The position numbers and the translations under genes are program-made. Of a stretch of DNA of 64,000 nucleotides, positions 1-64,000 are shown one piece after another; within the stretch, counting starts at the first letter, position 1; every line of letters begins with the position of its first letter. The stretch lies in NCBI RefSeq assembly GCF_000756715.1, contig NZ_CCSE01000001.1:558001-622000 (forward strand), read 5' to 3'. Origin of the DNA: Jeotgalicoccus saudimassiliensis. Lineage in GTDB: Bacteria > Bacillota > Bacilli > Staphylococcales > Salinicoccaceae. The notes below the pieces were generated by a model, which did not search any database, was not told the DNA's origin, and worked only from the letters and a program-made list of their open reading frames with translations.

Positions 1-1
1 A

Positions 2-100
2 GAGCGCCATGTTGTACCGGATGAAGGTAAAGGCGTCATCAGCGGTGTCATTATCGATACCGACAGCAAAACGATTAAAAACTTTAAAATTGAAGAGTAG
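2..100 (+). CDS. ymdB: C-terminal end of YmdB-type metallophosphoesterase (partial)
   Basis: An open frame enters from the left edge and stops with TAG at 98-100. The last 32 residues (ERHVVPDEGKG..., then SGVIIDTDSKT, ending in KIEE) resemble the C-terminus of the TIGR00282 metallophosphoesterases such as Bacillus YmdB, whose family ends in a similar EGK...SGVVIDID...KIE stretch. YmdB is a 2',3'-cyclic-nucleotide phosphodiesterase linked to biofilm formation and sits near RNase Y and ricA in Firmicutes, which fits ricA lying 4 kb downstream. The homologue usually continues a few residues beyond this stop. The active-site domain is outside the window, so the call rests on the tail and the context. 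Confidence 0.62.
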   Translation, partial: ERHVVPDEGKGVISGVIIDTDSKTIKNFKIEE

Positions 101-108
101 TACGAGAG

Positions 109-147
109 CAAAAACGGATGTCACCAAAAATGGGGCGTCCGTTTTTA
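109..147 (+). terminator. Rho-independent terminator after ymdB
   Basis: AAAAACGGA (110-118) pairs with TCCGTTTTT (138-146) around a 19-nt loop. The 3' arm supplies the T run. It lies 9 bases after the stop of the upstream gene. Confidence 0.75.
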
Positions 148-205
148 CATTTAAAAATAAAATCAGCTAATCCGGACAAGTTTAGTGAAAATTATGTCAC
201 TTTTA

Positions 206-219
206 TGGCATAATATAAT
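206..219 (+). promoter_or_regulatory. Possible promoter of the ABC exporter operon
   Basis: TGG-CATAAT (206-214) looks like an extended -10 and overlaps a TATAAT at 214-219. No good -35 is visible. It lies between the ymdB terminator and the first ABC gene. Confidence 0.35.
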
Positions 220-303
220 TAATTCGGATTTCGAAAGAATATCATCGAAGGGGATTTGTAACAATTTGGCAGACACGTCACAGATACAAAGGGTGGTTTC
301 ACA

Positions 304-2025
304 ATGATTACAGTTTACCGTTATGCCATGAAATACAAATGGATGATTGTTATTGCTTTATTCTTTATGTTCGTCGAGTTAATCGTCGAGCTGATTCAGC
401 CGCTGTTTATCCAGCAGGTGATCGACAACGGGATTATGGTTAACAGTATCGACAATGTCATACTGTACCTGTTCATCATGTTCGGGGTGTCTTTAATTGC
501 GCTCATTGCAGGGATATTAAATACATATTTTACGAGCCACTTAACGAACATGTTCGGCTACGACCTCAGAATGGCGATTTTTACCCGTGTACAGCATTTT
601 ACGCTGGCGACGTTATCGCGCTTTTCAACGTCGAGTCTGATTACCCGCATGACGCAGGATGTGCTGCAGACTGAAATGCTGCTCTTTATGAGTTTACGCA
701 TACTGCTCCGTGCACCGCTGCTCGTTATCGGGTCGCTCGTCATGTCTTTCCTCGTCAACCCGACGCTCGGAATATATTTATCGCTGCTGACACCGGTTCT
801 CGTAATATTTCTGTTTTTTGCATCGAAAAAGGGTGCGGAAATTTTCTTAAGAGTACAGCACTGGCTGGACAGAATTAACCGTTTTATTCAGCAGAATTTA
901 GAAGCTGTCAGACTGATAAAAGCTAATGATACGGGAGATTACGAAACCGGGAAGTTTGCGAAAGTTGCAGCTAAACTGCGCGACGATACAGTATTTGCAC
1001 TTCGTTTAATGGAATCTATACTTCCGGTTCTTCTTCTTATAATGAACGGCAGTCTGCTGCTCGTTCTGTGGGTGGCGTCAGATCTTCTGCAGGCGAATGA
1101 AGTCGCAGTCGGTGAAATTGTCGCAGTCATTAACTACGCTCTCCGTATGCAGGGCGGTTTTTCGATGTTTGCGTTTCTGATTATCGCGACGTCACGTGCG
1201 AAAGCTTCCAGTGACCGTATCAGTGAAATCCTTCATGCACCGGTTGCTGTTTTGGAAAAGGAAACGTTTGAATCAGCAGACAGTACCGGCACTGTTAAGT
1301 TTGAGAATGTGTCATTTAAATATCCGAATACGGGACGCTACGTACTGAAAGATGTTTCATTTGAAATTCACGATAATGAGAACTTCGTCATAATGGGTGG
1401 GACCGGTTCCGGTAAGAGTTCTTTAATCAGTCTCATACCGAATATGTACGATGCAACAGCCGGTAAAGTAATCGTTAACGGTAAAAATGTACAGGACTGG
1501 CATACAGGAGAGCTCAGACAGGCGATTGGTTACGTGCCGCAGCGTGCGATTCTTTTTACCGGCAGTATATACGAAAACCTGTTATGGGGGAATCTGCAGG
1601 CTGAAGAGGATGACGTATTCATGTCGTCAGAAAAAGCACAGATTCACGATAATATTATGAACTTTGATGATACTTATGAAACGCCGGTCGGACAGATGGG
1701 TGTCACATTATCCGGAGGTCAGAAACAGCGCCTGTCTATTGCACGTGCACTTGTGAGAAAGCCGTCCATTCTCATACTGGATGATTCGACATCGGCGCTC
1801 GATGTCAGAACGGAGAATAATCTGTGGGATGCGCTGGATGGGGAGAATGTTACGCGTATTGTCATTACGCAGAAGATTTCGACTGCTGAACAGGCAGATC
1901 GTGTACTGCTGCTTGACGATGGTGAGATTTCAGCACTCGGGACTCATGATGAGCTGCTGGCAACGTCACCGCTCTACAGAGAGATTTACGAATCGCAGAA
2001 AAAAGGGGGCCATCTCGATGAGTAA
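304..2025 (+). CDS. ABC exporter half-transporter with degenerate Walker B (BmrC/YheI-like)
   Basis: This 573-aa half-transporter has an N-terminal six-helix ABC exporter membrane domain (about residues 1-300) followed by a nucleotide-binding domain. Walker A is GGTGSGKSS (K371), the signature is a canonical LSGGQ (469-473), and Walker B is ILILDD with Asp494 in place of the catalytic Glu. The partner gene overlaps by 8 bp and has the reciprocal arrangement, as in heterodimeric exporters such as BmrCD and TM287/288 with one degenerate ATP site. The start is ATG 304, 7 nt after AAAGGGTGG. Family knowledge points to export of drugs, lipids or peptides; the substrate cannot be read from the sequence. 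Confidence 0.88.
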   Translation: MITVYRYAMKYKWMIVIALFFMFVELIVELIQPLFIQQVIDNGIMVNSIDNVILYLFIMFGVSLIALIAGILNTYFTSHLTNMFGYDLRMAIFTRVQHFTLATLSRFSTSSLITRMTQDVLQTEMLLFMSLRILLRAPLLVIGSLVMSFLVNPTLGIYLSLLTPVLVIFLFFASKKGAEIFLRVQHWLDRINRFIQQNLEAVRLIKANDTGDYETGKFAKVAAKLRDDTVFALRLMESILPVLLLIMNGSLLLVLWVASDLLQANEVAVGEIVAVINYALRMQGGFSMFAFLIIATSRAKASSDRISEILHAPVAVLEKETFESADSTGTVKFENVSFKYPNTGRYVLKDVSFEIHDNENFVIMGGTGSGKSSLISLIPNMYDATAGKVIVNGKNVQDWHTGELRQAIGYVPQRAILFTGSIYENLLWGNLQAEEDDVFMSSEKAQIHDNIMNFDDTYETPVGQMGVTLSGGQKQRLSIARALVRKPSILILDDSTSALDVRTENNLWDALDGENVTRIVITQKISTAEQADRVLLLDDGEISALGTHDELLATSPLYREIYESQKKGGHLDE

Positions 2026-3835
2026 CTTTTTTGCAAGGCCATTCGGGCATGAGCGCCTGATTACGCAGGCGGATATTAAAAAGGCGAGACGGACCAACAA
2101 AAACAAAGCGGAAAACATGGGAGCGACGCTAAAACGTATTTGGCAGTTTATGCGCGGAGAACGAAAGCGTCTGTACTTCATCATTGCGCTCGTTGTCGTT
2201 ACGAGTCTTCTCAGCATTGTCGGCCCGTTTTTAGTCGGTCGTATCGTAGATGATTACTTTATCCCTCGTGAGTTTGACGGACTGTTACGCATACTGATGA
2301 TTTTGCTCGCATCGTATATCATGCTGTCGGCAACGACATTTATTCAGGCGTATCTGATGGTCGGTCTGTCGCAGCGGACGATTTACAAATTGAGGCACCG
2401 CCTGTTTGAACATATGCAGGAGCTGCCGGTGACTTTTTACGATAAGCGTCAGCACGGTGAGTTAATGAGCCGGATGACGAATGATATAGAAACATTGTCA
2501 CAGACGATGAACTCGTCATTCATTCAGTTTACGACGAGTATCGTCACGCTGGTCGGGACGTTTTCGGTCATGCTTTACTTAAGCCCGCTGTTAACATTCC
2601 TGACAGCACTCATTATTCCGATACTGATTGTCAGCGTCCGGTTCATTACAAACCGCACCGGGCCGCTGTATAAAATGCGTCAGCGCCGTACAGGTGAACT
2701 GAACGGCTACATTGAAGAGATCGTTTCAGGGCAGGAAATTGTTAAAGTGTTCTCGCAGGAAGAGCGTGCGGTGGATAATTTTGAAAGCCGTGCGAAAAAC
2801 TTAAGAGAAGTGACGTTCTGGGCCAACCTGTACTCGGGGTTCATTCCTAAAATAATGAACATGCTGAACAACCTGTCATTTACGATAGTTGCAGGGGCAG
2901 GGGGGATTCTCGCACTGACGACAAACGGTGTTGTCACTGTCGGAATAATTGTCGTATTCGCGGAATACGCCCGCCAGTTTACGCGCCCGCTCGCTGATTT
3001 ATCGAACCAGTTAAACCAGGTGCTCTCGGCAGTCGCAGGGGCAGAGCGCGTGTTCCACATTCTCGATACACCTGCCGAAAAAGATGACGGTAAAATTACT
3101 GATAAAACGATTCGCGGGCATATCGAATTTGAAAATGTGACGTTCTCGTACAGTAAACAGCAGCAGAAACCGACGATTAAAAATCTGTCATTCGACGTGA
3201 GTGCAGGCGAATCGGTCGCATTAATCGGTGCGACAGGTGCAGGGAAAACGACTGTCATGCAGCTGCTCGCCAGATTTTATGAGACGGACAAAGGACGCAT
3301 TCTCGTCGACGGTGAAAACATTAAAGATTATACGAGAACGAATATCCGTTCACAGACAGCATTCGTGCTGCAGGACCCGTATCTGTTCGAAGCGACCATC
3401 CGCGAAAATATCCGTTACGGCAGAATGGATGCGACAGACGATGAAGTAATTGAAGCGGCGAAAGTGGCTAATGCCCACGACTTCATTATGACGCTCGAGC
3501 AGGGTTACGACACTGTGCTCGATCTGGATGAGGGCTTTATCTCACAGGGGCAGAAGCAGCTGATTTCAATTGCCCGTGCGTTAATTACAGACCCGGCAAT
3601 ACTGCTCCTTGATGAGGCGACGTCAAGTATCGACACGATTACCGAGTTGAAGATTCAGGAATCACTCGAACGTCTGATGAAAGGGCGGACGAGTATTATT
3701 ATCGCCCACAGGCTGAATACCATTAAAGCGGTCGACCGTATATTCGTGCTCGGGCAGGGAGAAATGCTTGAAGCGGGAACAGAAGAGGAGCTGCTGAAAC
3801 TGGAAGGCAAATACTACGATATGGTCAATCAGTAA
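2018..3835 (+). CDS. ABC exporter half-transporter with degenerate signature (BmrD/YheH-like)
   Basis: This is a 605-aa exporter half with a roughly 95-residue N-terminal extension before or into TM1, a membrane domain, and a nucleotide-binding domain. Walker A is GATGAGKTT (K410), Walker B is ILLLDE with the catalytic Glu533 present, but the signature is ISQGQ (508-512) instead of LSGGQ. With the partner's Asp494 this predicts one consensus and one degenerate ATP site at the heterodimer interface. I chose ATG 2018 because AAAAAGGGGG lies just upstream. The open frame extends further upstream inside the previous gene, but that part reads as an out-of-frame shadow. The gene overlaps its partner by 8 bp, so translation is probably coupled. 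Confidence 0.88.
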   Translation: MSNFFARPFGHERLITQADIKKARRTNKNKAENMGATLKRIWQFMRGERKRLYFIIALVVVTSLLSIVGPFLVGRIVDDYFIPREFDGLLRILMILLASYIMLSATTFIQAYLMVGLSQRTIYKLRHRLFEHMQELPVTFYDKRQHGELMSRMTNDIETLSQTMNSSFIQFTTSIVTLVGTFSVMLYLSPLLTFLTALIIPILIVSVRFITNRTGPLYKMRQRRTGELNGYIEEIVSGQEIVKVFSQEERAVDNFESRAKNLREVTFWANLYSGFIPKIMNMLNNLSFTIVAGAGGILALTTNGVVTVGIIVVFAEYARQFTRPLADLSNQLNQVLSAVAGAERVFHILDTPAEKDDGKITDKTIRGHIEFENVTFSYSKQQQKPTIKNLSFDVSAGESVALIGATGAGKTTVMQLLARFYETDKGRILVDGENIKDYTRTNIRSQTAFVLQDPYLFEATIRENIRYGRMDATDDEVIEAAKVANAHDFIMTLEQGYDTVLDLDEGFISQGQKQLISIARALITDPAILLLDEATSSIDTITELKIQESLERLMKGRTSIIIAHRLNTIKAVDRIFVLGQGEMLEAGTEEELLKLEGKYYDMVNQ

Positions 3836-3904
3836 ATAGACCGGTTGCCGGAAATTTTACAAGCTGCACAAACTTGAGTTAAGATGGAATCAACTGAATA
3901 AAGC

Positions 3905-3985
3905 ACACCACTGGAGGTGCCCTTATGGGCTGAGAAACACTCTTAATACCTGATCTGGATTATGCCAGCGTAGGGAAGTGGCATA
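3905..3985 (+). promoter_or_regulatory. TPP (THI-box) riboswitch
   Basis: The conserved THI elements appear in order: GGAGGTGCCC, GGGCTGAGA (3928-3936), ACCTGATCTGGAT (3948-3960), then ATGCCAGCGTAGGGA (3962-3975). CCACT and AGTGG can close helix P1. A terminator follows at 3995. Binding of thiamine pyrophosphate normally favours termination. The next gene is ricA, not a thiamine gene; thiW comes second. The GCATA...TATGC pair (3981-3997) overlaps both P1 and the terminator arm and could act as antiterminator. Confidence 0.93.
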
Positions 3986-3994
3986 GATTCGTTA

Positions 3995-4027
3995 TGCACA
4001 CTCCAGGACTAGAGTGTGCATTTTTGT
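3995..4027 (+). terminator. Terminator of the TPP riboswitch
   Basis: TGCACACTC (3995-4003) pairs with GAGTGTGCA (4012-4020), followed by TTTTTGT. Its position 10 bases after the riboswitch core marks it as the expression platform. Confidence 0.88.
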
Positions 4028-4056
4028 ACTTTGACAAGCGAATCAGGAGATTTACA

Positions 4057-4085
4057 TTTAATAAATGGGAGCTTTCATATATAAT
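4057..4085 (+). promoter_or_regulatory. Possible ricA promoter downstream of the riboswitch terminator
   Basis: TATAAT is at 4080-4085, with a weak -35 (TTTAAT, 4057-4062) at 17-nt spacing. If real, ricA escapes riboswitch control. Confidence 0.35.
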
Positions 4086-4121
4086 GAATGATATATAACA
4101 ACTAAAAGGTGGAACTTCTAA

Positions 4122-4556
4122 ATGTATACAAAGGATGAAATAATAGAAGAGGCGAAAAAGCTTGGTAAAATGATGTCTGAAACTGAGCAGGTCGAGTTCT
4201 TTAAAAAAGCGGAAGAAAAAATTCATGAGAATCAGGAAATCCGTGAAAAAATGGCCAGCCTGAAAAGTCTTCAGCAGCAGGCAGTAAACTTCCAAAACTA
4301 CGGTAAGGAACGTGCTTACAAAATGACGGAAGAAAAACTTGCTAAAATCGAACAGGAATTAGACGACATGCCGCTTGTAGACCAGTTCAAAGAATCACAG
4401 GCAGGCGTGAACGAGCTTCTTCAAATGGTTTCGCACGCAATCAGCTCAACTGTAACGAGCGAAATTATCGAATCAACAGGCGGAGATTTGATGCAGGGCG
4501 AAACAGGTGCTGCAATCCGCAACAAGCCGAACCGCGATCCGGATCAGTTTAAATAA
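4122..4556 (+). CDS. ricA: RicA (YmcA), RicAFT mRNA-maturation complex subunit
   Basis: This is a 144-aa, all-helical protein of the YlbF/YmcA (DUF964) family: N-terminal MYTKDEIIEEAKKLG, a central charged helix, then the conserved LLQMVSHAISSTVTSEII and STGGDL stretch (about 105-125). RicA works with RicF and RicT to steer RNase Y in mRNA processing and affects competence and biofilm formation in Bacillus. The AAAAGGTGG ribosome binding site precedes ATG 4122. The protein has no cysteine at all, which is unexpected if it helps hold the Fe-S clusters reported for the Bacillus complex. It lies between a TPP riboswitch and thiW and has its own terminator. Confidence 0.88.
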   Translation: MYTKDEIIEEAKKLGKMMSETEQVEFFKKAEEKIHENQEIREKMASLKSLQQQAVNFQNYGKERAYKMTEEKLAKIEQELDDMPLVDQFKESQAGVNELLQMVSHAISSTVTSEIIESTGGDLMQGETGAAIRNKPNRDPDQFK

Positions 4557-4568
4557 GCCGCATATTAA

Positions 4569-4620
4569 ATGGTGTTGAAATCTCTTGATATAAGAGCATT
4601 TCAGCACCATTTTTCTTTTT
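4569..4620 (+). terminator. Terminator between ricA and thiW
   Basis: The 13-bp stem ATGGTGTTGAAAT/ATTTCAGCACCAT (4569-4581 with 4598-4610) has an inner CTCTT/AAGAG helix and is followed by TTTTCTTTTT. It would reduce read-through from ricA into thiW. Confidence 0.88.
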
Positions 4621-4673
4621 TATTTAATTGAACTCATACGGCCCCATAAACAAACAGCACAGCCAGACTAAAA

Positions 4674-4689
4674 AGGAGGAACTACAATT
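4674..4689 (+). promoter_or_regulatory. Ribosome binding site and probable ATT start codon of thiW
   Basis: AGGAGG (4674-4679) lies 7 nt before an in-frame ATT (4687-4689). The first ATG (4708) is 28 nt from this site and has no other ribosome binding site. The seven added codons read xNKLTKN, a normal ThiW-type beginning. Confidence 0.65.
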
Positions 4690-5175
4690 AATAAACTTAC
4701 TAAAAATATGACCTACACCGCAGCTTTCGTCGCTTTAAACGTAATTTTAAGTACAGTCGTTACGATTCCCATCGGCATTATCAGGGCAGCACCGGTTCAG
4801 CATCTCATCAATGTGCTCGGTGCGGTTTTAACCGGGCCGTGGGTCATCGTGCAGGCGTTTATCTCGTCGACCATCAGAGTACTATTCGGTACGGGTACAG
4901 TGTTCGCGTACCCCGGCAGTATGATCGGCGCGCTCGCGGCCTGGCTCCTGTACAAATACACTAAAAAGCTGTCGCTCGCAGCCATGGGTGAAGTACTCGG
5001 CACCGGCGTCATCGGTGCCCTCAGCCTGTACCCGCTCATCATCGTTTTAGAACTCGATGAGAGCCTGTTCACGATTGTCGCAGCAGCATTTCTCGTATCG
5101 AGCTTTATCGGTGCGGGGCTCTCTTTTATCATCCTGAAACAATTGGAAAAACACGGGGTCTTACTGCGGATATAA
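4687..5175 (+). CDS. thiW: ThiW, substrate-binding (S) component of a thiamine-precursor ECF transporter
   Basis: This is a hydrophobic protein of about 162 aa with five or six membrane segments and an AAFVALNVILS first helix. The RAAPVQHLINVLGAVLTGPW and FGTGTVFAYPGSMIGAL motifs are typical of the ThiW family. ThiW is thought to bind the thiazole precursor hydroxyethylthiazole and to use a shared ECF energising module encoded elsewhere. I place the start at ATT 4687 because a perfect AGGAGG is 7 nt upstream; the ATG at 4708 would give 155 aa and lacks a ribosome binding site. No promoter is evident after the ricA terminator. The TPP riboswitch further upstream fits its function, although ricA intervenes. 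Confidence 0.83.
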   Translation: MNKLTKNMTYTAAFVALNVILSTVVTIPIGIIRAAPVQHLINVLGAVLTGPWVIVQAFISSTIRVLFGTGTVFAYPGSMIGALAAWLLYKYTKKLSLAAMGEVLGTGVIGALSLYPLIIVLELDESLFTIVAAAFLVSSFIGAGLSFIILKQLEKHGVLLRI

Positions 5176-5186
5176 GCATGCACGCG

Positions 5187-5195
5187 TGTTATAAT
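5187..5195 (+). promoter_or_regulatory. Extended -10 promoter of the mutSL operon
   Basis: TG-T-TATAAT (5187-5195) is a perfect extended -10, 32 nt before mutS. The -35 is poor, which is common for this promoter class. Confidence 0.6.
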
Positions 5196-5227
5196 AATAC
5201 GACAAGATTAATTTAGGAAGTGTTAAA

Positions 5228-7771
5228 ATGCGGGAACCAACACCGATGATGAAGCAGTATTTTTCAATTAAGGATAATCATCCGGACAGTCTGCTTTTAT
5301 TCAGACTTGGAGATTTTTACGAGCTCTTTTACGACGATGCAGTCACTGCAGCGAAAGTGCTCGAAATTACATTAACTTCACGCGATAAAAGCAAGGATCC
5401 GATACCGATGTGCGGCGTGCCGTACCATTCTGCGCGTAACTATATAGCGAAACTGATCGACAATGGATATAAAGTAGCAATCTGTGAACAGATGGAAGAT
5501 CCGACAGAGACAAAAGGCATGGTCAAAAGAGAAGTGGTCCGTGTCATAACGCCCGGAACATTAATTGATGACTTCGGCATGGATGACGGGGCGAGCAACT
5601 TCATTCTAGCAGTGCATGAGACGGATGAGAGAACAGAAGTCAGCTATGCGGATATTTCGACAGGTGAAATTTTTGCGTTTTCAACAAGTGACGAGACGGA
5701 ACTGAAGAGTGAAATTGAAACGCTCGGTGCCCGTGAACTTGTCACGAACGCTGAAAGTGAACATATCATTCACCGGATTTATAATGACCCGCCGCTTTAC
5801 ACGGTTTTTGAAGCGGATGAGCCGGCGGATTACGACTATGAAGATGATATCGATGAGCATCGTGCAATCAATCTGCTGTTAAACTATATACGAAAGCAGA
5901 ACATGCAGGAACTGAAGCATTTAAAAACGGTTGAAAAACACCGCATCAATACGTTTATGAAACTGAATTATGCAGCCATCTCGAACCTTGAACTGCTGGA
6001 AAATATTCAGACGAAAAAAGTGAAAGGTTCATTGTTCTGGTATTTAAACCGTACTGAAACACCGATGGGTAAACGCATGCTCAGAAAACTGATCGAGCGG
6101 CCGCTCGTCTCGAAGAAGGAAATTGAAAACCGCCAGAGTATCGTGACGACGCTAATCGACAACTTTACCGAGCGGGAGCAGCTGTCAAACATTTTAAACG
6201 ATGTTTACGATATCGAACGGCTTGTCGGACGGCTTGCATTCAACAACGTTGACGTTAAAGATTTAGTGCAGCTCCGTGATTCTCTTTACGGTCTGCCTGA
6301 GTTAAAGACGGTACTCGAATCATTAAAACTGACAGACAACAAAACATTCAGCAACTTCGACAGTATGGAAGATGCGTATGAACGTCTCGAAGTACTGACG
6401 GATACTCCGCCGAAAACTATCCGTGAAGGAAAAATTTTCAAAGACGGAGTCAGCGAAGAGCTGGACAACTTAAGAGATATCAGCACGAACGCGCGTACAT
6501 GGCTGAACAACTATCTTGAGACAGAAAAAGAACGTACAGGCATTAAAAATCTGAAGATCGGCTTTAACAAAGTATTCGGTTATTACCTTGAAATTTCCAA
6601 AGTACAGGCAATGAACTTCGATGCGGAAAAATTCGAGTATAACCGTAAGCAGACACTGACGAATGCCGAGCGTTTTATTACACCGGAGCTTAAAGAGATG
6701 GAAAGTCAAATACTGACTGCAGAAGATGACAGCATTAAGCTTGAATTCAACATGTTTACCGAACTCCGTACAGACATGATGGAATACATCACGCGTCTGC
6801 AGCGGACGGCGGAGCAGATTTCGACACTCGATACGCTGATTTCATTCGCGCTCGTGTCGAACGACTACCATCTGACAACGCCGGAATTCTCCTCAGACAA
6901 ATCGATTAAACTCGTCGATGCGCGTCATCCGATCGTGGAACGCATGCTGAACGAAAACACGTATGTGCCAAACGACTTAACGATGTCGAAAGACAATTTT
7001 ATATATCTGATTACAGGTCCGAATATGTCCGGTAAATCAACGTATATGCGTCAGGTGGCATTAATCATCATTATGGCCCAGATAGGCATGAGAGTACCTG
7101 CCGCGAGCGCGAAGGTCCCGATATTTGATGCGATCTATACACGTATCGGAGCGAGCGATGATTTATCGAGCGGTAAATCGACATTTATGATTGAGATGAT
7201 GGAAGCCAATACAGCGCTGCAGCACGCGACGAAAGACTCGCTGTTAATATTCGATGAGATCGGCCGGGGAACGAGCACATACGACGGTATGGCGCTTGCA
7301 CAGGCAATGCTCGTGTACATTCATGAAGAGATTGGCGCGAAAACGTTATTTTCAACGCACTACCATGAACTGACGAACCTGGAAGATGAACTGACCGGAC
7401 TGCAGAACGTCCACGTTAAAGCGACGGAATACGACGGCAAACTCGTTTTCCTGCACAAAGTAAAACCGGGTGCAGTCGAGAAAAGTTACGGTATTCATGT
7501 GGCGAAACTGGCAGAACTGCCGGACCGTGTTACCGAACTGGCAGCCGAATATTTAAGCGGCTTTGAAAACCAGAAACACGACCGTGAACCACCACACCGT
7601 CAGGATGATATCTTCCAGCTGGAACTGCCGCTCGATGACAGCGAAACTGTTTCAAAAGACGATAAACAGCTCCTCGGGGAATTAACTGCACTTGACTTAA
7701 ATAATATGACGCCGATGGAGGCGCTGAATACATTGCACGGATTAGTAAACAAAGCACGCGGGGAGGGATAA
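5228..7771 (+). CDS. mutS: DNA mismatch repair ATPase MutS
   Basis: This is an 847-aa MutS1, the usual length. The N-terminal mismatch-recognition domain starts TPMMKQYFSIKDNHPDSLLLFRLGDFYELF, here shown only by its FYELF mark (Phe wedge followed by Glu, about residue 36). Connector, lever and clamp domains follow, then the ATPase with TGPNMSGKST (K603), a DEIGRGTST Walker B (DEIGRG), and STHYHEL. The C-terminal MutL/clamp-binding tail is present. It recognises mispairs and recruits MutL. The start is ATG 5228 after TAGGAAG. mutL follows after 3 bp, so the two are co-transcribed. Confidence 0.98.
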   Translation: MREPTPMMKQYFSIKDNHPDSLLLFRLGDFYELFYDDAVTAAKVLEITLTSRDKSKDPIPMCGVPYHSARNYIAKLIDNGYKVAICEQMEDPTETKGMVKREVVRVITPGTLIDDFGMDDGASNFILAVHETDERTEVSYADISTGEIFAFSTSDETELKSEIETLGARELVTNAESEHIIHRIYNDPPLYTVFEADEPADYDYEDDIDEHRAINLLLNYIRKQNMQELKHLKTVEKHRINTFMKLNYAAISNLELLENIQTKKVKGSLFWYLNRTETPMGKRMLRKLIERPLVSKKEIENRQSIVTTLIDNFTEREQLSNILNDVYDIERLVGRLAFNNVDVKDLVQLRDSLYGLPELKTVLESLKLTDNKTFSNFDSMEDAYERLEVLTDTPPKTIREGKIFKDGVSEELDNLRDISTNARTWLNNYLETEKERTGIKNLKIGFNKVFGYYLEISKVQAMNFDAEKFEYNRKQTLTNAERFITPELKEMESQILTAEDDSIKLEFNMFTELRTDMMEYITRLQRTAEQISTLDTLISFALVSNDYHLTTPEFSSDKSIKLVDARHPIVERMLNENTYVPNDLTMSKDNFIYLITGPNMSGKSTYMRQVALIIIMAQIGMRVPAASAKVPIFDAIYTRIGASDDLSSGKSTFMIEMMEANTALQHATKDSLLIFDEIGRGTSTYDGMALAQAMLVYIHEEIGAKTLFSTHYHELTNLEDELTGLQNVHVKATEYDGKLVFLHKVKPGAVEKSYGIHVAKLAELPDRVTELAAEYLSGFENQKHDREPPHRQDDIFQLELPLDDSETVSKDDKQLLGELTALDLNNMTPMEALNTLHGLVNKARGEG

Positions 7772-7774
7772 TTT

Positions 7775-9658
7775 ATGGGACAGATTCACGTGCTGCCCGC
7801 TCATATACAAAATAAAATCGCAGCTGGTGAAGTTGTCGAGCGTCCAAGTTCAATCGTCAAGGAGATTGTTGAAAACTCGCTCGACGCCGGCTCCACTGTC
7901 GTTGAAGTATTCATTAAAAACAGCGGCATGGAATCGATAAAAGTTGTCGACAACGGCCACGGTATCGATTATGAGGACCGTACACTGCTTTTTGAAAGAC
8001 ATGCGACGAGTAAAATTGATACAGCCTACGAGCTGTTTGAAATCCGTTCACTCGGTTTCCGCGGTGAGGCGCTTGCGAGTATCGGTGCAGTTTCAAAAGT
8101 AACGCTTGAGAGCATGCAGGGCGATTCAACACCGTTTAAAATTGTGTACAGCGGCGGGAAATACGATGAGGATACCGTCTGGCATGAACGCCGCGGGACG
8201 ATTATTGAAATTGAAGATTTGTTCTTTAATACGCCTGCACGGTTAAAATATATTAAAAATCTGCGCACTGAAGCGGGAAAGATTATCGATATTATGCAGC
8301 GCATGGCGCTGAATTACCCGGAAGTCAGCTTCCGTCTCGTATTTGACGGCAAAGACCGCTTTAAAACTACGGGGAACGGCAACTTAAAAGAAGTCATTAA
8401 TATTCTTTACGGCATCCAGGTATCAAGTAATACGCTGGAAGTTCACGCCGAAAGTCCGGACTATACGATTGACGGTTATATCGTAAGACCCGAAGTCACG
8501 CGGAGCAACCGCAACTACATTAACTTAAGCATCAACAACAGACACGTCCGGCACTTTAAATTATCACAGAGTATTATTAACGCATATCACACGCTGCAGC
8601 CGAAAGACAAATACCCGCTCGCATTTTTAAACATCAGGATGGATCCGAAACTGATCGATGTTAACGTGCATCCGTCAAAAGTCGAAGTGAAACTGTCGAA
8701 AGAGACGGAACTATTAAAGCTGATGGAAGCTGCAGTAAAAGAAGCACTGATGGAAACTGAACTGATTCCGGAAGTGGCGCACAGAAAACCGAAGCAGCAA
8801 AAACCGGAACAAAGCGCAATCGACTTTACAGAACGCCACGATAAAATAAGAGAGCATATCGATACGTATGAGCCGCCTGCACGTCAGCTGCCGAAACAGA
8901 CGTTTACTGAACCTCGTAAAGAAACCGAAAAAGAGCAAATGACCCGCCGGCGTGTTACAGAAAAACCGGAAACAACGTATACAAGTCCGTTCAAACAGAC
9001 TGAAAAAATACAGCCGCAGCCAAAACAGAAAGATACACCATCATTCGCCGGGCATGAACCGCTGCCTGAAAAAGAGAAGCTGCCTTACCTTGAAATAATC
9101 GGTCAGCTGCATGGTACGTATATTATTATGCAGAATGAAACAGGCATGTATTTAATGGACCAGCACGCTGCGCAGGAACGTATTAAGTACGAATATATTT
9201 ACGCGAACATCATCAAAGAAGCTGACGGTATACCGCTCCTGATTCCGTATACGTTTGAGTTCAGTTTTGACGATGTGATTACAATCGATGAGAAACTGGC
9301 TGAACTGCAGTCGCTCGGTTTTGATATCGAAAAAAGCGGCATTAAGCAGTATACGGTATCCCGTTATCCGTCATGGATTAAAGCGGATAATCCGGAAGAA
9401 GATATTAACGATTTAATCGATTTTATCTCACAGACAGATAATTTTGATGTGAAGAAATACCGCGAGGAAATGTCGATTATGATGAGCTGCAAGCAGTCCA
9501 TTAAAGCGAATCACTACCTCGATAAAAACCAGATGGCGGCACTGCTTGAAGAACTCGGTAAGTGTTACTCACCGTATACGTGCCCGCACGGCCGGCCGGT
9601 AATTATTCACATGACAACGTACGAAATTGAAAGATTGTTCAACCGTATTATGAAGTAG
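7775..9658 (+). CDS. mutL: DNA mismatch repair endonuclease MutL
   Basis: This is a 627-aa protein with an N-terminal GHKL ATPase domain (IAAGEVVERP, NSLDAG, GFRGEAL), a proline/lysine/glutamine-rich linker (about 330-440) and a C-terminal dimerisation/endonuclease domain. The metal-binding motif DQHA-x2-E-x4-E is intact (D462 to E473), and CPHGRP is near the end. This is therefore a nicking MutL, as in organisms lacking MutH. The ribosome binding site GGGGAGGG is 6 nt before ATG 7775, and only 3 bp separate it from mutS. Confidence 0.98.
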   Translation: MGQIHVLPAHIQNKIAAGEVVERPSSIVKEIVENSLDAGSTVVEVFIKNSGMESIKVVDNGHGIDYEDRTLLFERHATSKIDTAYELFEIRSLGFRGEALASIGAVSKVTLESMQGDSTPFKIVYSGGKYDEDTVWHERRGTIIEIEDLFFNTPARLKYIKNLRTEAGKIIDIMQRMALNYPEVSFRLVFDGKDRFKTTGNGNLKEVINILYGIQVSSNTLEVHAESPDYTIDGYIVRPEVTRSNRNYINLSINNRHVRHFKLSQSIINAYHTLQPKDKYPLAFLNIRMDPKLIDVNVHPSKVEVKLSKETELLKLMEAAVKEALMETELIPEVAHRKPKQQKPEQSAIDFTERHDKIREHIDTYEPPARQLPKQTFTEPRKETEKEQMTRRRVTEKPETTYTSPFKQTEKIQPQPKQKDTPSFAGHEPLPEKEKLPYLEIIGQLHGTYIIMQNETGMYLMDQHAAQERIKYEYIYANIIKEADGIPLLIPYTFEFSFDDVITIDEKLAELQSLGFDIEKSGIKQYTVSRYPSWIKADNPEEDINDLIDFISQTDNFDVKKYREEMSIMMSCKQSIKANHYLDKNQMAALLEELGKCYSPYTCPHGRPVIIHMTTYEIERLFNRIMK

Positions 9659-9669
9659 GGGGTTCTGAA

Positions 9670-10554
9670 TTGAAGATTTTAAACCGTACGATGAAAAATA
9701 AAGACAGGAGTATTTCAGTGACGCATTACGTTCCGGAGCGTCCGAAAGCAAGTATTCAAATACTGCACGGCATGGCGGAGCATAAGGACAGATATAAGGA
9801 ATTTTTAATGTATCTGGCGTTAAATGATATTCACTGCGTCATTCATAACCACAGGGGCCACGGCTGTGATGAAAAAAAGAGCAGTCTCGGCCATTTCAAT
9901 TCGTTTGATGAGCTGCTGGACGATGCGAGAATTGTCAGTACATCAATGCCAAAAGATGTGCCGCGTATCGGCCTTGGCCATTCCATGGGGTCTATTTTAC
10001 TCAGAAGACTCTTGACAGAAGATATTTACGATGCGGGGATTATCGTCGGCACCGGCAGTAAAGTCAAACTGTCCGATACTGTTGCCAACGTATTAATTCA
10101 GCCGCTGTCGAAACTGATCCCCAGTACGAAATCCAGGCTGATTAACAAATTGTCGTTTCTCGGGTATGACGGGAACTTTAAAGGTACAGTGAAAAACCGC
10201 TGGCTGTCAGCAGATGAGCATCACGTCCTTCAGTATAATACAGATCCGCATGCCGGTCAGAAAATGAGCGTCAGGGCGCTTGCTGAAATATTGAAAAATA
10301 TCCGTACGGTGGATACTTCAAAAACATTAAAGAAATACAAAAATATCCCTTACTTATTAATTGGCGGAATGGACGATCCGTTTTCTCATTTCGGCAGGGA
10401 TTATGAAATGTTAAACTGGCGTCTGCAGCGTCACTTTGACAATGTTCAGCTGGAACTGGTACCGAACGCACGCCATGAAGTACTGTTTGAGGAAAACAGG
10501 GGTGCAGTGTATTCTAATATCGTAAAATGGGTGAAACAAAATGTTGAAAAGTAA
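9670..10554 (+). CDS. Alpha/beta hydrolase, lysophospholipase / monoacylglycerol lipase family
   Basis: This 294-aa protein has a serine-aminopeptidase/Hydrolase_4 fold: an oxyanion segment ILHGMAEH, the nucleophile elbow GLGHSMGS (Ser105), an acid in GGMDDPF and a C-terminal His in ARHEVLF. It probably cleaves a lipid monoester; the true substrate is unknown. A hydrolase of this type sits between mutL and miaA in staphylococci as well. The TTG start at 9670 is supported by AGGGGG 7 nt upstream. The 3' end overlaps miaA by 14 bp, indicating translational coupling. No signal peptide is visible, so it should be cytoplasmic. Confidence 0.83.
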   Translation: MKILNRTMKNKDRSISVTHYVPERPKASIQILHGMAEHKDRYKEFLMYLALNDIHCVIHNHRGHGCDEKKSSLGHFNSFDELLDDARIVSTSMPKDVPRIGLGHSMGSILLRRLLTEDIYDAGIIVGTGSKVKLSDTVANVLIQPLSKLIPSTKSRLINKLSFLGYDGNFKGTVKNRWLSADEHHVLQYNTDPHAGQKMSVRALAEILKNIRTVDTSKTLKKYKNIPYLLIGGMDDPFSHFGRDYEMLNWRLQRHFDNVQLELVPNARHEVLFEENRGAVYSNIVKWVKQNVEK

Positions 10555-11449
10555 ATTACTAATATTAGTCGGTCCGACAGCAATCGGCAAAACAGCTCTA
10601 TCGATCGATATCGCAAAAAAATTTAATGCTGAAATTATAAGCGGCGACTCCATGCAGGTGTACAGAGGAATGGATATTGGGACCGGAAAAATTACACAGG
10701 ACGAAATGGACGGTGTGCCGCATCATATGATCGATATTTTGAATCCGGATGAGACTTTTTCAGTTTCAGATTTCCAGCAGCAGGTGGAACATCTCGTTAA
10801 AGATATCGAATCGAGAGGCAATATCCCGATGATTGCCGGCGGTACCGGCCATTACATTAAAGCGCTGATTGACGGTTATGAATTTAACGATGAAAACAGG
10901 GATGATATCGACCGTCTGACCGGGGAATTTGAATCGTGGACAGACGAAGCGCTGTTTAGCGAACTGACCAGACTTCAGCCGGATAATGAAATACATCCGA
11001 ATAACCGCAAGAGGATTATCCGTCAGCTTGTGAAGCAAAACCTTGATACAACAGAAAAGAAAGCGTATACACAAAAGCCGAAATATGATACATTCTTAAT
11101 AGGTCTCACAGCAGACAGAAGTGTGATATACGACCGGATTAACAAACGGGTGGCTGAAATGTTTAAAACAGGGCTTGTGGAAGAGGTAACCGGACTGCAG
11201 AATGACGGGCTGTCTAAAACAGCCGGACAGGCAATCGGCTATAAGGAGTTCCTGCCGTATTTTAAAGGGGAAGCAGAATTATCTGACGTGATGGAGCGCA
11301 TTCAGGCTCATTCTCGGCAGTATGCGAAGCGGCAGCTGACATTTTTCCGTAACCAGCTCGATGTAAATTGGTATGATATCGCACATTCAAACACAGATAT
11401 AATCTTTGAAGATATATATCAATTCTTACAAACAAAAGGGGAGAATTAA
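10541..11449 (+). CDS. miaA: tRNA dimethylallyltransferase MiaA
   Basis: This 302-aa protein has the P-loop GPTAIGKTAL (K17), then the family marks ISGDSMQVYRGMDIGTGK, VPHHMID and AGGTGHYI, and the RQYAKRQLTFFRNQ region that contacts tRNA. It adds dimethylallyl to A37 of tRNAs reading UNN codons. The start overlaps the upstream hydrolase by 14 bp, and its stop is immediately followed by the hfq start. The length is normal for the family. Confidence 0.97.
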   Translation: MLKSKLLILVGPTAIGKTALSIDIAKKFNAEIISGDSMQVYRGMDIGTGKITQDEMDGVPHHMIDILNPDETFSVSDFQQQVEHLVKDIESRGNIPMIAGGTGHYIKALIDGYEFNDENRDDIDRLTGEFESWTDEALFSELTRLQPDNEIHPNNRKRIIRQLVKQNLDTTEKKAYTQKPKYDTFLIGLTADRSVIYDRINKRVAEMFKTGLVEEVTGLQNDGLSKTAGQAIGYKEFLPYFKGEAELSDVMERIQAHSRQYAKRQLTFFRNQLDVNWYDIAHSNTDIIFEDIYQFLQTKGEN

Positions 11450-11638
11450 ATGAATTTGCAAGATTCGTTTCTAGGGGAGTACAAAGAATCAGGACAGGAA
11501 ATCACGGTATTTTTAATGAATGGTTTCCAGTTACAGGGGAAGATCAGCGACTTTGACAAGTATGTCGTTGAATTGGATTCAGAGGGGAAAGTTCAAATCA
11601 TATATAAGCACGCAATCAGTACATTTATTCGTGCATAA
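11450..11638 (+). CDS. hfq: RNA chaperone Hfq (short form)
   Basis: This is a 62-aa protein with the Sm1 motif (ITVFLMNGFQLQGKISDFD) and the Sm2-like YKHAIST near the C-terminus, so it is a minimal Hfq with almost no C-terminal tail. It forms hexamers that bind sRNAs and mRNAs, although its role in staphylococci is limited. ATG follows directly on the miaA stop, with AAGGGGAG inside the miaA end as ribosome binding site. Sm2 reads YKHAIST, the usual form. It is the last gene of the mutSL-miaA-hfq run. Confidence 0.95.
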   Translation: MNLQDSFLGEYKESGQEITVFLMNGFQLQGKISDFDKYVVELDSEGKVQIIYKHAISTFIRA

Positions 11639-11641
11639 GAA

Positions 11642-11670
11642 AAACATCCGGACAGTTTGTCCGGATGTTT
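11642..11670. terminator. Bidirectional terminator between hfq and glutathione peroxidase
   Basis: The 12-bp perfect stem AAACATCCGGAC/GTCCGGATGTTT has a short loop. It has T runs on both strands, between convergent genes. Confidence 0.93.
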
Positions 11671-11672
11671 TA

Positions 11673-12158
11673 TTATCCTGCGAGATATTTTTTAACATCT
11701 TCTTCGATATCAAGCGGTGATTTTTGCGGGGGATAGCGTTTAACCACCTTGCCCTCACGAGTCACGAGAAATTTAGTAAAGTTCCATTTTATTGAATTGG
11801 TAATTAAACCGGATTTGCCTTCAGTTAAGTATTTAAATAAAGGATGAATGTGTTCACCTTTAACATCTGTCTTTTCCATCACTTTATATGATACACCGTG
11901 CTGACTGCTGTATGCATCACGTGCTTCTGTTGCAGAACATGGTTCCTGGTTCATAAAGTTATTTGACGGGAATGCCAGTATTTCAAGGCCGATATCATTA
12001 TACTTTTTATATAACTTTTCAAGCTCATTGAGCTGACTGTTAAAGCCGCACTCACTCGCTGTATTAACAATCAGTACTACTTTTCCTTCCAGTTCATTCA
12101 TTTGAAAATGGTCGCCGTCTGCATCCTGTGCCGAGAGATCATAGAATGTGTGTTTCAT
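11673..12158 (-). CDS. Glutathione peroxidase-family thiol peroxidase
   Basis: This is a 161-aa Gpx fold with the peroxidatic Cys37 in NTASECGF, and Trp125/Asn126 in KWNFTKF. It reduces hydroperoxides, most likely with thioredoxin or bacillithiol in this group. The family motif FPCNQF reads FPSNNF (63-68), so the conserved catalytic Gln is Asn67 and the nearby Cys is Ser; Cys74 in EPC could be the resolving cysteine. The start at 12158 is ATGAAACAC, 7 nt after GGAGG; a longer frame exists but lacks a ribosome binding site. It converges on hfq and is divergent from hflX, an order shared with staphylococci. Confidence 0.9.
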   Translation of the reverse strand: MKHTFYDLSAQDADGDHFQMNELEGKVVLIVNTASECGFNSQLNELEKLYKKYNDIGLEILAFPSNNFMNQEPCSATEARDAYSSQHGVSYKVMEKTDVKGEHIHPLFKYLTEGKSGLITNSIKWNFTKFLVTREGKVVKRYPPQKSPLDIEEDVKKYLAG

Positions 12159-12274
12159 CCATGGTCCTCCTTTCCTGTTCACTTCGCATATTTTTCGTTA
12201 TTATAATATAGCCTTATTAATATTGTTGAAACATGATATTGTAATATTAAACAAAGAAACTGGAGGTGTCTGTC

Positions 12275-13504
12275 ATGGAAATGACACATACCGGAATAAT
12301 ACTTGCGACGAATACTGTACAAAACAAAGATGTTGAGTCGGAAGCCAGAGAGCTGAAAGAGCTCAGCGAGTCGATTGGTATAGAGATCATCGGCACACAC
12401 ATTCAGAACCGCACGATGATAGACAGAAAGAGCTATGTGGGAAGCGGATTTCTGGAAGAGGTCAAAATGCAGTATGAAGATATCGATTATGCAATCGTCA
12501 ACGATGAAATACTGGCAAGTCAGAACCGCAAAATAGAAAACATACTGGATACGAGTGTTATCGACCGTACACAGGTGATTCTCGATATATTCAGCCTGCG
12601 TGCGCAGTCAAAAGCAGGTAAGCTGCAGGTGGAGCTGGCGCAGCTGGAATATTTAGTGCCGCGCTTAAAAGGACAGGGCATTAATCTGTCGAGACTGGGG
12701 GCCGGAATCGGGACGAGAGGTCCGGGTGAGACGAAGCTTGAAACAGACCGCCGTCATATTAATTCCCGTATCAGTGATATTAAAAAACAGCTGGCAGTCG
12801 TTGAAGAGCACCGTTTAAGATACCGCGATAAGCGCCGTTCAAATCAGGTGACAAAGGTGTCTCTGATCGGTTATACGAACGCCGGCAAGTCGACGCTGTT
12901 TAACAAACTGACGAATGCGGAGACGATGCAGGAAGACAAGCTGTTTGCGACACTGGACCCGTTAACGCGTGAAATGGTCCTGCCGTCAGGATTTCAGTGT
13001 ATAATATCGGATACGGTCGGTTTTATCCAGAAACTGCCGACAACTTTAATCGAAAGCTTTAAATCAACGCTTGAAGAAGCGGCGGACAGTGATTTTATCA
13101 TTCATGTCATTGACAATAACGCACCGGATATTGTGAGTCAGTACGATACAGTGCTGGATTTAATTGATTCACTGGATATGAAGGATATTCCACAGCTGAT
13201 TCTGTTTAATAAGACAGATTTAAATGATAAGAAAAGACTGCTGCCGATGAAGCCGCATAAGTTTGTAAATATGAATATGCCGGCACAGGATATTTTAATG
13301 GATATCGAAAACTTTATGACGAAGACATTCGATGCGTATAATACGTCGATACCATTAGCGCGCCAGGATAAGCTTTACAGATTAAAAAGACAGACAATCG
13401 TTAAAGACGTGGAGCTTGATGAAGCGTCGGTTAACGTCAGCGGGTACGAACCTGCGGGTAATTTTGTAGAACGCATAGTAAAGAAGGATGACGACAGTGA
13501 ATAA
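12275..13504 (+). CDS. hflX: GTPase HflX, ribosome-associated
   Basis: This 409-aa protein has the N-terminal HflX domain (SKAGKLQVELAQLEYL and the glycine-rich GAGIGTRGPGETKLE), a coiled-coil, then the GTPase domain with GYTNAGKST (G1), DTVGFI (G3) and NKTD (G4). HflX splits stalled or stressed 70S ribosomes. I chose ATG 12275 because TGGAGGTG is 8 nt upstream; an upstream in-frame GTG overlaps that site. Its end overlaps the following ynbB start by 8 bp. The length is normal for Firmicutes. Confidence 0.95.
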   Translation: MEMTHTGIILATNTVQNKDVESEARELKELSESIGIEIIGTHIQNRTMIDRKSYVGSGFLEEVKMQYEDIDYAIVNDEILASQNRKIENILDTSVIDRTQVILDIFSLRAQSKAGKLQVELAQLEYLVPRLKGQGINLSRLGAGIGTRGPGETKLETDRRHINSRISDIKKQLAVVEEHRLRYRDKRRSNQVTKVSLIGYTNAGKSTLFNKLTNAETMQEDKLFATLDPLTREMVLPSGFQCIISDTVGFIQKLPTTLIESFKSTLEEAADSDFIIHVIDNNAPDIVSQYDTVLDLIDSLDMKDIPQLILFNKTDLNDKKRLLPMKPHKFVNMNMPAQDILMDIENFMTKTFDAYNTSIPLARQDKLYRLKRQTIVKDVELDEASVNVSGYEPAGNFVERIVKKDDDSE

Positions 13505-14750
13505 CGAAGAAAAAATCTTAAACATTATGAACGGTGCTGAAGAAGCACTTCAGCCGTATTTTAAAAAAAATAAGGATACTGCCTATAAAAACTTTAAAAA
13601 AGTAATGGCAGCATTTACCGAACACTCTGTAACGGAAAGTGACTTCAGCGGTACGACAGGATACGGTTATGACGATGTCGGCCGTGACAAGCTCGAAGAA
13701 ATATACAGAGATGTATTCAAAGCAGAAGATGCGCTTGTCCGTACACAGATTATTTCAGGGACACATGCTATCAGTCTTGTACTGCTGAGCCTGCTGAAAC
13801 ATGGAGATGAGCTCCTTTACATTACTGGACAGCCGTATGACACGCTTGAGAAAGTAATCGGCAACAGTGCTGCTGATGTCGGAAGCCTGCTTGAGATGGG
13901 TGTGACGTTTAATACAGTGGACCTTAAAGATGATCAGTTTGATACAGAAGCTGTCTTAAACAGTATCAGCGGCAAAACGAAAATTGTCGGTATTCAGCGG
14001 TCACGCGGCTATTCATCACGTAAATCGATGAATATTGATGAAATAGAAGAAGTTATAAAAACAATTAAAGACAAACATCCGGAAATCATTGTCTTCGTGG
14101 ACAACTGTTACGGTGAATTTGCTGAGACGAGAGAACCGCTTGAAGCGGGGGCGGATATTATGGCCGGTTCGTTAATTAAAAACCCGGGCGGCGGAATTGC
14201 GAAGATGGGCGGTTACGTTGCAGGGAAAGAAGAACTCGTGGAACGTGTGAGCTATCGTCTTACAGTGCCGGGAGTCGGTAAAGAGATGGGGGCGAGCCTG
14301 AACGCTCTGACTGATATGTATCAGGGCTTCTTTATGGCGCCGCATACTGTAATGGAGTCGATTAACGGTGCTTTAATGATGAGCTATGTGTTTGAACAGC
14401 TGAACATGAAGCCGTCACCGAGGTATACTGAGCCCCGTACGGATTTAATCCAGAGTGTATCATTCAACAACGAAGAAGAAATGATTACATTTACGCAGAT
14501 GATCCAGAAAGCAAGCCCGGTGAATGCGAGATTTATGCCGATTCCCGATTTAATTCCGGGATATCAGAATCCTGTAATTATGGCAGCAGGAACATTTGTG
14601 CAGGGCGCATCACTTGAACTGTCGGCAGACGGACCGGTCAGAGCGCCGTTTACAGTTTATGCACAGGGCGGACTGCATATTGAGCATGTAAAATATGCGC
14701 TGGAAATGTCTTTGACGGAACTGGCTGAGAAGAATATGATAGAACTATAA
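13497..14750 (+). CDS. ynbB: PLP-dependent protein of the YnbB / methionine gamma-lyase-like family
   Basis: This is a fold-type I PLP protein of about 417 aa in the Met_gamma_lyase/'aluminium resistance' family. Visible marks are SGTHAISL near residue 85, VFVDNCYGEF, and the Schiff-base Lys in AGSLIKNPGGGIAKMGGY. Its in vivo reaction is not settled. In staphylococci it follows hflX and precedes glnRA; here the polymer island comes next. I favour GTG 13497, which sits 8 nt after AAGAAGGA. The ATG at 13488 is in frame but falls inside that ribosome binding site, so the start is uncertain by three codons. Confidence 0.9.
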   Translation: MNNEEKILNIMNGAEEALQPYFKKNKDTAYKNFKKVMAAFTEHSVTESDFSGTTGYGYDDVGRDKLEEIYRDVFKAEDALVRTQIISGTHAISLVLLSLLKHGDELLYITGQPYDTLEKVIGNSAADVGSLLEMGVTFNTVDLKDDQFDTEAVLNSISGKTKIVGIQRSRGYSSRKSMNIDEIEEVIKTIKDKHPEIIVFVDNCYGEFAETREPLEAGADIMAGSLIKNPGGGIAKMGGYVAGKEELVERVSYRLTVPGVGKEMGASLNALTDMYQGFFMAPHTVMESINGALMMSYVFEQLNMKPSPRYTEPRTDLIQSVSFNNEEEMITFTQMIQKASPVNARFMPIPDLIPGYQNPVIMAAGTFVQGASLELSADGPVRAPFTVYAQGGLHIEHVKYALEMSLTELAEKNMIEL

Positions 14751-14765
14751 TGAATTGTGATGGAT

Positions 14766-14797
14766 AGGTGTCGCTATTGGATAGTGACACTTATTTA
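14766..14797 (+). terminator. Terminator after ynbB
   Basis: AGGTGTCGCTAT (14766-14777) pairs with ATAGTGACACTT (14781-14792) with one G-T pair, followed by an imperfect T run (ATTT). It is weak in U content, and its 3' arm contains the -35 of the next promoter. Confidence 0.6.
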
Positions 14798-14812
14798 AAT
14801 TAAGCGTATAAT
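14784..14812 (+). promoter_or_regulatory. Promoter of the polymer-export operon
   Basis: GTGACA (14784-14789), a 17-nt spacer and a perfect TATAAT (14807-14812). It lies 32 nt before the TagG-like gene. Confidence 0.72.
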
Positions 14813-14844
14813 TAACTTCGAAATTATAAATTGGAGCTTACCTA

Positions 14845-15654
14845 ATGAAAAATGTCTTTGCTTTACTAAAAGAAAACTTTGAGAACCTTCATTTAATATG
14901 GAAGTTAAGTCTCTATAATATAAAAGCGCAGTATGCAAACCATTATCTGGGGATACTGTGGGCGATACTGATGCCTGCAGCGCAGGTCGGAGTCTTCTAT
15001 GTGATTTTCGGACTCGGCCTAAGGGGGGACCGGGGCGATGTGCAGAACGTACCCTTCCTGGTTTACCTGATAACGGGTATTTTTGCCTTCAGCTTTATTT
15101 CAGGCTGTATAAATGCCGCGTCGAATGCGATCAGCAGCCAGATCGGGCTCGTGACTAAAATGAAGTTCCCGTCGAGTGTATTGTTATCTATGTCGATGGC
15201 GAATAATGTTATTACTTTTATGATTATGTCTGTTATCGTTCTCGTCATCAGTCTTGTTAACGGCTACTCGGAACCGCTGCATTACCTGGTCTGGTTTTAC
15301 TTTATGTTTGCGACCATTATTTTTACATACAGCATCGGTTTAATCATGTCGTCAGTTAATATACTCATCAGAGACTTTAAAAATATTCAGGCTAACGTCA
15401 TGAGAATGTTTTTCTTCATTACACCGATTTTCTGGGAACCGGCAGGACGTCCGCCGTTAATGGAAACGATTATGGCGTTTAACCCGCTGGCTTATCTCTT
15501 AATGACCTTCAGATATGCTCTGATATTTGACGGTCCGGCTTTTTACGGTGATGTTTCCGACCATATCTTCTTCTGGTCGATTACGCTCTTCCTGTTCTTT
15601 ATAGGAGTACAGGTGCATTACCGCTATAAAGACAGACTGGTGGATTACCTATAA
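14845..15654 (+). CDS. ABC-2 type polysaccharide/teichoic acid export permease (TagG-like)
   Basis: This is a 269-aa membrane protein with about six helices and the ABC-2 permease pattern: an amphipathic N-terminus, LWKLSLYNIKAQYANHYLG, GILWAILMPAAQVGVFYVIF, and ITPIFWEPAGRPP before the last helices. It belongs to the TagG/KpsM/Wzm family that exports wall teichoic acid, capsule or O-antigen. Its ATPase partner follows after 12 bp. Whether it is the housekeeping teichoic acid exporter or a second system for the island polymer cannot be decided here; its location at the head of the island argues for the latter or a shared role. Confidence 0.88.
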   Translation: MKNVFALLKENFENLHLIWKLSLYNIKAQYANHYLGILWAILMPAAQVGVFYVIFGLGLRGDRGDVQNVPFLVYLITGIFAFSFISGCINAASNAISSQIGLVTKMKFPSSVLLSMSMANNVITFMIMSVIVLVISLVNGYSEPLHYLVWFYFMFATIIFTYSIGLIMSSVNILIRDFKNIQANVMRMFFFITPIFWEPAGRPPLMETIMAFNPLAYLLMTFRYALIFDGPAFYGDVSDHIFFWSITLFLFFIGVQVHYRYKDRLVDYL

Positions 15655-15666
15655 AGGTGGATAATT

Positions 15667-16572
15667 ATGTATAAAGTTAAAGTAGAGAACGTCTCTAAAA
15701 TATATGATATTAATAGAAATCGCATAGCAAAAGTATTATCATTGCTGACTTTCGGTAAACTTTATAAGGCAAAACCATTTTATGCCTTAAGAGATATCGA
15801 TTTTGAAGTTAATGCAGGGGATTCTGTGGGTATATTGGGATTAAACGGTTCCGGTAAAACCACGCTGTCAGATTTAATCGCTGAAGCGACAGTCCCGTCC
15901 AAAGGTAAAATTCATATTAATGGACGTACTTCCTTAATTGCAATCAGTGCGGGACTGAATCAGGAACTGACCGGCGAAGAAAATATCCGTATCAAGTGTC
16001 TCATGCACGGCTTAAGTGAAAAGCAGATTGCAGACCGCTACGATGATATTTTGAAATTCAGCGAACTCGGTGAATTTATTAAGCAGCCGATTAAAAACTA
16101 TTCGAGTGGTATGAAGTCGAGATTGGGTTTTGCCATTGCGATTCATACTGATCCCGATATTTTAATTGTCGATGAAGCATTATCGGTCGGAGATGACACT
16201 TTCGCCAATAAATGTATCGACCGCATGCGCGACTTCCAGGAGCAGGGCAAGACGATTTTCTTTGTCTCCCATGCAACGGGACAGATCAGACAGTTCTGCA
16301 ATAAGGCAGTCTGGGTGCAATATGGCGAAATGAAACAGTTTGGGGACATGAAAGAAGTTACAAAAAGTTATGCCGAGTTTGTAAACCAGTATAAAAATCT
16401 TACAAAAGACGAGCAGATTGAATACAAAGATAAGATGGTAGGTATTCAGATGGAAGAGAGTCAGCATCTGGATCTGCCAAAAGAAAAGATAAATATGAAT
16501 AGTGTCGCCATCGGCACATTGCTGTTTTTGTTTATGATGCTCGGAATTGTGTTTCAGATATTTAGTTTGTAA
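15667..16572 (+). CDS. Polysaccharide/teichoic acid export ATPase (TagH-like)
   Basis: This 301-aa protein has an N-terminal ABC ATPase domain (residues 1-240). Walker A is LNGSGKTT (K64), the signature is NYSSGMKSRL and Walker B is ILIVDEALSVGD, all typical of the TagH/KpsT/Wzt group. A C-terminal extension ends in one predicted membrane helix (about 279-299, VAIGTLLFLFMMLGIVFQI). Bacillus TagH also has a membrane segment but a long extracellular tail, which is missing here. It pairs with the TagG-like permease upstream. AAAGGTGG precedes ATG 15667. Confidence 0.9.
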   Translation: MYKVKVENVSKIYDINRNRIAKVLSLLTFGKLYKAKPFYALRDIDFEVNAGDSVGILGLNGSGKTTLSDLIAEATVPSKGKIHINGRTSLIAISAGLNQELTGEENIRIKCLMHGLSEKQIADRYDDILKFSELGEFIKQPIKNYSSGMKSRLGFAIAIHTDPDILIVDEALSVGDDTFANKCIDRMRDFQEQGKTIFFVSHATGQIRQFCNKAVWVQYGEMKQFGDMKEVTKSYAEFVNQYKNLTKDEQIEYKDKMVGIQMEESQHLDLPKEKINMNSVAIGTLLFLFMMLGIVFQIFSL

Positions 16573-16647
16573 AGGTATGGTAAATTAGTATGAATATATG
16601 TAATATTGGGGTTCATACATTTAAGATTAGACATTAGGAGAATTTTC

Positions 16648-19467
16648 ATGAGATACCTTCAGGGAATCATTTCATACGTGACTTTAAAATATAATATGCC
16701 GGTTGTCTCAAGACACATTCTGAAATTAAGTCTGTCGAAGAAAATCGGAGGTCAGGAACCGGGCTTAAGTTTCTTTCTGCGTAAGTCCGAGCATTTAACA
16801 CTGATGGATTTGATAGACAACATGCGTCTCCAAAATGATTACGAGGCGTATTTAAAGGCGCTTATTTTACGTCACGAAAAGAATTACAAGGGTTCTCTTG
16901 AAATGGTAGCAAATGACCGTAATAAGGCTCTCGTGCCTTTTAAGACTAAGTTATATTATAATTTGAAGCGTTATGATGATATAGTACACATTGCAGACTC
17001 AGGGCATGATGTACTCGCTGAACTGACAGAAGAACAGCAGCTGGTCATTGTGCGCAACTTAATGAAAAACAATCAATATGAATCAATTGAAAAAATGATT
17101 GAGCGGACCAGTAAGAATAAAATGCAGCTTGAAGAGCTGTATCACCAGGAAAAAGATGATTTATATTATCAGTATTCATGGTCTCAGTACCGGACGATGA
17201 TACTGGAAGACATCGACCCGAATGCACCATTTTCAGAAATTAAAGTTGCAATAGATGCAACTGACGATAATATGCGCGATTTGGGATATGTGCTGGTTAT
17301 AAATAATTACTTTGTCAAAGAGCAGAATCTCGATGATTTGAATCAATTATTTGTAGATTATATTAATAACAATGAAAAACTTTTTAAATACATAGATCCG
17401 ATAGCAGTGGATACGCTGGACTTTAATTTAAGCGCCAATGACAAGAAATCCGACCGGCTGCAGAACCTGCTGAATTATTATCATTTCGGCAAAGGGACTA
17501 AAATGCTCATGAATAAAATCATGAAGCTGCTCCCGGAAGTTACACTCAACGCTCAGCATATAATGAGTATCAGAAGACTGGTGCTGGACGGGCATTTAAA
17601 TTTCAATGATTCAGTGATTAAAAAGATGTTTAATTCCGATAAGCGTCTGGAAAATGTCTTTCACAGTGCGACACTCTTTATAGATGAAGAGACCCGTTCA
17701 ATGACTGATAAGTTTGTACATCACAATTTCAGTACAAGAGAACGCACCAGAATTTATAATACTGTAATTAATCAGCTGCAGCGCGTGAATAAGCGTTATG
17801 AGCTTCCGTTTTATATATTTTCCTATCTTGAAAAAACAGCAGCCAGGAAACAAAATCATACTTATATACTGGCACGATTTTATGCAACTGAAGATCAAAA
17901 AGAAAAGCTGAACAGTCTGATATTATCAAACACATTGGATAAGCAGTTAAAAATACATATTAACTTATCAATGTATCTGTTCAATTTAAAAATGTATGCC
18001 TGCTCACTGCAGCATGCACGGGAAGCTTATAATATAAAACCGAGCAATGCAGATGTGCTTCGTTCATTAATCCGTTCACATCATGTCATGGGGAACATAG
18101 ATGAAAGATATAAAATGCTGCAGGAAATGAGAAAGCAGTTTCCGTCCAGAGTCTATCCCGGAGAATTTTTAATGGCGGAACAAGAGCATGAGCTTTTCCA
18201 CAGTGAATGGCAGCCTAAACCGCTGACTGATGATATTGTCTATAAAGATGACGGTAAAACAGTGCTGTTCGTACTGAATAAGGCAATGCCTGCTATTAAT
18301 GGCTATACCATCCGTACGAATGAAATCGTTTCAAGAGTGCGGGATTACGGCTACCGTCCTGTCGCAACATCAAGACTTGGCTGGTCCCCGGAACATGAGA
18401 ATTACACTAAACCGGGGCTGGATGAAGGGGATTACCGAACTTACTATATAGATAAGTCGGATAAATATTTAACAAACCGTACACCGATGAGAAAGTACTT
18501 CAATGTTTATAAAGAGGAATTATTAAAAATCGTGCTGAAAGAAAAACCGGCGGTAATACACGCTGCGTCAAATTTTCAAAATGCACTGCCTGCAATTCGT
18601 CTCGGCAATCAGATGAATATTAAAACGATTTATGAAGTCCGCGGTCTGTGGCATCATACGCAGACTTCAAAAGTACCTGAGTTCTTTAATTCGGACCGTT
18701 TTAATATGCAGGAACAATATGAAATATTGTGCTGTGAGTATGCGGATGAAGTAATCGTAATCAGTGAAAGCTTAAGAGAATATTTAATATTAAAAGGTAT
18801 TAAAGCAGAGAAAATTACTGTGCTGCCTAACGGGGTGGACAGTGAAGTGCTGTCACCTCTTGAGAAATCTAATGATATTCTTGAGCGCTATCAGCTTGAA
18901 GACAGTATTGTGTTAGGTTTTATCGGATCAATTACTAACTATGAAGGCATTGAACTGATTATCGATGCTGTAGAAGCGCTGAACAGCACCGGTGAGTATA
19001 AGCAGCGCTTTAAACTGCTCGTAGTGGGCGATGGGCAGCACCGTGCCACCCTGCAGCGTAAAGTTCTCAATCAGAACTTAAGCGAAGATATTATTTTTAC
19101 AGGGAAAGTGCCGTTTGAGACGGTTAAAGATTATTATTCTGTAATTGATATTGCGCCATTTCCGCGTCAGGATAAGCTGGTTTGCCAGCTTGTAACACCG
19201 ATTAAAACATATGAAGCAATGGCAATGGGGAAACGCGTTATTGTCAGCGATGTTAATGCATTGAAAGAAATGGTTATCGATCAGGTGAACGGTGTGTACT
19301 TCGAAGCCGATAATCAGGAAGCATTTGAAGAAGCGGTAATCAGTGTACTTAACAACGATTCAATCGGTGAATCCGCACGCGAGTGGGTTGTGGATAACCG
19401 TGACTGGTCAGTATTGCTTAAAAAACTTGCAAAAGTCTATGAAAAAATGGATATTAAAGCAAATTAA
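16648..19467 (+). CDS. Large two-part protein: helical repeat region plus GT4-type glycosyltransferase
   Basis: This is a 939-aa protein. The first 530 residues are predicted helical and TPR-like, without recognisable catalysis. The C-terminal 400 residues are a GT-B glycosyltransferase: donor-side DGKTVLFVLNKAMP start, VLPNGVDSEVL, LGFIGSITNYEGIELI, VVGDGQHR, and the acceptor-end EX7E-type EAMAMGKRVIVSDVNALKE from E856. It probably transfers a sugar in polymer assembly. ATG 16648 is chosen because TAGGAG lies 8 nt upstream; an in-frame codon at 16606 has no ribosome binding site. There is no signal peptide. It follows the export genes and ends at a strong terminator facing a convergent gene. 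Confidence 0.85.
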   Translation: MRYLQGIISYVTLKYNMPVVSRHILKLSLSKKIGGQEPGLSFFLRKSEHLTLMDLIDNMRLQNDYEAYLKALILRHEKNYKGSLEMVANDRNKALVPFKTKLYYNLKRYDDIVHIADSGHDVLAELTEEQQLVIVRNLMKNNQYESIEKMIERTSKNKMQLEELYHQEKDDLYYQYSWSQYRTMILEDIDPNAPFSEIKVAIDATDDNMRDLGYVLVINNYFVKEQNLDDLNQLFVDYINNNEKLFKYIDPIAVDTLDFNLSANDKKSDRLQNLLNYYHFGKGTKMLMNKIMKLLPEVTLNAQHIMSIRRLVLDGHLNFNDSVIKKMFNSDKRLENVFHSATLFIDEETRSMTDKFVHHNFSTRERTRIYNTVINQLQRVNKRYELPFYIFSYLEKTAARKQNHTYILARFYATEDQKEKLNSLILSNTLDKQLKIHINLSMYLFNLKMYACSLQHAREAYNIKPSNADVLRSLIRSHHVMGNIDERYKMLQEMRKQFPSRVYPGEFLMAEQEHELFHSEWQPKPLTDDIVYKDDGKTVLFVLNKAMPAINGYTIRTNEIVSRVRDYGYRPVATSRLGWSPEHENYTKPGLDEGDYRTYYIDKSDKYLTNRTPMRKYFNVYKEELLKIVLKEKPAVIHAASNFQNALPAIRLGNQMNIKTIYEVRGLWHHTQTSKVPEFFNSDRFNMQEQYEILCCEYADEVIVISESLREYLILKGIKAEKITVLPNGVDSEVLSPLEKSNDILERYQLEDSIVLGFIGSITNYEGIELIIDAVEALNSTGEYKQRFKLLVVGDGQHRATLQRKVLNQNLSEDIIFTGKVPFETVKDYYSVIDIAPFPRQDKLVCQLVTPIKTYEAMAMGKRVIVSDVNALKEMVIDQVNGVYFEADNQEAFEEAVISVLNNDSIGESAREWVVDNRDWSVLLKKLAKVYEKMDIKAN

Positions 19468-19499
19468 AAAAGAGCTGCACAAAAGTGCGCTCTTTTTTT
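19468..19499. terminator. Bidirectional terminator
   Basis: AAAAGAGC/GCTCTTTT with an inner GCAC/GTGC helix and an AAAA loop, followed by T7. It separates two convergent genes. Confidence 0.88.
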
Positions 19500-20697
19500 A
19501 TTGCTTCAGGAAATTTATATAATTTTGAATGCCTGAAGATGCCTGAGTGATAACCTGCTGGTTTTGATTTACAAAATCGGTTAATTCTTCTTTTGGCATA
19601 TCTTCCAATAATGACAGCGATAGTTCAATTAACTCTTCTCGTTTAATATAGGGTGCTGTCATTTCCTCTTCCTGATAAACATTCAAATTTTTAAATCCTT
19701 CTGGATATTTGTAAGGATTGCCGACAAAGCCTTTAATATTCATACGAGCTAAAATTAACAGCAGCATCCATTCACCTGTTTTACCAGGTATTTCTGCATA
19801 TTCAGCAATATTTCCACTTTTTGATATACTTCCAGGCTGGTATTCATATGTCTGTGAAAATCTCGGTTTAACACTTTCCGTATCAGGTGTGACTCTGATT
19901 CGGTACTTGCCGCCTTCATCGAGTTTAAACTGACAGTATCTGGAGTCCGTCTTGTGAGACTTTTTATAAGGATGACCATCTTTATACAGTTCGTAGACGT
20001 AATGTCTCGGTTCAATATAGTTCATGTAAACAGATAGAATATCATCTTCCAGCTTCTCATCAAAGAGCAGCTGGTTTTCATAGTTGTCGGAATTAAACTT
20101 TCTCAGCTGCTGGACGATACTGTCGTATGCTTCTATAGGAGCATTAAAGATATCTTTTATATTTGTATTATCAGCACTGATGACCAGTTTATTGCCGATA
20201 CTGTTATAGAGCAATTCATACATGCCTTTTATAAAATCATCATGTTCATTGCCGGGTGTTACATTAAGAAGAATGATCTGCTCGTAAAAGCTTGTCAGTT
20301 CAATAATTTTGTCCAGATGTTTTTTCAATGCTTTGAACTGATCTATTTTACGCAGGTCTTCATATTCTATTTTCTCATCGATAAGTTCAAATGATTCTCT
20401 GTTAAAGTATGAACCGTTATATTTTACAAGCGGATTCAGTTCGCTTAAAAGGTCTATCATTAATACTTCTGAACGGGATTCCTGGAGCTTGGCTAGATTC
20501 GCTTTATTTAAATCTCTGTGAGCTTTAGAAATTTCAACGATATCAGATGTATTTATATCCTTCATAGAAACGGGATAGGGTTTAGAAAGAAGAGAAAGGA
20601 AACTCTGTCCTGAAACAAAAATATTCACGTCATACGGAAAATTTCTGAATTCCGTTAAGCGGCTGGCGAAAGTGCTGCCTATTATATCAATTTTCAT
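19498..20697 (-). CDS. DUF6270-like protein of the polymer island
   Basis: This 399-aa protein opens with MKIDIIGSTFASRLTEF, similar to the IxIIGSCxxRD start of DUF6270 proteins, which are SGNH-hydrolase-like and common in polysaccharide loci. The segment NVTPGNEHDD and a C-terminal helical bundle are also visible. I see no further motif that fixes the reaction. Acyl transfer or esterase action on the polymer is possible from the fold alone, and the family's Cys is Thr here. The start at 20697 follows GAGGTG by 7 nt. It is the only minus-strand gene within the island and shares a divergent promoter region with the next gene. Confidence 0.6.
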   Translation of the reverse strand: MKIDIIGSTFASRLTEFRNFPYDVNIFVSGQSFLSLLSKPYPVSMKDINTSDIVEISKAHRDLNKANLAKLQESRSEVLMIDLLSELNPLVKYNGSYFNRESFELIDEKIEYEDLRKIDQFKALKKHLDKIIELTSFYEQIILLNVTPGNEHDDFIKGMYELLYNSIGNKLVISADNTNIKDIFNAPIEAYDSIVQQLRKFNSDNYENQLLFDEKLEDDILSVYMNYIEPRHYVYELYKDGHPYKKSHKTDSRYCQFKLDEGGKYRIRVTPDTESVKPRFSQTYEYQPGSISKSGNIAEYAEIPGKTGEWMLLLILARMNIKGFVGNPYKYPEGFKNLNVYQEEEMTAPYIKREELIELSLSLLEDMPKEELTDFVNQNQQVITQASSGIQNYINFLKQ

Positions 20698-20729
20698 TAA
20701 TTTGCACCTCAAGATTTTTCTTAGAATGT

Positions 20730-20758
20730 TTTCTATTTTATTGCCTTAATAGTATAAT
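20730..20758 (+). promoter_or_regulatory. Probable promoter of the chain-length / dehydrogenase operon
   Basis: A perfect TATAAT is at 20753-20758, with a weak -35 (TTTCTA, 20730-20735) at 17 nt. It lies 33 nt before the Wzz-like gene. Confidence 0.45.
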
Positions 20759-20790
20759 ATAGAATGAATCAATTATAAGGAGTCGGCGTG

Positions 20791-21312
20791 ATGTATTTTA
20801 TAAAGAAAAACTTACTTAATATTATCATCTGTGTGTTAGCATTTGGCGTGATTGGTACCGCTGTGAATTTCTTCATACCACCGGCCGGTACAACGTACGA
20901 AGAATATTATACATTAGAAAGCGGTCTGGAACCAAATTCAATTGCAAATTTAAATATTCAGTTAAATGAAACGGTTAATAATGTATCAGATAATATTAGA
21001 GTAGCAAGTGTTGAAGGACAGTCTGGCTCTGATATGCTGAAACTTGTTATCGGCACCGAGAGCGGTATAAATTACAACTCAATTCATGCTCAGGCAATGG
21101 ACATTATTGCCGGTGAAGGTATAGTGACTGCTGACAGTGCAGGGCTGAATACGTTTGAAACGCCCAACACTGCACTTAAACTGATTATAATTTTTATATC
21201 ATTATTAATCGGTGCTGCAGCTGGTATAATTATTGCGCTGAATAACAGAAATATAAGTACTGAAGAAGATATTCAGCACTATCTTGGAGAAAGAACACTG
21301 GGTACTTTCTAG
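20791..21312 (+). CDS. Wzz/CapA-like chain-length determinant / kinase activator
   Basis: This 173-aa protein has two membrane helices (about 8-28 and 131-151) bracketing a roughly 100-residue extracellular domain, the layout of Wzz/CapA/YwqC polysaccharide co-polymerases. The short cytoplasmic tail (EDIQHYLGERTLGTF) matches the site where these proteins contact the cognate BY-kinase. That kinase-like protein follows 7 bp later, but it lacks a working P-loop. The extracellular part is shorter than in CapA. ATG 20791 is chosen with AAGGAG 8 nt upstream. Confidence 0.78.
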   Translation: MYFIKKNLLNIIICVLAFGVIGTAVNFFIPPAGTTYEEYYTLESGLEPNSIANLNIQLNETVNNVSDNIRVASVEGQSGSDMLKLVIGTESGINYNSIHAQAMDIIAGEGIVTADSAGLNTFETPNTALKLIIIFISLLIGAAAGIIIALNNRNISTEEDIQHYLGERTLGTF

Positions 21313-21319
21313 GAGTGAT

Positions 21320-21952
21320 ATGATGAACGAAAATGAAGAAAGATTAATGGACTTTAACGAAGATGTTATAAATAAATTGTATGATACAGCAATTGCCATC
21401 AGAAATGAAAACCACGACAACCCGAACAACAAAACATTGTTCTCTTCAGTGGATCAGGGGATGGCGACAGTAGAAGCGGCAATGCATATCGCATATATAC
21501 TGACGGAACTTAAAGACAAAGTGCTGGTCGTCAATCTCGACAGCAGCAGTACCGAAAAAATTGAAAGTTACATTCATTCAAAAGCAAAACCGAATTTGTT
21601 CACAACTTTAAGTACGTCCATGTTCCTAAGTGAAGCAATTCAGCATTCTAAATATGAAAAACTGGATATTATTCATGTTGAAGATATGGCAGAAGAAGAA
21701 CTGATGAAGCAATTCAGTCAGTATAATGTGCTGTCCAAATTGAGTCCGCTGAAAAGTTATTATAATCACATTTTTCTTATCGGTCCGGAATTTCAAAGTA
21801 TGGAAAATTATGGACCGATTTTAGAGCTTGCTGACAGTGCGGTCACTGTAATAAGTTCGAAAAAGAATGACAGACATGAATTAAATCACTATTTACAAAA
21901 AATTAACCTTTTTAATGTAAAAAGTTTTGGTATACTAAGAAAAGCAGATTAA
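21320..21952 (+). CDS. CapB/YwqD-like BY-kinase homologue with degenerate P-loop
   Basis: This is a 210-aa protein with the BY-kinase/MinD-like fold order: an ENEERLMDFNEDVINKLYDTAIAIR segment like the YRTLRTNI entry helix, LFSSVDQGMATVEAAMHIAY where Walker A should be, VLVVNLDSSS as Walker A', and FLIGPEF/AVTVISS strands. The Walker A position reads DQGMAT (45-50) instead of GEGKST, so the ATP-binding Lys is absent, and there is no tyrosine cluster at the C-terminus. It is probably a non-catalytic partner of the Wzz-like protein. AGGAG lies before the ATG ATG pair at 21320/21323. Confidence 0.75.
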   Translation: MMNENEERLMDFNEDVINKLYDTAIAIRNENHDNPNNKTLFSSVDQGMATVEAAMHIAYILTELKDKVLVVNLDSSSTEKIESYIHSKAKPNLFTTLSTSMFLSEAIQHSKYEKLDIIHVEDMAEEELMKQFSQYNVLSKLSPLKSYYNHIFLIGPEFQSMENYGPILELADSAVTVISSKKNDRHELNHYLQKINLFNVKSFGILRKAD

Positions 21953-21983
21953 ATTTATTTAAGAAAAGGTAGGGTGTTTCAGA

Positions 21984-23237
21984 GTGAAACTAACAACAAT
22001 CGGATTAGGATATATCGGTTTACCAACTTCAATCATGTTCGCAAAACATGGCGTAGATGTAGTTGGTGTCGATATTAAACAGGAAGCAGTAGATATGCTT
22101 AATGGAGGACAAATCCACATCGAAGAGCCTGGTTTACAGGATGCACTGGAAGAAGTGCTTGAAACTGGTAAATTCAGAGCATCAACGACTGCTGAAGAAG
22201 CAGATGCATACATTATTGCTGTACCTACACCAAACAAAAACGATGAGTACAAGTCAGCAGACATCTCTATCGTAATGAGCGGTGTTGAGTCAATCGTTCC
22301 ACTACTTAAAAAAGGTGATACGGTAATCGTTGAATCAACAATTGCACCCCGTACTATGGATGACCATGTGGCACCTTACCTTGAAGAGCAAGGGTTTAAA
22401 ATTGGAGAAGACATTTACTTAGTACATTGTCCTGAGCGTGTACTGCCGGGTCAGATTATGCACGAACTTGTTTATAACAACCGTATTGTCGGCGGGATGA
22501 CCCCTCAATGTGTTGAAGCTGGTAAAAAAGTGTACGGTACATTTGTACAGGGTGAAATGATTGAGACAAACGCTAAGACAGCGGAAATGTCTAAATTGAT
22601 GGAGAATACTTATCGCGACGTGAATATTGCACTAGCGAATGAACTTGCAATGATTTGTAACCGTCTGGATATTAACGTACATGAAGTAATTGAAATGGCT
22701 AACAAGCATCCGCGTGTTAACCTGCACACACCGGGACCTGGTGTCGGCGGACACTGCCTGGCTGTAGATCCTTACTTCATTATTGCTGAAGCGCCGGAAG
22801 AATCTCCGTTAATTCAGTTATCAAGATCAATCAACGTGTCTATGCCTGAATATGTAGTGAACATTACTAAAAAAATGCTGTCTAAACTGAATGGCAACAA
22901 AGTAACTGTTTTCGGTTTAACATATAAAGGTGATGTGGATGATATCCGTGAATCACCAGCGTTTGATATTTACGAACTGCTTCGTAAAGAAGAAGGACTG
23001 GAAGTAAATACTTACGATCCGCACGTGAAAATGGACTTTGTTGAGAAAGATATGAAGTCTGCAGTGACTGATTCTTCATTAGTATTAGTATTAAGTGACC
23101 ATAGTGAGTTCAAAATCTTAACTGATAACGATTTTGAAACAATGAAAGACAAAGTGATCTTTGATACTAAGAATGTAGTACCTAATAACTTCTCTGAAGT
23201 GCAATACTTCAACTACGGTAATATTCAAAAATTCTAG
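21984..23237 (+). CDS. wecC: UDP-N-acetyl-D-mannosamine dehydrogenase (WecC/CapO type)
   Basis: This 417-aa protein has an N-terminal Rossmann domain (TIGLGYIGLPTS), the conserved CPERVLPG, and the catalytic GPGVGGHCLAVDPYFI with Cys258. It oxidises UDP-ManNAc in two steps to UDP-ManNAcA using NAD. The CPERVLPG and AVDPYF variants point to the ManNAc rather than the glucose enzyme. It supplies the uronic acid on which the lyase/epimerase and amide-forming enzymes downstream could act. A 2-epimerase that makes UDP-ManNAc is not in the window. The start is GTG 21984 with AGGTAGGG 9 nt upstream. A terminator follows. Confidence 0.9.
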   Translation: MKLTTIGLGYIGLPTSIMFAKHGVDVVGVDIKQEAVDMLNGGQIHIEEPGLQDALEEVLETGKFRASTTAEEADAYIIAVPTPNKNDEYKSADISIVMSGVESIVPLLKKGDTVIVESTIAPRTMDDHVAPYLEEQGFKIGEDIYLVHCPERVLPGQIMHELVYNNRIVGGMTPQCVEAGKKVYGTFVQGEMIETNAKTAEMSKLMENTYRDVNIALANELAMICNRLDINVHEVIEMANKHPRVNLHTPGPGVGGHCLAVDPYFIIAEAPEESPLIQLSRSINVSMPEYVVNITKKMLSKLNGNKVTVFGLTYKGDVDDIRESPAFDIYELLRKEEGLEVNTYDPHVKMDFVEKDMKSAVTDSSLVLVLSDHSEFKILTDNDFETMKDKVIFDTKNVVPNNFSEVQYFNYGNIQKF

Positions 23238-23253
23238 TATAAATATAAATATA

Positions 23254-23304
23254 AAAACTGTAGACAAAGTTAATAGCTGACCTGTCTGCAGTTTTCTTTT
23301 TTTT
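23254..23304 (+). terminator. Terminator after the UDP-ManNAc dehydrogenase
   Basis: AAAACTG-TAGACA pairs with TGTCTGCAGTTTT (one G-T pair), followed by CTTTTTTTT. Confidence 0.87.
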
Positions 23305-23338
23305 ATAATTTAATAATACATAAATGCGGGGTAGAGAA

Positions 23339-24343
23339 ATGGAACATAAATTAGATAAATTTTTAAGACATGTTAAAGAATTTGATGTCAGTCATTACGT
23401 ATGGATTTATGAAAAGGGGAACAAACCTTTACTGCAGTCAGTACAGTCAATGAAAAAACTTGGAGAACTGAAAGATTATCAGAAACAGATTATGCGTGTC
23501 CTGGCTCACAGAAAAGCGGATAAGAAAGATTACTACTATTTGGAGTATGAGGGCAATGAACTGGGCTGGGCTGAATTAAAAACATCTATTGTTGTTTACT
23601 CAAAGCCGCGTGAACATGTAAGACTTGATCTTGATAAATTTATGCAGGAACAGGACAAACAAATCTTCGTTGTAGCTAAAAATAACTTAAGTCTGTTAAA
23701 AGACCAAATGCTCGATTCCAGATTTATTATGATTAAAGACGGGATTGAATATGAGGCGCTGTTTAAAAAACATCGTCTGCAAGGCTGGTTCTCTTCGGAT
23801 ACGCTGGTGCGCTCTGAAAGAGCAAAAATTAATGTAACTGGCTATACCGACGACTTTAAATTATATGAATTTAATAACCTGACATCTGAAGTGCGTGTTG
23901 ATGAAACAAAAATATATCCGATTACTATTGTGCATATGTTCAGAGATATAAATCTGGCTAAAGTTAAAACAGGCATGGGCAATTACTGGACAGATATGAG
24001 TCAGCTGAAATATGACAAGGAAAGTCTTCCGGAATATGAACCGCCATATACTTTTGACGAAACAGTCGTGTATGATTTGATTCAGAATGTCTCAGAAGAA
24101 CGTAAAATGACAAAAGCGCTGGTTGAACGTCTGAAAAGCCAGTTCAGAGATACAGATATTGAAATCGAGCCTTCTAACACTGAAGAAGTAAATGACTTAA
24201 TTGTCGATAAGGATATCGAACTGCTGCAGGAAGAATTGGCAGCTGAAAAAGAAAAGCGTAAAAATATTGAAAGCAGATATAATAATCTTAAAAAATCGTT
24301 CTTCGGCAAACTGCAGACTAAATACTGGAAAATGAGAAAGTAG
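23339..24343 (+). CDS. GW/SH3-like repeat protein with C-terminal coiled coil (module A)
   Basis: This 334-aa protein has no signal peptide. Two GW-like (SH3_8) units are visible: one near residues 60-90 (YYYLEYEGNELGWAEL) and one near 125-165 (YEALFKKHRLQGWFSS), plus a third weaker unit ending NYWTDMSQ. The last 70 residues are charged and coiled-coil-like. GW units normally bind wall polymers outside the cell, so a cytoplasmic version next to glycosyltransferases may be a scaffold. It is paralogous in layout to the protein at 30406. ATG 23339 is chosen because GGGGT lies 6 nt upstream; the ATG at 23324 has no ribosome binding site. It ends 10 bp before the next gene. Confidence 0.65.
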   Translation: MEHKLDKFLRHVKEFDVSHYVWIYEKGNKPLLQSVQSMKKLGELKDYQKQIMRVLAHRKADKKDYYYLEYEGNELGWAELKTSIVVYSKPREHVRLDLDKFMQEQDKQIFVVAKNNLSLLKDQMLDSRFIMIKDGIEYEALFKKHRLQGWFSSDTLVRSERAKINVTGYTDDFKLYEFNNLTSEVRVDETKIYPITIVHMFRDINLAKVKTGMGNYWTDMSQLKYDKESLPEYEPPYTFDETVVYDLIQNVSEERKMTKALVERLKSQFRDTDIEIEPSNTEEVNDLIVDKDIELLQEELAAEKEKRKNIESRYNNLKKSFFGKLQTKYWKMRK

Positions 24344-24353
24344 GTGTCTTGTA

Positions 24354-26972
24354 TTGACGACAAATAATAATGAATCAGTATTACCTCATGTAAGTATTTC
24401 AGATAATTACTTACTTGGTTTGTATCAGCTGGCAAAGTTCCATGATGTTGATACATATGGGAATCTTTTTAATAAAGATGTTTCTACATCAACTCAGTAT
24501 CATGATTTGTCATTGGAAGAATACTATAAGTTATTCAATGAACAGGGCAAACCAGAACTCATCAATCAAGTTGAGGAATTGTCTGAGTATGTAACAGAAT
24601 CAAATGGTTCCCGCGTGTTTAAAAAGATAGATTTAAATATAGGGATTATTTGTGATGAATTTTTATATGAAGCATATAATGATGTAGTGAATCTTCATTA
24701 CATTAACTACGATAAAGACAATATAGAAATTGAATTTGACTTTGTTATCGTAGCAACGACTTGGAAAGGTATTGACGGCAGCTGGCAGAATGTTTCTAAA
24801 GACAAATCGGAAGAACGTCATCATCTGTATGAACTGATTAAAGAACTGCAGGAGAGAAATATACCGACATTGTTCTACTCAAAAGAAGACCCTGTTAACT
24901 ATGACCAGTTTGTTGAAATTGCCAAGAAGTGTGATTATATCTTTACCTCAGCAGAAGAAATAATTCCACGTTACATTGAAGCAGTCGGCCACGACAGAGT
25001 GTATAAATTGGAATTTGGAATCAATCCTCATAAACATAATCCAATTGGGATTAATGCACCTGAATTTAAAGATTACAAAGATGACGTTATTTTTGCGGGC
25101 AGCTGGATGGTGAAATATCCAGTCAGAAACCAGGAATCAGCAATGGCATTTGACGGAGTGATTAAAGCAGGAAAGGATCTAACGATTATTGACCGTAATC
25201 TGAAGCTTGAGAATAAGCGCTATCATTTCCCGCCGAAATATATGGAATACTTATCATACCCATTGCCGCATGACTTACTTATGAAGACTCATAAAATATA
25301 CAGAAACGCGATTAACGTCAACTCAGTTAAATACTCAAACACGATGTTTGCAAACAGAGTGTATGAACTGCAGGCATTTGGAAACATATTGTTATCTAAC
25401 TTCTCAGTTGGAGTGAATAGTAAATTCCCCCACGTATTTATTTATAATTACAAAACTGATGTTCCTCAATTCCTGACACATACATCAGACAGAGCAATAA
25501 GAGAAATTTCATCTGCGGGTATACGTCAGACAATGAATTATGAAACGACGTACCATAGAATTAAATATATGTATGAAATACTCGGACATACACTTGATGT
25601 TGATAATGCAAAAGTGCTTGTAGTCTTAAAATCAGAAGATAACGAAGCGGATCAGATGGTTAAAGCACAGTCATATAAAGATATTGACTTCATTAATAAA
25701 GATGAATTAAACGATATTGGATTATCACCGTATCGTTTCGTGACATATTTCGACAATGAAAAGTATTACTATGAAGAAAATTATATAGAAGAACTGGTCA
25801 GTGGATTTAAATATGCTGACGTAGATTTTGTTACAAAAGATAACTCGAAAGAGAAATACAACTTTACAAATAATTTTTCAGATATAGCATTAACAATGTT
25901 TGACCTGAGCATTTTACCGGATGCAAATATTGAAACCGTTAAAAATAAAGTTTTATCAGGATTGAATATCGATGATACTGAAGTTGTTCTTCACACAGAA
26001 CTGCCGGTGATGAGCAGCAGAAAGCATAAGCTGAGTGTTGTTGTACCGATTCACAATAATGGAAGATATCTTGAAAACAAATGCCTGCGCAGTTTAAAAC
26101 GCCAGTCTGTATATGAAGATATGGAAATTATCTTTGTGAATGACGGTTCAACAGATGAAGAAACGATCAATATAGTGAACCGTTTGATCAGACGTAATCC
26201 TGATATTGTCTACTATGAATTTGAAAAAGCATCAGGCAGTGCTTCAACGCCGCGTAATAAAGGCGTAGAGCTTGCTTCAACAGAGCTGGTTACATTCCTT
26301 GATCCGGACAACGAAGCGACAGGAGACGGATTTAGCAGGCTCCTAGAGGAAATTGAAGCGGATGACACTCTTGATATGGTTGTCGGTAACATGGTTAAAG
26401 AAGACCAGAATGAAAAGAGTATTTTTAATTATTATAAGACTGTTCAGCATTATAACTATAAGAACAATCTGATTGATGATACGAAAGGTTTCCTTAAACG
26501 TTCGTTCTTAAAAGCTCAGAGTATCCAGGCTATGATTGTGCGTAAGAGTATTATTGATGACAATAATATTAAAATGGTCGAAGGCGCTATCGGACAGGAT
26601 ACGATTTACTATCAGGAACTGCTGCTGCATTCTAATAAGGTGAAAGCAATTGATGAAGTCATTCACATGTATTATGGTGCGGTTGCTGATTCTGTAACGA
26701 ATACAGTAGGATTGTCATTCTTTGATAAGTACTTGAAATTAGAAAAATACCGTATTAACTTCCTGACTGAAAATGACTTAATTAACGAGTATTTAGAAGA
26801 TCGTTTTGAGTATTATCTCATGAACTGGTACCTTCCGAGACTGGAAAGAGTAGAAGAAGCAAATCAGCCTGAAGCCGCAAAAAAGCTGCATGAAATATTT
26901 AGTCTTTACAAAGATTATATCGGCGATGAATATGCACTTGTGGAAGAGAAAATTTTAGAATATCAAAAATAA
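24354..26972 (+). CDS. Bifunctional glycosyltransferase: CgeB-like GT-B plus GT2 domain
   Basis: This is an 872-aa protein. Residues about 95-420 resemble the CgeB/DUF3880 glycosyltransferases: LNIGIICDEFLYEAY, KEDPVNYDQFVEIAKKCDYIFT, a FAGSW turn, and SNTMFANRVYELQAFGNILLSN with the acceptor-end Glu. Residues about 555-850 are a GT2 (GT-A) domain: LSVVVPIHNNGRYL, IFVNDGSTDEE, the metal-binding DPD (D650/D652) and VEGAIGQDTIYYQELL. It should add two sugars or alternate linkages in the repeat unit. The TTG start at 24354 has TAGGTG 7 nt upstream. It follows the GW-like protein, the same order as in module B. Confidence 0.85.
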   Translation: MTTNNNESVLPHVSISDNYLLGLYQLAKFHDVDTYGNLFNKDVSTSTQYHDLSLEEYYKLFNEQGKPELINQVEELSEYVTESNGSRVFKKIDLNIGIICDEFLYEAYNDVVNLHYINYDKDNIEIEFDFVIVATTWKGIDGSWQNVSKDKSEERHHLYELIKELQERNIPTLFYSKEDPVNYDQFVEIAKKCDYIFTSAEEIIPRYIEAVGHDRVYKLEFGINPHKHNPIGINAPEFKDYKDDVIFAGSWMVKYPVRNQESAMAFDGVIKAGKDLTIIDRNLKLENKRYHFPPKYMEYLSYPLPHDLLMKTHKIYRNAINVNSVKYSNTMFANRVYELQAFGNILLSNFSVGVNSKFPHVFIYNYKTDVPQFLTHTSDRAIREISSAGIRQTMNYETTYHRIKYMYEILGHTLDVDNAKVLVVLKSEDNEADQMVKAQSYKDIDFINKDELNDIGLSPYRFVTYFDNEKYYYEENYIEELVSGFKYADVDFVTKDNSKEKYNFTNNFSDIALTMFDLSILPDANIETVKNKVLSGLNIDDTEVVLHTELPVMSSRKHKLSVVVPIHNNGRYLENKCLRSLKRQSVYEDMEIIFVNDGSTDEETINIVNRLIRRNPDIVYYEFEKASGSASTPRNKGVELASTELVTFLDPDNEATGDGFSRLLEEIEADDTLDMVVGNMVKEDQNEKSIFNYYKTVQHYNYKNNLIDDTKGFLKRSFLKAQSIQAMIVRKSIIDDNNIKMVEGAIGQDTIYYQELLLHSNKVKAIDEVIHMYYGAVADSVTNTVGLSFFDKYLKLEKYRINFLTENDLINEYLEDRFEYYLMNWYLPRLERVEEANQPEAAKKLHEIFSLYKDYIGDEYALVEEKILEYQK

Positions 26973-27025
26973 TGTTGCTCAGATAATCACTTCTATGAGA
27001 AACATCGTTTTGTGGGGGGAACAGC

Positions 27026-28849
27026 GTGTTAGTAAATAATATCGAAACATCGTATTCATACGTATTGCTGCATCAATCCTTGCAGTCTGACAATATCACA
27101 CAGAGTTCTAAAGTAAGTATTGGGGAATATAATTTACATTACAGTAATGATATGGACGTTACATTATATGAAGAGAATAACAGCCAGCTGATTGTACTGG
27201 GTTATATGCTTGATATTCGCGATGGTGACTTAACAGATATAGAAATCCTTCGAAACCTGTCAGTATCAAATGATATTGACAGGGAACTGGATTATATTAA
27301 TGGACGGTATGTGCTTATCGTTAATAAGGAAGCTGAGGCGGAAGTCTATACAGATGCGAGCGCATTGCTGCCGATTAACTATGCAGAGAATGAGAAAGTA
27401 ATCTCGTCACATGATATTCTGATTGAAGAAGTGCTGAAACAAAATAATATCGAAGTTAAACCGTTGAGAGAGGAACTGAAAGGTTCATTTGATTTTACAA
27501 GATATGAAAGTATTTTTAAGTTCAATCCCAGCTTAAAACTTGATTTAAGCACATGGGAATTTAAAAGATACTATCCGGATAAAGACATTGTTCATAAAAG
27601 CATCGATTTTGTTATTAAAGAACTGGAAGTATATTTTAATGAAATGATTAAATGGCTAAAGCATTCGCAGAAAGAAATTATACTCACTTTAACAGGGGGC
27701 TATGATTCCCGTGTATCGATGGCGTTGACGAATTCTTTCAGTGAAAAGGTAGAGTATATTACATATCTGCACCCGAATCTTGCACGTTTAAGTGAACGTG
27801 CGCAGGAAATATACGATATTGATATGTTTATAACTAAAGCTATTGGGACAAACTTAAATGTGAATCATACGATGGTGGACCTGGCGGATTATAATTTACA
27901 GGGGAATGAAAGGAAAAATGCCCTGCAGACTTTGCAGACTGCACATTCATTCTCTTTAATAGACTATTTCCGCAATGAAAGAAAATTTAATAAAGCTCTT
28001 CATATTAAGTCCACAGTATATGGAATGGGGAAATCGGACTTTCCTTTAAAGAAAAATCATAATCCCGCTACTTATGAAGAGATGAACGATTTCATACACG
28101 GTGTTTCAAAAGAAGCGGTTAAATTTCCGAATTATAATGATATCGTTAAAGAATACTATAAACGTAATCTTCATAGTGAAGGTGTAGGGAAAGGCAGGCA
28201 TTACTTTGAAATTTTCCATCTGGAGAGCCGTATGGGGAATTGGCACAGTAATGTAACGCAGGAGACAGATCCTGAATTGCTGGATTTCATTTTTGTAAAT
28301 ACACGCAGAATTATCGATCTCCTGCAGTCGCCTTCGATTCAGGAACGTAAAGATAAAGTGCTGTATAAAACTTTGATAAATAAATATTGGCCGGCACTTT
28401 TGTTTATAGGCGTAAATGAGAAAACGATTAATGTGGATTATGATAAAATCGGATTGACCAATCAGTATATTAATGGTCTGAAGATTTATGAGCTGAATAA
28501 CCTGGAGTTAGAAAAAAATGCAGATAATGTGTTTACGATTAAACCGGATTCAGAGTTCGTGGGTCCGCAAAATCAGTATGTATTTAAAGCGAAAAATAAT
28601 ACGCATGAATCAAAAACTTTGCATCTAAAGAGTCTTTTTAATAAAGAAAGCGGCAGAAAGTATATTAATGTTAAAATAATGAAACTTGATAATAAAACTT
28701 TTAAGAGTATCGATATCGTCGACTTATTTGAAGGTTATGATGTCACACTTGAACCTTTCCAGCAGTTTATGATTAGAATAGATTATAGTAATGTATTCGA
28801 CAAAGCATCATGGCAGCAGGCAGGACGTATTCAAATAAGTAATGTATAA
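27026..28849 (+). CDS. Asparagine-synthetase-like amide-forming enzyme, no glutaminase Cys (module A)
   Basis: This 607-aa protein has an N-terminal Ntn/GATase-II-like domain (about 1-150, GYMLDIRDG and YINGRYVLIV segments) that starts MLVNN and so lacks the Cys2 nucleophile. It is followed by an AsnB synthetase domain with the PP-loop LTGGYDSR (T223-R229) that binds ATP pyrophosphate. A C-terminal beta-rich part ends in KASWQQAGRIQ. Without Cys2 it cannot release ammonia from glutamine. It could use another amine, as beta-lactam synthetase does, or free ammonia. The likely target is a carboxyl group such as ManNAcA. GTG 27026 has GGGGGGA upstream. Confidence 0.78.
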   Translation: MLVNNIETSYSYVLLHQSLQSDNITQSSKVSIGEYNLHYSNDMDVTLYEENNSQLIVLGYMLDIRDGDLTDIEILRNLSVSNDIDRELDYINGRYVLIVNKEAEAEVYTDASALLPINYAENEKVISSHDILIEEVLKQNNIEVKPLREELKGSFDFTRYESIFKFNPSLKLDLSTWEFKRYYPDKDIVHKSIDFVIKELEVYFNEMIKWLKHSQKEIILTLTGGYDSRVSMALTNSFSEKVEYITYLHPNLARLSERAQEIYDIDMFITKAIGTNLNVNHTMVDLADYNLQGNERKNALQTLQTAHSFSLIDYFRNERKFNKALHIKSTVYGMGKSDFPLKKNHNPATYEEMNDFIHGVSKEAVKFPNYNDIVKEYYKRNLHSEGVGKGRHYFEIFHLESRMGNWHSNVTQETDPELLDFIFVNTRRIIDLLQSPSIQERKDKVLYKTLINKYWPALLFIGVNEKTINVDYDKIGLTNQYINGLKIYELNNLELEKNADNVFTIKPDSEFVGPQNQYVFKAKNNTHESKTLHLKSLFNKESGRKYINVKIMKLDNKTFKSIDIVDLFEGYDVTLEPFQQFMIRIDYSNVFDKASWQQAGRIQISNV

Positions 28850-28864
28850 AATCGGAGGTCAGTC

Positions 28865-30346
28865 ATGTTAAACAGTTTTGAAATATCACATGAAGTGAAT
28901 AATCAATACAGTTGTAACTATAAATTAAAGGATGACTTGGTTATAAGCTATGACCATGAAGATATTTTTAACAGGGTTATAAAAAATAACAGTACAATCA
29001 TCAGCTACGGTTACTGTTTCGATGTCAGAAATCCAAATCAAAACATGAAAGAAACATTAAGTAATCTTTTAAATAATCCCTCTGAGATTCTGGAAAATAT
29101 TAAATATTTAAACGGACATTTTATATTGGTATTTAAAACGAACAATAGCTGGAAACTGATCACAGATGCTGCAGGAATGACACCTGTTTATTTTGATGCT
29201 GCTGAGAAAATTGTGACAGTACACAATACAGTTACACTGCCGACATTAAACGGTGTATCTATTCTAGATCTGCAAGACTTTACATTATCGAGAATCAGTA
29301 TAAGCGACAGCAGGCTGACGGATGAACGTATTGAAAGAACTGTGTTGGATCTTGTAAGCAACCAATATAAATATTTCATCGATAAAGATGTAACTTTGAA
29401 TTTCAGAAGAAATAAAATGAACAAAGCGATTATTTCTATACTGCGCCCGGTTCTTATGAATCAGACACTGAATCTCAGAGAGAATGATGAACTGACTGTT
29501 AAAATCGGGCACTGGATGGCACGTGAGTATAAAATGAATATCCTGGAAGAAGATGCAGAAGCTTCATCAACTTATCTTGCCAATACCCATCTGATGAATT
29601 ACAGCTTTTATATGAGAAAAGATATTGATTTGGCAGATAAAGAACTGAATAACTTTAATAATTTATACAATTTGAATGATGGAAATTTAGAAGATCGCTC
29701 TAGTATAGAATATAATCTGCTGCATAAACTGAATTACAGAAATGACCAGAAGCCTCAGCTGATTTATGATCCGTTTAATGTATTGGCAATACAGGAAATC
29801 ATATACAACTTTAACGATGCTGCCGTATTTAATCCTCTAACACGAATTATTAAAATAATGCATCCGTCAATTGATTTTTATGATTTTTCTGAGGGCGTGA
29901 CATTACTGCAGAAATATACAAAAATGAAGAAACAGAATCAAAAAATGTCAGAAGAGCTGAAGAAAGTAGTAGTGAATCAGGAATTCCTACGGGAAGCTGA
30001 AGCACAAGGGATTAGTGTATCTGAGAATCTGGACGGTAAAATTCTGGATAAAGGAATTACTGTTCATCCGGCATCCCAGCTTATCAGTAAAGATGATATT
30101 TATGAAATGACTTATGTTAAAAACGGCCCGGGCATGATTCTTGTTGAAACTTACTTTAACAACCCTAAGAATGCTCACAGAATCAAAATTGAATTAAATA
30201 ATGAAACTTTTAATATCGATGAATTTCTGGAAGGAAAGTTTATACAAGCAAATTCAGAGATAAATATTAAAATGTATTATGAACGAAATTATGATGCGGC
30301 ATCATGGCAAAAGGCAGGAAAGATAACTGTTAAAGAAATAGATTAA
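28865..30346 (+). CDS. Asparagine-synthetase-like paralogue with lost PP-loop
   Basis: This 493-aa protein is built like its upstream neighbour: an N-terminal GATase-like domain (SYGYCFDVRN, YLNGHFILVF, ITDAAGMTPVYF), a middle helical domain, and the same C-terminal mark (DAASWQKAGKITV). Where the neighbour has LTGGYDSR, this one reads LNFRRNK (178-184), so the ATP pyrophosphate loop is gone. The gene is otherwise intact and has a strong CGGAGGT ribosome binding site before ATG 28865, so it is probably a retained non-catalytic partner rather than a pseudogene. A terminator follows and closes module A. Confidence 0.68.
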   Translation: MLNSFEISHEVNNQYSCNYKLKDDLVISYDHEDIFNRVIKNNSTIISYGYCFDVRNPNQNMKETLSNLLNNPSEILENIKYLNGHFILVFKTNNSWKLITDAAGMTPVYFDAAEKIVTVHNTVTLPTLNGVSILDLQDFTLSRISISDSRLTDERIERTVLDLVSNQYKYFIDKDVTLNFRRNKMNKAIISILRPVLMNQTLNLRENDELTVKIGHWMAREYKMNILEEDAEASSTYLANTHLMNYSFYMRKDIDLADKELNNFNNLYNLNDGNLEDRSSIEYNLLHKLNYRNDQKPQLIYDPFNVLAIQEIIYNFNDAAVFNPLTRIIKIMHPSIDFYDFSEGVTLLQKYTKMKKQNQKMSEELKKVVVNQEFLREAEAQGISVSENLDGKILDKGITVHPASQLISKDDIYEMTYVKNGPGMILVETYFNNPKNAHRIKIELNNETFNIDEFLEGKFIQANSEINIKMYYERNYDAASWQKAGKITVKEID

Positions 30347-30349
30347 TTT

Positions 30350-30380
30350 AAAAGTGAAGAATTATATTCTTCACTTTTTT
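30350..30380 (+). terminator. Terminator closing module A
   Basis: The 13-bp stem AAAAGTGAAGAAT/ATTCTTCACTTTT has a 3-nt loop and ends in TTTTTT. Confidence 0.9.
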
Positions 30381-30405
30381 AATAAATACAGTGAGGAGTA
30401 ATTTA

Positions 30406-31275
30406 ATGTCATTATCTTATATGGACTGGATAGAGAAGTACAATTTAAATTTTCAATTACATATCACACAACTTGAAGATAGCCCTATCTATAAGCAGAT
30501 AGACTTAAAGGAAATTACAGAGAATTTATCGACATTTAATAATACAGTGGTGGATGTTATTTCAACTGCTAAAATAAATGAGAAGTATTATTTTAAATTT
30601 AAGTATAAAGATAATTTAATCGGCTGGTGCAGTCCAAAAAACGATACAATAGCTTATATTAAGAATAAAAAACAAGAAACTAAAATTGTGAACGATGAGA
30701 ATATAGAAAATGATCTTAATAAATTATTAGAAATAGATACACAAAAATTAAAGGAAAACTGGTTTAAAATTTTCATTAGTGATTTTTACGCAATTTTTAA
30801 TAATGAAATTTATTGTTCAATCATGTTGAAAGATGAATTATTAGGATTTATCAATTTGAAGGATATTTCATTTTTTATAAACTATAAAAAAGATTTCGAA
30901 TTTATAGCAGATGAAGTGAACTTATACAAGGATAGCAAGCTGGAGAAAACAGTTATAGAAAATTTTGAACATGACAGCAAACTATACAGTTCTTTAGGCG
31001 GATTTGAAAAGTTTAATGGTGTAAGAGTAATTATTAATGGAAAAAGATATTGGACCGATATTAATAATACAAATATAAGTATAGAAAAATCAGTCGTTGA
31101 AACGTTGGACGAAGTGATTATAGATGCTTTGATTTATCAGCTGCAGGAGAAAGTTAAGACACAGAATGAATTCTATAGTAATCAAATTATCAAACTCAGA
31201 GATAATATTAAAGAATTGAAAGAACAGGAAAAGAAAACTAAGCAAAATATTAAAAAATTAAAAGAAATTCTGTAA
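30406..31275 (+). CDS. GW/SH3-like protein with C-terminal coiled coil (module B)
   Basis: This 289-aa protein shows one good GW-like unit (YYFKFKYKDNLIGWCSP), a second with Phe for Trp (IYCSIMLKDELLGFINL), the mark KRYWTDINNTNI also seen in the 23339 paralogue, and a lysine-rich coiled-coil tail (last 45 residues). It has no signal peptide. Gene order (GW-like, then CgeB-like glycosyltransferase) repeats module A, so the pair probably acts together. ATG 30406 is preceded by GAGGAGT. The DNA from here on is far richer in A+T than module A. Confidence 0.62.
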   Translation: MSLSYMDWIEKYNLNFQLHITQLEDSPIYKQIDLKEITENLSTFNNTVVDVISTAKINEKYYFKFKYKDNLIGWCSPKNDTIAYIKNKKQETKIVNDENIENDLNKLLEIDTQKLKENWFKIFISDFYAIFNNEIYCSIMLKDELLGFINLKDISFFINYKKDFEFIADEVNLYKDSKLEKTVIENFEHDSKLYSSLGGFEKFNGVRVIINGKRYWTDINNTNISIEKSVVETLDEVIIDALIYQLQEKVKTQNEFYSNQIIKLRDNIKELKEQEKKTKQNIKKLKEIL

Positions 31276-31290
31276 CAAGAGGGTGAATTT

Positions 31291-33921
31291 TTGAATAAGC
31301 AATCGGTTGTTGAGCAGTTTAATGATTACTTTATCAATAAAAATAGAGTGAAGCATATTGAAGATTTATCATATAATCTACCGCTTAGTGATATTACAGG
31401 AATTAATAAGAACAATATTATAATTGGACGGACTTCTATAAGTATACCTGAACATATATTAGAGAATTCAACAGGTAATAAGACTATACTTGATGCATTC
31501 ACAAATAGTAAAAATGAGATTTACTATGTCGATTCTGAATATAAAAAATATTATCGTATTGGTTATGATATAGAAGTAGAGAACTATAGTCTCAGGGAGA
31601 ATGAAATTTTAAAATTTGAATTTAACTATGACAATCATGATGATATTAACTGTCATTTTATAGTTATCGAATTTTCTACAGAAAAAGGTATTTTAGCGAG
31701 GAAATATTCGAATTTGAATGATGTACGTATTTTACCAAATAAAGAAACTAACTACCTGAGAGCTTTTATTGTCCCCGAAAATAAAGGATTTTTTTATAAT
31801 TTAGAAATGAATGTAGTAAAAGAAAACATGACAGTTTTAAGCAATACGTTTTTAGAATTAAATACAGATGTAATGTATAATCCGGACACTCGGGTAACAA
31901 TGAAAAAAGATAATGATAATTTATTAATTTCAGTTCCTGAATTAAATAAAAATTTCATTTACTTTTCTTATGGAATTCAGAACAACAGTTTCAATAAATT
32001 ACCCGAACAGTCATTAATTAATATTAATACGAAAAACCTTTATAAATTAATAACGCCATTTAAATTACATGATGAAATTGATTTCACACCGACTGTAATT
32101 GAATACAATAATACTGGGAAAACAAATTTAATTAAACTGACAAATGAAAGCGAGTTTATCAGATTTCAAAAAGACACAACTGCTATCCGCTTAAGCTATA
32201 GATTTACTGGTACAGGTAAGGTCGAAATACAGCCGATCAATATTATTGAATATGAAACAGAAACGGAATATGAAATTGTTGAATGGAATAGCCGTTATGA
32301 AATTGATACTCATATGAAAACAATTAAAAGCATAAAAGATTTAAGAATGGCAGTTATAATGGATGAGTTTACATATCATTCTTATAAATATGAAGCAGAT
32401 TTACTCAGATTGACATTTGATAACTGGAAAAATGAAATAAATTCGTTTATGCCACATTTTATATTTATAGAGTCAAGCTGGCATGGAAACAATGGAGACT
32501 GGTCTAAGAAAATAGCTTATGTTACCGATGAGAAACATAGCTATATTAAAGATTTGATTGCTTTTGCACAATCATTAAATATCCCAGTAGTTTTTTGGAA
32601 TAAAGAAGATCCTGTACATTATGATCATTTTATTCATACTGCTAAATTATGTGATTATATATTTACCACAGACCAAGATAGAGTCGATGACTATAAAGCT
32701 GCATGTAATCATGAGAATGTTGATGTTCTTCAATTTGCAGCACAACCGGTAAACCATAATCCATTGAAGATTCAAAAAGAAAGAGTCGATGGAATTTCAT
32801 TTGCTGGTTCTTATTACGGATTGAGAGAAGAACGATCAAAAGATATGAACAGATTATTCAAAGCCTCAATTCCTCATAATCTGTATATCTATGATCGTAA
32901 TTATGAATATACAAAGAAAGGTGAGCGTTTAAATTTCCTTTTCCCTGAAGAATTCAGAAAGTATATTCTCGGTACATTACCATTTTATGAAATTGAAAAA
33001 GCTTATAAAGGCTATAAGTATATGATAAACATCAATACTGTGAAAACCTCTCCTACCATGTATGCACGTAGAGTATACGAGGGACTTGCATCTGGGACTC
33101 CAATTATCAGTAATTATAGTTTAGGTATGGAGAAACAGTTCGGTGATATTATAGGGTATTCAGAGAATACAGATGAACTTAATGATTACTTAGCGAAACT
33201 CAATAATAGTCCAAGTGAGTATAATAAGGTAAAACAGCTTGGTGTTAGAAAAGTACTGTCTGAACATACTTATGAACAGCGCCTGCTGCAAATTGCTGAT
33301 ACACTTGGTTATGAGTTTACTTTAGAAGAGAAAACGGTGACTTTTATAACGTTTATTGATAATAAAGACGAAATTTCCAGTATAGTTGATCAATTCGAAA
33401 GTATTATCTACTCAAATAAACAGTTAATCATTGCGGTAACAGATGAAATAAATGATTACAGTATAATAAATAAAAACATCTCAATTCTGAACGAAAAACG
33501 GCTGACTGAAAATTTTGAAACGCTGTCTAAACTCGCAGAAACTCATTATATTTCACTGCTGAGTCAGAATGATTATTATGCACCTAACTACCTAAAGGAT
33601 TTGATGCTGGCTGTGCAGTACACTGATGCTAGTGTTATCGGTAAGAGCAATTACTTTGTGTCTAAGAATTATAACCTTGATGAAGTTAATGAGAATTCTG
33701 AACACGAATATACTGAAAATATAAATATGAATTCAGCAATCATCCGTTCAAGTCTTTTCTCTAATTTTAATCTTGAGGAAACTTTTAATTACCTTAAAGG
33801 TAATAAAGATATAACTGAGCTTAATTATCTTGGATTTAAAATCTATTCAAATGATAAGATGAACTATATTAAAAATGGTAATGAGATTTCTGACAATCAG
33901 AAATATAATGTATTAGTATAG
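31291..33921 (+). CDS. CgeB-like glycosyltransferase with N-terminal beta domain
   Basis: This is an 876-aa protein. Residues 1-330 look beta-rich and may bind carbohydrate. Residues about 345-700 match the CgeB-like domain of the 24354 protein: LRMAVIMDEFTYHSY, NKEDPVHYDHFIHTAKLCDYIFT, SFAGSYYG, and TSPTMYARRVYEGLASGTPIISN. The C-terminal 180 residues resemble a GT2 remnant (TFITFIDNKDE, SLLSQNDYYAPNYL), but I see no clear DxD, so this part may be inactive. TTG start at 31291 with AAGAGGGTG upstream. The next gene begins 10 bp later. Confidence 0.78.
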   Translation: MNKQSVVEQFNDYFINKNRVKHIEDLSYNLPLSDITGINKNNIIIGRTSISIPEHILENSTGNKTILDAFTNSKNEIYYVDSEYKKYYRIGYDIEVENYSLRENEILKFEFNYDNHDDINCHFIVIEFSTEKGILARKYSNLNDVRILPNKETNYLRAFIVPENKGFFYNLEMNVVKENMTVLSNTFLELNTDVMYNPDTRVTMKKDNDNLLISVPELNKNFIYFSYGIQNNSFNKLPEQSLININTKNLYKLITPFKLHDEIDFTPTVIEYNNTGKTNLIKLTNESEFIRFQKDTTAIRLSYRFTGTGKVEIQPINIIEYETETEYEIVEWNSRYEIDTHMKTIKSIKDLRMAVIMDEFTYHSYKYEADLLRLTFDNWKNEINSFMPHFIFIESSWHGNNGDWSKKIAYVTDEKHSYIKDLIAFAQSLNIPVVFWNKEDPVHYDHFIHTAKLCDYIFTTDQDRVDDYKAACNHENVDVLQFAAQPVNHNPLKIQKERVDGISFAGSYYGLREERSKDMNRLFKASIPHNLYIYDRNYEYTKKGERLNFLFPEEFRKYILGTLPFYEIEKAYKGYKYMININTVKTSPTMYARRVYEGLASGTPIISNYSLGMEKQFGDIIGYSENTDELNDYLAKLNNSPSEYNKVKQLGVRKVLSEHTYEQRLLQIADTLGYEFTLEEKTVTFITFIDNKDEISSIVDQFESIIYSNKQLIIAVTDEINDYSIINKNISILNEKRLTENFETLSKLAETHYISLLSQNDYYAPNYLKDLMLAVQYTDASVIGKSNYFVSKNYNLDEVNENSEHEYTENINMNSAIIRSSLFSNFNLEETFNYLKGNKDITELNYLGFKIYSNDKMNYIKNGNEISDNQKYNVLV

Positions 33922-33931
33922 GGTGAAAATT

Positions 33932-36325
33932 ATGGATAAACGAACTAGATTAAAATATATTATGCCTATGACTGGTAATAGTACTTCTAAAAATAAAGTG
34001 TTAGCTTCTGAAAATATTATTAATAATAATATTTTTAATTTGAATAATAATTATGATATATCTGTTAATGTTAATAATAATTGGGAAACTGAGAGTAAGT
34101 CTCGGAGTTTAAGAAGATGGTTACATACACATATATTTTTAAGTGACTTTACACGTGCATATAGTGAGACAAAAGATGAAAGATATTTTACTGAGAGTTT
34201 TAAATTATTAACTGATTGGTTTGAAACATTTCCTATTGAGAAAATTGACAGTATAGATCCTTTAGCATATCACGATGAAGGTACTGCTATCAGATTACTA
34301 TTTTGGTTCAAGTACTATAATCAATTTATAGAGTTATTTCAACCAGAACAATTATCACTTTTTGAATCAAAAATTGAAGAAACAGTCACTTTACTAAATT
34401 CAGATGAATTTTATGCAGGATTAAATAATCACGGTATGTTTCAAGATATGTCTCTTTTAGCGTACTCATTTTATAAGTACGAAGATTTTTCAGAAAGTGC
34501 TATTTTTAATAAAGCACTGGAAAGAATATATATATATTTTAGAGAAGTATTTACTAGTGAAGGAGTTCATAAAGAGCACGCGCCTTCTTACCATGTGCTT
34601 TTACTGCACAGTTTAAAACAAATACTAACTTCACTGAATTTAGCAGATTACTCTGATTTCAGAACGGATAGTTTGAAAGATATTTTCGAAAAAGGTGAAA
34701 TTTACACAATAAATATAACCATGCCTGATTTTAAATTACCTAATATTTCTGATAGTACTCATAGCACACAAATAAATATGTCTACTTCAGGTGTTTATAG
34801 AAATCTTTTCAACAGTGAAGAATACAAATTTATTACTTCAGGGGGCAAGGAAGGAAAACAACCTCTCCCATTGATAAAAAACTTCCCGGAGTCAGGTTAT
34901 TTAATAGCCAGAGATGGTTGGAAGAAAACGTCCACTTATTTCCTTTTTCTGGCAAGTTATCATATGCATTACCATAAACATACAGATGATTTAAGTTTTA
35001 TTCTATACAAAAACGGACCTATATTTATTGATTCCGGTCCTCATAACTATAATTATAAAGAACCATTTACTGAATATGCGTATTCTCAATTTGCACATTC
35101 TACCTTAATAGTTAATAATAATTCTTTACCGCGAACTGATTATAAATTTAAAGAGGTTTATATTTCAGATAGTCAAGTTGACACTGCTAACAACACATTT
35201 TCTGTAGAAGGTACTAATAAACGCTATAAAAATACAGAACATATACGAAGAATATCTGGTGATCTAGATAAAGGTAATTTTAAAATAACAGATAAAATAC
35301 ATTCTTCAGATTCTAATCAATACAAAGTGCTTTTTCAAATAAACGGTGATCTTGATGTTCTATTGAATGGCAACATAGCCTCTATTTTTAAGAATAACGC
35401 TAAAGTAGCAGAACTTGAAGTTAATCACCATAGCGGACTTTCAGAAATGAAAGTATATAATGTTAGTGGGCAAAAACACCCTAAAATTATGGGCTACCAA
35501 TTCCTTAAAATAGAAGAACCAAAGCATTCAAATACTTTAGTAATAGAGGGTTACAATAATAATTCTGAAGCAGTTATTGATACGGAAATACGTCTTCAAG
35601 AATTTAAAATAAAAGGAACTGCTAACTTTAGTAAAAAAAATGAAATAAAATCCTTTAGAGATATTTCCTATGTATATGAAGATTACAACAATAATAAGTT
35701 AGCTGTTATATTCAGTCCTACAGAGGATAAGTATATTTATAAACTAGATGAATTTAATGACCTTCATAAAAAAGGATTCAATATCTTATATCTTTATGAT
35801 AATCAATCTATAGTGGGAAGATCCTTTATACAAGGGAATTCATCAAGTACAGTAGAGGTAGATGTGCTTATGGTGATTAATAAAATAATAAATGAAAATA
35901 ATTACAGCAACGAAAGTACATACTTCTTTGGGCGATCTAAAGCTGGGTTTGCAGCCATATATTATGCACTGAATTCAGGGTTTGATAATGTATTTGTTTC
36001 TTCTCCTCTGATTTTGATAGGAGACTATTATACAAGACATGAAAAATTTGATAATATGGTTGATACTCTAGGTTTTGAAGAAAAAGAAAGCTTAAAATAT
36101 TATTTAAATGATTATCTCAGTAATATACGTGAATTCTCAAAACTTAAAAATATTAATATTTGCGTAGGTGAGAACGATTACCATAAAGGTAAACATGTTG
36201 GTTATTTATTAAAATTTTTAACGGAAAAATCTATCACTTATAATCTGCATGTTTATCCAGGAACTTATTTTCCAGAAGACAAAGAGGAATTTATTAAGTA
36301 CTTAATGAATTATAGTTTTGAATAA
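33932..36325 (+). CDS. Heparinase II/III-fold enzyme fused to an alpha/beta-hydrolase-like domain
   Basis: This is a 797-aa protein without signal peptide. Residues 1-560 form the helical toroid plus beta-sandwich of heparinase II/III-like lyases, with the catalytic set visible: NNHG (H167, preceded by Asn), APSYH (Y220), HKHTDDLSF (H348/H350) and FAHST (H389). Residues about 590-797 look like an alpha/beta hydrolase: a FFGRSKAG elbow with Ser669 and a VGENDYHKG acid loop. It could cleave or epimerise uronate residues and remove or transfer an acyl or aminoacyl group. The fusion is unusual. ATG 33932 has AGGGTG 6 nt upstream. The base composition is very A+T rich. Confidence 0.78.
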   Translation: MDKRTRLKYIMPMTGNSTSKNKVLASENIINNNIFNLNNNYDISVNVNNNWETESKSRSLRRWLHTHIFLSDFTRAYSETKDERYFTESFKLLTDWFETFPIEKIDSIDPLAYHDEGTAIRLLFWFKYYNQFIELFQPEQLSLFESKIEETVTLLNSDEFYAGLNNHGMFQDMSLLAYSFYKYEDFSESAIFNKALERIYIYFREVFTSEGVHKEHAPSYHVLLLHSLKQILTSLNLADYSDFRTDSLKDIFEKGEIYTINITMPDFKLPNISDSTHSTQINMSTSGVYRNLFNSEEYKFITSGGKEGKQPLPLIKNFPESGYLIARDGWKKTSTYFLFLASYHMHYHKHTDDLSFILYKNGPIFIDSGPHNYNYKEPFTEYAYSQFAHSTLIVNNNSLPRTDYKFKEVYISDSQVDTANNTFSVEGTNKRYKNTEHIRRISGDLDKGNFKITDKIHSSDSNQYKVLFQINGDLDVLLNGNIASIFKNNAKVAELEVNHHSGLSEMKVYNVSGQKHPKIMGYQFLKIEEPKHSNTLVIEGYNNNSEAVIDTEIRLQEFKIKGTANFSKKNEIKSFRDISYVYEDYNNNKLAVIFSPTEDKYIYKLDEFNDLHKKGFNILYLYDNQSIVGRSFIQGNSSSTVEVDVLMVINKIINENNYSNESTYFFGRSKAGFAAIYYALNSGFDNVFVSSPLILIGDYYTRHEKFDNMVDTLGFEEKESLKYYLNDYLSNIREFSKLKNINICVGENDYHKGKHVGYLLKFLTEKSITYNLHVYPGTYFPEDKEEFIKYLMNYSFE

Positions 36326-36371
36326 TAAAATTACTCATAATTAATGAGTTAATTGTTGTGGTGGGATATAG

Positions 36372-37979
36372 ATGAAAACTAGATATGAAATTGCTGAAGA
36401 GGTTGTCAGTAATTATAAAGAGAATAAATTATTACTAAAAATAGGGTTTGATTTGATTGATATATCAAATGGTATAGACTGGAGATACAAACATACTTCG
36501 AATGTTAGAACTTATTCAGTATATCTCCATACTTTAGATTTTTTGAAAAGTATTGTAATGGTATACGAAGAAACAAAAGAGGAAGACCTGGTCATATTAG
36601 CGAATAAAATTTTGACTAGCTGGTATGAATATAATGAAATTCGTAAAGACATAGATGAATTTGTTTGGAATGAACATGCTGTTTCTAATAGACTGCATAA
36701 TATTCTATATTATTTTGAGAAGCTTGGCGAACTGACTGCTGATAATCAAAAATATTTTGATACAATTATCGAAGAACACTGTGATTTTTTAATTGATGAA
36801 AATAATTATAGACCTAATAATCATGGGATTATGATGGACAAAGCTTTAATTGAAAGTGTTTCTTATATACGAAATGAAAAAATAAAAAAACTATATTTAA
36901 GTAAAGCGTTATACCGTATTAAGCTAGCAATTTTCAGAGATTTTTCAAGACGTGGGGTGCATCTTGAAAATTCACCAGAATATCACAGGATGGTTCAAAA
37001 GATACTGCATATAACCAATCAGACTTTAATAAAGAAAAATATTAAAATAGGCAGTGAAGAACATAGGCTTATTAATTTGGCTAAATATTTTAATAGGATT
37101 ATGCTAAAGCCAAATAGTTCTTATCCATTAATAGGAGATACTGGCTATATTTATGATAAATATACTAAAAAAACTTTTGAAGACTTTGTAGATTATGATT
37201 CAGGGACTGTTATTTTTCAACAAGAACATAAGGATAACTTAGAAGAAAGTTTCTATTTATTTTTCAAATCAGGTTACAAGAGAAAAACCCATAAACATAA
37301 AGATGATTTATCTTTTATCTTAACCATGGATGGTTCGGATATAATCACGGATTCTGGTAAATACAATTATGATAAAAAAGATAATTTAAGAGATTATTTT
37401 ACGTCTCAAAATGCTCACAGTACTATAATAATATCTAATAAAGATTACTCATATGGCAACCCCATAAGTGATCAATTTGATTTAGAAATTAAGAATGTAA
37501 AGATTAGCGATGATTTGAAGGTTGCCACAGGCATTAATAATCTGTATCCAAACTGCAAACTTAAACGTACTGTAATAGTAACTTCAGATCATCTAGTTAT
37601 AATTCTAGACGAAGTTCTAGCTGAGGAGAAGGTAGATATAATTCAAAATTTTATACTTTCTGAACAGCTTTCTGTATCCAAAATTGATAATAAATCATAT
37701 TCAATGGTAGATAATAAGAATACATTTGTTATTCAGAATTTAAACAAAAATTTTGATGATTTAGAGAGTAGTGTGAGTGAGTCTAAAATATCTTATAGAT
37801 TTAACGAATATGATGAGAATTTAAAAATATCATTTACTTCGAGTATGATAAATTCAAATATAGTTACTTGTATATATAATGAAAATAAAGGTATAAAAAA
37901 TGTTCAGTATAATAACAAAAATAATATTTTAACTTATGAAATTAACTCAAAGATAAAAGAATTTAATCTTTTTGACTGA
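36372..37979 (+). CDS. Heparinase II/III-fold protein (module B)
   Basis: This 535-aa protein is all toroid plus beta-sandwich with no signal peptide. The active-site counterparts are NNHGIMMD (N149/N150, H151), SPEYH (Y204), THKHKDDLSF (H307/H309), DSGKYNY, and NAHST (H349). In studied heparinases the Asn, Tyr and His residues abstract the uronate C5 proton. The same geometry serves dermatan sulphate C5-epimerase, so lyase and epimerase cannot be told apart here. It is closely similar in layout to the 44465 and 47320 proteins. GGTGGG precedes ATG 36372. Confidence 0.8.
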   Translation: MKTRYEIAEEVVSNYKENKLLLKIGFDLIDISNGIDWRYKHTSNVRTYSVYLHTLDFLKSIVMVYEETKEEDLVILANKILTSWYEYNEIRKDIDEFVWNEHAVSNRLHNILYYFEKLGELTADNQKYFDTIIEEHCDFLIDENNYRPNNHGIMMDKALIESVSYIRNEKIKKLYLSKALYRIKLAIFRDFSRRGVHLENSPEYHRMVQKILHITNQTLIKKNIKIGSEEHRLINLAKYFNRIMLKPNSSYPLIGDTGYIYDKYTKKTFEDFVDYDSGTVIFQQEHKDNLEESFYLFFKSGYKRKTHKHKDDLSFILTMDGSDIITDSGKYNYDKKDNLRDYFTSQNAHSTIIISNKDYSYGNPISDQFDLEIKNVKISDDLKVATGINNLYPNCKLKRTVIVTSDHLVIILDEVLAEEKVDIIQNFILSEQLSVSKIDNKSYSMVDNKNTFVIQNLNKNFDDLESSVSESKISYRFNEYDENLKISFTSSMINSNIVTCIYNENKGIKNVQYNNKNNILTYEINSKIKEFNLFD

Positions 37980-37993
37980 ATAGGAGGAATAGT

Positions 37994-39541
37994 ATGACTT
38001 TACAAATAAACCCTGTAGATCATCAAATTAAAGAAGATTGCAGGATAATGTTTAGAGATGATATATCTGATGAAATTGTCTCTGTGATAGAAGTAAAAGA
38101 GGGTGAAGTGCTAGAGATTGAAGATGATAATATTTTAGCCAACCCTGAAAATTTTAAATTTAGAATTCAAGTATTTAAAGAAGGTAAATTTAGGAATGTT
38201 ACCAAGTATATATATTTTATCGACGTCAAGAAACTAGAAGATTTTTTACTGAATAACATTAAAATAACTGATGAAGAAGCCTATGATCTCTTGTCACAGT
38301 ATTGGAAATCTAATTTAAAAGTCAAAGTACTAAGACCTATATTTAAAAAGGTTTTAGAACATATTTGGATAAATCGAGTTAATAAAATTAGCAACCTTAA
38401 ACAATCTCTTTTATTAACTCAAAAATATAAAATGGAAATCTCGACTTTATGGGAAAATATTTTCTCATTCTATAATAATCTAATAAATCTGTATGAAAAG
38501 TTAAAAGAATTAAATTTATTAGAAAAATCTTTTTTAGATATAGAGAAAAGTAAAGATATTAGATTAGCAATATTTATGTCAGAGGAAATAGATCGAATTA
38601 AGGAATCAAAACTGCAGTTAGATAATTATTTAATAGGGAATTATTATAGTTTTCTGGGAGAGAGAAGCAAAGCTTTGACATATTATAGTGAAGCTGCAAA
38701 AAATTATGAAGATTTTGATTTAATTAAACTACTGAATTTCGATTTAGGGGGAATCAGTACATTTAATAACTTAGATTTAGAAGATGTTAAATATGATCGT
38801 CAAAAGGTATTTGATAGTTTTAAATTTTATTCAGACGAAATACCTAATGATAAAGAAACTACTTTAGTATTTTCAGTTGACGAAGTATTCTTGAGAGTAT
38901 ATGGACCAAGCTTACTTTATAGTATAACTGCACTGGAAAGAGTACATTTCCATTTCCATGTTATTTCAGATAATGCAGAGAATATTATTAAAGATACATT
39001 AAATTTATTTAATAATATTATAGAGTTTCGAAAAATTAAAACAGTTACTTTACCAACTTTTTCTTATGAAGATATTCCTAAAAACGTAGAAAATATTACT
39101 ACTTATTATGCGTGTGCTAGATTTATGCATGCTGATTATTTTCTTGAAAAATTTGAAAACGAAATATTAATACTGGATGCAGATTTTATGTTCATAAATG
39201 ACTTAGATGAATTGTTAATTAAATGCAGAGAAAGCGATATAGCTACTACTAGCTCAAGTATTGGTTTATCTATCTTCCCTTGGAGAAGATTTATGGCAGG
39301 AATAGTCTATTTAAAAAATGAAGAAGTGTCAAAAGAATTTATGAGAGGAACAACAGCTTATATTCTCAATCAATACGAAAATGAACATACATGGACACTT
39401 GATCAGAATGCACTTTCATTTGGTTATTATTATATAAAAGAGAAGTTTGAAAGTTTTAATTTCGGAGATACTCATGTAAATAAAAGACCATTCCTTCATC
39501 CAGATTTTAGAGGAAACTTAGAAAAACAAGTGAAATTGTAG
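37994..39541 (+). CDS. GT8-like glycosyltransferase with long N-terminal helical region
   Basis: This is a 515-aa protein. The first 270 residues are helical, with a TPR-like YYSFLGERSKALTYYSEAAKNY at about 215. The C-terminal 240 residues look like a GT-A, GT8-type domain: TLVFSVDEVFLRVYGPSLLYS, the YYACARFMHADYFLE helix, the metal-binding LDADF (D395/D397), and a tail with TWTLDQNALSFGYY. A retaining transferase using a UDP-sugar is likely. It is the last gene before the IS-damaged stretch; GGAGGAAT lies upstream of ATG 37994. Confidence 0.78.
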   Translation: MTLQINPVDHQIKEDCRIMFRDDISDEIVSVIEVKEGEVLEIEDDNILANPENFKFRIQVFKEGKFRNVTKYIYFIDVKKLEDFLLNNIKITDEEAYDLLSQYWKSNLKVKVLRPIFKKVLEHIWINRVNKISNLKQSLLLTQKYKMEISTLWENIFSFYNNLINLYEKLKELNLLEKSFLDIEKSKDIRLAIFMSEEIDRIKESKLQLDNYLIGNYYSFLGERSKALTYYSEAAKNYEDFDLIKLLNFDLGGISTFNNLDLEDVKYDRQKVFDSFKFYSDEIPNDKETTLVFSVDEVFLRVYGPSLLYSITALERVHFHFHVISDNAENIIKDTLNLFNNIIEFRKIKTVTLPTFSYEDIPKNVENITTYYACARFMHADYFLEKFENEILILDADFMFINDLDELLIKCRESDIATTSSSIGLSIFPWRRFMAGIVYLKNEEVSKEFMRGTTAYILNQYENEHTWTLDQNALSFGYYYIKEKFESFNFGDTHVNKRPFLHPDFRGNLEKQVKL

Positions 39542-39680
39542 TGTATTAGTGCTTTATTCTAAAATGACTTTTGATTATGAAAGAAATTTGGAATAAGTCA
39601 TGATTAAAACTATATAAAAATATTTATTATGAGGGTTTTTCTATGAGTGTAATGGAATGAATTATCAAGTAATAACATGC

Positions 39681-39820
39681 GAGGCTGGGACAAAAGCCTA
39701 AAGAAGATAATATATGTTATAAAATACTGAAAAAATCCGTACGTTAAACTCCTTGGAGAATAGCATCAGCGTAAGACTTCAGACTTACGCGATGCCTCTG
39801 GGAAGCTAGCGTACGGATTA
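39681..39820. repeat. Dispersed palindromic repeat, copy 1
   Basis: It opens GAGGCTGGGACA (39681), then 86 bp form a long hairpin: AATCCGTACG (39734-39743) pairs with CGTACGGATT (39810-39819), and an inner GCATCAGCGTAAG pairs with CTTACGCGATGC. The GGCTGGGACA start is common in intergenic repeats of staphylococci. A diverged copy lies at 51539. Confidence 0.7.
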
Positions 39821-39880
39821 TTTATTATAGAGTTATTTATGTTCTAACCTTTTTTGTATAGTAATTTAGCTCTATAATAA

Positions 39881-39920
39881 ATACGGTTGATGACTAAAAC
39901 GTCATCAATCGTATTTTTCT
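39881..39920 (+). terminator. Terminator-like hairpin before the ISL3 remnant
   Basis: The stem ATACGGTTGATGAC/GTCATCAATCGTAT has a 6-nt loop followed by TTTT. It may end module B transcription or belong to the IS end. The surrounding 39542-39997 stretch contains no gene, only this and the palindromic repeat. Confidence 0.65.
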
Positions 39921-39997
39921 GTAAAAAGGTATAAAAATAGCGCAAATGTTCTTTATAATGAAGTCACCACAACTCATAAAAAGGAACATTTACGCCT

Positions 39998-40333
39998 ATG
40001 AAGAATTTTATACTATCTTTCCTCCAAATAAAAGAGAACAATATTGATTTTATCCAGATCACGGTCGAAGAAGTCAGTCATAAAGGTATTAAATCACTGT
40101 TTATCACGGCCAAGCTCACGTACAATCCAACGCATTGTCCAGATTGCGGATGCATCAATGCGGATTACAGTATAGTTAACAATGGCACCCGTGCCTCTCG
40201 AATCACTTTGCCGCACATCTCTGGTCTGCCGGCATTCTTAAAGCTGTCTAAGCAGCGCTATCTCTGTAAAGACTGCGGACATAGTTTTACTGCAGAGACA
40301 CAAGTGGTCGAAAAACATTGTCATATCTTATAA
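39998..40333 (+). mobile_element. ISL3-family transposase remnant (N-terminal 111 aa)
   Basis: The zinc-binding N-terminus of an ISL3 transposase is visible: THCPDCGCIN, then RYLCKDCGHSFTAET. The frame stops at 40331 with about three quarters of the usual 430-aa transposase missing. I could not identify inverted repeats with confidence. It is a dead fragment. Confidence 0.85.
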
Positions 40334-40389
40334 ATGCTAGTATAAATATGTACAGATGGGCATGCGGACAAAATCTTAGACCAAATTGG

Positions 40390-41745
40390 TTAGTAGGAAG
40401 TCGAAGTATGCTTATAAGGAAAAATTAAAAGCTATAAATCTTTATTTTAAATACGAATCATACGCTGCTGTAATAAACGAACTCGGGTACTCTCACGTTT
40501 GTCACTTAGAAACTGGATAGAAGAACATAAACGGCATGGTGACGTTAAAAAGGAAATTACGAGTCGGTCTAACACAGAAAAACAGAAAAAGACGGCAGTG
40601 GATCATTATTTAGAGCATGGTAAGTGTTATTCTCGTACAATTAGAATGCTAGGGTATCCAAGTCATGGGCTTTTAACGAATTGGGTAATGGAAATGGCAC
40701 CTCAGTCTCGTAAATTTAAAAGAAATGGGATAAACTTAACATCAAAAGAAAAAGAAGCTGGTGTTTTACTCACTCGTAATACATCTGCACAGAAAATAGC
40801 GGATGATATGGGGTTAGCCGAGAGCCTCTTTACCAGTATAGAGTCCAGCTGCTTGGCAAAGGTGTGTCTATCAATAAAATGAAGAAACCTAGTGATACAG
40901 ACGTAATAAATTGAAAGACCAAGTCAAGTAACTTCAGGATGAGCTATCTCAACTTCAAATGCAAAAAGATATACTAGAGAAAGCAGGAGAAATTATAAAA
41001 AAAGACCAAGGCATCTTTCTGGAAGCGCTGACTAACCAAGAAAAAACAACCCTGATCCATGCCCTTCGTCCAAAGTACAAACTTTATCAATTACTAACAT
41101 CTATTGACATTCCCAAAAGTAGTTATTGTTACCATAAGAAACAACTTGCTCTGCCGAATAAATACAACTATGTGCGGGTTCAAATTATTGATATTTTCAA
41201 AGTAGGAAAGTGTCTTTACGCCTACCGTTGGATACATGCGTCATTAAAAAATATAGAGATTATCCTGTCGAAAAAAAGTGCGACGTATAATGCAGGAAAA
41301 AATCTCGTTGCGAAATCCATTAAAATGAGAAAATATAGTTCGTATGATGGAGAGATATCACCTGTTGTCCCTAATATTTTGAAGTAGATAAAATAAATGA
41401 TAAATGGGTTACGGAATTTTGTATACTTAGCGGTAAGGTATATCTATCTCCAAGGATTGAATACGGTGTTATCGTGGGTTGGACAATGAGAGTATCACCC
41501 CTAATGCAGAGTTAGTTAATACAGTGCTTGATCAGGCGATGCAAATGTTACAAGAGGGAGAGAAACAAATTGTTAATACGGATCGGGTTGCGCATTATCG
41601 TTGGCATGGATGAATTGATCGAAAGGATAGTAATAACTTAATACGTTCAATGTCCAAAAAAGGATGTTTTCCCGATAACCCTCCATGTGAGGGCTTCTTT
41701 GGACGGTTAGAGAGTATAAAATTTCTATATTTAAATAAAATAAAA
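40390..41745 (+). mobile_element. Decayed IS3-family element (orfA and orfB in pieces)
   Basis: The orfA part reads as a helix-turn-helix (YAAVINELGYSH in one frame, then SLRNWIEEHKRHGD in the next at 40499), a second HTH (YSRTIRMLGYPSHGLLTNW) and a third segment (SAQKIADDMGL). The orfB part starts near 40911 (DELSQLQMQKDILEKAGEIIKK), continues to 41387, then breaks into integrase-core pieces (VTEFCILSGKVYLSP, VNTDRVAHYRWHG, PCEGFFGRLES). Several frameshifts and stops show it is inactive. It belongs to the IS150-like group. Confidence 0.82.
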
Positions 41746-42056
41746 AATTAATAACAGTTAATTTTTTATCTATTTTAAAAGATAATGTATTAGATTTTTT
41801 CCATAAATAGTTTATATAAATACATTTAGTCTGGTATTAGATTATACTTTTACTAAAATAAATTTATAACAAAATGTGATAAAGCAATGAAATTATGTGA
41901 ATATACTTATGGTATAATCTAAATACTTAGATATAAAGTCAATATAATTTATTTAATCAGTGTTCATATAATGCTAAATATGAAGTTATATTAGTTAATA
42001 CGAGTGAATTTTTTCTAATAAATAATTATATAAAATTAATTAAGGTGATATCAAAA
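41746..42056 (+). other. A+T-rich intergenic stretch upstream of module C
   Basis: About 310 bases without a gene follow the IS remnant. The only signal I see is an extended -10 promoter at 41910-41918 and the ribosome binding site TAAGGTGA at 42041. Confidence 0.6.
41910..41918 (+). promoter_or_regulatory. Extended -10 promoter for the YheCD-like ATP-grasp gene
   Basis: TG-G-TATAAT (41910-41918). The leader to the start codon at 42057 is about 130 nt. Confidence 0.5.
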
Positions 42057-43127
42057 ATGAATAAATTAAAAAATATACAACCTGTGATTGGTATACTAGC
42101 GCAGTCAGAATTTCATAAAGAGCTCTATAATCATTGTGCTATTGTTTCAAAGTTTTATGATTGTGAAGTATTTTATTTTTCCAATTCTAATATAGATAGT
42201 TCTAATGACTTAATTAAAGGTAAAACATTTCAAAATGGGAGATGGATTTGGAAGGATTATTCTTTAAGCAATGGTATAGATGTTATTTTTGATCGTTTAA
42301 GAACAGCTTCTTCTCCAAAATATAAACATGTATATGACAAAATAAAACATATTCCAACGACACACCCTAATTTTGGTCAAAAAATGAATAAATTAACTTT
42401 TTACGATAAATTCTACGAAGAAGGAACCTTACTTGAAAATATAATTCCTTATGAAAGATTTTTGAGTACTAAGGCCACATTAAATTTTTTAGAAAAACAT
42501 AGAAATATTATTTTGAAACCTCAGTCGTCCTCTGGCGGTAAAAATTTATATTATATATACTTTAATGATAAAAATATTGAAGTTGCTCTAGAGAAATCTA
42601 TAATAAGTTATTCATCAGAAGAATTTAGCAAATGGCTCGATAACCTCTCTGGTAGGGATAACTATGTACTTCAAAAATTTATTCCCTCTAAAACATTAGA
42701 TAACCATCCTTTTGATATTAGAGTTCATATGATACGTAATATTAATAATGAATGGGAATTTTTAGCAATAGTCCCGCGGGTTGGTCACGATATAGCTAAA
42801 ATTTCAATGCTTAGCAATGGTGGTTATATTGGTCAATGGAAAGGGTTTGTTAGTAGAAATTTCAGCAAGGAAAATTATAAAAAAATAAATAGAAATATTA
42901 GAGAGATTTCATTGAAAAGTGTAAAAGTTATGGAAAAAGTTTTTGATTCTAAAATAACTGAAGTTGGTATTGATTTTGTAATTAATAAAGATAATAGTAT
43001 TTATTTTGTCGAATATAATGTAAATAAGCCTGCTGAATTTTATGCAGGTTTTGATCTTGCGTTAAACGGTATAGGCTATGCAAGATATATTGCTTTAAAT
43101 GCAACTGAAGAAGATTATATTTTATAA
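42057..43127 (+). CDS. YheC/YheD-type ATP-grasp protein
   Basis: This is a 356-aa ATP-grasp protein of the YheCD (spore-coat associated) group: N-terminal IQPVIGILAQ, IFDRLRT, THPNFGQKMNKLTFYDKF, ATP-binding IILKPQSSSGGKNLYY, DIRVHMIRN and the metal-binding VGIDFVIN...FVEYNVNKPA. ATP-grasp enzymes join a carboxyl to an amine or thiol through an acyl phosphate. The substrate is unknown. Here it opens module C beside two other ATP-grasp genes. I chose ATG 42057 with AAGGTG 9 nt upstream. It is a single-gene unit ended by a terminator. Confidence 0.8.
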   Translation: MNKLKNIQPVIGILAQSEFHKELYNHCAIVSKFYDCEVFYFSNSNIDSSNDLIKGKTFQNGRWIWKDYSLSNGIDVIFDRLRTASSPKYKHVYDKIKHIPTTHPNFGQKMNKLTFYDKFYEEGTLLENIIPYERFLSTKATLNFLEKHRNIILKPQSSSGGKNLYYIYFNDKNIEVALEKSIISYSSEEFSKWLDNLSGRDNYVLQKFIPSKTLDNHPFDIRVHMIRNINNEWEFLAIVPRVGHDIAKISMLSNGGYIGQWKGFVSRNFSKENYKKINRNIREISLKSVKVMEKVFDSKITEVGIDFVINKDNSIYFVEYNVNKPAEFYAGFDLALNGIGYARYIALNATEEDYIL

Positions 43128-43151
43128 TTTCTATTTTAATATTTAATTTGG

Positions 43152-43178
43152 AAAGCTGGATAGTATCCAGCTTTTTTA
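43152..43178 (+). terminator. Terminator after the YheCD-like gene
   Basis: AAAGCTGGATA/TATCCAGCTTT has a short loop and T6. Confidence 0.9.
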
Positions 43179-43248
43179 AATATGTTTCTTATAATATCTA
43201 AAGAAAAATACTTTAAAGTCTGATTTTAAATTTGATGAGTAATACTTT

Positions 43249-43277
43249 TTAATTATGATAAAATTATTATATATAAT
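43249..43277 (+). promoter_or_regulatory. Probable promoter of the Ddl-like operon
   Basis: TTAATT (43249-43254), 17 nt, TATAAT (43272-43277), 31 nt before the start codon. Confidence 0.45.
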
Positions 43278-43307
43278 ATTGAAATTCTTAAAAATTGGAG
43301 TGATTGG

Positions 43308-44366
43308 ATGTCAAAAATAAGTATAGGAATAATATACGGAGGGAAATCAACAGAGCATGAAATCTCTATGCGTTCTGCTGAGAGTGTTTTAACTGTTCTG
43401 GACAAAAAAAGATATGATATCAACTTAATTTATATTACCAAATCTGGTGAATGGCTTTTGACTAAAGCTGAAGATCTATTCAATTGGAAAGAGAAGTCTG
43501 CAGAAAAAGTAAGAATAGTTTCTCCAGGCAGGATTGAAGGTACAGATATTAATAAGCAATTGGATGTTGTTATTCCAATACTTCATGGAACTATGGGTGA
43601 AGATGGTACTGTTCAAGGATTGCTTGAACTTGCAGAAGTTCCTTACGTTGGTTGTAATGTAAGAAGCTCAGCTATTTGTATGGATAAAGATATAACTAAG
43701 AAATTACTGAAAAGTGAAGGTATCGATGTGGCTAAATCAGTAGTGTTTAAATATAACGAGAAAAATAAAGCTAACTTCAATAAAACAAAAGAAAAACTTA
43801 GTCTTCCAATGTTTGTTAAACCAGTCAATCAGGGATCGTCCGTTGGAGTCTCGAAGGTAACTGATGAAAAAAGTTTCTATAATGCTATTGATGAAGCATT
43901 TAAATATGATACAAAAGTAATGGTTGAAAGTGCAATAAATGGACGTGAAATTGAAGTGGCTATTCTTGGGAACATGGATCCATTTGTATCGTTACCTGGT
44001 GAAATTATATCTAATACAGAATTTTATTCATATGAATCGAAATACATAGATGAAAAAGGTGCCAGTCTAGAAATACCTGCAAAACTAAACTCTTTCCAAG
44101 TCACAGCTTTACAAGAAGTTGCATTGAAAACATTTAAGATTTTGGACTGTGAAGGACTTGGAAGAGTTGACATGTTTCTGACTGATGATAACGAAATTTT
44201 TGTAAACGAAGTTAATACATTTCCCGGATTCACAAATATTAGTATGTATCCCAAATTACTTGAAGTATCAGGTATTGAATATTCTAGTCTTATTGAACGA
44301 CTGATTGAATTAGCTTTGCAAACTCATAAATTAAAAACCGATTTAAGAAAAAGTCTGATTAAATAA
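43308..44366 (+). CDS. D-alanine-D-alanine ligase paralogue
   Basis: This 352-aa protein is complete for the Ddl family: IIYGGKSTEHEISMRSAESV, HGTMGEDGTVQGLLE, VKPVNQGSSVGVSKV, GREIEVAILG and NEVNTFPGFTNISMYP (N303). It joins D-Ala to D-Ala or a related pair using ATP. The usual YDYxxKY loop reads YSYESKY, a change near the substrate-selecting region. Housekeeping ddl in staphylococci normally lies beside murF, not in a surface-polymer island, so this is likely a second ligase making a dipeptide or aminoacyl amide for the polymer. TTGGAGTG precedes ATG 43308. Confidence 0.85.
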   Translation: MSKISIGIIYGGKSTEHEISMRSAESVLTVLDKKRYDINLIYITKSGEWLLTKAEDLFNWKEKSAEKVRIVSPGRIEGTDINKQLDVVIPILHGTMGEDGTVQGLLELAEVPYVGCNVRSSAICMDKDITKKLLKSEGIDVAKSVVFKYNEKNKANFNKTKEKLSLPMFVKPVNQGSSVGVSKVTDEKSFYNAIDEAFKYDTKVMVESAINGREIEVAILGNMDPFVSLPGEIISNTEFYSYESKYIDEKGASLEIPAKLNSFQVTALQEVALKTFKILDCEGLGRVDMFLTDDNEIFVNEVNTFPGFTNISMYPKLLEVSGIEYSSLIERLIELALQTHKLKTDLRKSLIK

Positions 44367-44464
44367 ATTTTGCATTAACATTATATTTAAGGACGATTAA
44401 AAAATGAAGCTATTAAAGTTTATCAATAGTTGAATTATAATAATTAAACTGAACAGGTGAAATT

Positions 44465-46090
44465 ATGAATATTGAAAAATTAGTTCCATATAATAAAAGA
44501 ATGGAAACAAATTTTAGAAGATTGTTAAGAGGGAGATTATATATTAAACGTAATCTTGATCCGATTAAATATGAAAAAGAAATTGACTGGAATTTTAACC
44601 ACCACAGAAATCCTAGAACATATCAAGTATATTTGCATAGTTTAAATTTTGTAAATGATATCACTTGGTCTCATATAAAATCGCCTAAAACCATGAAGGT
44701 CAAATTAGCGCGTGCAATAATTGATGATTGGATTAAATATCACTTAGAAGAAAGTTATATTTTAAAAGAAAATAATTTAGCGTGGAATGAACATGCGGTA
44801 TCATATAGAATTATAAATTTTATTTTTTTCCAATCTGCTTATAAAAACACGTCTAAATTCGAAGAGGAAGAATTTCAGAATTTACTATTAAAACATGCAG
44901 ATTTTCTTTTTGAAGATGAGAATTATAAAGAAAATAATCATGGAATTATGATGGATAATGCGCTTCTTTGCACCAGTTTTTTCATAAACGATACTAAGAA
45001 AAAGAAAATGTATCAAGAAAAATCAATAAGCAGACTCTATAAAACTATCAATAGAGATTTTAGTGAAAAGGGAGTACATTTAGAAAATTCTCCAGAATAT
45101 CATAAGTTAGTAAGAATTCTTTTTCAAAGAACTGAATATTTATTGGACTCTATTGATATAAAAATCCCAACACCTTTGAAAGATAAACTAGAGAAAACAT
45201 ATAACTATAATCAACTGATTCTTAAACCGGATTCGTATTATCCATTAATCGGTGACACAGGACAAATTAAAGAACAAACTACAAAGAAAATATATAAAAA
45301 CTTCGTAGATACTGAAGCTGGCCAATGCATTATACAATATAAAGATAAATTAGATAATCTAAATAGTAAACACCTGGTTTTCATATCTGGATACAGTAAA
45401 CTCACACATAAACACTATGATGATTTATCTTTTGTTTATTTTGAAAATGGTAATGATATATTTATAGATTCTGGTAAATATAGTTACAATAAAAATAATG
45501 AAGTCAGGAAGTATATAATTTCTCCTTCCGCACATAATACATTGCTTATAAAAGATATGGAATATAAATACAGTGATTATGAAAATGATAAAGAAAACTT
45601 AGGAATTAAAGAGTATAAAGAAACAGAAGATTATACTAAAGTTAGAGGAATAAATAATCTTTATAAGGATACTAATATTTCAAGAACGCTAATAAATACT
45701 AAAGAAGGTATTATATTTATAGTTGACGAAATTGATTCTCAAAATAAACAATTATATTATCAAAATTTCAATTTAGCCCCAGATGCAAAAGTTAAATATA
45801 AAGATGAAAAAAGTATATTGATAGAAGTAGGAAATATGAAATATACACTTGAAACTGTCAAAGTAAATAATGTAAAGACCTCTACAGAAATTACAAGTGG
45901 GAAAATCTCCAAAAAATTCGGTAATTATACACCTAACCATAAAACTGCTTTTATTAAAAAAGGTAAAAGTAGCAAGTTTTTAACATATTTTTATAACAAT
46001 ATCGATGATGTTGCTATTGTAAGTTATTCATTCAAGAATAGAACAATAGTTTATGAATATAACAGTCAAATAAAGACTTTAGAATTTTAA
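44465..46090 (+). CDS. Heparinase II/III-fold protein (module C, first)
   Basis: This 541-aa protein has no signal peptide. Catalytic counterparts are NNHGIMMD (N157/N158, H159), SPEYH (Y212), THKHYDDLSF (H315/H317), DSGKYSY and SAHNT (H357). Overall it is the same length and layout as the 36372 and 47320 proteins, with very lysine-rich, A+T-driven composition. It sits between two ATP-grasp genes. Likely a uronate lyase or C5-epimerase acting on the polymer or its lipid-linked repeat. AGGTGA precedes ATG 44465. Confidence 0.8.
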   Translation: MNIEKLVPYNKRMETNFRRLLRGRLYIKRNLDPIKYEKEIDWNFNHHRNPRTYQVYLHSLNFVNDITWSHIKSPKTMKVKLARAIIDDWIKYHLEESYILKENNLAWNEHAVSYRIINFIFFQSAYKNTSKFEEEEFQNLLLKHADFLFEDENYKENNHGIMMDNALLCTSFFINDTKKKKMYQEKSISRLYKTINRDFSEKGVHLENSPEYHKLVRILFQRTEYLLDSIDIKIPTPLKDKLEKTYNYNQLILKPDSYYPLIGDTGQIKEQTTKKIYKNFVDTEAGQCIIQYKDKLDNLNSKHLVFISGYSKLTHKHYDDLSFVYFENGNDIFIDSGKYSYNKNNEVRKYIISPSAHNTLLIKDMEYKYSDYENDKENLGIKEYKETEDYTKVRGINNLYKDTNISRTLINTKEGIIFIVDEIDSQNKQLYYQNFNLAPDAKVKYKDEKSILIEVGNMKYTLETVKVNNVKTSTEITSGKISKKFGNYTPNHKTAFIKKGKSSKFLTYFYNNIDDVAIVSYSFKNRTIVYEYNSQIKTLEF

Positions 46091-46111
46091 TAAAAAATTA
46101 AAGGGGATAAT

Positions 46112-47260
46112 ATGAACAAAGTTACGAAAGCAATATTATTGTTTAATCAACAAGATGTAAATATGCTAGACTCAAAGGTTAATTCACAATTACTTTTACA
46201 AGATGCTGCATCTAATAACAATATTGTATACAAAGTTTCAAAAATAAAGAATAGTAAAAGAAAGAGAATTGACTTATTCTACAAAAGAAAAAACATTGGT
46301 AATATACGGGGACTTAATATATCGACAACACACAAAAGCGCTTTAAAATTGTGCAGAAATAAATATAAGCTTGAAAATTATTTGAGTCAATTTGATATAA
46401 ATGTTTTAAAATCTGAGTTGTTTAAGGAAGATGAAAAAGACAAAGCTTTTGATTATATAAGAACTCTCGATGGAGCTAATATTGTTATAAAACCAATATC
46501 ATTATTTGGTGGAAAAGGTATTGAAACAAATGTATCAATTGAAAACTTCTCTAGTTCTTGGGATAGAAGTTTAGTCGCTCAACGAGATAATAATATAATA
46601 ACCCCTGAATTTATTATACAAAAACATATAGATGGTTTTGATATTAGAGTAAGTGTTATTGAAGGTATATATTCTGCAGCCGAAATACGGTTACCTCCTC
46701 ATGTAGTTGGAGATGGAGAAAGTTCAATAAGGCGTCTAATTGAAGAGAAAAATATAATCCGTAGTAAAATACATTACTTTAAATCAAAATTAATTCCTGT
46801 AAATAAAGTTGTTTTAGAAAAATTAGAAAAAAATAATAAGAGTCTAGATTATGTTCTTAAAAAAAATGAAGTTTATATTTTAAACGAGATGTCTAACATG
46901 GTGCTAGGTGCAGAAAGTATTGATATAACTGACGAATTGTCAGATGAAATAATCCAAGAATCTATTAAAGCAGTAGCAGCGATCCCGGGCTTACACTCAG
47001 CAAGTATCGATTTTATGTGTGAAGATTATAGCAAAGGGCCGGGTCATATAATAGAAGTTAATACAAATGGTAATCACACTCAACATCATGTTCCTTATAA
47101 AGGAACAGTACGACAACCTTTTGATATATTAATAAAAAGCTTAGTCATCAAGCATAAATTAAGAACTGGCTTAAGTTTAACTGTACAAGAGCGTGAACTT
47201 TCTAAACACATCTATACATTCTTGGAAATGAAAAGTTACTATTCATCTAGAACTATATAA
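46112..47260 (+). CDS. ATP-grasp ligase of the cyanophycin/glutathione synthetase type
   Basis: This 382-aa protein carries the ATP-grasp domain found in cyanophycin synthetase and GshAB: IVIKPISLFGGKGI, FIIQKHIDGFDIRVSVIEG, the RLPPHVVGDGESSI loop, LNEMSNMVLGAESIDIT, and IDFMCED...GHIIEVNTNGNHTQHH. Unlike cyanophycin synthetase (about 870 aa) it has no Mur-ligase half, so it is a stand-alone amide ligase. It may add amino acids to a carboxyl on the polymer or extend a short peptide. It lies 21 bp after one heparinase-like gene and 59 bp before another. AAGGGG precedes ATG 46112. Confidence 0.82.
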   Translation: MNKVTKAILLFNQQDVNMLDSKVNSQLLLQDAASNNNIVYKVSKIKNSKRKRIDLFYKRKNIGNIRGLNISTTHKSALKLCRNKYKLENYLSQFDINVLKSELFKEDEKDKAFDYIRTLDGANIVIKPISLFGGKGIETNVSIENFSSSWDRSLVAQRDNNIITPEFIIQKHIDGFDIRVSVIEGIYSAAEIRLPPHVVGDGESSIRRLIEEKNIIRSKIHYFKSKLIPVNKVVLEKLEKNNKSLDYVLKKNEVYILNEMSNMVLGAESIDITDELSDEIIQESIKAVAAIPGLHSASIDFMCEDYSKGPGHIIEVNTNGNHTQHHVPYKGTVRQPFDILIKSLVIKHKLRTGLSLTVQERELSKHIYTFLEMKSYYSSRTI

Positions 47261-47319
47261 ACAATAGATTTAAATTAGGAAAAAAATTTAATCTAATTTT
47301 TTAAAAAAGGAAGAGTTTT

Positions 47320-48966
47320 ATGTCAAACATAGCGCTACATGAACATATTAAATCATTACCCGAAGAACTAATAAGGAGTTTTGAAAATCATAATAAAGAT
47401 AAAAAGGTAAAAGTAGATAACGTTTTAAATAATGTTATTCAAGTTTGGCCAAACCTACCTGATATAAAATTTTCAAGTACTTTCAATTGGGATGAACAGG
47501 ATGATAAGAGTGGTAATACATTCCAATTATATTTACAATCATTGAGATTCTTAAACGATTTAATTGTTATTTATTATGAAGAAAACGATGATTTAGTACT
47601 GAATAAAATTTATGAAATATCATCTTCTTGGATAGAATATGCTAGATTAAAACCAAATAATGATATGATTTGGTATGATCATCCGACAGCAGTTAGAGCT
47701 CAAATTCTAATCCAGTTTATGTATATAGTCATTAAAAAGAACATAGATATTAACTTAGATAAATATTTTAATATATTAGAATCACATATAGATGTGTTAA
47801 CAGACTCTAAAAATTATAACTTCAATAATCACGGTCTAATGATGGATAGAAGTTTATTATTAATAGGCAACTTCTTAAATAGAAAAGATTTGATGACTAC
47901 AGGAATCTCGAGATCTACGGAAGCATTCTGGTATAACTATAGTTCAAAGGGTATTCATTTAGAAAACTCCCCTGAATATCATCTTTTAGTAACTAAACTA
48001 TATAAAAAAATCCAAAAATACCTTGAGTTATCTAGTTTAAGTTATAGTGAACATATACTTAGTTATTTAGAAAAAGCAGATAATTACTTTAACGTTTTAG
48101 TAAGGCCAGATGGATACTTACCTCCTATTGGTGATTCGAGTGAAATTAAATATGATTTATCCAATAAACACTATGAACATCTAAATGATGGAGAGCTTGG
48201 TTTAAATATTTATCAAAGAAATAATGAAATCCCATTGTATCTTACCTTTATTAGCGGTTATTCATCAAGAGTACATAAACATCTAGATGATTTAAGTATC
48301 ACACTAAATTATAATTTTAAAAATTATTTAGTTGACCCAGGTAAGTATAATTATAGTTCCTCTCCAATACGAAAATATATGATGAGAGAAACTTCTCATT
48401 CAACTTTATTTTTTAAGAAATATAAATATAAAAGAACGAATGAAAATAGATTTACAAGAAAAGTGCGTACAAATGGATATTATCACGGTGAAAATTTTTC
48501 GATTCTATCAGGAATAAATGAGAGTTTTAACAACGGTGTAAAGTTAGAAAGAAAGGTAATAGTATTTAAACACTATGATTTAATAGTTTTGATTGATAAA
48601 GGACACATAGAAAAACCCTCAACTCTTATACAAAACTTTAATTTACATCAAGATGTTTTAGTGAAAAAGGGGAGAAATGAAGCTCTTCTTAGAAATAAAG
48701 GTGATTCAGTTAAAATACAGCAATTTCTAAATACTAATCTTAAACTAATAAAAGGTGAAGACGAAAAGGTTATTGCTAAAAATACATTAAAAACCGGGAA
48801 AGAAATTAACACAAAACAGCTTCAATTTTCAAAGTTATCATCTAATGATGACTTTGATTTTATAACAGCTTTAAATTTGAAAAATTATAGTATAGATATT
48901 AAAGTTGTTAAAAATAAAATGTTGAAAATATTAATAGATAATGAAGAGTTTAATATTAGCGTTTAA
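47320..48966 (+). CDS. Heparinase II/III-fold protein (module C, second)
   Basis: This 548-aa protein has the same fold marks: NNHGLMMD (H171), SPEYH (Y220), HKHLDDLS (H319/H321), DPGKYNYSS and TSHST (H360). The Asp-Ser-Gly of the paralogues is Asp-Pro-Gly here. No signal peptide is visible. It is distinct enough from the 44465 protein to suggest an old duplication rather than a recent copy. It is the last gene of this transcription unit, followed by a strong terminator. AAAGGAAG precedes ATG 47320. Confidence 0.8.
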   Translation: MSNIALHEHIKSLPEELIRSFENHNKDKKVKVDNVLNNVIQVWPNLPDIKFSSTFNWDEQDDKSGNTFQLYLQSLRFLNDLIVIYYEENDDLVLNKIYEISSSWIEYARLKPNNDMIWYDHPTAVRAQILIQFMYIVIKKNIDINLDKYFNILESHIDVLTDSKNYNFNNHGLMMDRSLLLIGNFLNRKDLMTTGISRSTEAFWYNYSSKGIHLENSPEYHLLVTKLYKKIQKYLELSSLSYSEHILSYLEKADNYFNVLVRPDGYLPPIGDSSEIKYDLSNKHYEHLNDGELGLNIYQRNNEIPLYLTFISGYSSRVHKHLDDLSITLNYNFKNYLVDPGKYNYSSSPIRKYMMRETSHSTLFFKKYKYKRTNENRFTRKVRTNGYYHGENFSILSGINESFNNGVKLERKVIVFKHYDLIVLIDKGHIEKPSTLIQNFNLHQDVLVKKGRNEALLRNKGDSVKIQQFLNTNLKLIKGEDEKVIAKNTLKTGKEINTKQLQFSKLSSNDDFDFITALNLKNYSIDIKVVKNKMLKILIDNEEFNISV

Positions 48967-48974
48967 TAAATTTT

Positions 48975-49018
48975 AAGCACACATCCTGATAATTTTTCAG
49001 TATGTGTGCTTATTTTGT
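48975..49018 (+). terminator. Terminator after the second module C heparinase-like gene
   Basis: AAGCACACAT (48975-48984) pairs with ATGTGTGCTT (49002-49011), then ATTTTGT. An inner CTGA/TCAG helix lengthens it. Confidence 0.87.
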
Positions 49019-49166
49019 AATCAGTAAGATAGCTAAAAAACTAAATTGATAAAGGAATAATTTAGTTTATATATTGAGGTTTTTTTCTTTAAGATGTAAA
49101 GCTATTCTATAATTCACAACATGTTTAGGAAATTCAAGTTTTTCTTAATTATGTTCGATCTAATAA

Positions 49167-49175
49167 TGATATAAT
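49167..49175 (+). promoter_or_regulatory. Extended -10 promoter of the last island gene
   Basis: TG-A-TATAAT (49167-49175), 37 nt before the start codon. The rest of 49019-49166 holds nothing I can name. Confidence 0.5.
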
Positions 49176-49212
49176 TTATTTAATAATTAATAAAGTTAGG
49201 ATGGATGATTTA

Positions 49213-51435
49213 ATGGAAGGTTTTTTGCATATCTATAATAAAAAGAAAAATAATTATATAACTGAGGATAAAGTTTCTGAAACTATCAACTTTTATAAAG
49301 AAACTTCGCATATCTTCGAATCCGTAAGTAATGAACAATTAATATCAGTATATTATACAAATGAATATAGAGAATATCCTTACAATAAATATGAGAACCA
49401 CTTATTTTGTCCCGTTGGCCAATTTGTAGAAGGAAAATTAGATATACAAAAAATATTGATGACTTCAAATGCTGATGAAAAACATTCCATTATAAGGGAA
49501 CTAAGAGGTGCATTTGCATTATCAACAGCTAATCTTATAGATAATAGTATCGATATTTTCACCCATGTTGTACGTGCTGAAAGTGTCTATTACTATGAAG
49601 ATGAAAATCATATAATTGTTGGAACTGATCCATTGGTAATCAGTGTTTTGGGTAATGAAAAAATACAACCAATTTTTGATCCGGCCAATTTCATTTCATT
49701 CTTAGAACAAGGATATTTTTCAGATGAACTTACTCCATTTAAAGATGTCTTATGTTTACCCGAAAACTCTCACATTAGAATTGCAGATGGTAATATCACA
49801 TCTAAAGAAATAGATGATACATATCATTCCGCATTTAATGTAAAATCTACGGAAGACTTTTATGATAAAGTCACGGAAGATTTATTATCAAGTTTTGATA
49901 TTGTTAAAGATAAAGAAAAATCGATTAGATTAGGTCTTACTGGTGGGAAAGACAGTCGTATTGTCTTACTTGCTTTGTTGAATAAAGGCTATAACATTAA
50001 AGCACATACTACAGGTTTTCCTGACCATCCCGATGTAATAATTGCTCAACAATTAGCTGGATTATCAGAAATTCCACACGAAGTAAATGAAAGGAAGTTA
50101 TCAAAAAAAAATCAATTAAGTGTCTCTTTAGATAATAGAATAAAATCAATAATGACAGCTTCTTCAGGATTGATAAGTGCATACGATACAGTAAACACTA
50201 AAACTGAATTCGTAGATAATAAAAATTTTAATGGAATTGCTGCAGCTGTTTTAAAGGGCGGATATAGTACCCATATACCTAAGAATAAAGATGTTCTTAA
50301 AAATCCATTAAAAAAACCATTTTATAAATTTGAAGATTTTTACTTAGATGACCAGAATAAATTTAGCACGTTTCTCGATGATTTTTCTATTAAATATGAT
50401 AACATTAACGAATTATTTCACATATTCTTTTTGAAATATCGAACTGGACGATGGACAAGTGATTCAAGAAAGCCAAAAAGTTATTCAAGTAACTCATATT
50501 CAGTTTTTATGGATAATCAATTCACAAAATCTGTTATGAAGTTGAATATAGAAGATTTAGATAAAGAAAGAATACATTACGAAATTATTGAAAGATTAAA
50601 TAGTGACTTTAATAAATTGCCTTTTTTTAATACAAGATATACATTTGAAAAAAATGGACCACAATCACCAGAAGACTATGTTAATTGGTTAAAACGGGAA
50701 CCAATACAGGCGACTAGTCAAGTCGCTAAATACAATTGGAAATCACTTGGTAATAATGATCAAGCTCTTGTTAATGCTTTTAAAGATTTAATATTAGAAT
50801 TTAGAAACAATCCTATGTTTGATATTATTGAGTACAGTAAAATTGAAGAGTTGATGAATTCGAAATTGAACAATCGTACTAATAAATTTATATGGTCGCT
50901 TGCCTCCATGATTCAGTATATAAATATTATGACTAAAAAAGGCTACCAAATACCGAAATCCCATCTAACATTGACTGTAGCAAGTGATAATTTAAAATCA
51001 ATGCAAAAATCTACAGAATTAATTGATTATACATTAGATTATATCTCTTTAAATGAAGCAGTGACTGTTAAAGGTGAAGATATTACTCTACATGAGTCCG
51101 ATAAAAATGCATATATTAAAACATATGAAGGTTCTTTTAAGAACATACCTAATTCTAAGATTATCGAAAAAGCAAAAAGTCTAAAACTTAATACGTCCAT
51201 CAATCTTTTAAATTATGAAGGTGAGATTAGAAAAAGTGTCATTTTTTATACAGATGAAAAACGATTTAAAACTGTTGTTTTGGAAAATGAGAAAACTAAC
51301 GAAAGCACCTTATCAATTTTCGATGAAGTTCCAGTTCCAAAGGGTGCAAAATATTATAGAGTTATTTTACTGTTTAAAACTAATAAAGAGGCTCACTGTA
51401 AGTTAAATTATTCATATGCTCGTATAAATTATTAA
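49213..51435 (+). CDS. Asparagine-synthetase-like enzyme (module C)
   Basis: This 740-aa protein has an N-terminal GATase-II-like domain (about 1-190: LRGAFALSTANL, VGTDPLVISVLG, FLEQGYFSDELTPF) without a Cys after Met. It is followed by a synthetase domain with an intact PP-loop LTGGKDSR (T243-R249) and HTTGFPDHPDVIIAQQLA. The C-terminal 150 residues are beta-rich. As for the 27026 protein, lack of Cys2 argues for a non-glutamine nitrogen donor. Amide formation on uronic acids by AsnB-like proteins is known from O-antigen loci. I prefer ATG 49213, 8 nt after AGGATGG; ATG 49201 touches that site. It is a monocistronic unit. Confidence 0.78.
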   Translation: MEGFLHIYNKKKNNYITEDKVSETINFYKETSHIFESVSNEQLISVYYTNEYREYPYNKYENHLFCPVGQFVEGKLDIQKILMTSNADEKHSIIRELRGAFALSTANLIDNSIDIFTHVVRAESVYYYEDENHIIVGTDPLVISVLGNEKIQPIFDPANFISFLEQGYFSDELTPFKDVLCLPENSHIRIADGNITSKEIDDTYHSAFNVKSTEDFYDKVTEDLLSSFDIVKDKEKSIRLGLTGGKDSRIVLLALLNKGYNIKAHTTGFPDHPDVIIAQQLAGLSEIPHEVNERKLSKKNQLSVSLDNRIKSIMTASSGLISAYDTVNTKTEFVDNKNFNGIAAAVLKGGYSTHIPKNKDVLKNPLKKPFYKFEDFYLDDQNKFSTFLDDFSIKYDNINELFHIFFLKYRTGRWTSDSRKPKSYSSNSYSVFMDNQFTKSVMKLNIEDLDKERIHYEIIERLNSDFNKLPFFNTRYTFEKNGPQSPEDYVNWLKREPIQATSQVAKYNWKSLGNNDQALVNAFKDLILEFRNNPMFDIIEYSKIEELMNSKLNNRTNKFIWSLASMIQYINIMTKKGYQIPKSHLTLTVASDNLKSMQKSTELIDYTLDYISLNEAVTVKGEDITLHESDKNAYIKTYEGSFKNIPNSKIIEKAKSLKLNTSINLLNYEGEIRKSVIFYTDEKRFKTVVLENEKTNESTLSIFDEVPVPKGAKYYRVILLFKTNKEAHCKLNYSYARINY

Positions 51436-51736
51436 TAGTATGTTAAGTTTATAAAAGTTGGTTGAATAAGTAGAGTCTTTATTTAAAGTTAATAAAAAAG
51501 ATAGTTGAGAGAAATTAATATGTTATAAATTTTAAAATAGGCTGGGCATGAATTTCTTTTGAAAAATAATCAGTATGTTAGCTTTCTTGGGACGCTGTAC
51601 AAGTATGTTGTATTACGTTGATGCTATTATCCAAGTACTCTGATGTACGGATTTTATATGTATTAAATAAAGTATGTTATCATCTCTGGAATTTTTAACT
51701 AGTCTCTTTAATTAAAACATTATAAGGAGAACAGCA
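51436..51736 (+). other. Gene-free stretch at the right edge of the island
   Basis: It contains the second copy of the palindromic repeat (51539-51655) and little else. The ribosome binding site of the next gene (AAGGAGA) is at its end. Confidence 0.6.
51539..51655. repeat. Dispersed palindromic repeat, copy 2
   Basis: It starts AGGCTGGG like copy 1 and ends GTACGGATT. The reverse complement of its right half (AATCCGTAC..., CTTGGATAATAGCATCA, CGTAA) matches the left arm of copy 1 at most positions. Its own hairpin is more degenerate. The two copies flank module C together with the IS remnants. Confidence 0.62.
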
Positions 51737-52117
51737 ATGTACCGCAAGCTATTTATAATAGGGTTATCTTTGATACTTATAATAATATTAAGTGTTCTTA
51801 TTATATTCGATGAGAGTACGTCTAATAATTTAGTTAACAAAATAAATACTGTAGAAGACCGCTGGGTTAATTATAAAGGTACTTCAGAAAATAATAAGGC
51901 AATGATGCAGTCGCAGTTCATTCTGTATAATCCAGAAAAAGATTATGAAATCAGCCGTGACACTTATGTATCTTATTTCAATGGTGAAGACTTTATCAAA
52001 ACAGAGCTCTATGAAGATACACCTGAGATGCTTAATACAGTTGAAGAGGCTGATGGTATAATACTCAGCTTTAATAAAAATAATAAAAACGGCATGCAGC
52101 TCGTTGAAATTGATTAA
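51737..52117 (+). CDS. Small membrane-anchored protein, paralogue of the lipoprotein at 52779
   Basis: This 126-aa protein has an N-terminal membrane anchor (residues 5-25, FIIGLSLILIIILSVLIIF) and a short extracellular domain. No lipobox Cys is present. The segment DTYVSYFNGEDFIKTE...LNTVEEADGIILSFN is closely matched by the 52779 protein, so the two are duplicates with different membrane anchors. I do not recognise the domain. Spacing (20 bp) puts it in one unit with the following DUF218 gene, so it may be an accessory of that protein. Confidence 0.7.
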   Translation: MYRKLFIIGLSLILIIILSVLIIFDESTSNNLVNKINTVEDRWVNYKGTSENNKAMMQSQFILYNPEKDYEISRDTYVSYFNGEDFIKTELYEDTPEMLNTVEEADGIILSFNKNNKNGMQLVEID

Positions 52118-52137
52118 TATTAAATGCGGAGGCACTC

Positions 52138-52707
52138 ATGAATATTAAAATTGCAATTCCTTTACTTGTTATTCTTGCTCTTACATTTATAGCAATTTTA
52201 ATAGAAAGTTTTATACCCGGAGAGTCTGACACGCCTGAAGACAGCGATGTGATTGTGACTCTCGGCGGCGGTGACCAAGGCAGAGTGAAGGAGGCTGCTG
52301 ATTTATATCAGTCAGGCTATGCCGATAAGGTGTTGATTACCCCAGCAGGTGACAGATACAATGCTGAAGAACTTACATCTATCGTTCGCCATTACGGTGT
52401 CGAAGAGGAAGATGTAATCGTTGATACTGAATCTACAAGCACATATTCAAACGCAGAAAGAACTCTAGAAATTATGGACGATAATAATTTTGAGTCCGCA
52501 ATGATTGTTACTAGTGATTACCATCTTAAAAGAGCCAAACTAGCCTTTGAACGGCTCAATGATAATGACAAGACCTTTAACTATATCTCCGCTTCAAATT
52601 TAGAAGGTAAAAAAGGACTCGATAGAGAAGACGCTTTTTCCCATTGGATTAGAGAGTTTATAAAAATATGGGGCTACCGCTTCGGCTTATATAATCTCTT
52701 TGGTTAA
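52138..52707 (+). CDS. DUF218 (YdcF/SanA-like) membrane-anchored protein
   Basis: This 189-aa protein has an N-terminal helix (about 5-25), then a DUF218 domain: DVIVTLGGG, VKEAADLYQSGYADKVLITPAG, STSTYSNAERTLEIM, and VTSDYHLKRAKLAFERL (D127, H129). DUF218 proteins are tied to envelope function and some bind nucleotide-like ligands; the reaction is unknown. The domain should face outside. It follows the membrane-anchored paralogue by 20 bp, with GGAGG before ATG 52138. A broken second copy lies at 53272. Confidence 0.87.
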   Translation: MNIKIAIPLLVILALTFIAILIESFIPGESDTPEDSDVIVTLGGGDQGRVKEAADLYQSGYADKVLITPAGDRYNAEELTSIVRHYGVEEEDVIVDTESTSTYSNAERTLEIMDDNNFESAMIVTSDYHLKRAKLAFERLNDNDKTFNYISASNLEGKKGLDREDAFSHWIREFIKIWGYRFGLYNLFG

Positions 52708-52711
52708 CAGT

Positions 52712-52739
52712 TAGACAGGCAGCAGTATTATGCTATTAT
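52712..52739 (+). promoter_or_regulatory. Promoter of the lipoprotein gene
   Basis: TAGACA (52712-52717), 16 nt, TATTAT (52734-52739), 39 nt before the start codon. Confidence 0.5.
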
Positions 52740-52778
52740 TTAACTGTTACTTACTTTAAACAGAAAAGGGGAACATCA

Positions 52779-53150
52779 ATGAAAACCAAATTGTCTTTTA
52801 TGAGTTTACTAGTGGGAATTATGCTTTTATCAGCGTGCAGCGGCGGTTCAGATGATAATCTGATGGATATGGGCTCGCTCACTGAAGGCAGCTGGATGGG
52901 CTACAATGGTGAAGCTGTTGAAAATGAAGAAATGATGACTACTGATTATATTGACTACGATCCATCTAATACTTATGAGATTAACCGTTCAAGCTACGTA
53001 TCTTATTTTAACGGGGAAGATTTTATTGAAACGATTCAATACAGCGGAGAGCCGCCGATGACACTGAATACTGTAGAAGAAGCGGACCGCATTATGGTGA
53101 GTTTCAATCAGTACAATGAAGATTCTATTAATTTAACAACCGCAGAATAA
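52779..53150 (+). CDS. Small lipoprotein, paralogue of the protein at 51737
   Basis: This 123-aa protein has a classic lipoprotein signal peptide: MKTKLSFMSLLVGIML then the lipobox LLSAC (Cys20), followed by a glycine/serine-rich spacer. The mature part contains SSYVSYFNGEDFIETI and LNTVEEADRIMVSFN, shared with the 51737 protein. The function is unknown. AAAGGGGA precedes ATG 52779, and a strong terminator follows. Confidence 0.83.
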   Translation: MKTKLSFMSLLVGIMLLSACSGGSDDNLMDMGSLTEGSWMGYNGEAVENEEMMTTDYIDYDPSNTYEINRSSYVSYFNGEDFIETIQYSGEPPMTLNTVEEADRIMVSFNQYNEDSINLTTAE

Positions 53151-53153
53151 CAG

Positions 53154-53187
53154 AAAACCGTGAGAGGATATCTCACGGTTTTTATTT
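53154..53187 (+). terminator. Terminator after the lipoprotein gene
   Basis: AAAACCGTGAGA/TCTCACGGTTTT has a 5-nt loop and a T run. Confidence 0.93.
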
Positions 53188-53271
53188 ACACTAATTTTAC
53201 TTCTGTAAAACTGTATCTAAATACTGGCTTGTTATACTGCAGGTAACAATACAGATGAGGTGAGTACTGTT

Positions 53272-53793
53272 ATGTCTTATGAAAATAAAACACTAATTGT
53301 CTACCTTGACGGCGATTATCGCCGCTTTAAAGCAGTCGCAGATCTTTATCAGAAATTTGATTACGGCAAGGCGCATATCCTAATTACATCATTTAATGAT
53401 GACAACGAACTCCGCGGTACGAAAGATCTTTTAAACCCCAGCTACGACTATATAGACGAATGTCATATCCTCACAGAATACTTCTCAACGACCACCTACA
53501 ACAACGCAGTGGAAATTCAGCAGATCCTCAAAAGGCTTAATTACGGTCAAGTTATCGGAGTTACGAGCTAATACCATAAATTTCGCACCGAATTGATTTT
53601 TAATAATGTATTTGAACAGAATAATAAATTGAAATTCTTAGGTGTTAATCCTCAGACAACGATAGTGGAATATTTGTCAGAAGCGGCGAAGCTCATACTT
53701 TATCTGATGAAAAATTATAAGTTCTATACGAAAGATAAGCTGTTGTACAGCAAGAGCAGATACCGCAGAGTATCGCGCTTGAGATATCAGTAA
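53272..53793 (+). pseudogene. Second DUF218 gene interrupted by one in-frame stop
   Basis: Codons 1-99 give a DUF218 N-terminal half (LIVYLDGDYRRFKAVADLYQ, EYFSTTTYNNAVEIQQIL, VIGVTS). TAA at 53569-53571 then falls exactly where the conserved Asp of the SDYH motif is expected. The same frame continues YHKFRTELIFNNVF and runs to 53793. So this is one gene with a single stop, not two genes. It also lacks the membrane helix of the intact DUF218 at 52138, and position 4 of the GGG loop is altered. Sequencing error cannot be excluded. ATG 53272 has GAGGTGA 8 nt upstream. Confidence 0.8.
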
Positions 53794-53876
53794 CAAAATC
53801 TCTCTGAATAGGCTAAAAATATAGTCCCATATGTTAAACTATTACTAATAACATAAAGAAAAGAATAGGGGATTAC

Positions 53877-54545
53877 ATGAAGAGCTATAAAGAAACTAAA
53901 GAAGAATTATTAAAAGCAACAGACTATAAAAGCTTCACATACCGAATGACACGCATTCCGGAAATGATTGAAGATCAGTCTAAAAAACTGGACGATATTC
54001 TTGCTCAATTTAAAGAAGAAGGTTTTAACCACTTATCAGTCGTTGAACTGTGCCGTGCTTTTATCAGAATAGATTTAATCAGGCTGTCACTGATGCAGTG
54101 TACACACGGTGTAATGACTGCAGATAAAAAAGTCCAGTATCCTACTGAGCTGGAAGTACTTGAAAGATTCACTCTTGAAAAAATCACACAGGATTTCTAT
54201 CCTTTAGATCTTCCTAAAGAGCTTGAAGAGAAGAACCAGGAAATGCGCGAACAGTTAATTAAGTTAACTAAAGAACTTGAACCGCTGTTAAGACTCGTAG
54301 AGCAGAATACAGGCGATATGAACGAGACGCTTCAAGTTGTTGCTACTCAGGTTCAAAAGAGCAACAACCATGTCTTAAGTAAGATTTACGACGATGTTTT
54401 CTATACAACAGTACTTGACTACAACATCGACAATGCATTTGAAAATGCATGGAAGAACAATTTAATCCAGTCACCGCTGGTATCATTCTATTCAATGTTT
54501 ACATTGTCGTTCTACGACGATATGTTTAAAGATCAGCTGGTTTAA
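53877..54545 (+). CDS. Helical cytoplasmic protein of unknown function
   Basis: This 222-aa protein has no signal peptide or membrane segment and is predicted almost wholly helical. A charged coiled-coil-like stretch covers about 115-145 (PKELEEKNQEMREQLIKLTKEL). I do not recognise the family. It is a single gene with AGGGGA before ATG 53877 and its own terminator. Codon use and composition resemble the housekeeping block rather than the A+T-rich island. No functional claim can be made. Confidence 0.8.
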   Translation: MKSYKETKEELLKATDYKSFTYRMTRIPEMIEDQSKKLDDILAQFKEEGFNHLSVVELCRAFIRIDLIRLSLMQCTHGVMTADKKVQYPTELEVLERFTLEKITQDFYPLDLPKELEEKNQEMREQLIKLTKELEPLLRLVEQNTGDMNETLQVVATQVQKSNNHVLSKIYDDVFYTTVLDYNIDNAFENAWKNNLIQSPLVSFYSMFTLSFYDDMFKDQLV

Positions 54546-54556
54546 TATTAATCAGG

Positions 54557-54590
54557 GCGTACTTATTAATTTAAAGTACGCTTTTTTTAT
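54557..54590 (+). terminator. Terminator after the helical protein
   Basis: GCGTACTT/AAGTACGC has a 9-nt loop and T7. Confidence 0.92.
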
Positions 54591-54605
54591 TCTATAAAAC
54601 TAAAA

Positions 54606-54632
54606 TGACTAATTTCTATGAAACATGGGTAT
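54606..54632 (+). promoter_or_regulatory. SigB-like promoter of the first zinc-ribbon gene
   Basis: AAATGACTAA then, 15 nt on, GGGTAT (54627-54632). GACTAA is a fair match to the SigB -35 (GTTTAA) and GGGTAT is its consensus -10. The same pair occurs before the paralogue. Confidence 0.5.
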
Positions 54633-54673
54633 TTACCTATTAATAAATACTTTACTGAAAGTGAGTGATAGTA

Positions 54674-54937
54674 ATGGTTGTATGTCAAAACTGCGGTGAA
54701 TCAGTACTGGAAGATACAAGAGTATGTCCGGCGTGCGGGGAGTTTATCCGAGAAGATGAAAATTATACTGATACTAACGGACTGATTCAGGAACGAGCAC
54801 CGGAAGAGGAGTTCTTAAATGGGCCTGGTAAGGATAATAAGATAGAAGATATGCCGGAAGAGAATTATCCGGAAGATGAGCTGAATAAACAGCAGAAAAA
54901 AGAGCGCAGTGATTTTGGGCGTAGTGACGATAAATAG
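54674..54937 (+). CDS. Small zinc-ribbon protein 1
   Basis: This is an 87-aa acidic, hydrophilic protein. Two knuckles CQNC and CPAC in the first 25 residues form a zinc ribbon, and the remaining 60 residues are disordered and rich in Glu/Asp (PEEEFLNGPG, IEDMPEENYPEDEL). It is a paralogue of the 55052 gene, sharing the EEFLNGP/EEILDGP and DFGRS/KFGKS marks. The function is unknown; a stress-related role is suggested only by its promoter. ATG 54674 is chosen over an upstream GTG. Confidence 0.75.
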   Translation: MVVCQNCGESVLEDTRVCPACGEFIREDENYTDTNGLIQERAPEEEFLNGPGKDNKIEDMPEENYPEDELNKQQKKERSDFGRSDDK

Positions 54938-54944
54938 TGATTAT

Positions 54945-54976
54945 ACTTCACGTTAATACCGGGAAGTTTTTTTCTC
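54945..54976 (+). terminator. Weak terminator between the zinc-ribbon genes
   Basis: ACTTC(AC)G...CGGGAAGT is an imperfect stem followed by TTTTTT. Confidence 0.5.
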
Positions 54977-54985
54977 ATTCTGAAA

Positions 54986-55011
54986 TGACTAGATATCTCA
55001 CAAAGGGGTAT
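54986..55011 (+). promoter_or_regulatory. SigB-like promoter of the second zinc-ribbon gene
   Basis: AAATGACTAG, 14 nt from TGACTA, then GGGTAT (55006-55011). It is nearly the same as the promoter at 54606. Confidence 0.5.
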
Positions 55012-55051
55012 TTGTAGTAAGAGAATATTAACAGAAAAGAGGGTTTACTAT

Positions 55052-55318
55052 ATGGATGCGTGTCAAAATTGCGGTGTGAAAATCGCCGAAGAAACCGATA
55101 TCTGCCCCAACTGCGGAGCATATACTTATGGCGGAGAACAAGCCGAAGATGTCGAAGACAGAATAGAGAACGTGGCAGTGGAAGAAGAAATTCTGGACGG
55201 TCCTGTGTCGTTCAATGAACCGATAGAAAATCTTCCCGACGAAACATATCTGGATGACGAGGTGGATGATTTGGAACTTGAAGCGGAACGCAGAAAGTTC
55301 GGTAAATCAACTGAATAA
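55052..55318 (+). CDS. Small zinc-ribbon protein 2
   Basis: This 88-aa paralogue of the preceding gene has CQNC and CPNC at the N-terminus and a long acidic tail (EEILDGPVSFNEPIENLPDET, here split around Pro) ending KFGKSTE. Probably soluble and partly disordered. Tandem duplication with promoters of the same type suggests shared stress control. AGAGGG precedes ATG 55052. A strong terminator follows. Confidence 0.8.
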   Translation: MDACQNCGVKIAEETDICPNCGAYTYGGEQAEDVEDRIENVAVEEEILDGPVSFNEPIENLPDETYLDDEVDDLELEAERRKFGKSTE

Positions 55319-55331
55319 CAATTGAATTGAT

Positions 55332-55368
55332 ATCCTCTCCGGCACAGCAGGAGAGGATTCTTTTTTTT
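55332..55368 (+). terminator. Terminator after the second zinc-ribbon gene
   Basis: ATCCTCTCC/GGAGAGGAT has a 9-nt loop and T8. Confidence 0.92.
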
Positions 55369-55381
55369 ACAGTGCATCTAT

Positions 55382-55409
55382 TTGAATTCATACCTCAGTT
55401 ATATATAAT
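55382..55409 (+). promoter_or_regulatory. Promoter of the 42-aa membrane protein
   Basis: TTGAAT (55382-55387), 16 nt, TATAAT (55404-55409), 39 nt before the start codon. Confidence 0.6.
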
Positions 55410-55448
55410 GAATAACATCATACAAGGTTTATGAAAGGTGGGACAGGA

Positions 55449-55577
55449 ATGAATGAAAGTTTAAACATGCTTGTACTGAACAGTACAGAGGCTCCGGGAA
55501 TCAACTGGGTAATGGTTATTGCAGGTGTTCTGCTGCTTGGTTTAAGTCTGCTTATGTTTTTTAAGCTGAGGAAATAA
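55449..55577 (+). CDS. 42-aa single-pass membrane protein
   Basis: A short frame with an AAAGGTGGG ribosome binding site 6-8 nt upstream and a good promoter encodes 42 residues. These are a polar N-terminus (MNESLNMLVLNSTEAPG), one membrane helix (about 19-38, WVMVIAGVLLLGLSLLMFF) and a KLRK end. The positive C-terminus suggests N-out/C-in insertion. There is no known family; it could be a small regulator of a membrane enzyme. Confidence 0.7.
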   Translation: MNESLNMLVLNSTEAPGINWVMVIAGVLLLGLSLLMFFKLRK

Positions 55578-55735
55578 TATATTTAATCAGTTTTACATAG
55601 AGTTCTCACCTGGACTCATTCATGGTTCCGGGGTTTTATCATTTGTAATGTTACTGTTAAGGTCAGACGGATGTTTTTAACTAATGTATTATCCGCGTTA
55701 TAATGAAGGTAACTACAGTGAATGGAGAGAGTTTA

Positions 55736-56446
55736 ATGATAGATATTCATAATCACTTATTAATAAATGTGGACGATGGTCCTAAGTCATCTGAAGAAAC
55801 ATTGAATTTACTCAACCAGGCAGTTGAACAGGGGATTACTGATATTATTGTGACACCGCACCATCACAGCGGATCGTACCTCACACCGGCTGATGTTGTA
55901 AAACAGAAGCTTCATGAAGTTGAAAGTATTATTAAAGATAACAATATACCGGTTAATGTGCATCCCGGACAGGAGATTCGAATTAACGATGTGTTAATTG
56001 ACGAACTCCGAAGCGGGGAGTCACTGACGCTTGCGGGCAGTAATTACATTCTTGTAGAGTTTTCATTTACCGAGTTGCATGAAGATGTCGATGAAGTGTT
56101 TACGGCACTGCGTGAACTTGGTCTGACACCGATTATTGCGCACCCGGAACGTTGCCGCCCGCTCGTCCAGAATGAGCAGATCCTTGCGCGTTTAATTAAA
56201 GACGGTGCGCTGGCACAGGTGACCGCTGCGTCTGTATGCGGGGAGTTCGGCAGTGATCTGCAGGCGAATTCACTTGATTTAATAGAAAAAGGGCTGATTC
56301 ACATAGTGGCAAGTGATGCCCATCATGCAGAATACCGCCCGTTTATGTCTAAAGAAGCTTTTGAAATTATTGAGAACGAACTGGGAGGCTCTTATGTTGA
56401 AAAAATGAAACAGACTGCCAAAAACGTACTGGATAATAAACAGTAA
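55736..56446 (+). CDS. CpsB/CapC/YwqE-type protein-tyrosine phosphatase (PHP family)
   Basis: This 236-aa PHP-fold protein has metal ligands in MIDIHNHLL, TPHHH, an H-P-G-Q-E segment, AHPERCRP and SDAHHAEYRP. These enzymes remove phosphate from BY-kinases and so tune capsule synthesis. In staphylococci the gene is normally joined to capA-capB; here it is 34 kb from the Wzz-like and degenerate kinase genes at 20.8-21.9 kb. ATG 55736 follows GGAGAG by 6 nt. The window contains no intact kinase, so its target must be elsewhere or it has another substrate. Confidence 0.88.
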   Translation: MIDIHNHLLINVDDGPKSSEETLNLLNQAVEQGITDIIVTPHHHSGSYLTPADVVKQKLHEVESIIKDNNIPVNVHPGQEIRINDVLIDELRSGESLTLAGSNYILVEFSFTELHEDVDEVFTALRELGLTPIIAHPERCRPLVQNEQILARLIKDGALAQVTAASVCGEFGSDLQANSLDLIEKGLIHIVASDAHHAEYRPFMSKEAFEIIENELGGSYVEKMKQTAKNVLDNKQ

Positions 56447-57025
56447 TTATTTTTGTTCTTTATTGCTCTGTTTGACTTTGAAATAGTCTCCACCTTTTTT
56501 AGCTGTATCATCGGTACCCCAATCTCTCAGGTTTTTAGTATCGACGAGGTGGGGGATATGTTTGGAACAGTGAATATACGCTTCATGTACTGTGACGACC
56601 ACCCAGCGTTCCGCACGCTCATCAGTTACACCCGGTGCAATCTCATGAATGTGTTCATTTTCTATAATTTCAGCAGCACCGTTTATATGAAGACCGATCT
56701 GCTCATTAAAGAAATCAATCATTAAGAGACCGATATGCGGGTTTTCGATTATGTTACCAAGAGATGCCATCACGCCGTTGCCGCGGTATTCCGGATACAT
56801 TACACGGGTTTCATCAATCACGTGTATAAAACTCTGTTCTCCGGCCTTAAATGATGAATCACAATTGCCGTTTTTATCACTTGTTGCGATAAATAACATT
56901 GTCTGTTCTTTAATAAACTGCTGCATTTCACCGTTTAAATAATCAATCATCTGATTATTGTAAAAAGCATCTGCACGGCGTTCTGTATTATGCTTTTTTT
57001 GTAAATCACGTTCACCCTGTGACAT
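56447..57025 (-). CDS. Pyridoxamine-5'-phosphate-oxidase-fold flavin-binding protein
   Basis: This is a 192-aa split-barrel protein: FIATSDKNGNCDSSFKAGE, VMYPEYRGNGVMASLGNI, NPHIGLLMIDFF and GLHINGAAEII are the usual PPOX-like strands. It probably binds FMN or a related cofactor; the substrate is unknown. The C-terminal helix with IHCSKHIPHLV is typical of the subgroup with a C-terminal extension. AAGGAG precedes the start. It converges on the phosphatase gene with almost no spacer. Confidence 0.82.
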   Translation of the reverse strand: MSQGERDLQKKHNTERRADAFYNNQMIDYLNGEMQQFIKEQTMLFIATSDKNGNCDSSFKAGEQSFIHVIDETRVMYPEYRGNGVMASLGNIIENPHIGLLMIDFFNEQIGLHINGAAEIIENEHIHEIAPGVTDERAERWVVVTVHEAYIHCSKHIPHLVDTKNLRDWGTDDTAKKGGDYFKVKQSNKEQK

Positions 57026-57104
57026 ATTATCACTCCTTAACAGTTTTATTTTACCATTATTAAGATTTAAAAAATGGGGTATAGTTTACAAAGAGGTGAA
57101 GGAA

Positions 57105-57302
57105 ATGAAACAAATTATTACAGTGCATTTTATCGGCGGATCCACGATGGAAGTCAACAAGACAGAAGCAGTAGATGAACTGATCCGGCTGATTAACGGC
57201 AAGTTTGAAGCCAACCATTTTGTGAAACTTCCGAATCGAAGCGGCGGCGAGGCCTATATTAATTTAAGTCTGATAACATCAATCGAAGTGCGTTCCATAT
57301 AA
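57105..57302 (+). CDS. Small conserved-looking protein of unknown function (65 aa)
   Basis: This 65-aa protein is a small beta/alpha domain (QIITVHFIGG, TEAVDELIRLIN, GGEAYINLSLITSIEV), somewhat like small DUFs of staphylococci with a C-terminal strand. AGAGGTGA precedes ATG 57105; an in-frame GTG at 57096 lies inside that site. No motif gives a function. A shared terminator with pucG follows. Confidence 0.75.
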   Translation: MKQIITVHFIGGSTMEVNKTEAVDELIRLINGKFEANHFVKLPNRSGGEAYINLSLITSIEVRSI

Positions 57303-57337
57303 AAAATACCAGCCGCGTTAATGCGGCTGGTATTTTT
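57303..57337. terminator. Bidirectional terminator before pucG
   Basis: The stem ATACCAGCCGC/GCGGCTGGTAT has T runs on both strands. Confidence 0.93.
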
Positions 57338-57362
57338 GTTCTTCAATTATATAGATTACATA

Positions 57363-58586
57363 TTAAAGTTCGTGTTCATCATAATAGTTTGTCATTGCTT
57401 CAAGTCCAGCAGCAGGATCGATATTTTCTGTACCCTTCGACTGGAGGAATACTCCAAACGCTGTAATGAAGTTTAAGAGATTCTGTTTTTCTGCAACGTA
57501 GCCCATCGTACCGATACGCCAGATTTGTCCGGCGACTGATCCGAATGTGCCTGCAATTTCAATTCCAAAGCGTGACAGAAGTTCTGTACGGAATTCTGCA
57601 TCGTTAATACCTTCAGGTATTTTAACGCATACTACCATCTGCATTTCGTGATTTTCGTCTCCAAAAATCTCAAGTCCTAATGCTGTAACTGCTTTTTTCA
57701 TCGCCTCATGGTGATAGCTGTGACGGCGTGCACGTGCTTCGACGCCTTCATCGATTGCAAGTTTCAGTCCTTCATACAGACCATAAATATTCACCGTTGC
57801 CTCAGTGTGGTGATTCAGACGGCGTTCACCCCAGTAATCCTGAAGCTGTGTCAGGTCGAGATAGTTGCTCGTAATGAAATGAGATGTCGCTTTGTCATCT
57901 GATGTACGTATTCCTTTTTCAACGCGTTTACGTTTATTGATTGCTTCACTGAAACGTTCGTTAAATGTAATGGGGGTAATACCTGAAGGTACCGACAGAC
58001 ATTTTTGAGCACCGCCGATAACAGCATCCAGTGCCCACTCATCAACAGGGATGTCCTGTCCCAAATATGTAGCGACTGCATCGACTACTGTATATATACC
58101 TCGCTCTTTCGCTGCATGGCCGATTTTATCAATTGGCTGCAGACGTCCTGAAGACGTTTCCCCGTGAATAATTGCGAGTACTTTAGGTTCGATTTCGTCC
58201 AGTTTTTGTATAATGTCTTCCTGCGGAATTACTTCACCCATCGGTGCTTCAATTGTATGCACGATACCGCCGGCACGTTCAGCGAGTTCAGTAACGAGAT
58301 AGCCGAATCGTCCGATAATCGGTACCAGTACTTTATCTCCCGGTTCAACGATACTGGCAATAACAGCTTCAATTCCTGCACGGCTCGTTCCATCGACAGG
58401 GAATGACCATTTATTTATGGTTTTAAATGATGCACGGATTAACTCCATCGTTTCATTCATTATATCCGTGAAATCCGGATCAAACTGTCCAAGAATTGAA
58501 TTGCTCATCGCCTGTGAAACTCTGGGGTCAACTGCGACTGGACCCGGTGTCATTATAAGTCTTCTATTTATTTTTAAACTTGCCAT
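57363..58586 (-). CDS. pucG: PucG-type aminotransferase ((S)-ureidoglycine-glyoxylate aminotransferase family)
   Basis: This is a 407-aa class V aminotransferase: LIMTPGPVAVDP, GTSRAGIEAV, HGETSSGRLQP, VVDAVATYLGQD and the PLP Lys195 in GGAQKCLSVPSG. The family includes alanine- and serine-glyoxylate aminotransferases. The neighbouring PucR and allantoinase genes favour PucG, which handles a ureide intermediate of purine breakdown. The start is taken as ATG 58586; two earlier ATGs (58598, 58595) directly follow GAGAAGG, so the true start may be up to four codons upstream. It is divergent from the MFS gene across an operator-like repeat. Confidence 0.85.
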   Translation of the reverse strand: MASLKINRRLIMTPGPVAVDPRVSQAMSNSILGQFDPDFTDIMNETMELIRASFKTINKWSFPVDGTSRAGIEAVIASIVEPGDKVLVPIIGRFGYLVTELAERAGGIVHTIEAPMGEVIPQEDIIQKLDEIEPKVLAIIHGETSSGRLQPIDKIGHAAKERGIYTVVDAVATYLGQDIPVDEWALDAVIGGAQKCLSVPSGITPITFNERFSEAINKRKRVEKGIRTSDDKATSHFITSNYLDLTQLQDYWGERRLNHHTEATVNIYGLYEGLKLAIDEGVEARARRHSYHHEAMKKAVTALGLEIFGDENHEMQMVVCVKIPEGINDAEFRTELLSRFGIEIAGTFGSVAGQIWRIGTMGYVAEKQNLLNFITAFGVFLQSKGTENIDPAAGLEAMTNYYDEHEL

Positions 58587-58688
58587 TATGCGCATCATCC
58601 TTCTCTTTTATTTTTTTGTACTATTAATAATATAATTATTCGGACAATTATACAAACATTTTATATATACCAATATTTGCGCCTATAT

Positions 58689-58708
58689 TTTGTGATATTA
58701 TGCACAAA
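58689..58708. promoter_or_regulatory. Operator-like inverted repeat, pucG/MFS promoter region
   Basis: TTTGTGATATTATGCACAAA: the arms TTTGTG and CACAAA form an inverted repeat. A second site with the same ends (TTTGT...GCACAAA) lies at 63685 between pucR and allB. Confidence 0.55.
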
Positions 58709-58720
58709 GTATAGAAAAAT

Positions 58721-58739
58721 TTTATCTACTATAGATAAA
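58721..58739. promoter_or_regulatory. Second inverted repeat upstream of the MFS gene
   Basis: TTTATCTA CTA TAGATAAA has perfect 8-bp arms, 73 nt before the MFS start. It may be another operator or a promoter-proximal regulator site. A looser TTTATC...GATAAA occurs at 60299-60321. Confidence 0.4.
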
Positions 58740-58811
58740 GAATTTAGCATGGTGATGCTGTAAAATAATAAGTGAAAATAATACAAAATTAAATTTAAAG
58801 GAGACAGAACG

Positions 58812-60050
58812 ATGGACAACAAAAACATTTCCAACAATTACTGGATAAAAATTGTCATTGTCTTTACGCTCGGTTGGGTTGCAATTTATGCAACGCGTAC
58901 AATTTTAAACCCGATTATGACAAATATTCAGTCGGAATTCGCCATTAACGCAGCTCAATTAGGTCTGATCAGCAGTCTATTCTTCCTCGGTTATACTGCG
59001 ACTCAAATACCTTCAGGATTTTTAGGAGATAAATTCGGCCGTAAGAAAATGATTATTCCGGCATTTATCGGATTTGGTATACTGGCAATTATTTCAGGAC
59101 AGATGGTTACATTCTATATGTTCCTGATGATGTGGTTCCTGACTGGTATGTTCCAGGGGGTATTCTACGGACCGCAGTATGGTTTATCATCTGAAGCAAT
59201 TCCTCAGAAACGCTTAACACTCGGCAGTGCGATTATTAACAGCGGTATGGCAATCGGTATGTCAGCAGGTTACTGGATTTCAAGTATTACAGTACAGGAA
59301 ATGGACATGTCATGGAGAACACCATTCTGGATTATGGGTGTTATCGTAATCGTAATCGGTATTGTGATGTGGATTATGGTTAAAGAACACCCGCCGGGCT
59401 ATAAAGCGCCGGACAGTGCAAACGGTGTTCCGGAGAAACTTAAAATGTCAGAACTGTTTAAAAACAGAAACCTTATTTTAGCTTTTATTACTATATTCTG
59501 TTCGATTTACGGATTCTTCGTAATTCTTACATGGCTTCCGTACTACCTTGAAACAGCTCGCGGCATCAGCGGATCAAGCGTTGCATTCGTGTCATCATTA
59601 GTACCGTGGGCATCAATTCCGGGAATGCTGTTCTTCGGATGGCTGTCTGATAAACTGGGGAAACAGCGTCCGGTCCTTTTGGTTATGGTGCCGCTGGCAT
59701 TTATCTCGACAGTATCAATTGTCCTTTTTGAGCAGATGTGGGTACTGTACGTATCACTGATTGTTTACGGTATCGTCGGTAAGCTGAGTACGAACCCTGT
59801 ACTGATCGCAGTAGTTGCGAACAACGCACCGCGCGTCGGACTCGCAACATCATTCGGTATTTATAACTTCATCGGAATGTCGGCATCGATACTGGCGCCG
59901 TACATTACAGGATTCATTACGGATGTTACAGGAAACCTGGATATGGGCTTCTACCTGGCAGGCGGACTGCTGGTTGTAGGTATTATTGCGGTATTCATGC
60001 TTGATGAATCAGGTTATAAGAAAGTCGGACACGTGGAAAAAGTTAAATAA
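58812..60050 (+). CDS. MFS transporter, anion:cation symporter-like
   Basis: This is a 412-aa protein with twelve predicted helices. The MFS signature between TM2 and TM3 reads GFLGDKFGRKKM, and its echo in the second half reads GWLSDKLGKQRP. Best overall resemblance is to the anion:cation symporter group that moves organic anions. Between pucG and a DASS transporter it may import a ureide (allantoate, ureidoglycolate) or a related acid; this is inference. AAAGGAGA precedes ATG 58812. Confidence 0.83.
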   Translation: MDNKNISNNYWIKIVIVFTLGWVAIYATRTILNPIMTNIQSEFAINAAQLGLISSLFFLGYTATQIPSGFLGDKFGRKKMIIPAFIGFGILAIISGQMVTFYMFLMMWFLTGMFQGVFYGPQYGLSSEAIPQKRLTLGSAIINSGMAIGMSAGYWISSITVQEMDMSWRTPFWIMGVIVIVIGIVMWIMVKEHPPGYKAPDSANGVPEKLKMSELFKNRNLILAFITIFCSIYGFFVILTWLPYYLETARGISGSSVAFVSSLVPWASIPGMLFFGWLSDKLGKQRPVLLVMVPLAFISTVSIVLFEQMWVLYVSLIVYGIVGKLSTNPVLIAVVANNAPRVGLATSFGIYNFIGMSASILAPYITGFITDVTGNLDMGFYLAGGLLVVGIIAVFMLDESGYKKVGHVEKVK

Positions 60051-60065
60051 ATATATTGATGGAAT

Positions 60066-60100
60066 ACTCCGAAACTGCAGTGCAGCTTCGGAGTTTTTTA
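60066..60100 (+). terminator. Terminator after the MFS gene
   Basis: ACTCCGAA (60066-60073) pairs with TTCGGAGT (60087-60094), then TTTTT. The loop holds a small CTGCAGTGCAG self-complement. The following 257 bases up to 60357 hold no gene, only the cre-like site and the inverted repeat noted separately. Confidence 0.92.
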
Positions 60101-60234
60101 ATTTGTAAAAAGGGACAGCAGCAGAGTGACTGATGTTTATCCGGCGCTGAAGATGAACTGCATGTATTGTCATTCACCCTCGGCAAAGCATTGAAAAACT
60201 TAAAAACAGACCGAAATGACTAGAAAATTCTTAC

Positions 60235-60248
60235 TATAAGCGCTTACA
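60235..60248. promoter_or_regulatory. cre-like site (CcpA) upstream of the DASS transporter
   Basis: TATAAGCGCTTACA differs at one base from the palindromic cre TGTAAGCGCTTACA. It lies 110 nt before the transporter gene. Confidence 0.6.
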
Positions 60249-60357
60249 TCCCAAAAGTTATAAGATAAACTTATTACAGGTAATTAAATTTATATAGATT
60301 TATCTGAATATTTATGATAAATTCAAAACATGTTTATTTAAAAAGGGGGATATTTTT

Positions 60358-61980
60358 GTGAGTGAGCTTAAGAAAAGAGGCATTGTCCAGAGAAGTTACG
60401 ACAACTTATGGAGTGAATCAAAAAGGACAAAGTCGTTATTAAAATTTTTCAGTTCTGAAGAATTAAGAAATGCGGCATCTGGTGCACCGTCACCTGGTGA
60501 GCATAGAATAGCCTATAAACCGGCTCAGTTAATCGGTTTAATTTTAGGGCCGCTGCTTTTTGTACTGGCTTTAATGTTTATAGACTCAGTCTCTCTTGAC
60601 AGTTCCGGAGTTTTCGTAGTCGCTGCAGCACTGTGGATTGCTACGTGGTGGGTTACTGAAGCAATTCCGATACCGGCAACGTCACTGCTGCCTTTAGTGT
60701 TGTTCCCGATGGGCGGGGTTATGACCAATCAGGATGCCGCGAGTTTCTACGGAAATGATATTATTTTCTTATTCCTTGGTGGTTTCCTGTTAGCAGTAGC
60801 GATGGAAAAGTGGAACTTACATACGCGTATCGCATTGTCGATTATTAAAGCAATCGGTACGACGACTGCGACAATTCTTTTAGGGTTCATGATTTCAACT
60901 GCATTACTGTCTATGTTCGTTTCGAACACAGCAGCGGTTATGATCATGATTCCGATTGGTCTGGCAATTATTAAAGAGGCGCATTCACTGTCTACACCGG
61001 AATTGCAAAGAGATGTAAAGTTATTTGAAAAGGCTTTAGTACTTGGTATCGGTTATGCGGGTACTATCGGTGGTCTCGGTACACTGATTGGTACACCGCC
61101 GCTAATTATTCTGGCAGGTCAGATGAAAGAAATCTTTGATTACGAGATGAACTTCGCAACATGGATGCTTGTTGGTATACCGGTTGTTATTGTACTGCTT
61201 GCTATTGCATGGGCATACATGAACTTCTTCAGTTTTAAACACGGTATGAGAGAATTGCCGGGTGGACGTAAAATTATTACGGATGAACTGGATAAACTTG
61301 GGAAAACGACAAGAGAAGAAAAATGGGTACTGGCTGTATTTATCCTGGCAGCACTGCTATGGATTATGCGCGGGTTCTTCTTCGACCAGTTTGCATTTAC
61401 AGAAATGCTTGGTGACGGTTCAATCGCGATGTTTGCAGCAGTTCTTCTGTTCATTATTCCATCTAAAAAACAAAACGGCCGTGTCCTGGACTGGTCTGTT
61501 TCAAGAGATCTGCCGTGGGGCGTACTGCTGCTATTCGGCGGAGGACTTGCGTTAGCCGGAGCAATCGTTGCAACGGGTGTTGATAAATGGATTGGGGAAA
61601 TGCTGTCGGGTGTAAGCGGTATGCCAATCGTTTTAATGATTGCAATTGTTGCGATCTTAATTTTATTCCTGACAGAGTTTACGTCAAATACAGCGACAGC
61701 AACGATGATTTTACCGGTACTTGCCGGTCTCGCAATGGCACTTGACGTTCATCCTCTGGCATTAATGGCGCCTGCTGCGATGGCTGCCAACTGTGCGTTC
61801 ATGCTTCCTGTAGGGACGCCGCCAAATGCGATTGTCTTTGGTACAAATAAAGTTTCTATCACAGAAATGGTAAAAACAGGGTTCGGACTGAATGTAATAG
61901 CGACAGTTATTATTATAGTAGTCGTCTATTTCTGGGTACCGGTTGTATTCGGTGTCGATCTTCATACATTCCCGTTCTAA
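60358..61980 (+). CDS. DASS/SLC13-family sodium:carboxylate symporter
   Basis: This is a 540-aa protein with a roughly 45-aa cytoplasmic N-terminus followed by 11-13 helices. Both SNT signature hairpins of the family are present: FVSNTAAVM and FTSNTATATM, plus GTPPLI and GTPPNAIVFG re-entrant loops. It moves di- or tricarboxylates with sodium (as VcINDY or staphylococcal SdcS). GTG start at 60358 with AAAAGGGGGA upstream. It is preceded by a cre-like site, so glucose repression is likely. Confidence 0.92.
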   Translation: MSELKKRGIVQRSYDNLWSESKRTKSLLKFFSSEELRNAASGAPSPGEHRIAYKPAQLIGLILGPLLFVLALMFIDSVSLDSSGVFVVAAALWIATWWVTEAIPIPATSLLPLVLFPMGGVMTNQDAASFYGNDIIFLFLGGFLLAVAMEKWNLHTRIALSIIKAIGTTTATILLGFMISTALLSMFVSNTAAVMIMIPIGLAIIKEAHSLSTPELQRDVKLFEKALVLGIGYAGTIGGLGTLIGTPPLIILAGQMKEIFDYEMNFATWMLVGIPVVIVLLAIAWAYMNFFSFKHGMRELPGGRKIITDELDKLGKTTREEKWVLAVFILAALLWIMRGFFFDQFAFTEMLGDGSIAMFAAVLLFIIPSKKQNGRVLDWSVSRDLPWGVLLLFGGGLALAGAIVATGVDKWIGEMLSGVSGMPIVLMIAIVAILILFLTEFTSNTATATMILPVLAGLAMALDVHPLALMAPAAMAANCAFMLPVGTPPNAIVFGTNKVSITEMVKTGFGLNVIATVIIIVVVYFWVPVVFGVDLHTFPF

Positions 61981-62038
61981 ATTAAAGTTTAAAAATAGCC
62001 GTCGGAAATTTTCCGACGGCTATTTTTAAACTTTAATT
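61980..62038. terminator. Very long perfect bidirectional terminator
   Basis: The arms at 61980-62008 and 62010-62038 are perfect reverse complements of 29 nt with a one-base centre. The core is AATAGCCGTCGGAAA/TTTCCGACGGCTATT. It spans from the DASS stop codon to the pucR stop codon. Confidence 0.93.
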
Positions 62039-63653
62039 ACTGATTTAAATCCTGTATGTGCTGTGAAATAAAGAGGGCGAGACGTATATTTAATGAATGA
62101 ACAGAATCCATCACATTAACGTTCAGAAGCTCTTCGCATTTGTTAATACGGTATTTTACCGTATTTCTGTGGACGAAAATCTCATTGGATGTTTTCGTAA
62201 TATCACACTGGTTATCCATGTAAATCTGCAGCGTTTTTTTGAGTTCTTTGTCTTTAGTATTTTGCGGAAATGCAAGTTCACCGAGCGTGCTGAGTACGAA
62301 CGGACGGACTTTGTCCGGCGGCAGCAGCTGCAGTAACTCCTCGAAATTCCTTGGACGGTATACTTCCAGAAATTCCCGTTGCCCTTCGGACTGGCACAGT
62401 TCAAATGTTTCCAGTGCTTCGACGAATGAAGAATGAATCTGTGTAAAGTCGGATACTTCATTCCCGATCCCGAATGACAGAGATTCTTTAAAGAACTTTT
62501 TGTACTCCTGCTGCAGGTGTCGGCAGTATGCCTGATAATATTCGTGTTTTTCCTGCAGGAGAATAGCGAATTTATTTGAATCGCCAAAGCCGAAAATACT
62601 GATGTTCGGATCGAGTGTGACCAGTACGCTTTTCAGCCATTCAAATGTCAGCTGGTACCGTTCGTTGACGTACTCTGAGTTTTCTATATCACTGCCGGCA
62701 TCAATGCCGCAAATAATCACTTTATAATAACTGGAGTCTTTCAGCTGATAGCGTTCGAAAAACTCAGGGTTACTTTCAAAGCTGATTGGAGATCCTTCAT
62801 TTGTATTAATCAGTGCGCTGAACAGCAGATTGACGTCTTCCTGTTCTGTTGCACGGATTCTTGAATCTTTATAAATAGCGAAGGACAGTGAGTTAATCGC
62901 CTGCTCAATTGCCAGATGACTGAACGGATAACTGATTGTTTCAAGGTTCGAAACGATTAAATAGTAGGGGAAGTAGCTGAATGCAGGTACTTCAAACACA
63001 GCAATCTTACTGTTGAAATCAACGTTAACACTGTCTTTATCCGGGAGATATACATCGTTGAAATATCTCAGGTTTTCTTTCAGCAGTTTTTGATTATTGT
63101 TAAAATCATTGCTTGTAACTTCCACTTTATAAAACGGGTTAATCAGTACGAGCGGCAGGCGTAAAAACTGGCTCAGCTGATTCAGCATACGTTCGACACT
63201 GAATTCTTTTATAAGCATTGAATTCATGCGCTGCTGGACTTCCAGTGCGTAGTAAAGCTTTTCAGTTTCATCCTGGGAAATGTAGGTTGAGATGCTGTGG
63301 GTCGCCTGTCCCAGTTTCCAGTTTTCCGGTATTTCTATGAGCGGGAATCCTAGTTTGTCAGCGTGGTCAATCACGTCCTGATCGATCTTATGGATGAAGC
63401 GTGACAGCTTTATGCCGAGGGCGGCAACCGGTACGCTGTCGAGTTCGCTGATAAAATTAATCAGCGACTGCTGATCACCCTTAAAATTCATCGCAGTAGT
63501 CAGAAGCAGCGTATGCTGTGATGTATAATCCTTAACATCGGGTGTTTCTGTAATATCGACGCTTGTCACTTCGCGTGACAAATCGGCATTTTTATTAATC
63601 AGTTTGAAGTTGCTGAAGCGTTCCAATGATAAAATTTCTCTAATAGATACCAA
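62037..63653 (-). CDS. pucR: PucR-family transcriptional regulator
   Basis: This is a 538-aa protein. The N-terminal PucR domain (about 1-125) has VSIREILSLERF and TTAMNFKGDQ, a middle GGDEF-like/CdaR linker follows, and a C-terminal PucR-type HTH ends QIYMDNQCDITKTSNEIFVHRNTVKYRINK (HRNTVKYRI mark). It senses a purine-breakdown product and activates the ureide genes. The TTG start at 63653 has AGGTGA 7 nt upstream. It is divergent from allB across an operator-like repeat it may bind. It ends in the shared 29-bp terminator. Confidence 0.88.
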   Translation of the reverse strand: MVSIREILSLERFSNFKLINKNADLSREVTSVDITETPDVKDYTSQHTLLLTTAMNFKGDQQSLINFISELDSVPVAALGIKLSRFIHKIDQDVIDHADKLGFPLIEIPENWKLGQATHSISTYISQDETEKLYYALEVQQRMNSMLIKEFSVERMLNQLSQFLRLPLVLINPFYKVEVTSNDFNNNQKLLKENLRYFNDVYLPDKDSVNVDFNSKIAVFEVPAFSYFPYYLIVSNLETISYPFSHLAIEQAINSLSFAIYKDSRIRATEQEDVNLLFSALINTNEGSPISFESNPEFFERYQLKDSSYYKVIICGIDAGSDIENSEYVNERYQLTFEWLKSVLVTLDPNISIFGFGDSNKFAILLQEKHEYYQAYCRHLQQEYKKFFKESLSFGIGNEVSDFTQIHSSFVEALETFELCQSEGQREFLEVYRPRNFEELLQLLPPDKVRPFVLSTLGELAFPQNTKDKELKKTLQIYMDNQCDITKTSNEIFVHRNTVKYRINKCEELLNVNVMDSVHSLNIRLALFISQHIQDLNQ

Positions 63654-63684
63654 TTATTCATCACCTAAAATCGTATTGATAAAA

Positions 63685-63705
63685 TTTTGTACACATTGCA
63701 CAAAA
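63685..63705. promoter_or_regulatory. Operator-like inverted repeat, pucR/allB promoter region
   Basis: TTTTGT ACACATTGC ACAAAA. The arms TTTTGT/ACAAAA match those of the site at 58689. It sits 32 nt upstream of the pucR start, so autoregulation is possible. A TATAAT for allB is at 63748-63753. Confidence 0.55.
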
Positions 63706-63886
63706 TAAAAAATCAGACATAATATATTAACTATATTTATTTCTTCATATAATAGTACACTAATAATAATTAAAACGTAAATATATTAATCTGGCTGCCG
63801 GTTTCACTGCTTAAGTTATGGGTAAAGTATACAGACAGCCGTGTGAAGATTTTGCGTTTTACAGAAATGGTCAGGAGGAATTATAA

Positions 63887-64000
63887 ATGGCTTTTGATTT
63901 AGTTGTAAAAAACGGCCTGGTAATTTTACCGGGTGGAGAAAAGAATGTCGATATCGGTGTAACTGACGGTAAAATCGCAGCAATCGGTACGGATATCGAT
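63887..64000 (+). CDS. allB: Allantoinase (partial, N-terminal 38 aa)
   Basis: The first 38 residues ([17 protein letters not shown], then [14 protein letters not shown]) are the N-terminal beta-strand start of allantoinase and related cyclic amidohydrolases. Allantoinase opens allantoin to allantoate. PucR and PucG nearby support allantoinase over dihydropyrimidinase. AGGAGG lies 8 nt before ATG 63887. The rest is beyond the window. Confidence 0.75.

Follow-up and report, generated by a model that had tools for sequence, protein, structure and literature searches.

Two families of described proteins resemble the two halves of the protein analyzed here. On the acyl-transfer side, CsaC (SacC), which O-acetylates the Neisseria meningitidis serogroup A capsule (PDB 6YUO/6YUQ/6YUS/6YUV), and Asp2 of the accessory Sec system (PDB 6OYC, 6LNW) are described as O-acetyltransferases (PMC7501274; PMC5578698). 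According to the part of PMC7501274 drawn on here, the acceptor of CsaC is a polymer of ManNAc, and the catalytic triad consists of Ser114, His228, and Asp198, assisted by Gln138. The same part of that report states that His228 is required for transfer, that CsaC lacking His228 still makes the acetyl-enzyme, and that Gln138 is proposed to substitute for it in the first half-reaction. For Asp2, the portion of PMC5578698 consulted describes catalysis as separable from a second role, since triad mutants still support export. On the heparinase side, heparinase III (HepIII, family PL12; PDB 5JMD, 4MMH) is a degradative heparan-sulfate lyase, and human dermatan sulfate epimerase 1 is described in part of PMC8006597 as having the fold of heparinases II/III with a tyrosine base and with His450 and His452 on one loop.

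The window, meaning the whole 64 000-nucleotide stretch of Jeotgalicoccus saudimassiliensis DNA that was analyzed, carries both kinds of domain in one gene.

The fused gene

33932..36325 (+): fused gene encoding 797 amino acids; a longer frame starts at GTG 33923.

The gene is a single open frame (33923–36325, + strand) that is overlapped by no other frame of at least 100 amino acids. The ATG at 33932 is preceded by AGGGTGA and is the preferred start, giving a 797-residue product in which reading the N terminus by eye showed no signal peptide or membrane segment. A preliminary description of this DNA had proposed that a heparinase-fold enzyme and an alpha/beta-hydrolase-like part are joined in one chain, and had suggested looking for the same fusion elsewhere; the architecture was found in three further genomes, those of Jeotgalicoccus coquinae, Salinicoccus sp. 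YB14-2, and Caballeronia insecticola. The fusion of heparinase II/III and CsaC/Asp2-like domains in one 797-amino acid frame is real.

A sequencing or assembly artefact, or a chance occurrence, was considered and ruled out, because the genome holding the gene is a single contig of 2.19 Mb and because the fusion recurs in two further Staphylococcaceae genomes.

The locus

31291..33921 (+): upstream glycosyltransferase-like gene, 876 amino acids (Pfam Glyco_trans_1_2).
36372..37979 (+): next gene, unfused heparinase-like, 535 amino acids (Pfam).
44465..46090 (+): second unfused heparinase-like protein, 541 amino acids (heparinase match).
47320..48966 (+): third unfused heparinase-like protein, 548 amino acids (heparinase match).
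14845..16572 (+): ABC-2 permease and ATPase of the polysaccharide export type (cut-offs of Pfam ABC2_membrane and ABC_tran exceeded).
21984..23237 (+): nucleotide-sugar dehydrogenase, most similar to UDP-ManNAc dehydrogenase (TIGR03026, 459 bits, over cut-off).

Several glycosyltransferases are encoded at the locus, and all four PF07940 matches of the genome lie inside it, with none elsewhere. The best NCBIfam matches of the ABC pair, both under their cut-offs, are galactan and teichoic acid exporters. PRK11064 scored 421 bits on the sugar dehydrogenase, slightly short against 459. This dehydrogenase would supply a uronate donor, and the ManNAc-polymer acceptor of CsaC fits a ManNAc-derived uronate at this locus. 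In such a setting the fusion protein would be cytoplasmic and would tailor a uronate-containing surface polymer ahead of ABC export.

The heparinase half

34010..34810 (+): heparinase II/III N domain, residues 27–293 (Pfam PF16889, Hepar_II_III_N, E 9.4e-20).
34868..35380 (+): heparinase II/III C domain, residues 313–483 (Pfam PF07940, Hepar_II_III_C, E 5.7e-24).
34427..34429 (+): Asn166, corresponding to HepIII Asn240.
34589..34591 (+): Tyr220, corresponding to HepIII Tyr294 (base/acid).
34973..34981 (+): His348-Lys-His350 loop, His348 corresponding to HepIII His424.

The heparinase half spans residues 1–560, and both of its domains exceeded their Pfam cut-offs (71.7 bits against 22 for the N domain and 85.4 against 24 for the C domain). 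Catalytic residues were placed by alignment to HepIII (4MMI, chain number + 24), with residue names for 4MMH as given in the part of PMC12088678 used; the offset of 24 was adopted because all three catalytic residues agree. Asn166, Tyr220, and His348 are invariant in the seven aligned heparinase-like rows and in all four fusions, and His348/His350 may correspond to the His450/His452 pair of dermatan sulfate epimerase 1, whose kinship to the heparinases is taken from PMC8006597. With this Asn/Tyr/His centre intact, the half looks active, as judged from the alignments, and its earlier placement as a lyase/epimerase-type enzyme holds.

The domain family and the Asn/Tyr/His centre are common to HepIII and the fusion. 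Unlike the degradative HepIII, however, the fusion sits in a biosynthetic locus and carries an additional domain, and the heparan-sulfate lyase equivalog HepC (NF045573) gave 95.2 bits, not reaching its cut-off of 700. Every heparinase-type PDB chain matched by the fusion is named heparinase II or III. This half would act on uronates of the growing chain, and because the gene sits in a biosynthetic locus, it is more likely to be a C5-epimerase than a depolymerising lyase. A true lyase controlling chain length or editing the polymer, joined to a noncatalytic C-terminal module, overlaps with the reading preferred below and would suit both the HepIII-type centre and the names of the matched chains; given that no signal peptide was seen by eye and that four heparinase genes, the only ones in the genome, share one biosynthetic locus, it is possible but somewhat unlikely.

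Fold and family of the C-terminal domain

35657..36322 (+): CsaC/Asp2-like alpha/beta-hydrolase domain, residues 576–797 (predicted model, fold matches, and profile against PDB sequences).

Residues 556–797 were modelled from a five-row alignment, yielding a predicted alpha/beta hydrolase fold (pLDDT 79, pTM 0.83). A full-length model from a seven-row alignment (pLDDT 57, pTM 0.49, C-terminal part mostly < 50) was discarded. When the Foldseek candidates were realigned to the model of residues 556–797 with VIA-align, 1000 of 1000 reached Z ≥ 8, so that the fold prediction proposed as a check returned the expected class. CsaC was the top match among these candidates (Z 23.4, rmsd 3.0, 226 aligned), followed by Gap2/Asp2 of the Gap123 complex (Z 21.2, rmsd 3.4, 229 aligned) and then by esterase-type hydrolases (best Z 19.2, rmsd 3.0, 220 aligned; others lower).

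A profile of the domain run against PDB sequences likewise matched CsaC best (E 5e-13), then XcbB/CpsF 9HVZ (4e-7) and Asp2 (1e-4). Family models did not reach their cut-offs: Asp2 (PF16929) gave 24.7 bits against 28 in Pfam, and XcbB/CpsF (NF033892) gave 40.2 bits against 125. The C-terminal half probably descends from a CsaC/Asp2-type O-acetyltransferase. It resembles CsaC in fold, in the Ser-Lys at the nucleophile elbow, in the acid Asp, and in its capsule-type setting, whereas CsaC stands alone and its His228, Gln138, and Ser113 have no equivalents in the window fusion. Asp2 has a similar fold but a different partner domain, and the XcbB/CpsF family, in which 9HVZ has one molecule name containing ‘ACoA’, is a weak sequence match.

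Active-site residues of the C-terminal domain

35933..35938 (+): Arg668-Ser669; Ser669 is the nucleophile and Arg668 stands at the place of the CoA-contacting CsaC Ser113.
36008..36010 (+): Leu693, aligned with CsaC Gln138.
36038..36040 (+): His703, a speculative substitute base that a hand count places close to CsaC Arg148.
36176..36196 (+): acid loop with Asp749, His751, and His755 (alignment of the four fusions).
36248..36268 (+): last strand and loop, residues 773–779; His773 lies in the predicted strand 770–775, and the loop at the place of the triad His contains no His.

Comparison was made with 17 unfused homologues, namely those with E below 1e-20, which came from hand-picked stretches with C-terminal matches together with L065 and L066. 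They are a subset of the matches, most Asp2-sized frames (~ 520 amino acids) being omitted; four copies that were duplicates or truncated were removed, for the gene-neighbourhood count too, and the residue counts exclude 14 weaker homologues (E above 1e-20). The motif GRSKAG covers residues 667–672 and includes Ser669, while GENDYHKG starts at residue 746 and includes Asp749, which lies in the loop ahead of the last helix-strand unit, as the acid of CsaC-type enzymes does. Of these features, which the preliminary description had pointed out, Ser669 proved to be conserved and the acid loop to be genuine. Ser occupies the Ser669 column in the three Staphylococcaceae fusions, in Caballeronia, and in all 17 unfused homologues examined; an acid residue is present in 16 of the 17, and the Asp749 equivalent is found in 4/4 fusions. 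Lys follows the nucleophile in 17/17 unfused homologues and in the three Staphylococcaceae fusions. The elbow reads GRSKA, ARSKG, and GRSKA in these three, with Ser in each and a strict GXSXG in none. Further out the Ser-Lys motif is not universal, because two of the weaker homologues (L033, L034) have Ser-Ala in its place; their aligned column also has no His.

The remaining positions differ in the Staphylococcaceae fusions. The Arg668 column is Arg in all three, and Ser in Caballeronia and in 16 of the 17 unfused homologues. At the position of CsaC Gln138 the three have Leu, Ile, and Leu; the unfused homologues have Gln (12), Thr (4), or Ser (1), and Caballeronia has Gln. The triad His that follows the last strand is present in every one of the 17 unfused homologues and in Caballeronia but in 0/3 Staphylococcaceae fusions, and the corresponding column of the window protein holds Tyr779 or Phe780, depending on which of two alignments is used. 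A complete Ser-His-Asp triad was looked for in the window protein by means of predicted strands and alignments, and the loop that follows its final strand was found to contain no His. As judged from these comparisons, the triad of the C-terminal domain is incomplete in the Staphylococcaceae fusions, His being absent from its usual place; the preliminary description had made no mention of this third triad member.

The preliminary description had regarded this half as a possible esterase. An enzyme that strips acyl groups would account for the alpha/beta-hydrolase fold, the elbow Ser, the acid-loop Asp, and the esterase-type hydrolases found among the fold matches at Z 19.2 and lower. That label was abandoned, as the O-acetyltransferases CsaC and Asp2 are the nearest relatives by both sequence and fold and none of the three Staphylococcaceae fusions has the triad His; esterase activity is considered improbable.

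A more substantial alternative is that acyl transfer by the C-terminal domain has survived, by way of a relocated base (His703, His751, or His755) or of His773, so that a working lyase/epimerase would be paired with an O-acyltransferase. Ser669, Lys670, Asp749, His751, and His755 are invariant in 4/4 fusions. His703 occurs in exactly the three fusions that have no loop His (Caballeronia has Gln there) and is the residue that a hand count brings near CsaC Arg148. The acetyl-enzyme formed by CsaC in the absence of His228, as reported in the part of PMC7501274 cited above, is in keeping with such a site. On the other hand, the triad His and Gln positions have changed in 3/3 of these proteins, and Arg has taken the position of the CoA-contacting Ser113. 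His755 is His in 17/17 unfused homologues too; it probably serves another role, because these relatives also have the triad His, and this weakens its candidacy as the base. Retained acyl transfer is possible but doubtful.

Moving a gap in the alignment would allow His773 to be read as the triad His, because it is eight residues from the Pro of the following Phe-Pro pair, the same distance as from the triad His in most unfused homologues. The position is Thr in the Salinicoccus copy, and the J. coquinae copy has no His there.

An elaborated version of retained transfer was also weighed. In it, the fusions would be one-chain polymer editors that couple uronate epimerization or lysis to O-acyl transfer, with a rebuilt site in the Staphylococcaceae: Ser669-Asp749 kept, His supplied from elsewhere (most plausibly by His703), and the CoA pocket suited by Arg668 to another acyl donor or acceptor, one that is acidic. 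This version is unlikely.

The reading preferred here, tentatively and at a little under an even chance, is a two-domain tailoring protein in which an active heparinase half is joined to a CsaC-like half that serves as a noncatalytic binding or scaffold module. The Jeotgalicoccus and Salinicoccus domains would have lost the triad His and Gln, gained Arg beside the Ser, and most likely become a noncatalytic module for acceptor binding or assembly. Such a role has a precedent, because Asp2 with a mutated triad supports export. The Caballeronia C-terminal half, with Ser, Gln, Asp, and His in place, should acetylate. The idea of coupled processing raised in the preliminary description is accordingly a fair inference for Caballeronia, whose second site is apparently intact, but is doubtful for the window protein, which has no triad His. 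The computation establishes the fusion, its predicted fold and family ties, the residues, the purifying selection, and the locus; the cytoplasmic location, the substrates, the preference for an epimerase, and the loss of catalysis are inferences.

Two observations count against the noncatalytic reading. The invariance of Ser669, Lys670, Asp749, His751, and His755 across the fusions would be odd for a dead site, and His773 may be a triad His if the gap is shifted.

Distribution and history of the fusion

The fusion was found in 3 of 33 genomes searched at family level and in 3 of 157 at order level, where no other match lay in a frame above 593 amino acids. Class and phylum samples each contained it in 1 of 398 genomes, in both cases the genome of origin. 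These profile searches of chromosomes covered the Bacillota; a contig scan over all phyla with two short peptide patterns returned two fusion loci. Among 72 556 plasmid records one carries the fusion and eight match some part of it. Phage records contained no fusion (one matches the heparinase half and none the second domain), and viral contigs yielded one unfused heparinase and no fusion. Seven long heparinase frames from other genomes (7 of 10 proteins: L067, L070, L077, L128, L131, L133, and L134) were inspected for a second domain; two carry SH3 or cell-wall-binding repeats, and the rest have only lyase/epimerase-type matches. In the literature search, which left most subscription journals outside its reach, no title among the matches listed concerned this fusion. 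The architecture is sound, little noticed, and assembled from known parts, and it poses a clear, testable puzzle.

The plasmid-borne copy, WP_160167957.1 (863 amino acids), is encoded on plasmid p2 of Caballeronia insecticola and was detected by tblastn against plasmids as a one-piece match to query residues 51–756 (E 2e-64). It has both domains in the same order, is 27% identical to the window fusion, and possesses GSSKGG, the Gln, the Asp, the triad His, and a Ser113 equivalent, together with an extra C-terminal extension; its neighbours encode glycosyltransferases and polysaccharide deacetylases. The protein is annotated ‘heparinase II/III family protein’, and its second domain goes unseen because this public annotation names the heparinase part alone. 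If the pairing is functional, uronate conversion and O-acetylation of acidic surface polysaccharides would be joined in one protein. Because the triad His is present in some natural copies and absent from others, they also offer a ready comparison for a noncatalytic role of CsaC/Asp2-type domains.

A profile built from the 17 unfused homologues gave 192 bits with the Caballeronia protein, which was not part of the profile, 100–105 bits with the three Staphylococcaceae fusions, and 98 bits with CsaC. A tree was built from 26 heparinase proteins, the fused ones being clipped ahead of the second domain; in it the four fusions group together (support 99/97), adjoining unfused proteins of Cytobacillus spongiae and of genome G492, the Caballeronia branch being long. 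In the second-domain tree a stem of 1.76 changes per site leads to the three Staphylococcaceae copies and Caballeronia is placed elsewhere, but the data do not reject a single origin of the fused second domains (p-AU 0.21). Most simply, a single ancient fusion had an acetyltransferase half that was active, and the chemistry of this half was later lost or changed among the Staphylococcaceae. Separate fusion events involving one heparinase subfamily may instead have occurred.

A heparinase gene lies within 5 kb of 11 of the 17 unfused relatives of the second domain, and at 0–83 bp in five of the 17, three of these five nearest neighbours belonging to one genus. One of the 11, L065, has the fusion itself as its nearest heparinase gene. 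Among the 14 weaker homologues, three have a heparinase gene no more than 5 kb away; these three, and three of the 11, come from a single genus (G050, G054, G055). The proximity reflects in part a shared habitat, because polysaccharide loci are where genes of either type tend to gather.

Selection and recombination

The C-terminal domain is under purifying selection. Over residues 580–797 of the three Staphylococcaceae fusions, pN was 0.22–0.41 against a pS of 0.66–0.81, the latter near saturation. The domain evolves faster than the heparinase half, and the fused gene has no stop codon in any of the three genomes. Simple decay of the domain after fusion would fit its faster evolution and the stem branch of 1.76 in the domain tree; it is very improbable, however, with pN well under a near-saturated pS, frames free of stops in all three genomes, and pocket residues retained.

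DNA identity to the Salinicoccus YB14-2 gene is 96–100% over residues 1–400, 81–93% over residues 401–600, and 60–69% over residues 601–797. This fall along the gene puts the second domain beyond an exchange boundary, in the variable part, as would be expected of a module that tracks a changing polymer type.

Identity break within the fusion gene

The fusion gene at 33932-36325 was compared at the DNA level with its copy in Salinicoccus sp. YB14-2 (L066, 9001-11391), and this comparison across two genera gave 96-100% identity before residue 400 and 60-69% after residue 600. This sharp loss of identity between two genera points to a recombination boundary inside 33932-36325, bordering the variable part of the polysaccharide locus. 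The window also has the following features, of which the asparagine-synthetase-like and transposase-like ones were labelled by eye:

27026-30346, asparagine-synthetase-like protein
39998-41387, short transposase-like frames
42045-44366 and 46112-47260, YheCD-type ATP-grasp, D-Ala-D-Ala ligase-like, and another ATP-grasp gene (within the polysaccharide locus)
49201-51435, asparagine-synthetase-like protein

At the locus's variable end, the transposase-like frames probably represent disrupted insertion sequences, and a stretch from Jeotgalicoccus coquinae matched window positions 40352-41709 at 90%. The ATP-grasp-type genes may perhaps serve in decorating the polymer with amino acids. Neither asparagine-synthetase-like protein gave a Pfam match over the cut-off at the thresholds used, and 49201-51435 showed just a weak NCBIfam match to XrtA amidotransferase (18 bits against a cut-off of 817).

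Relatives of the two domains elsewhere

In three stretches from genomes of one genus (L135, L136 and L137, from G050, G054 and G055), two different CsaC-like family genes flanked a heparinase gene, one on each side and 0-70 bp away. In L142, a 995-aa frame (3799-6786) joined DUF6270 and a heparinase domain in one chain, and a CsaC-like gene lay 2.2 kb beyond it.

Among the plasmid hits (H14-H39 and H42-H79), about 40 of the 45 matching records were Enterobacterales plasmids, and 42-43 of the 45 were conjugative. Among the matches listed (30 and 40 of the 45), the matching gene was mainly annotated as accessory Sec protein Asp2. The bacteria that carry these plasmids, mostly Enterobacterales, are not known for accessory Sec systems.

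An unfused heparinase-like gene was also present on a putative viral contig (L159, 2719-4332), where a lysozyme-like and an integrase-like frame, both labelled by eye, lay close by.
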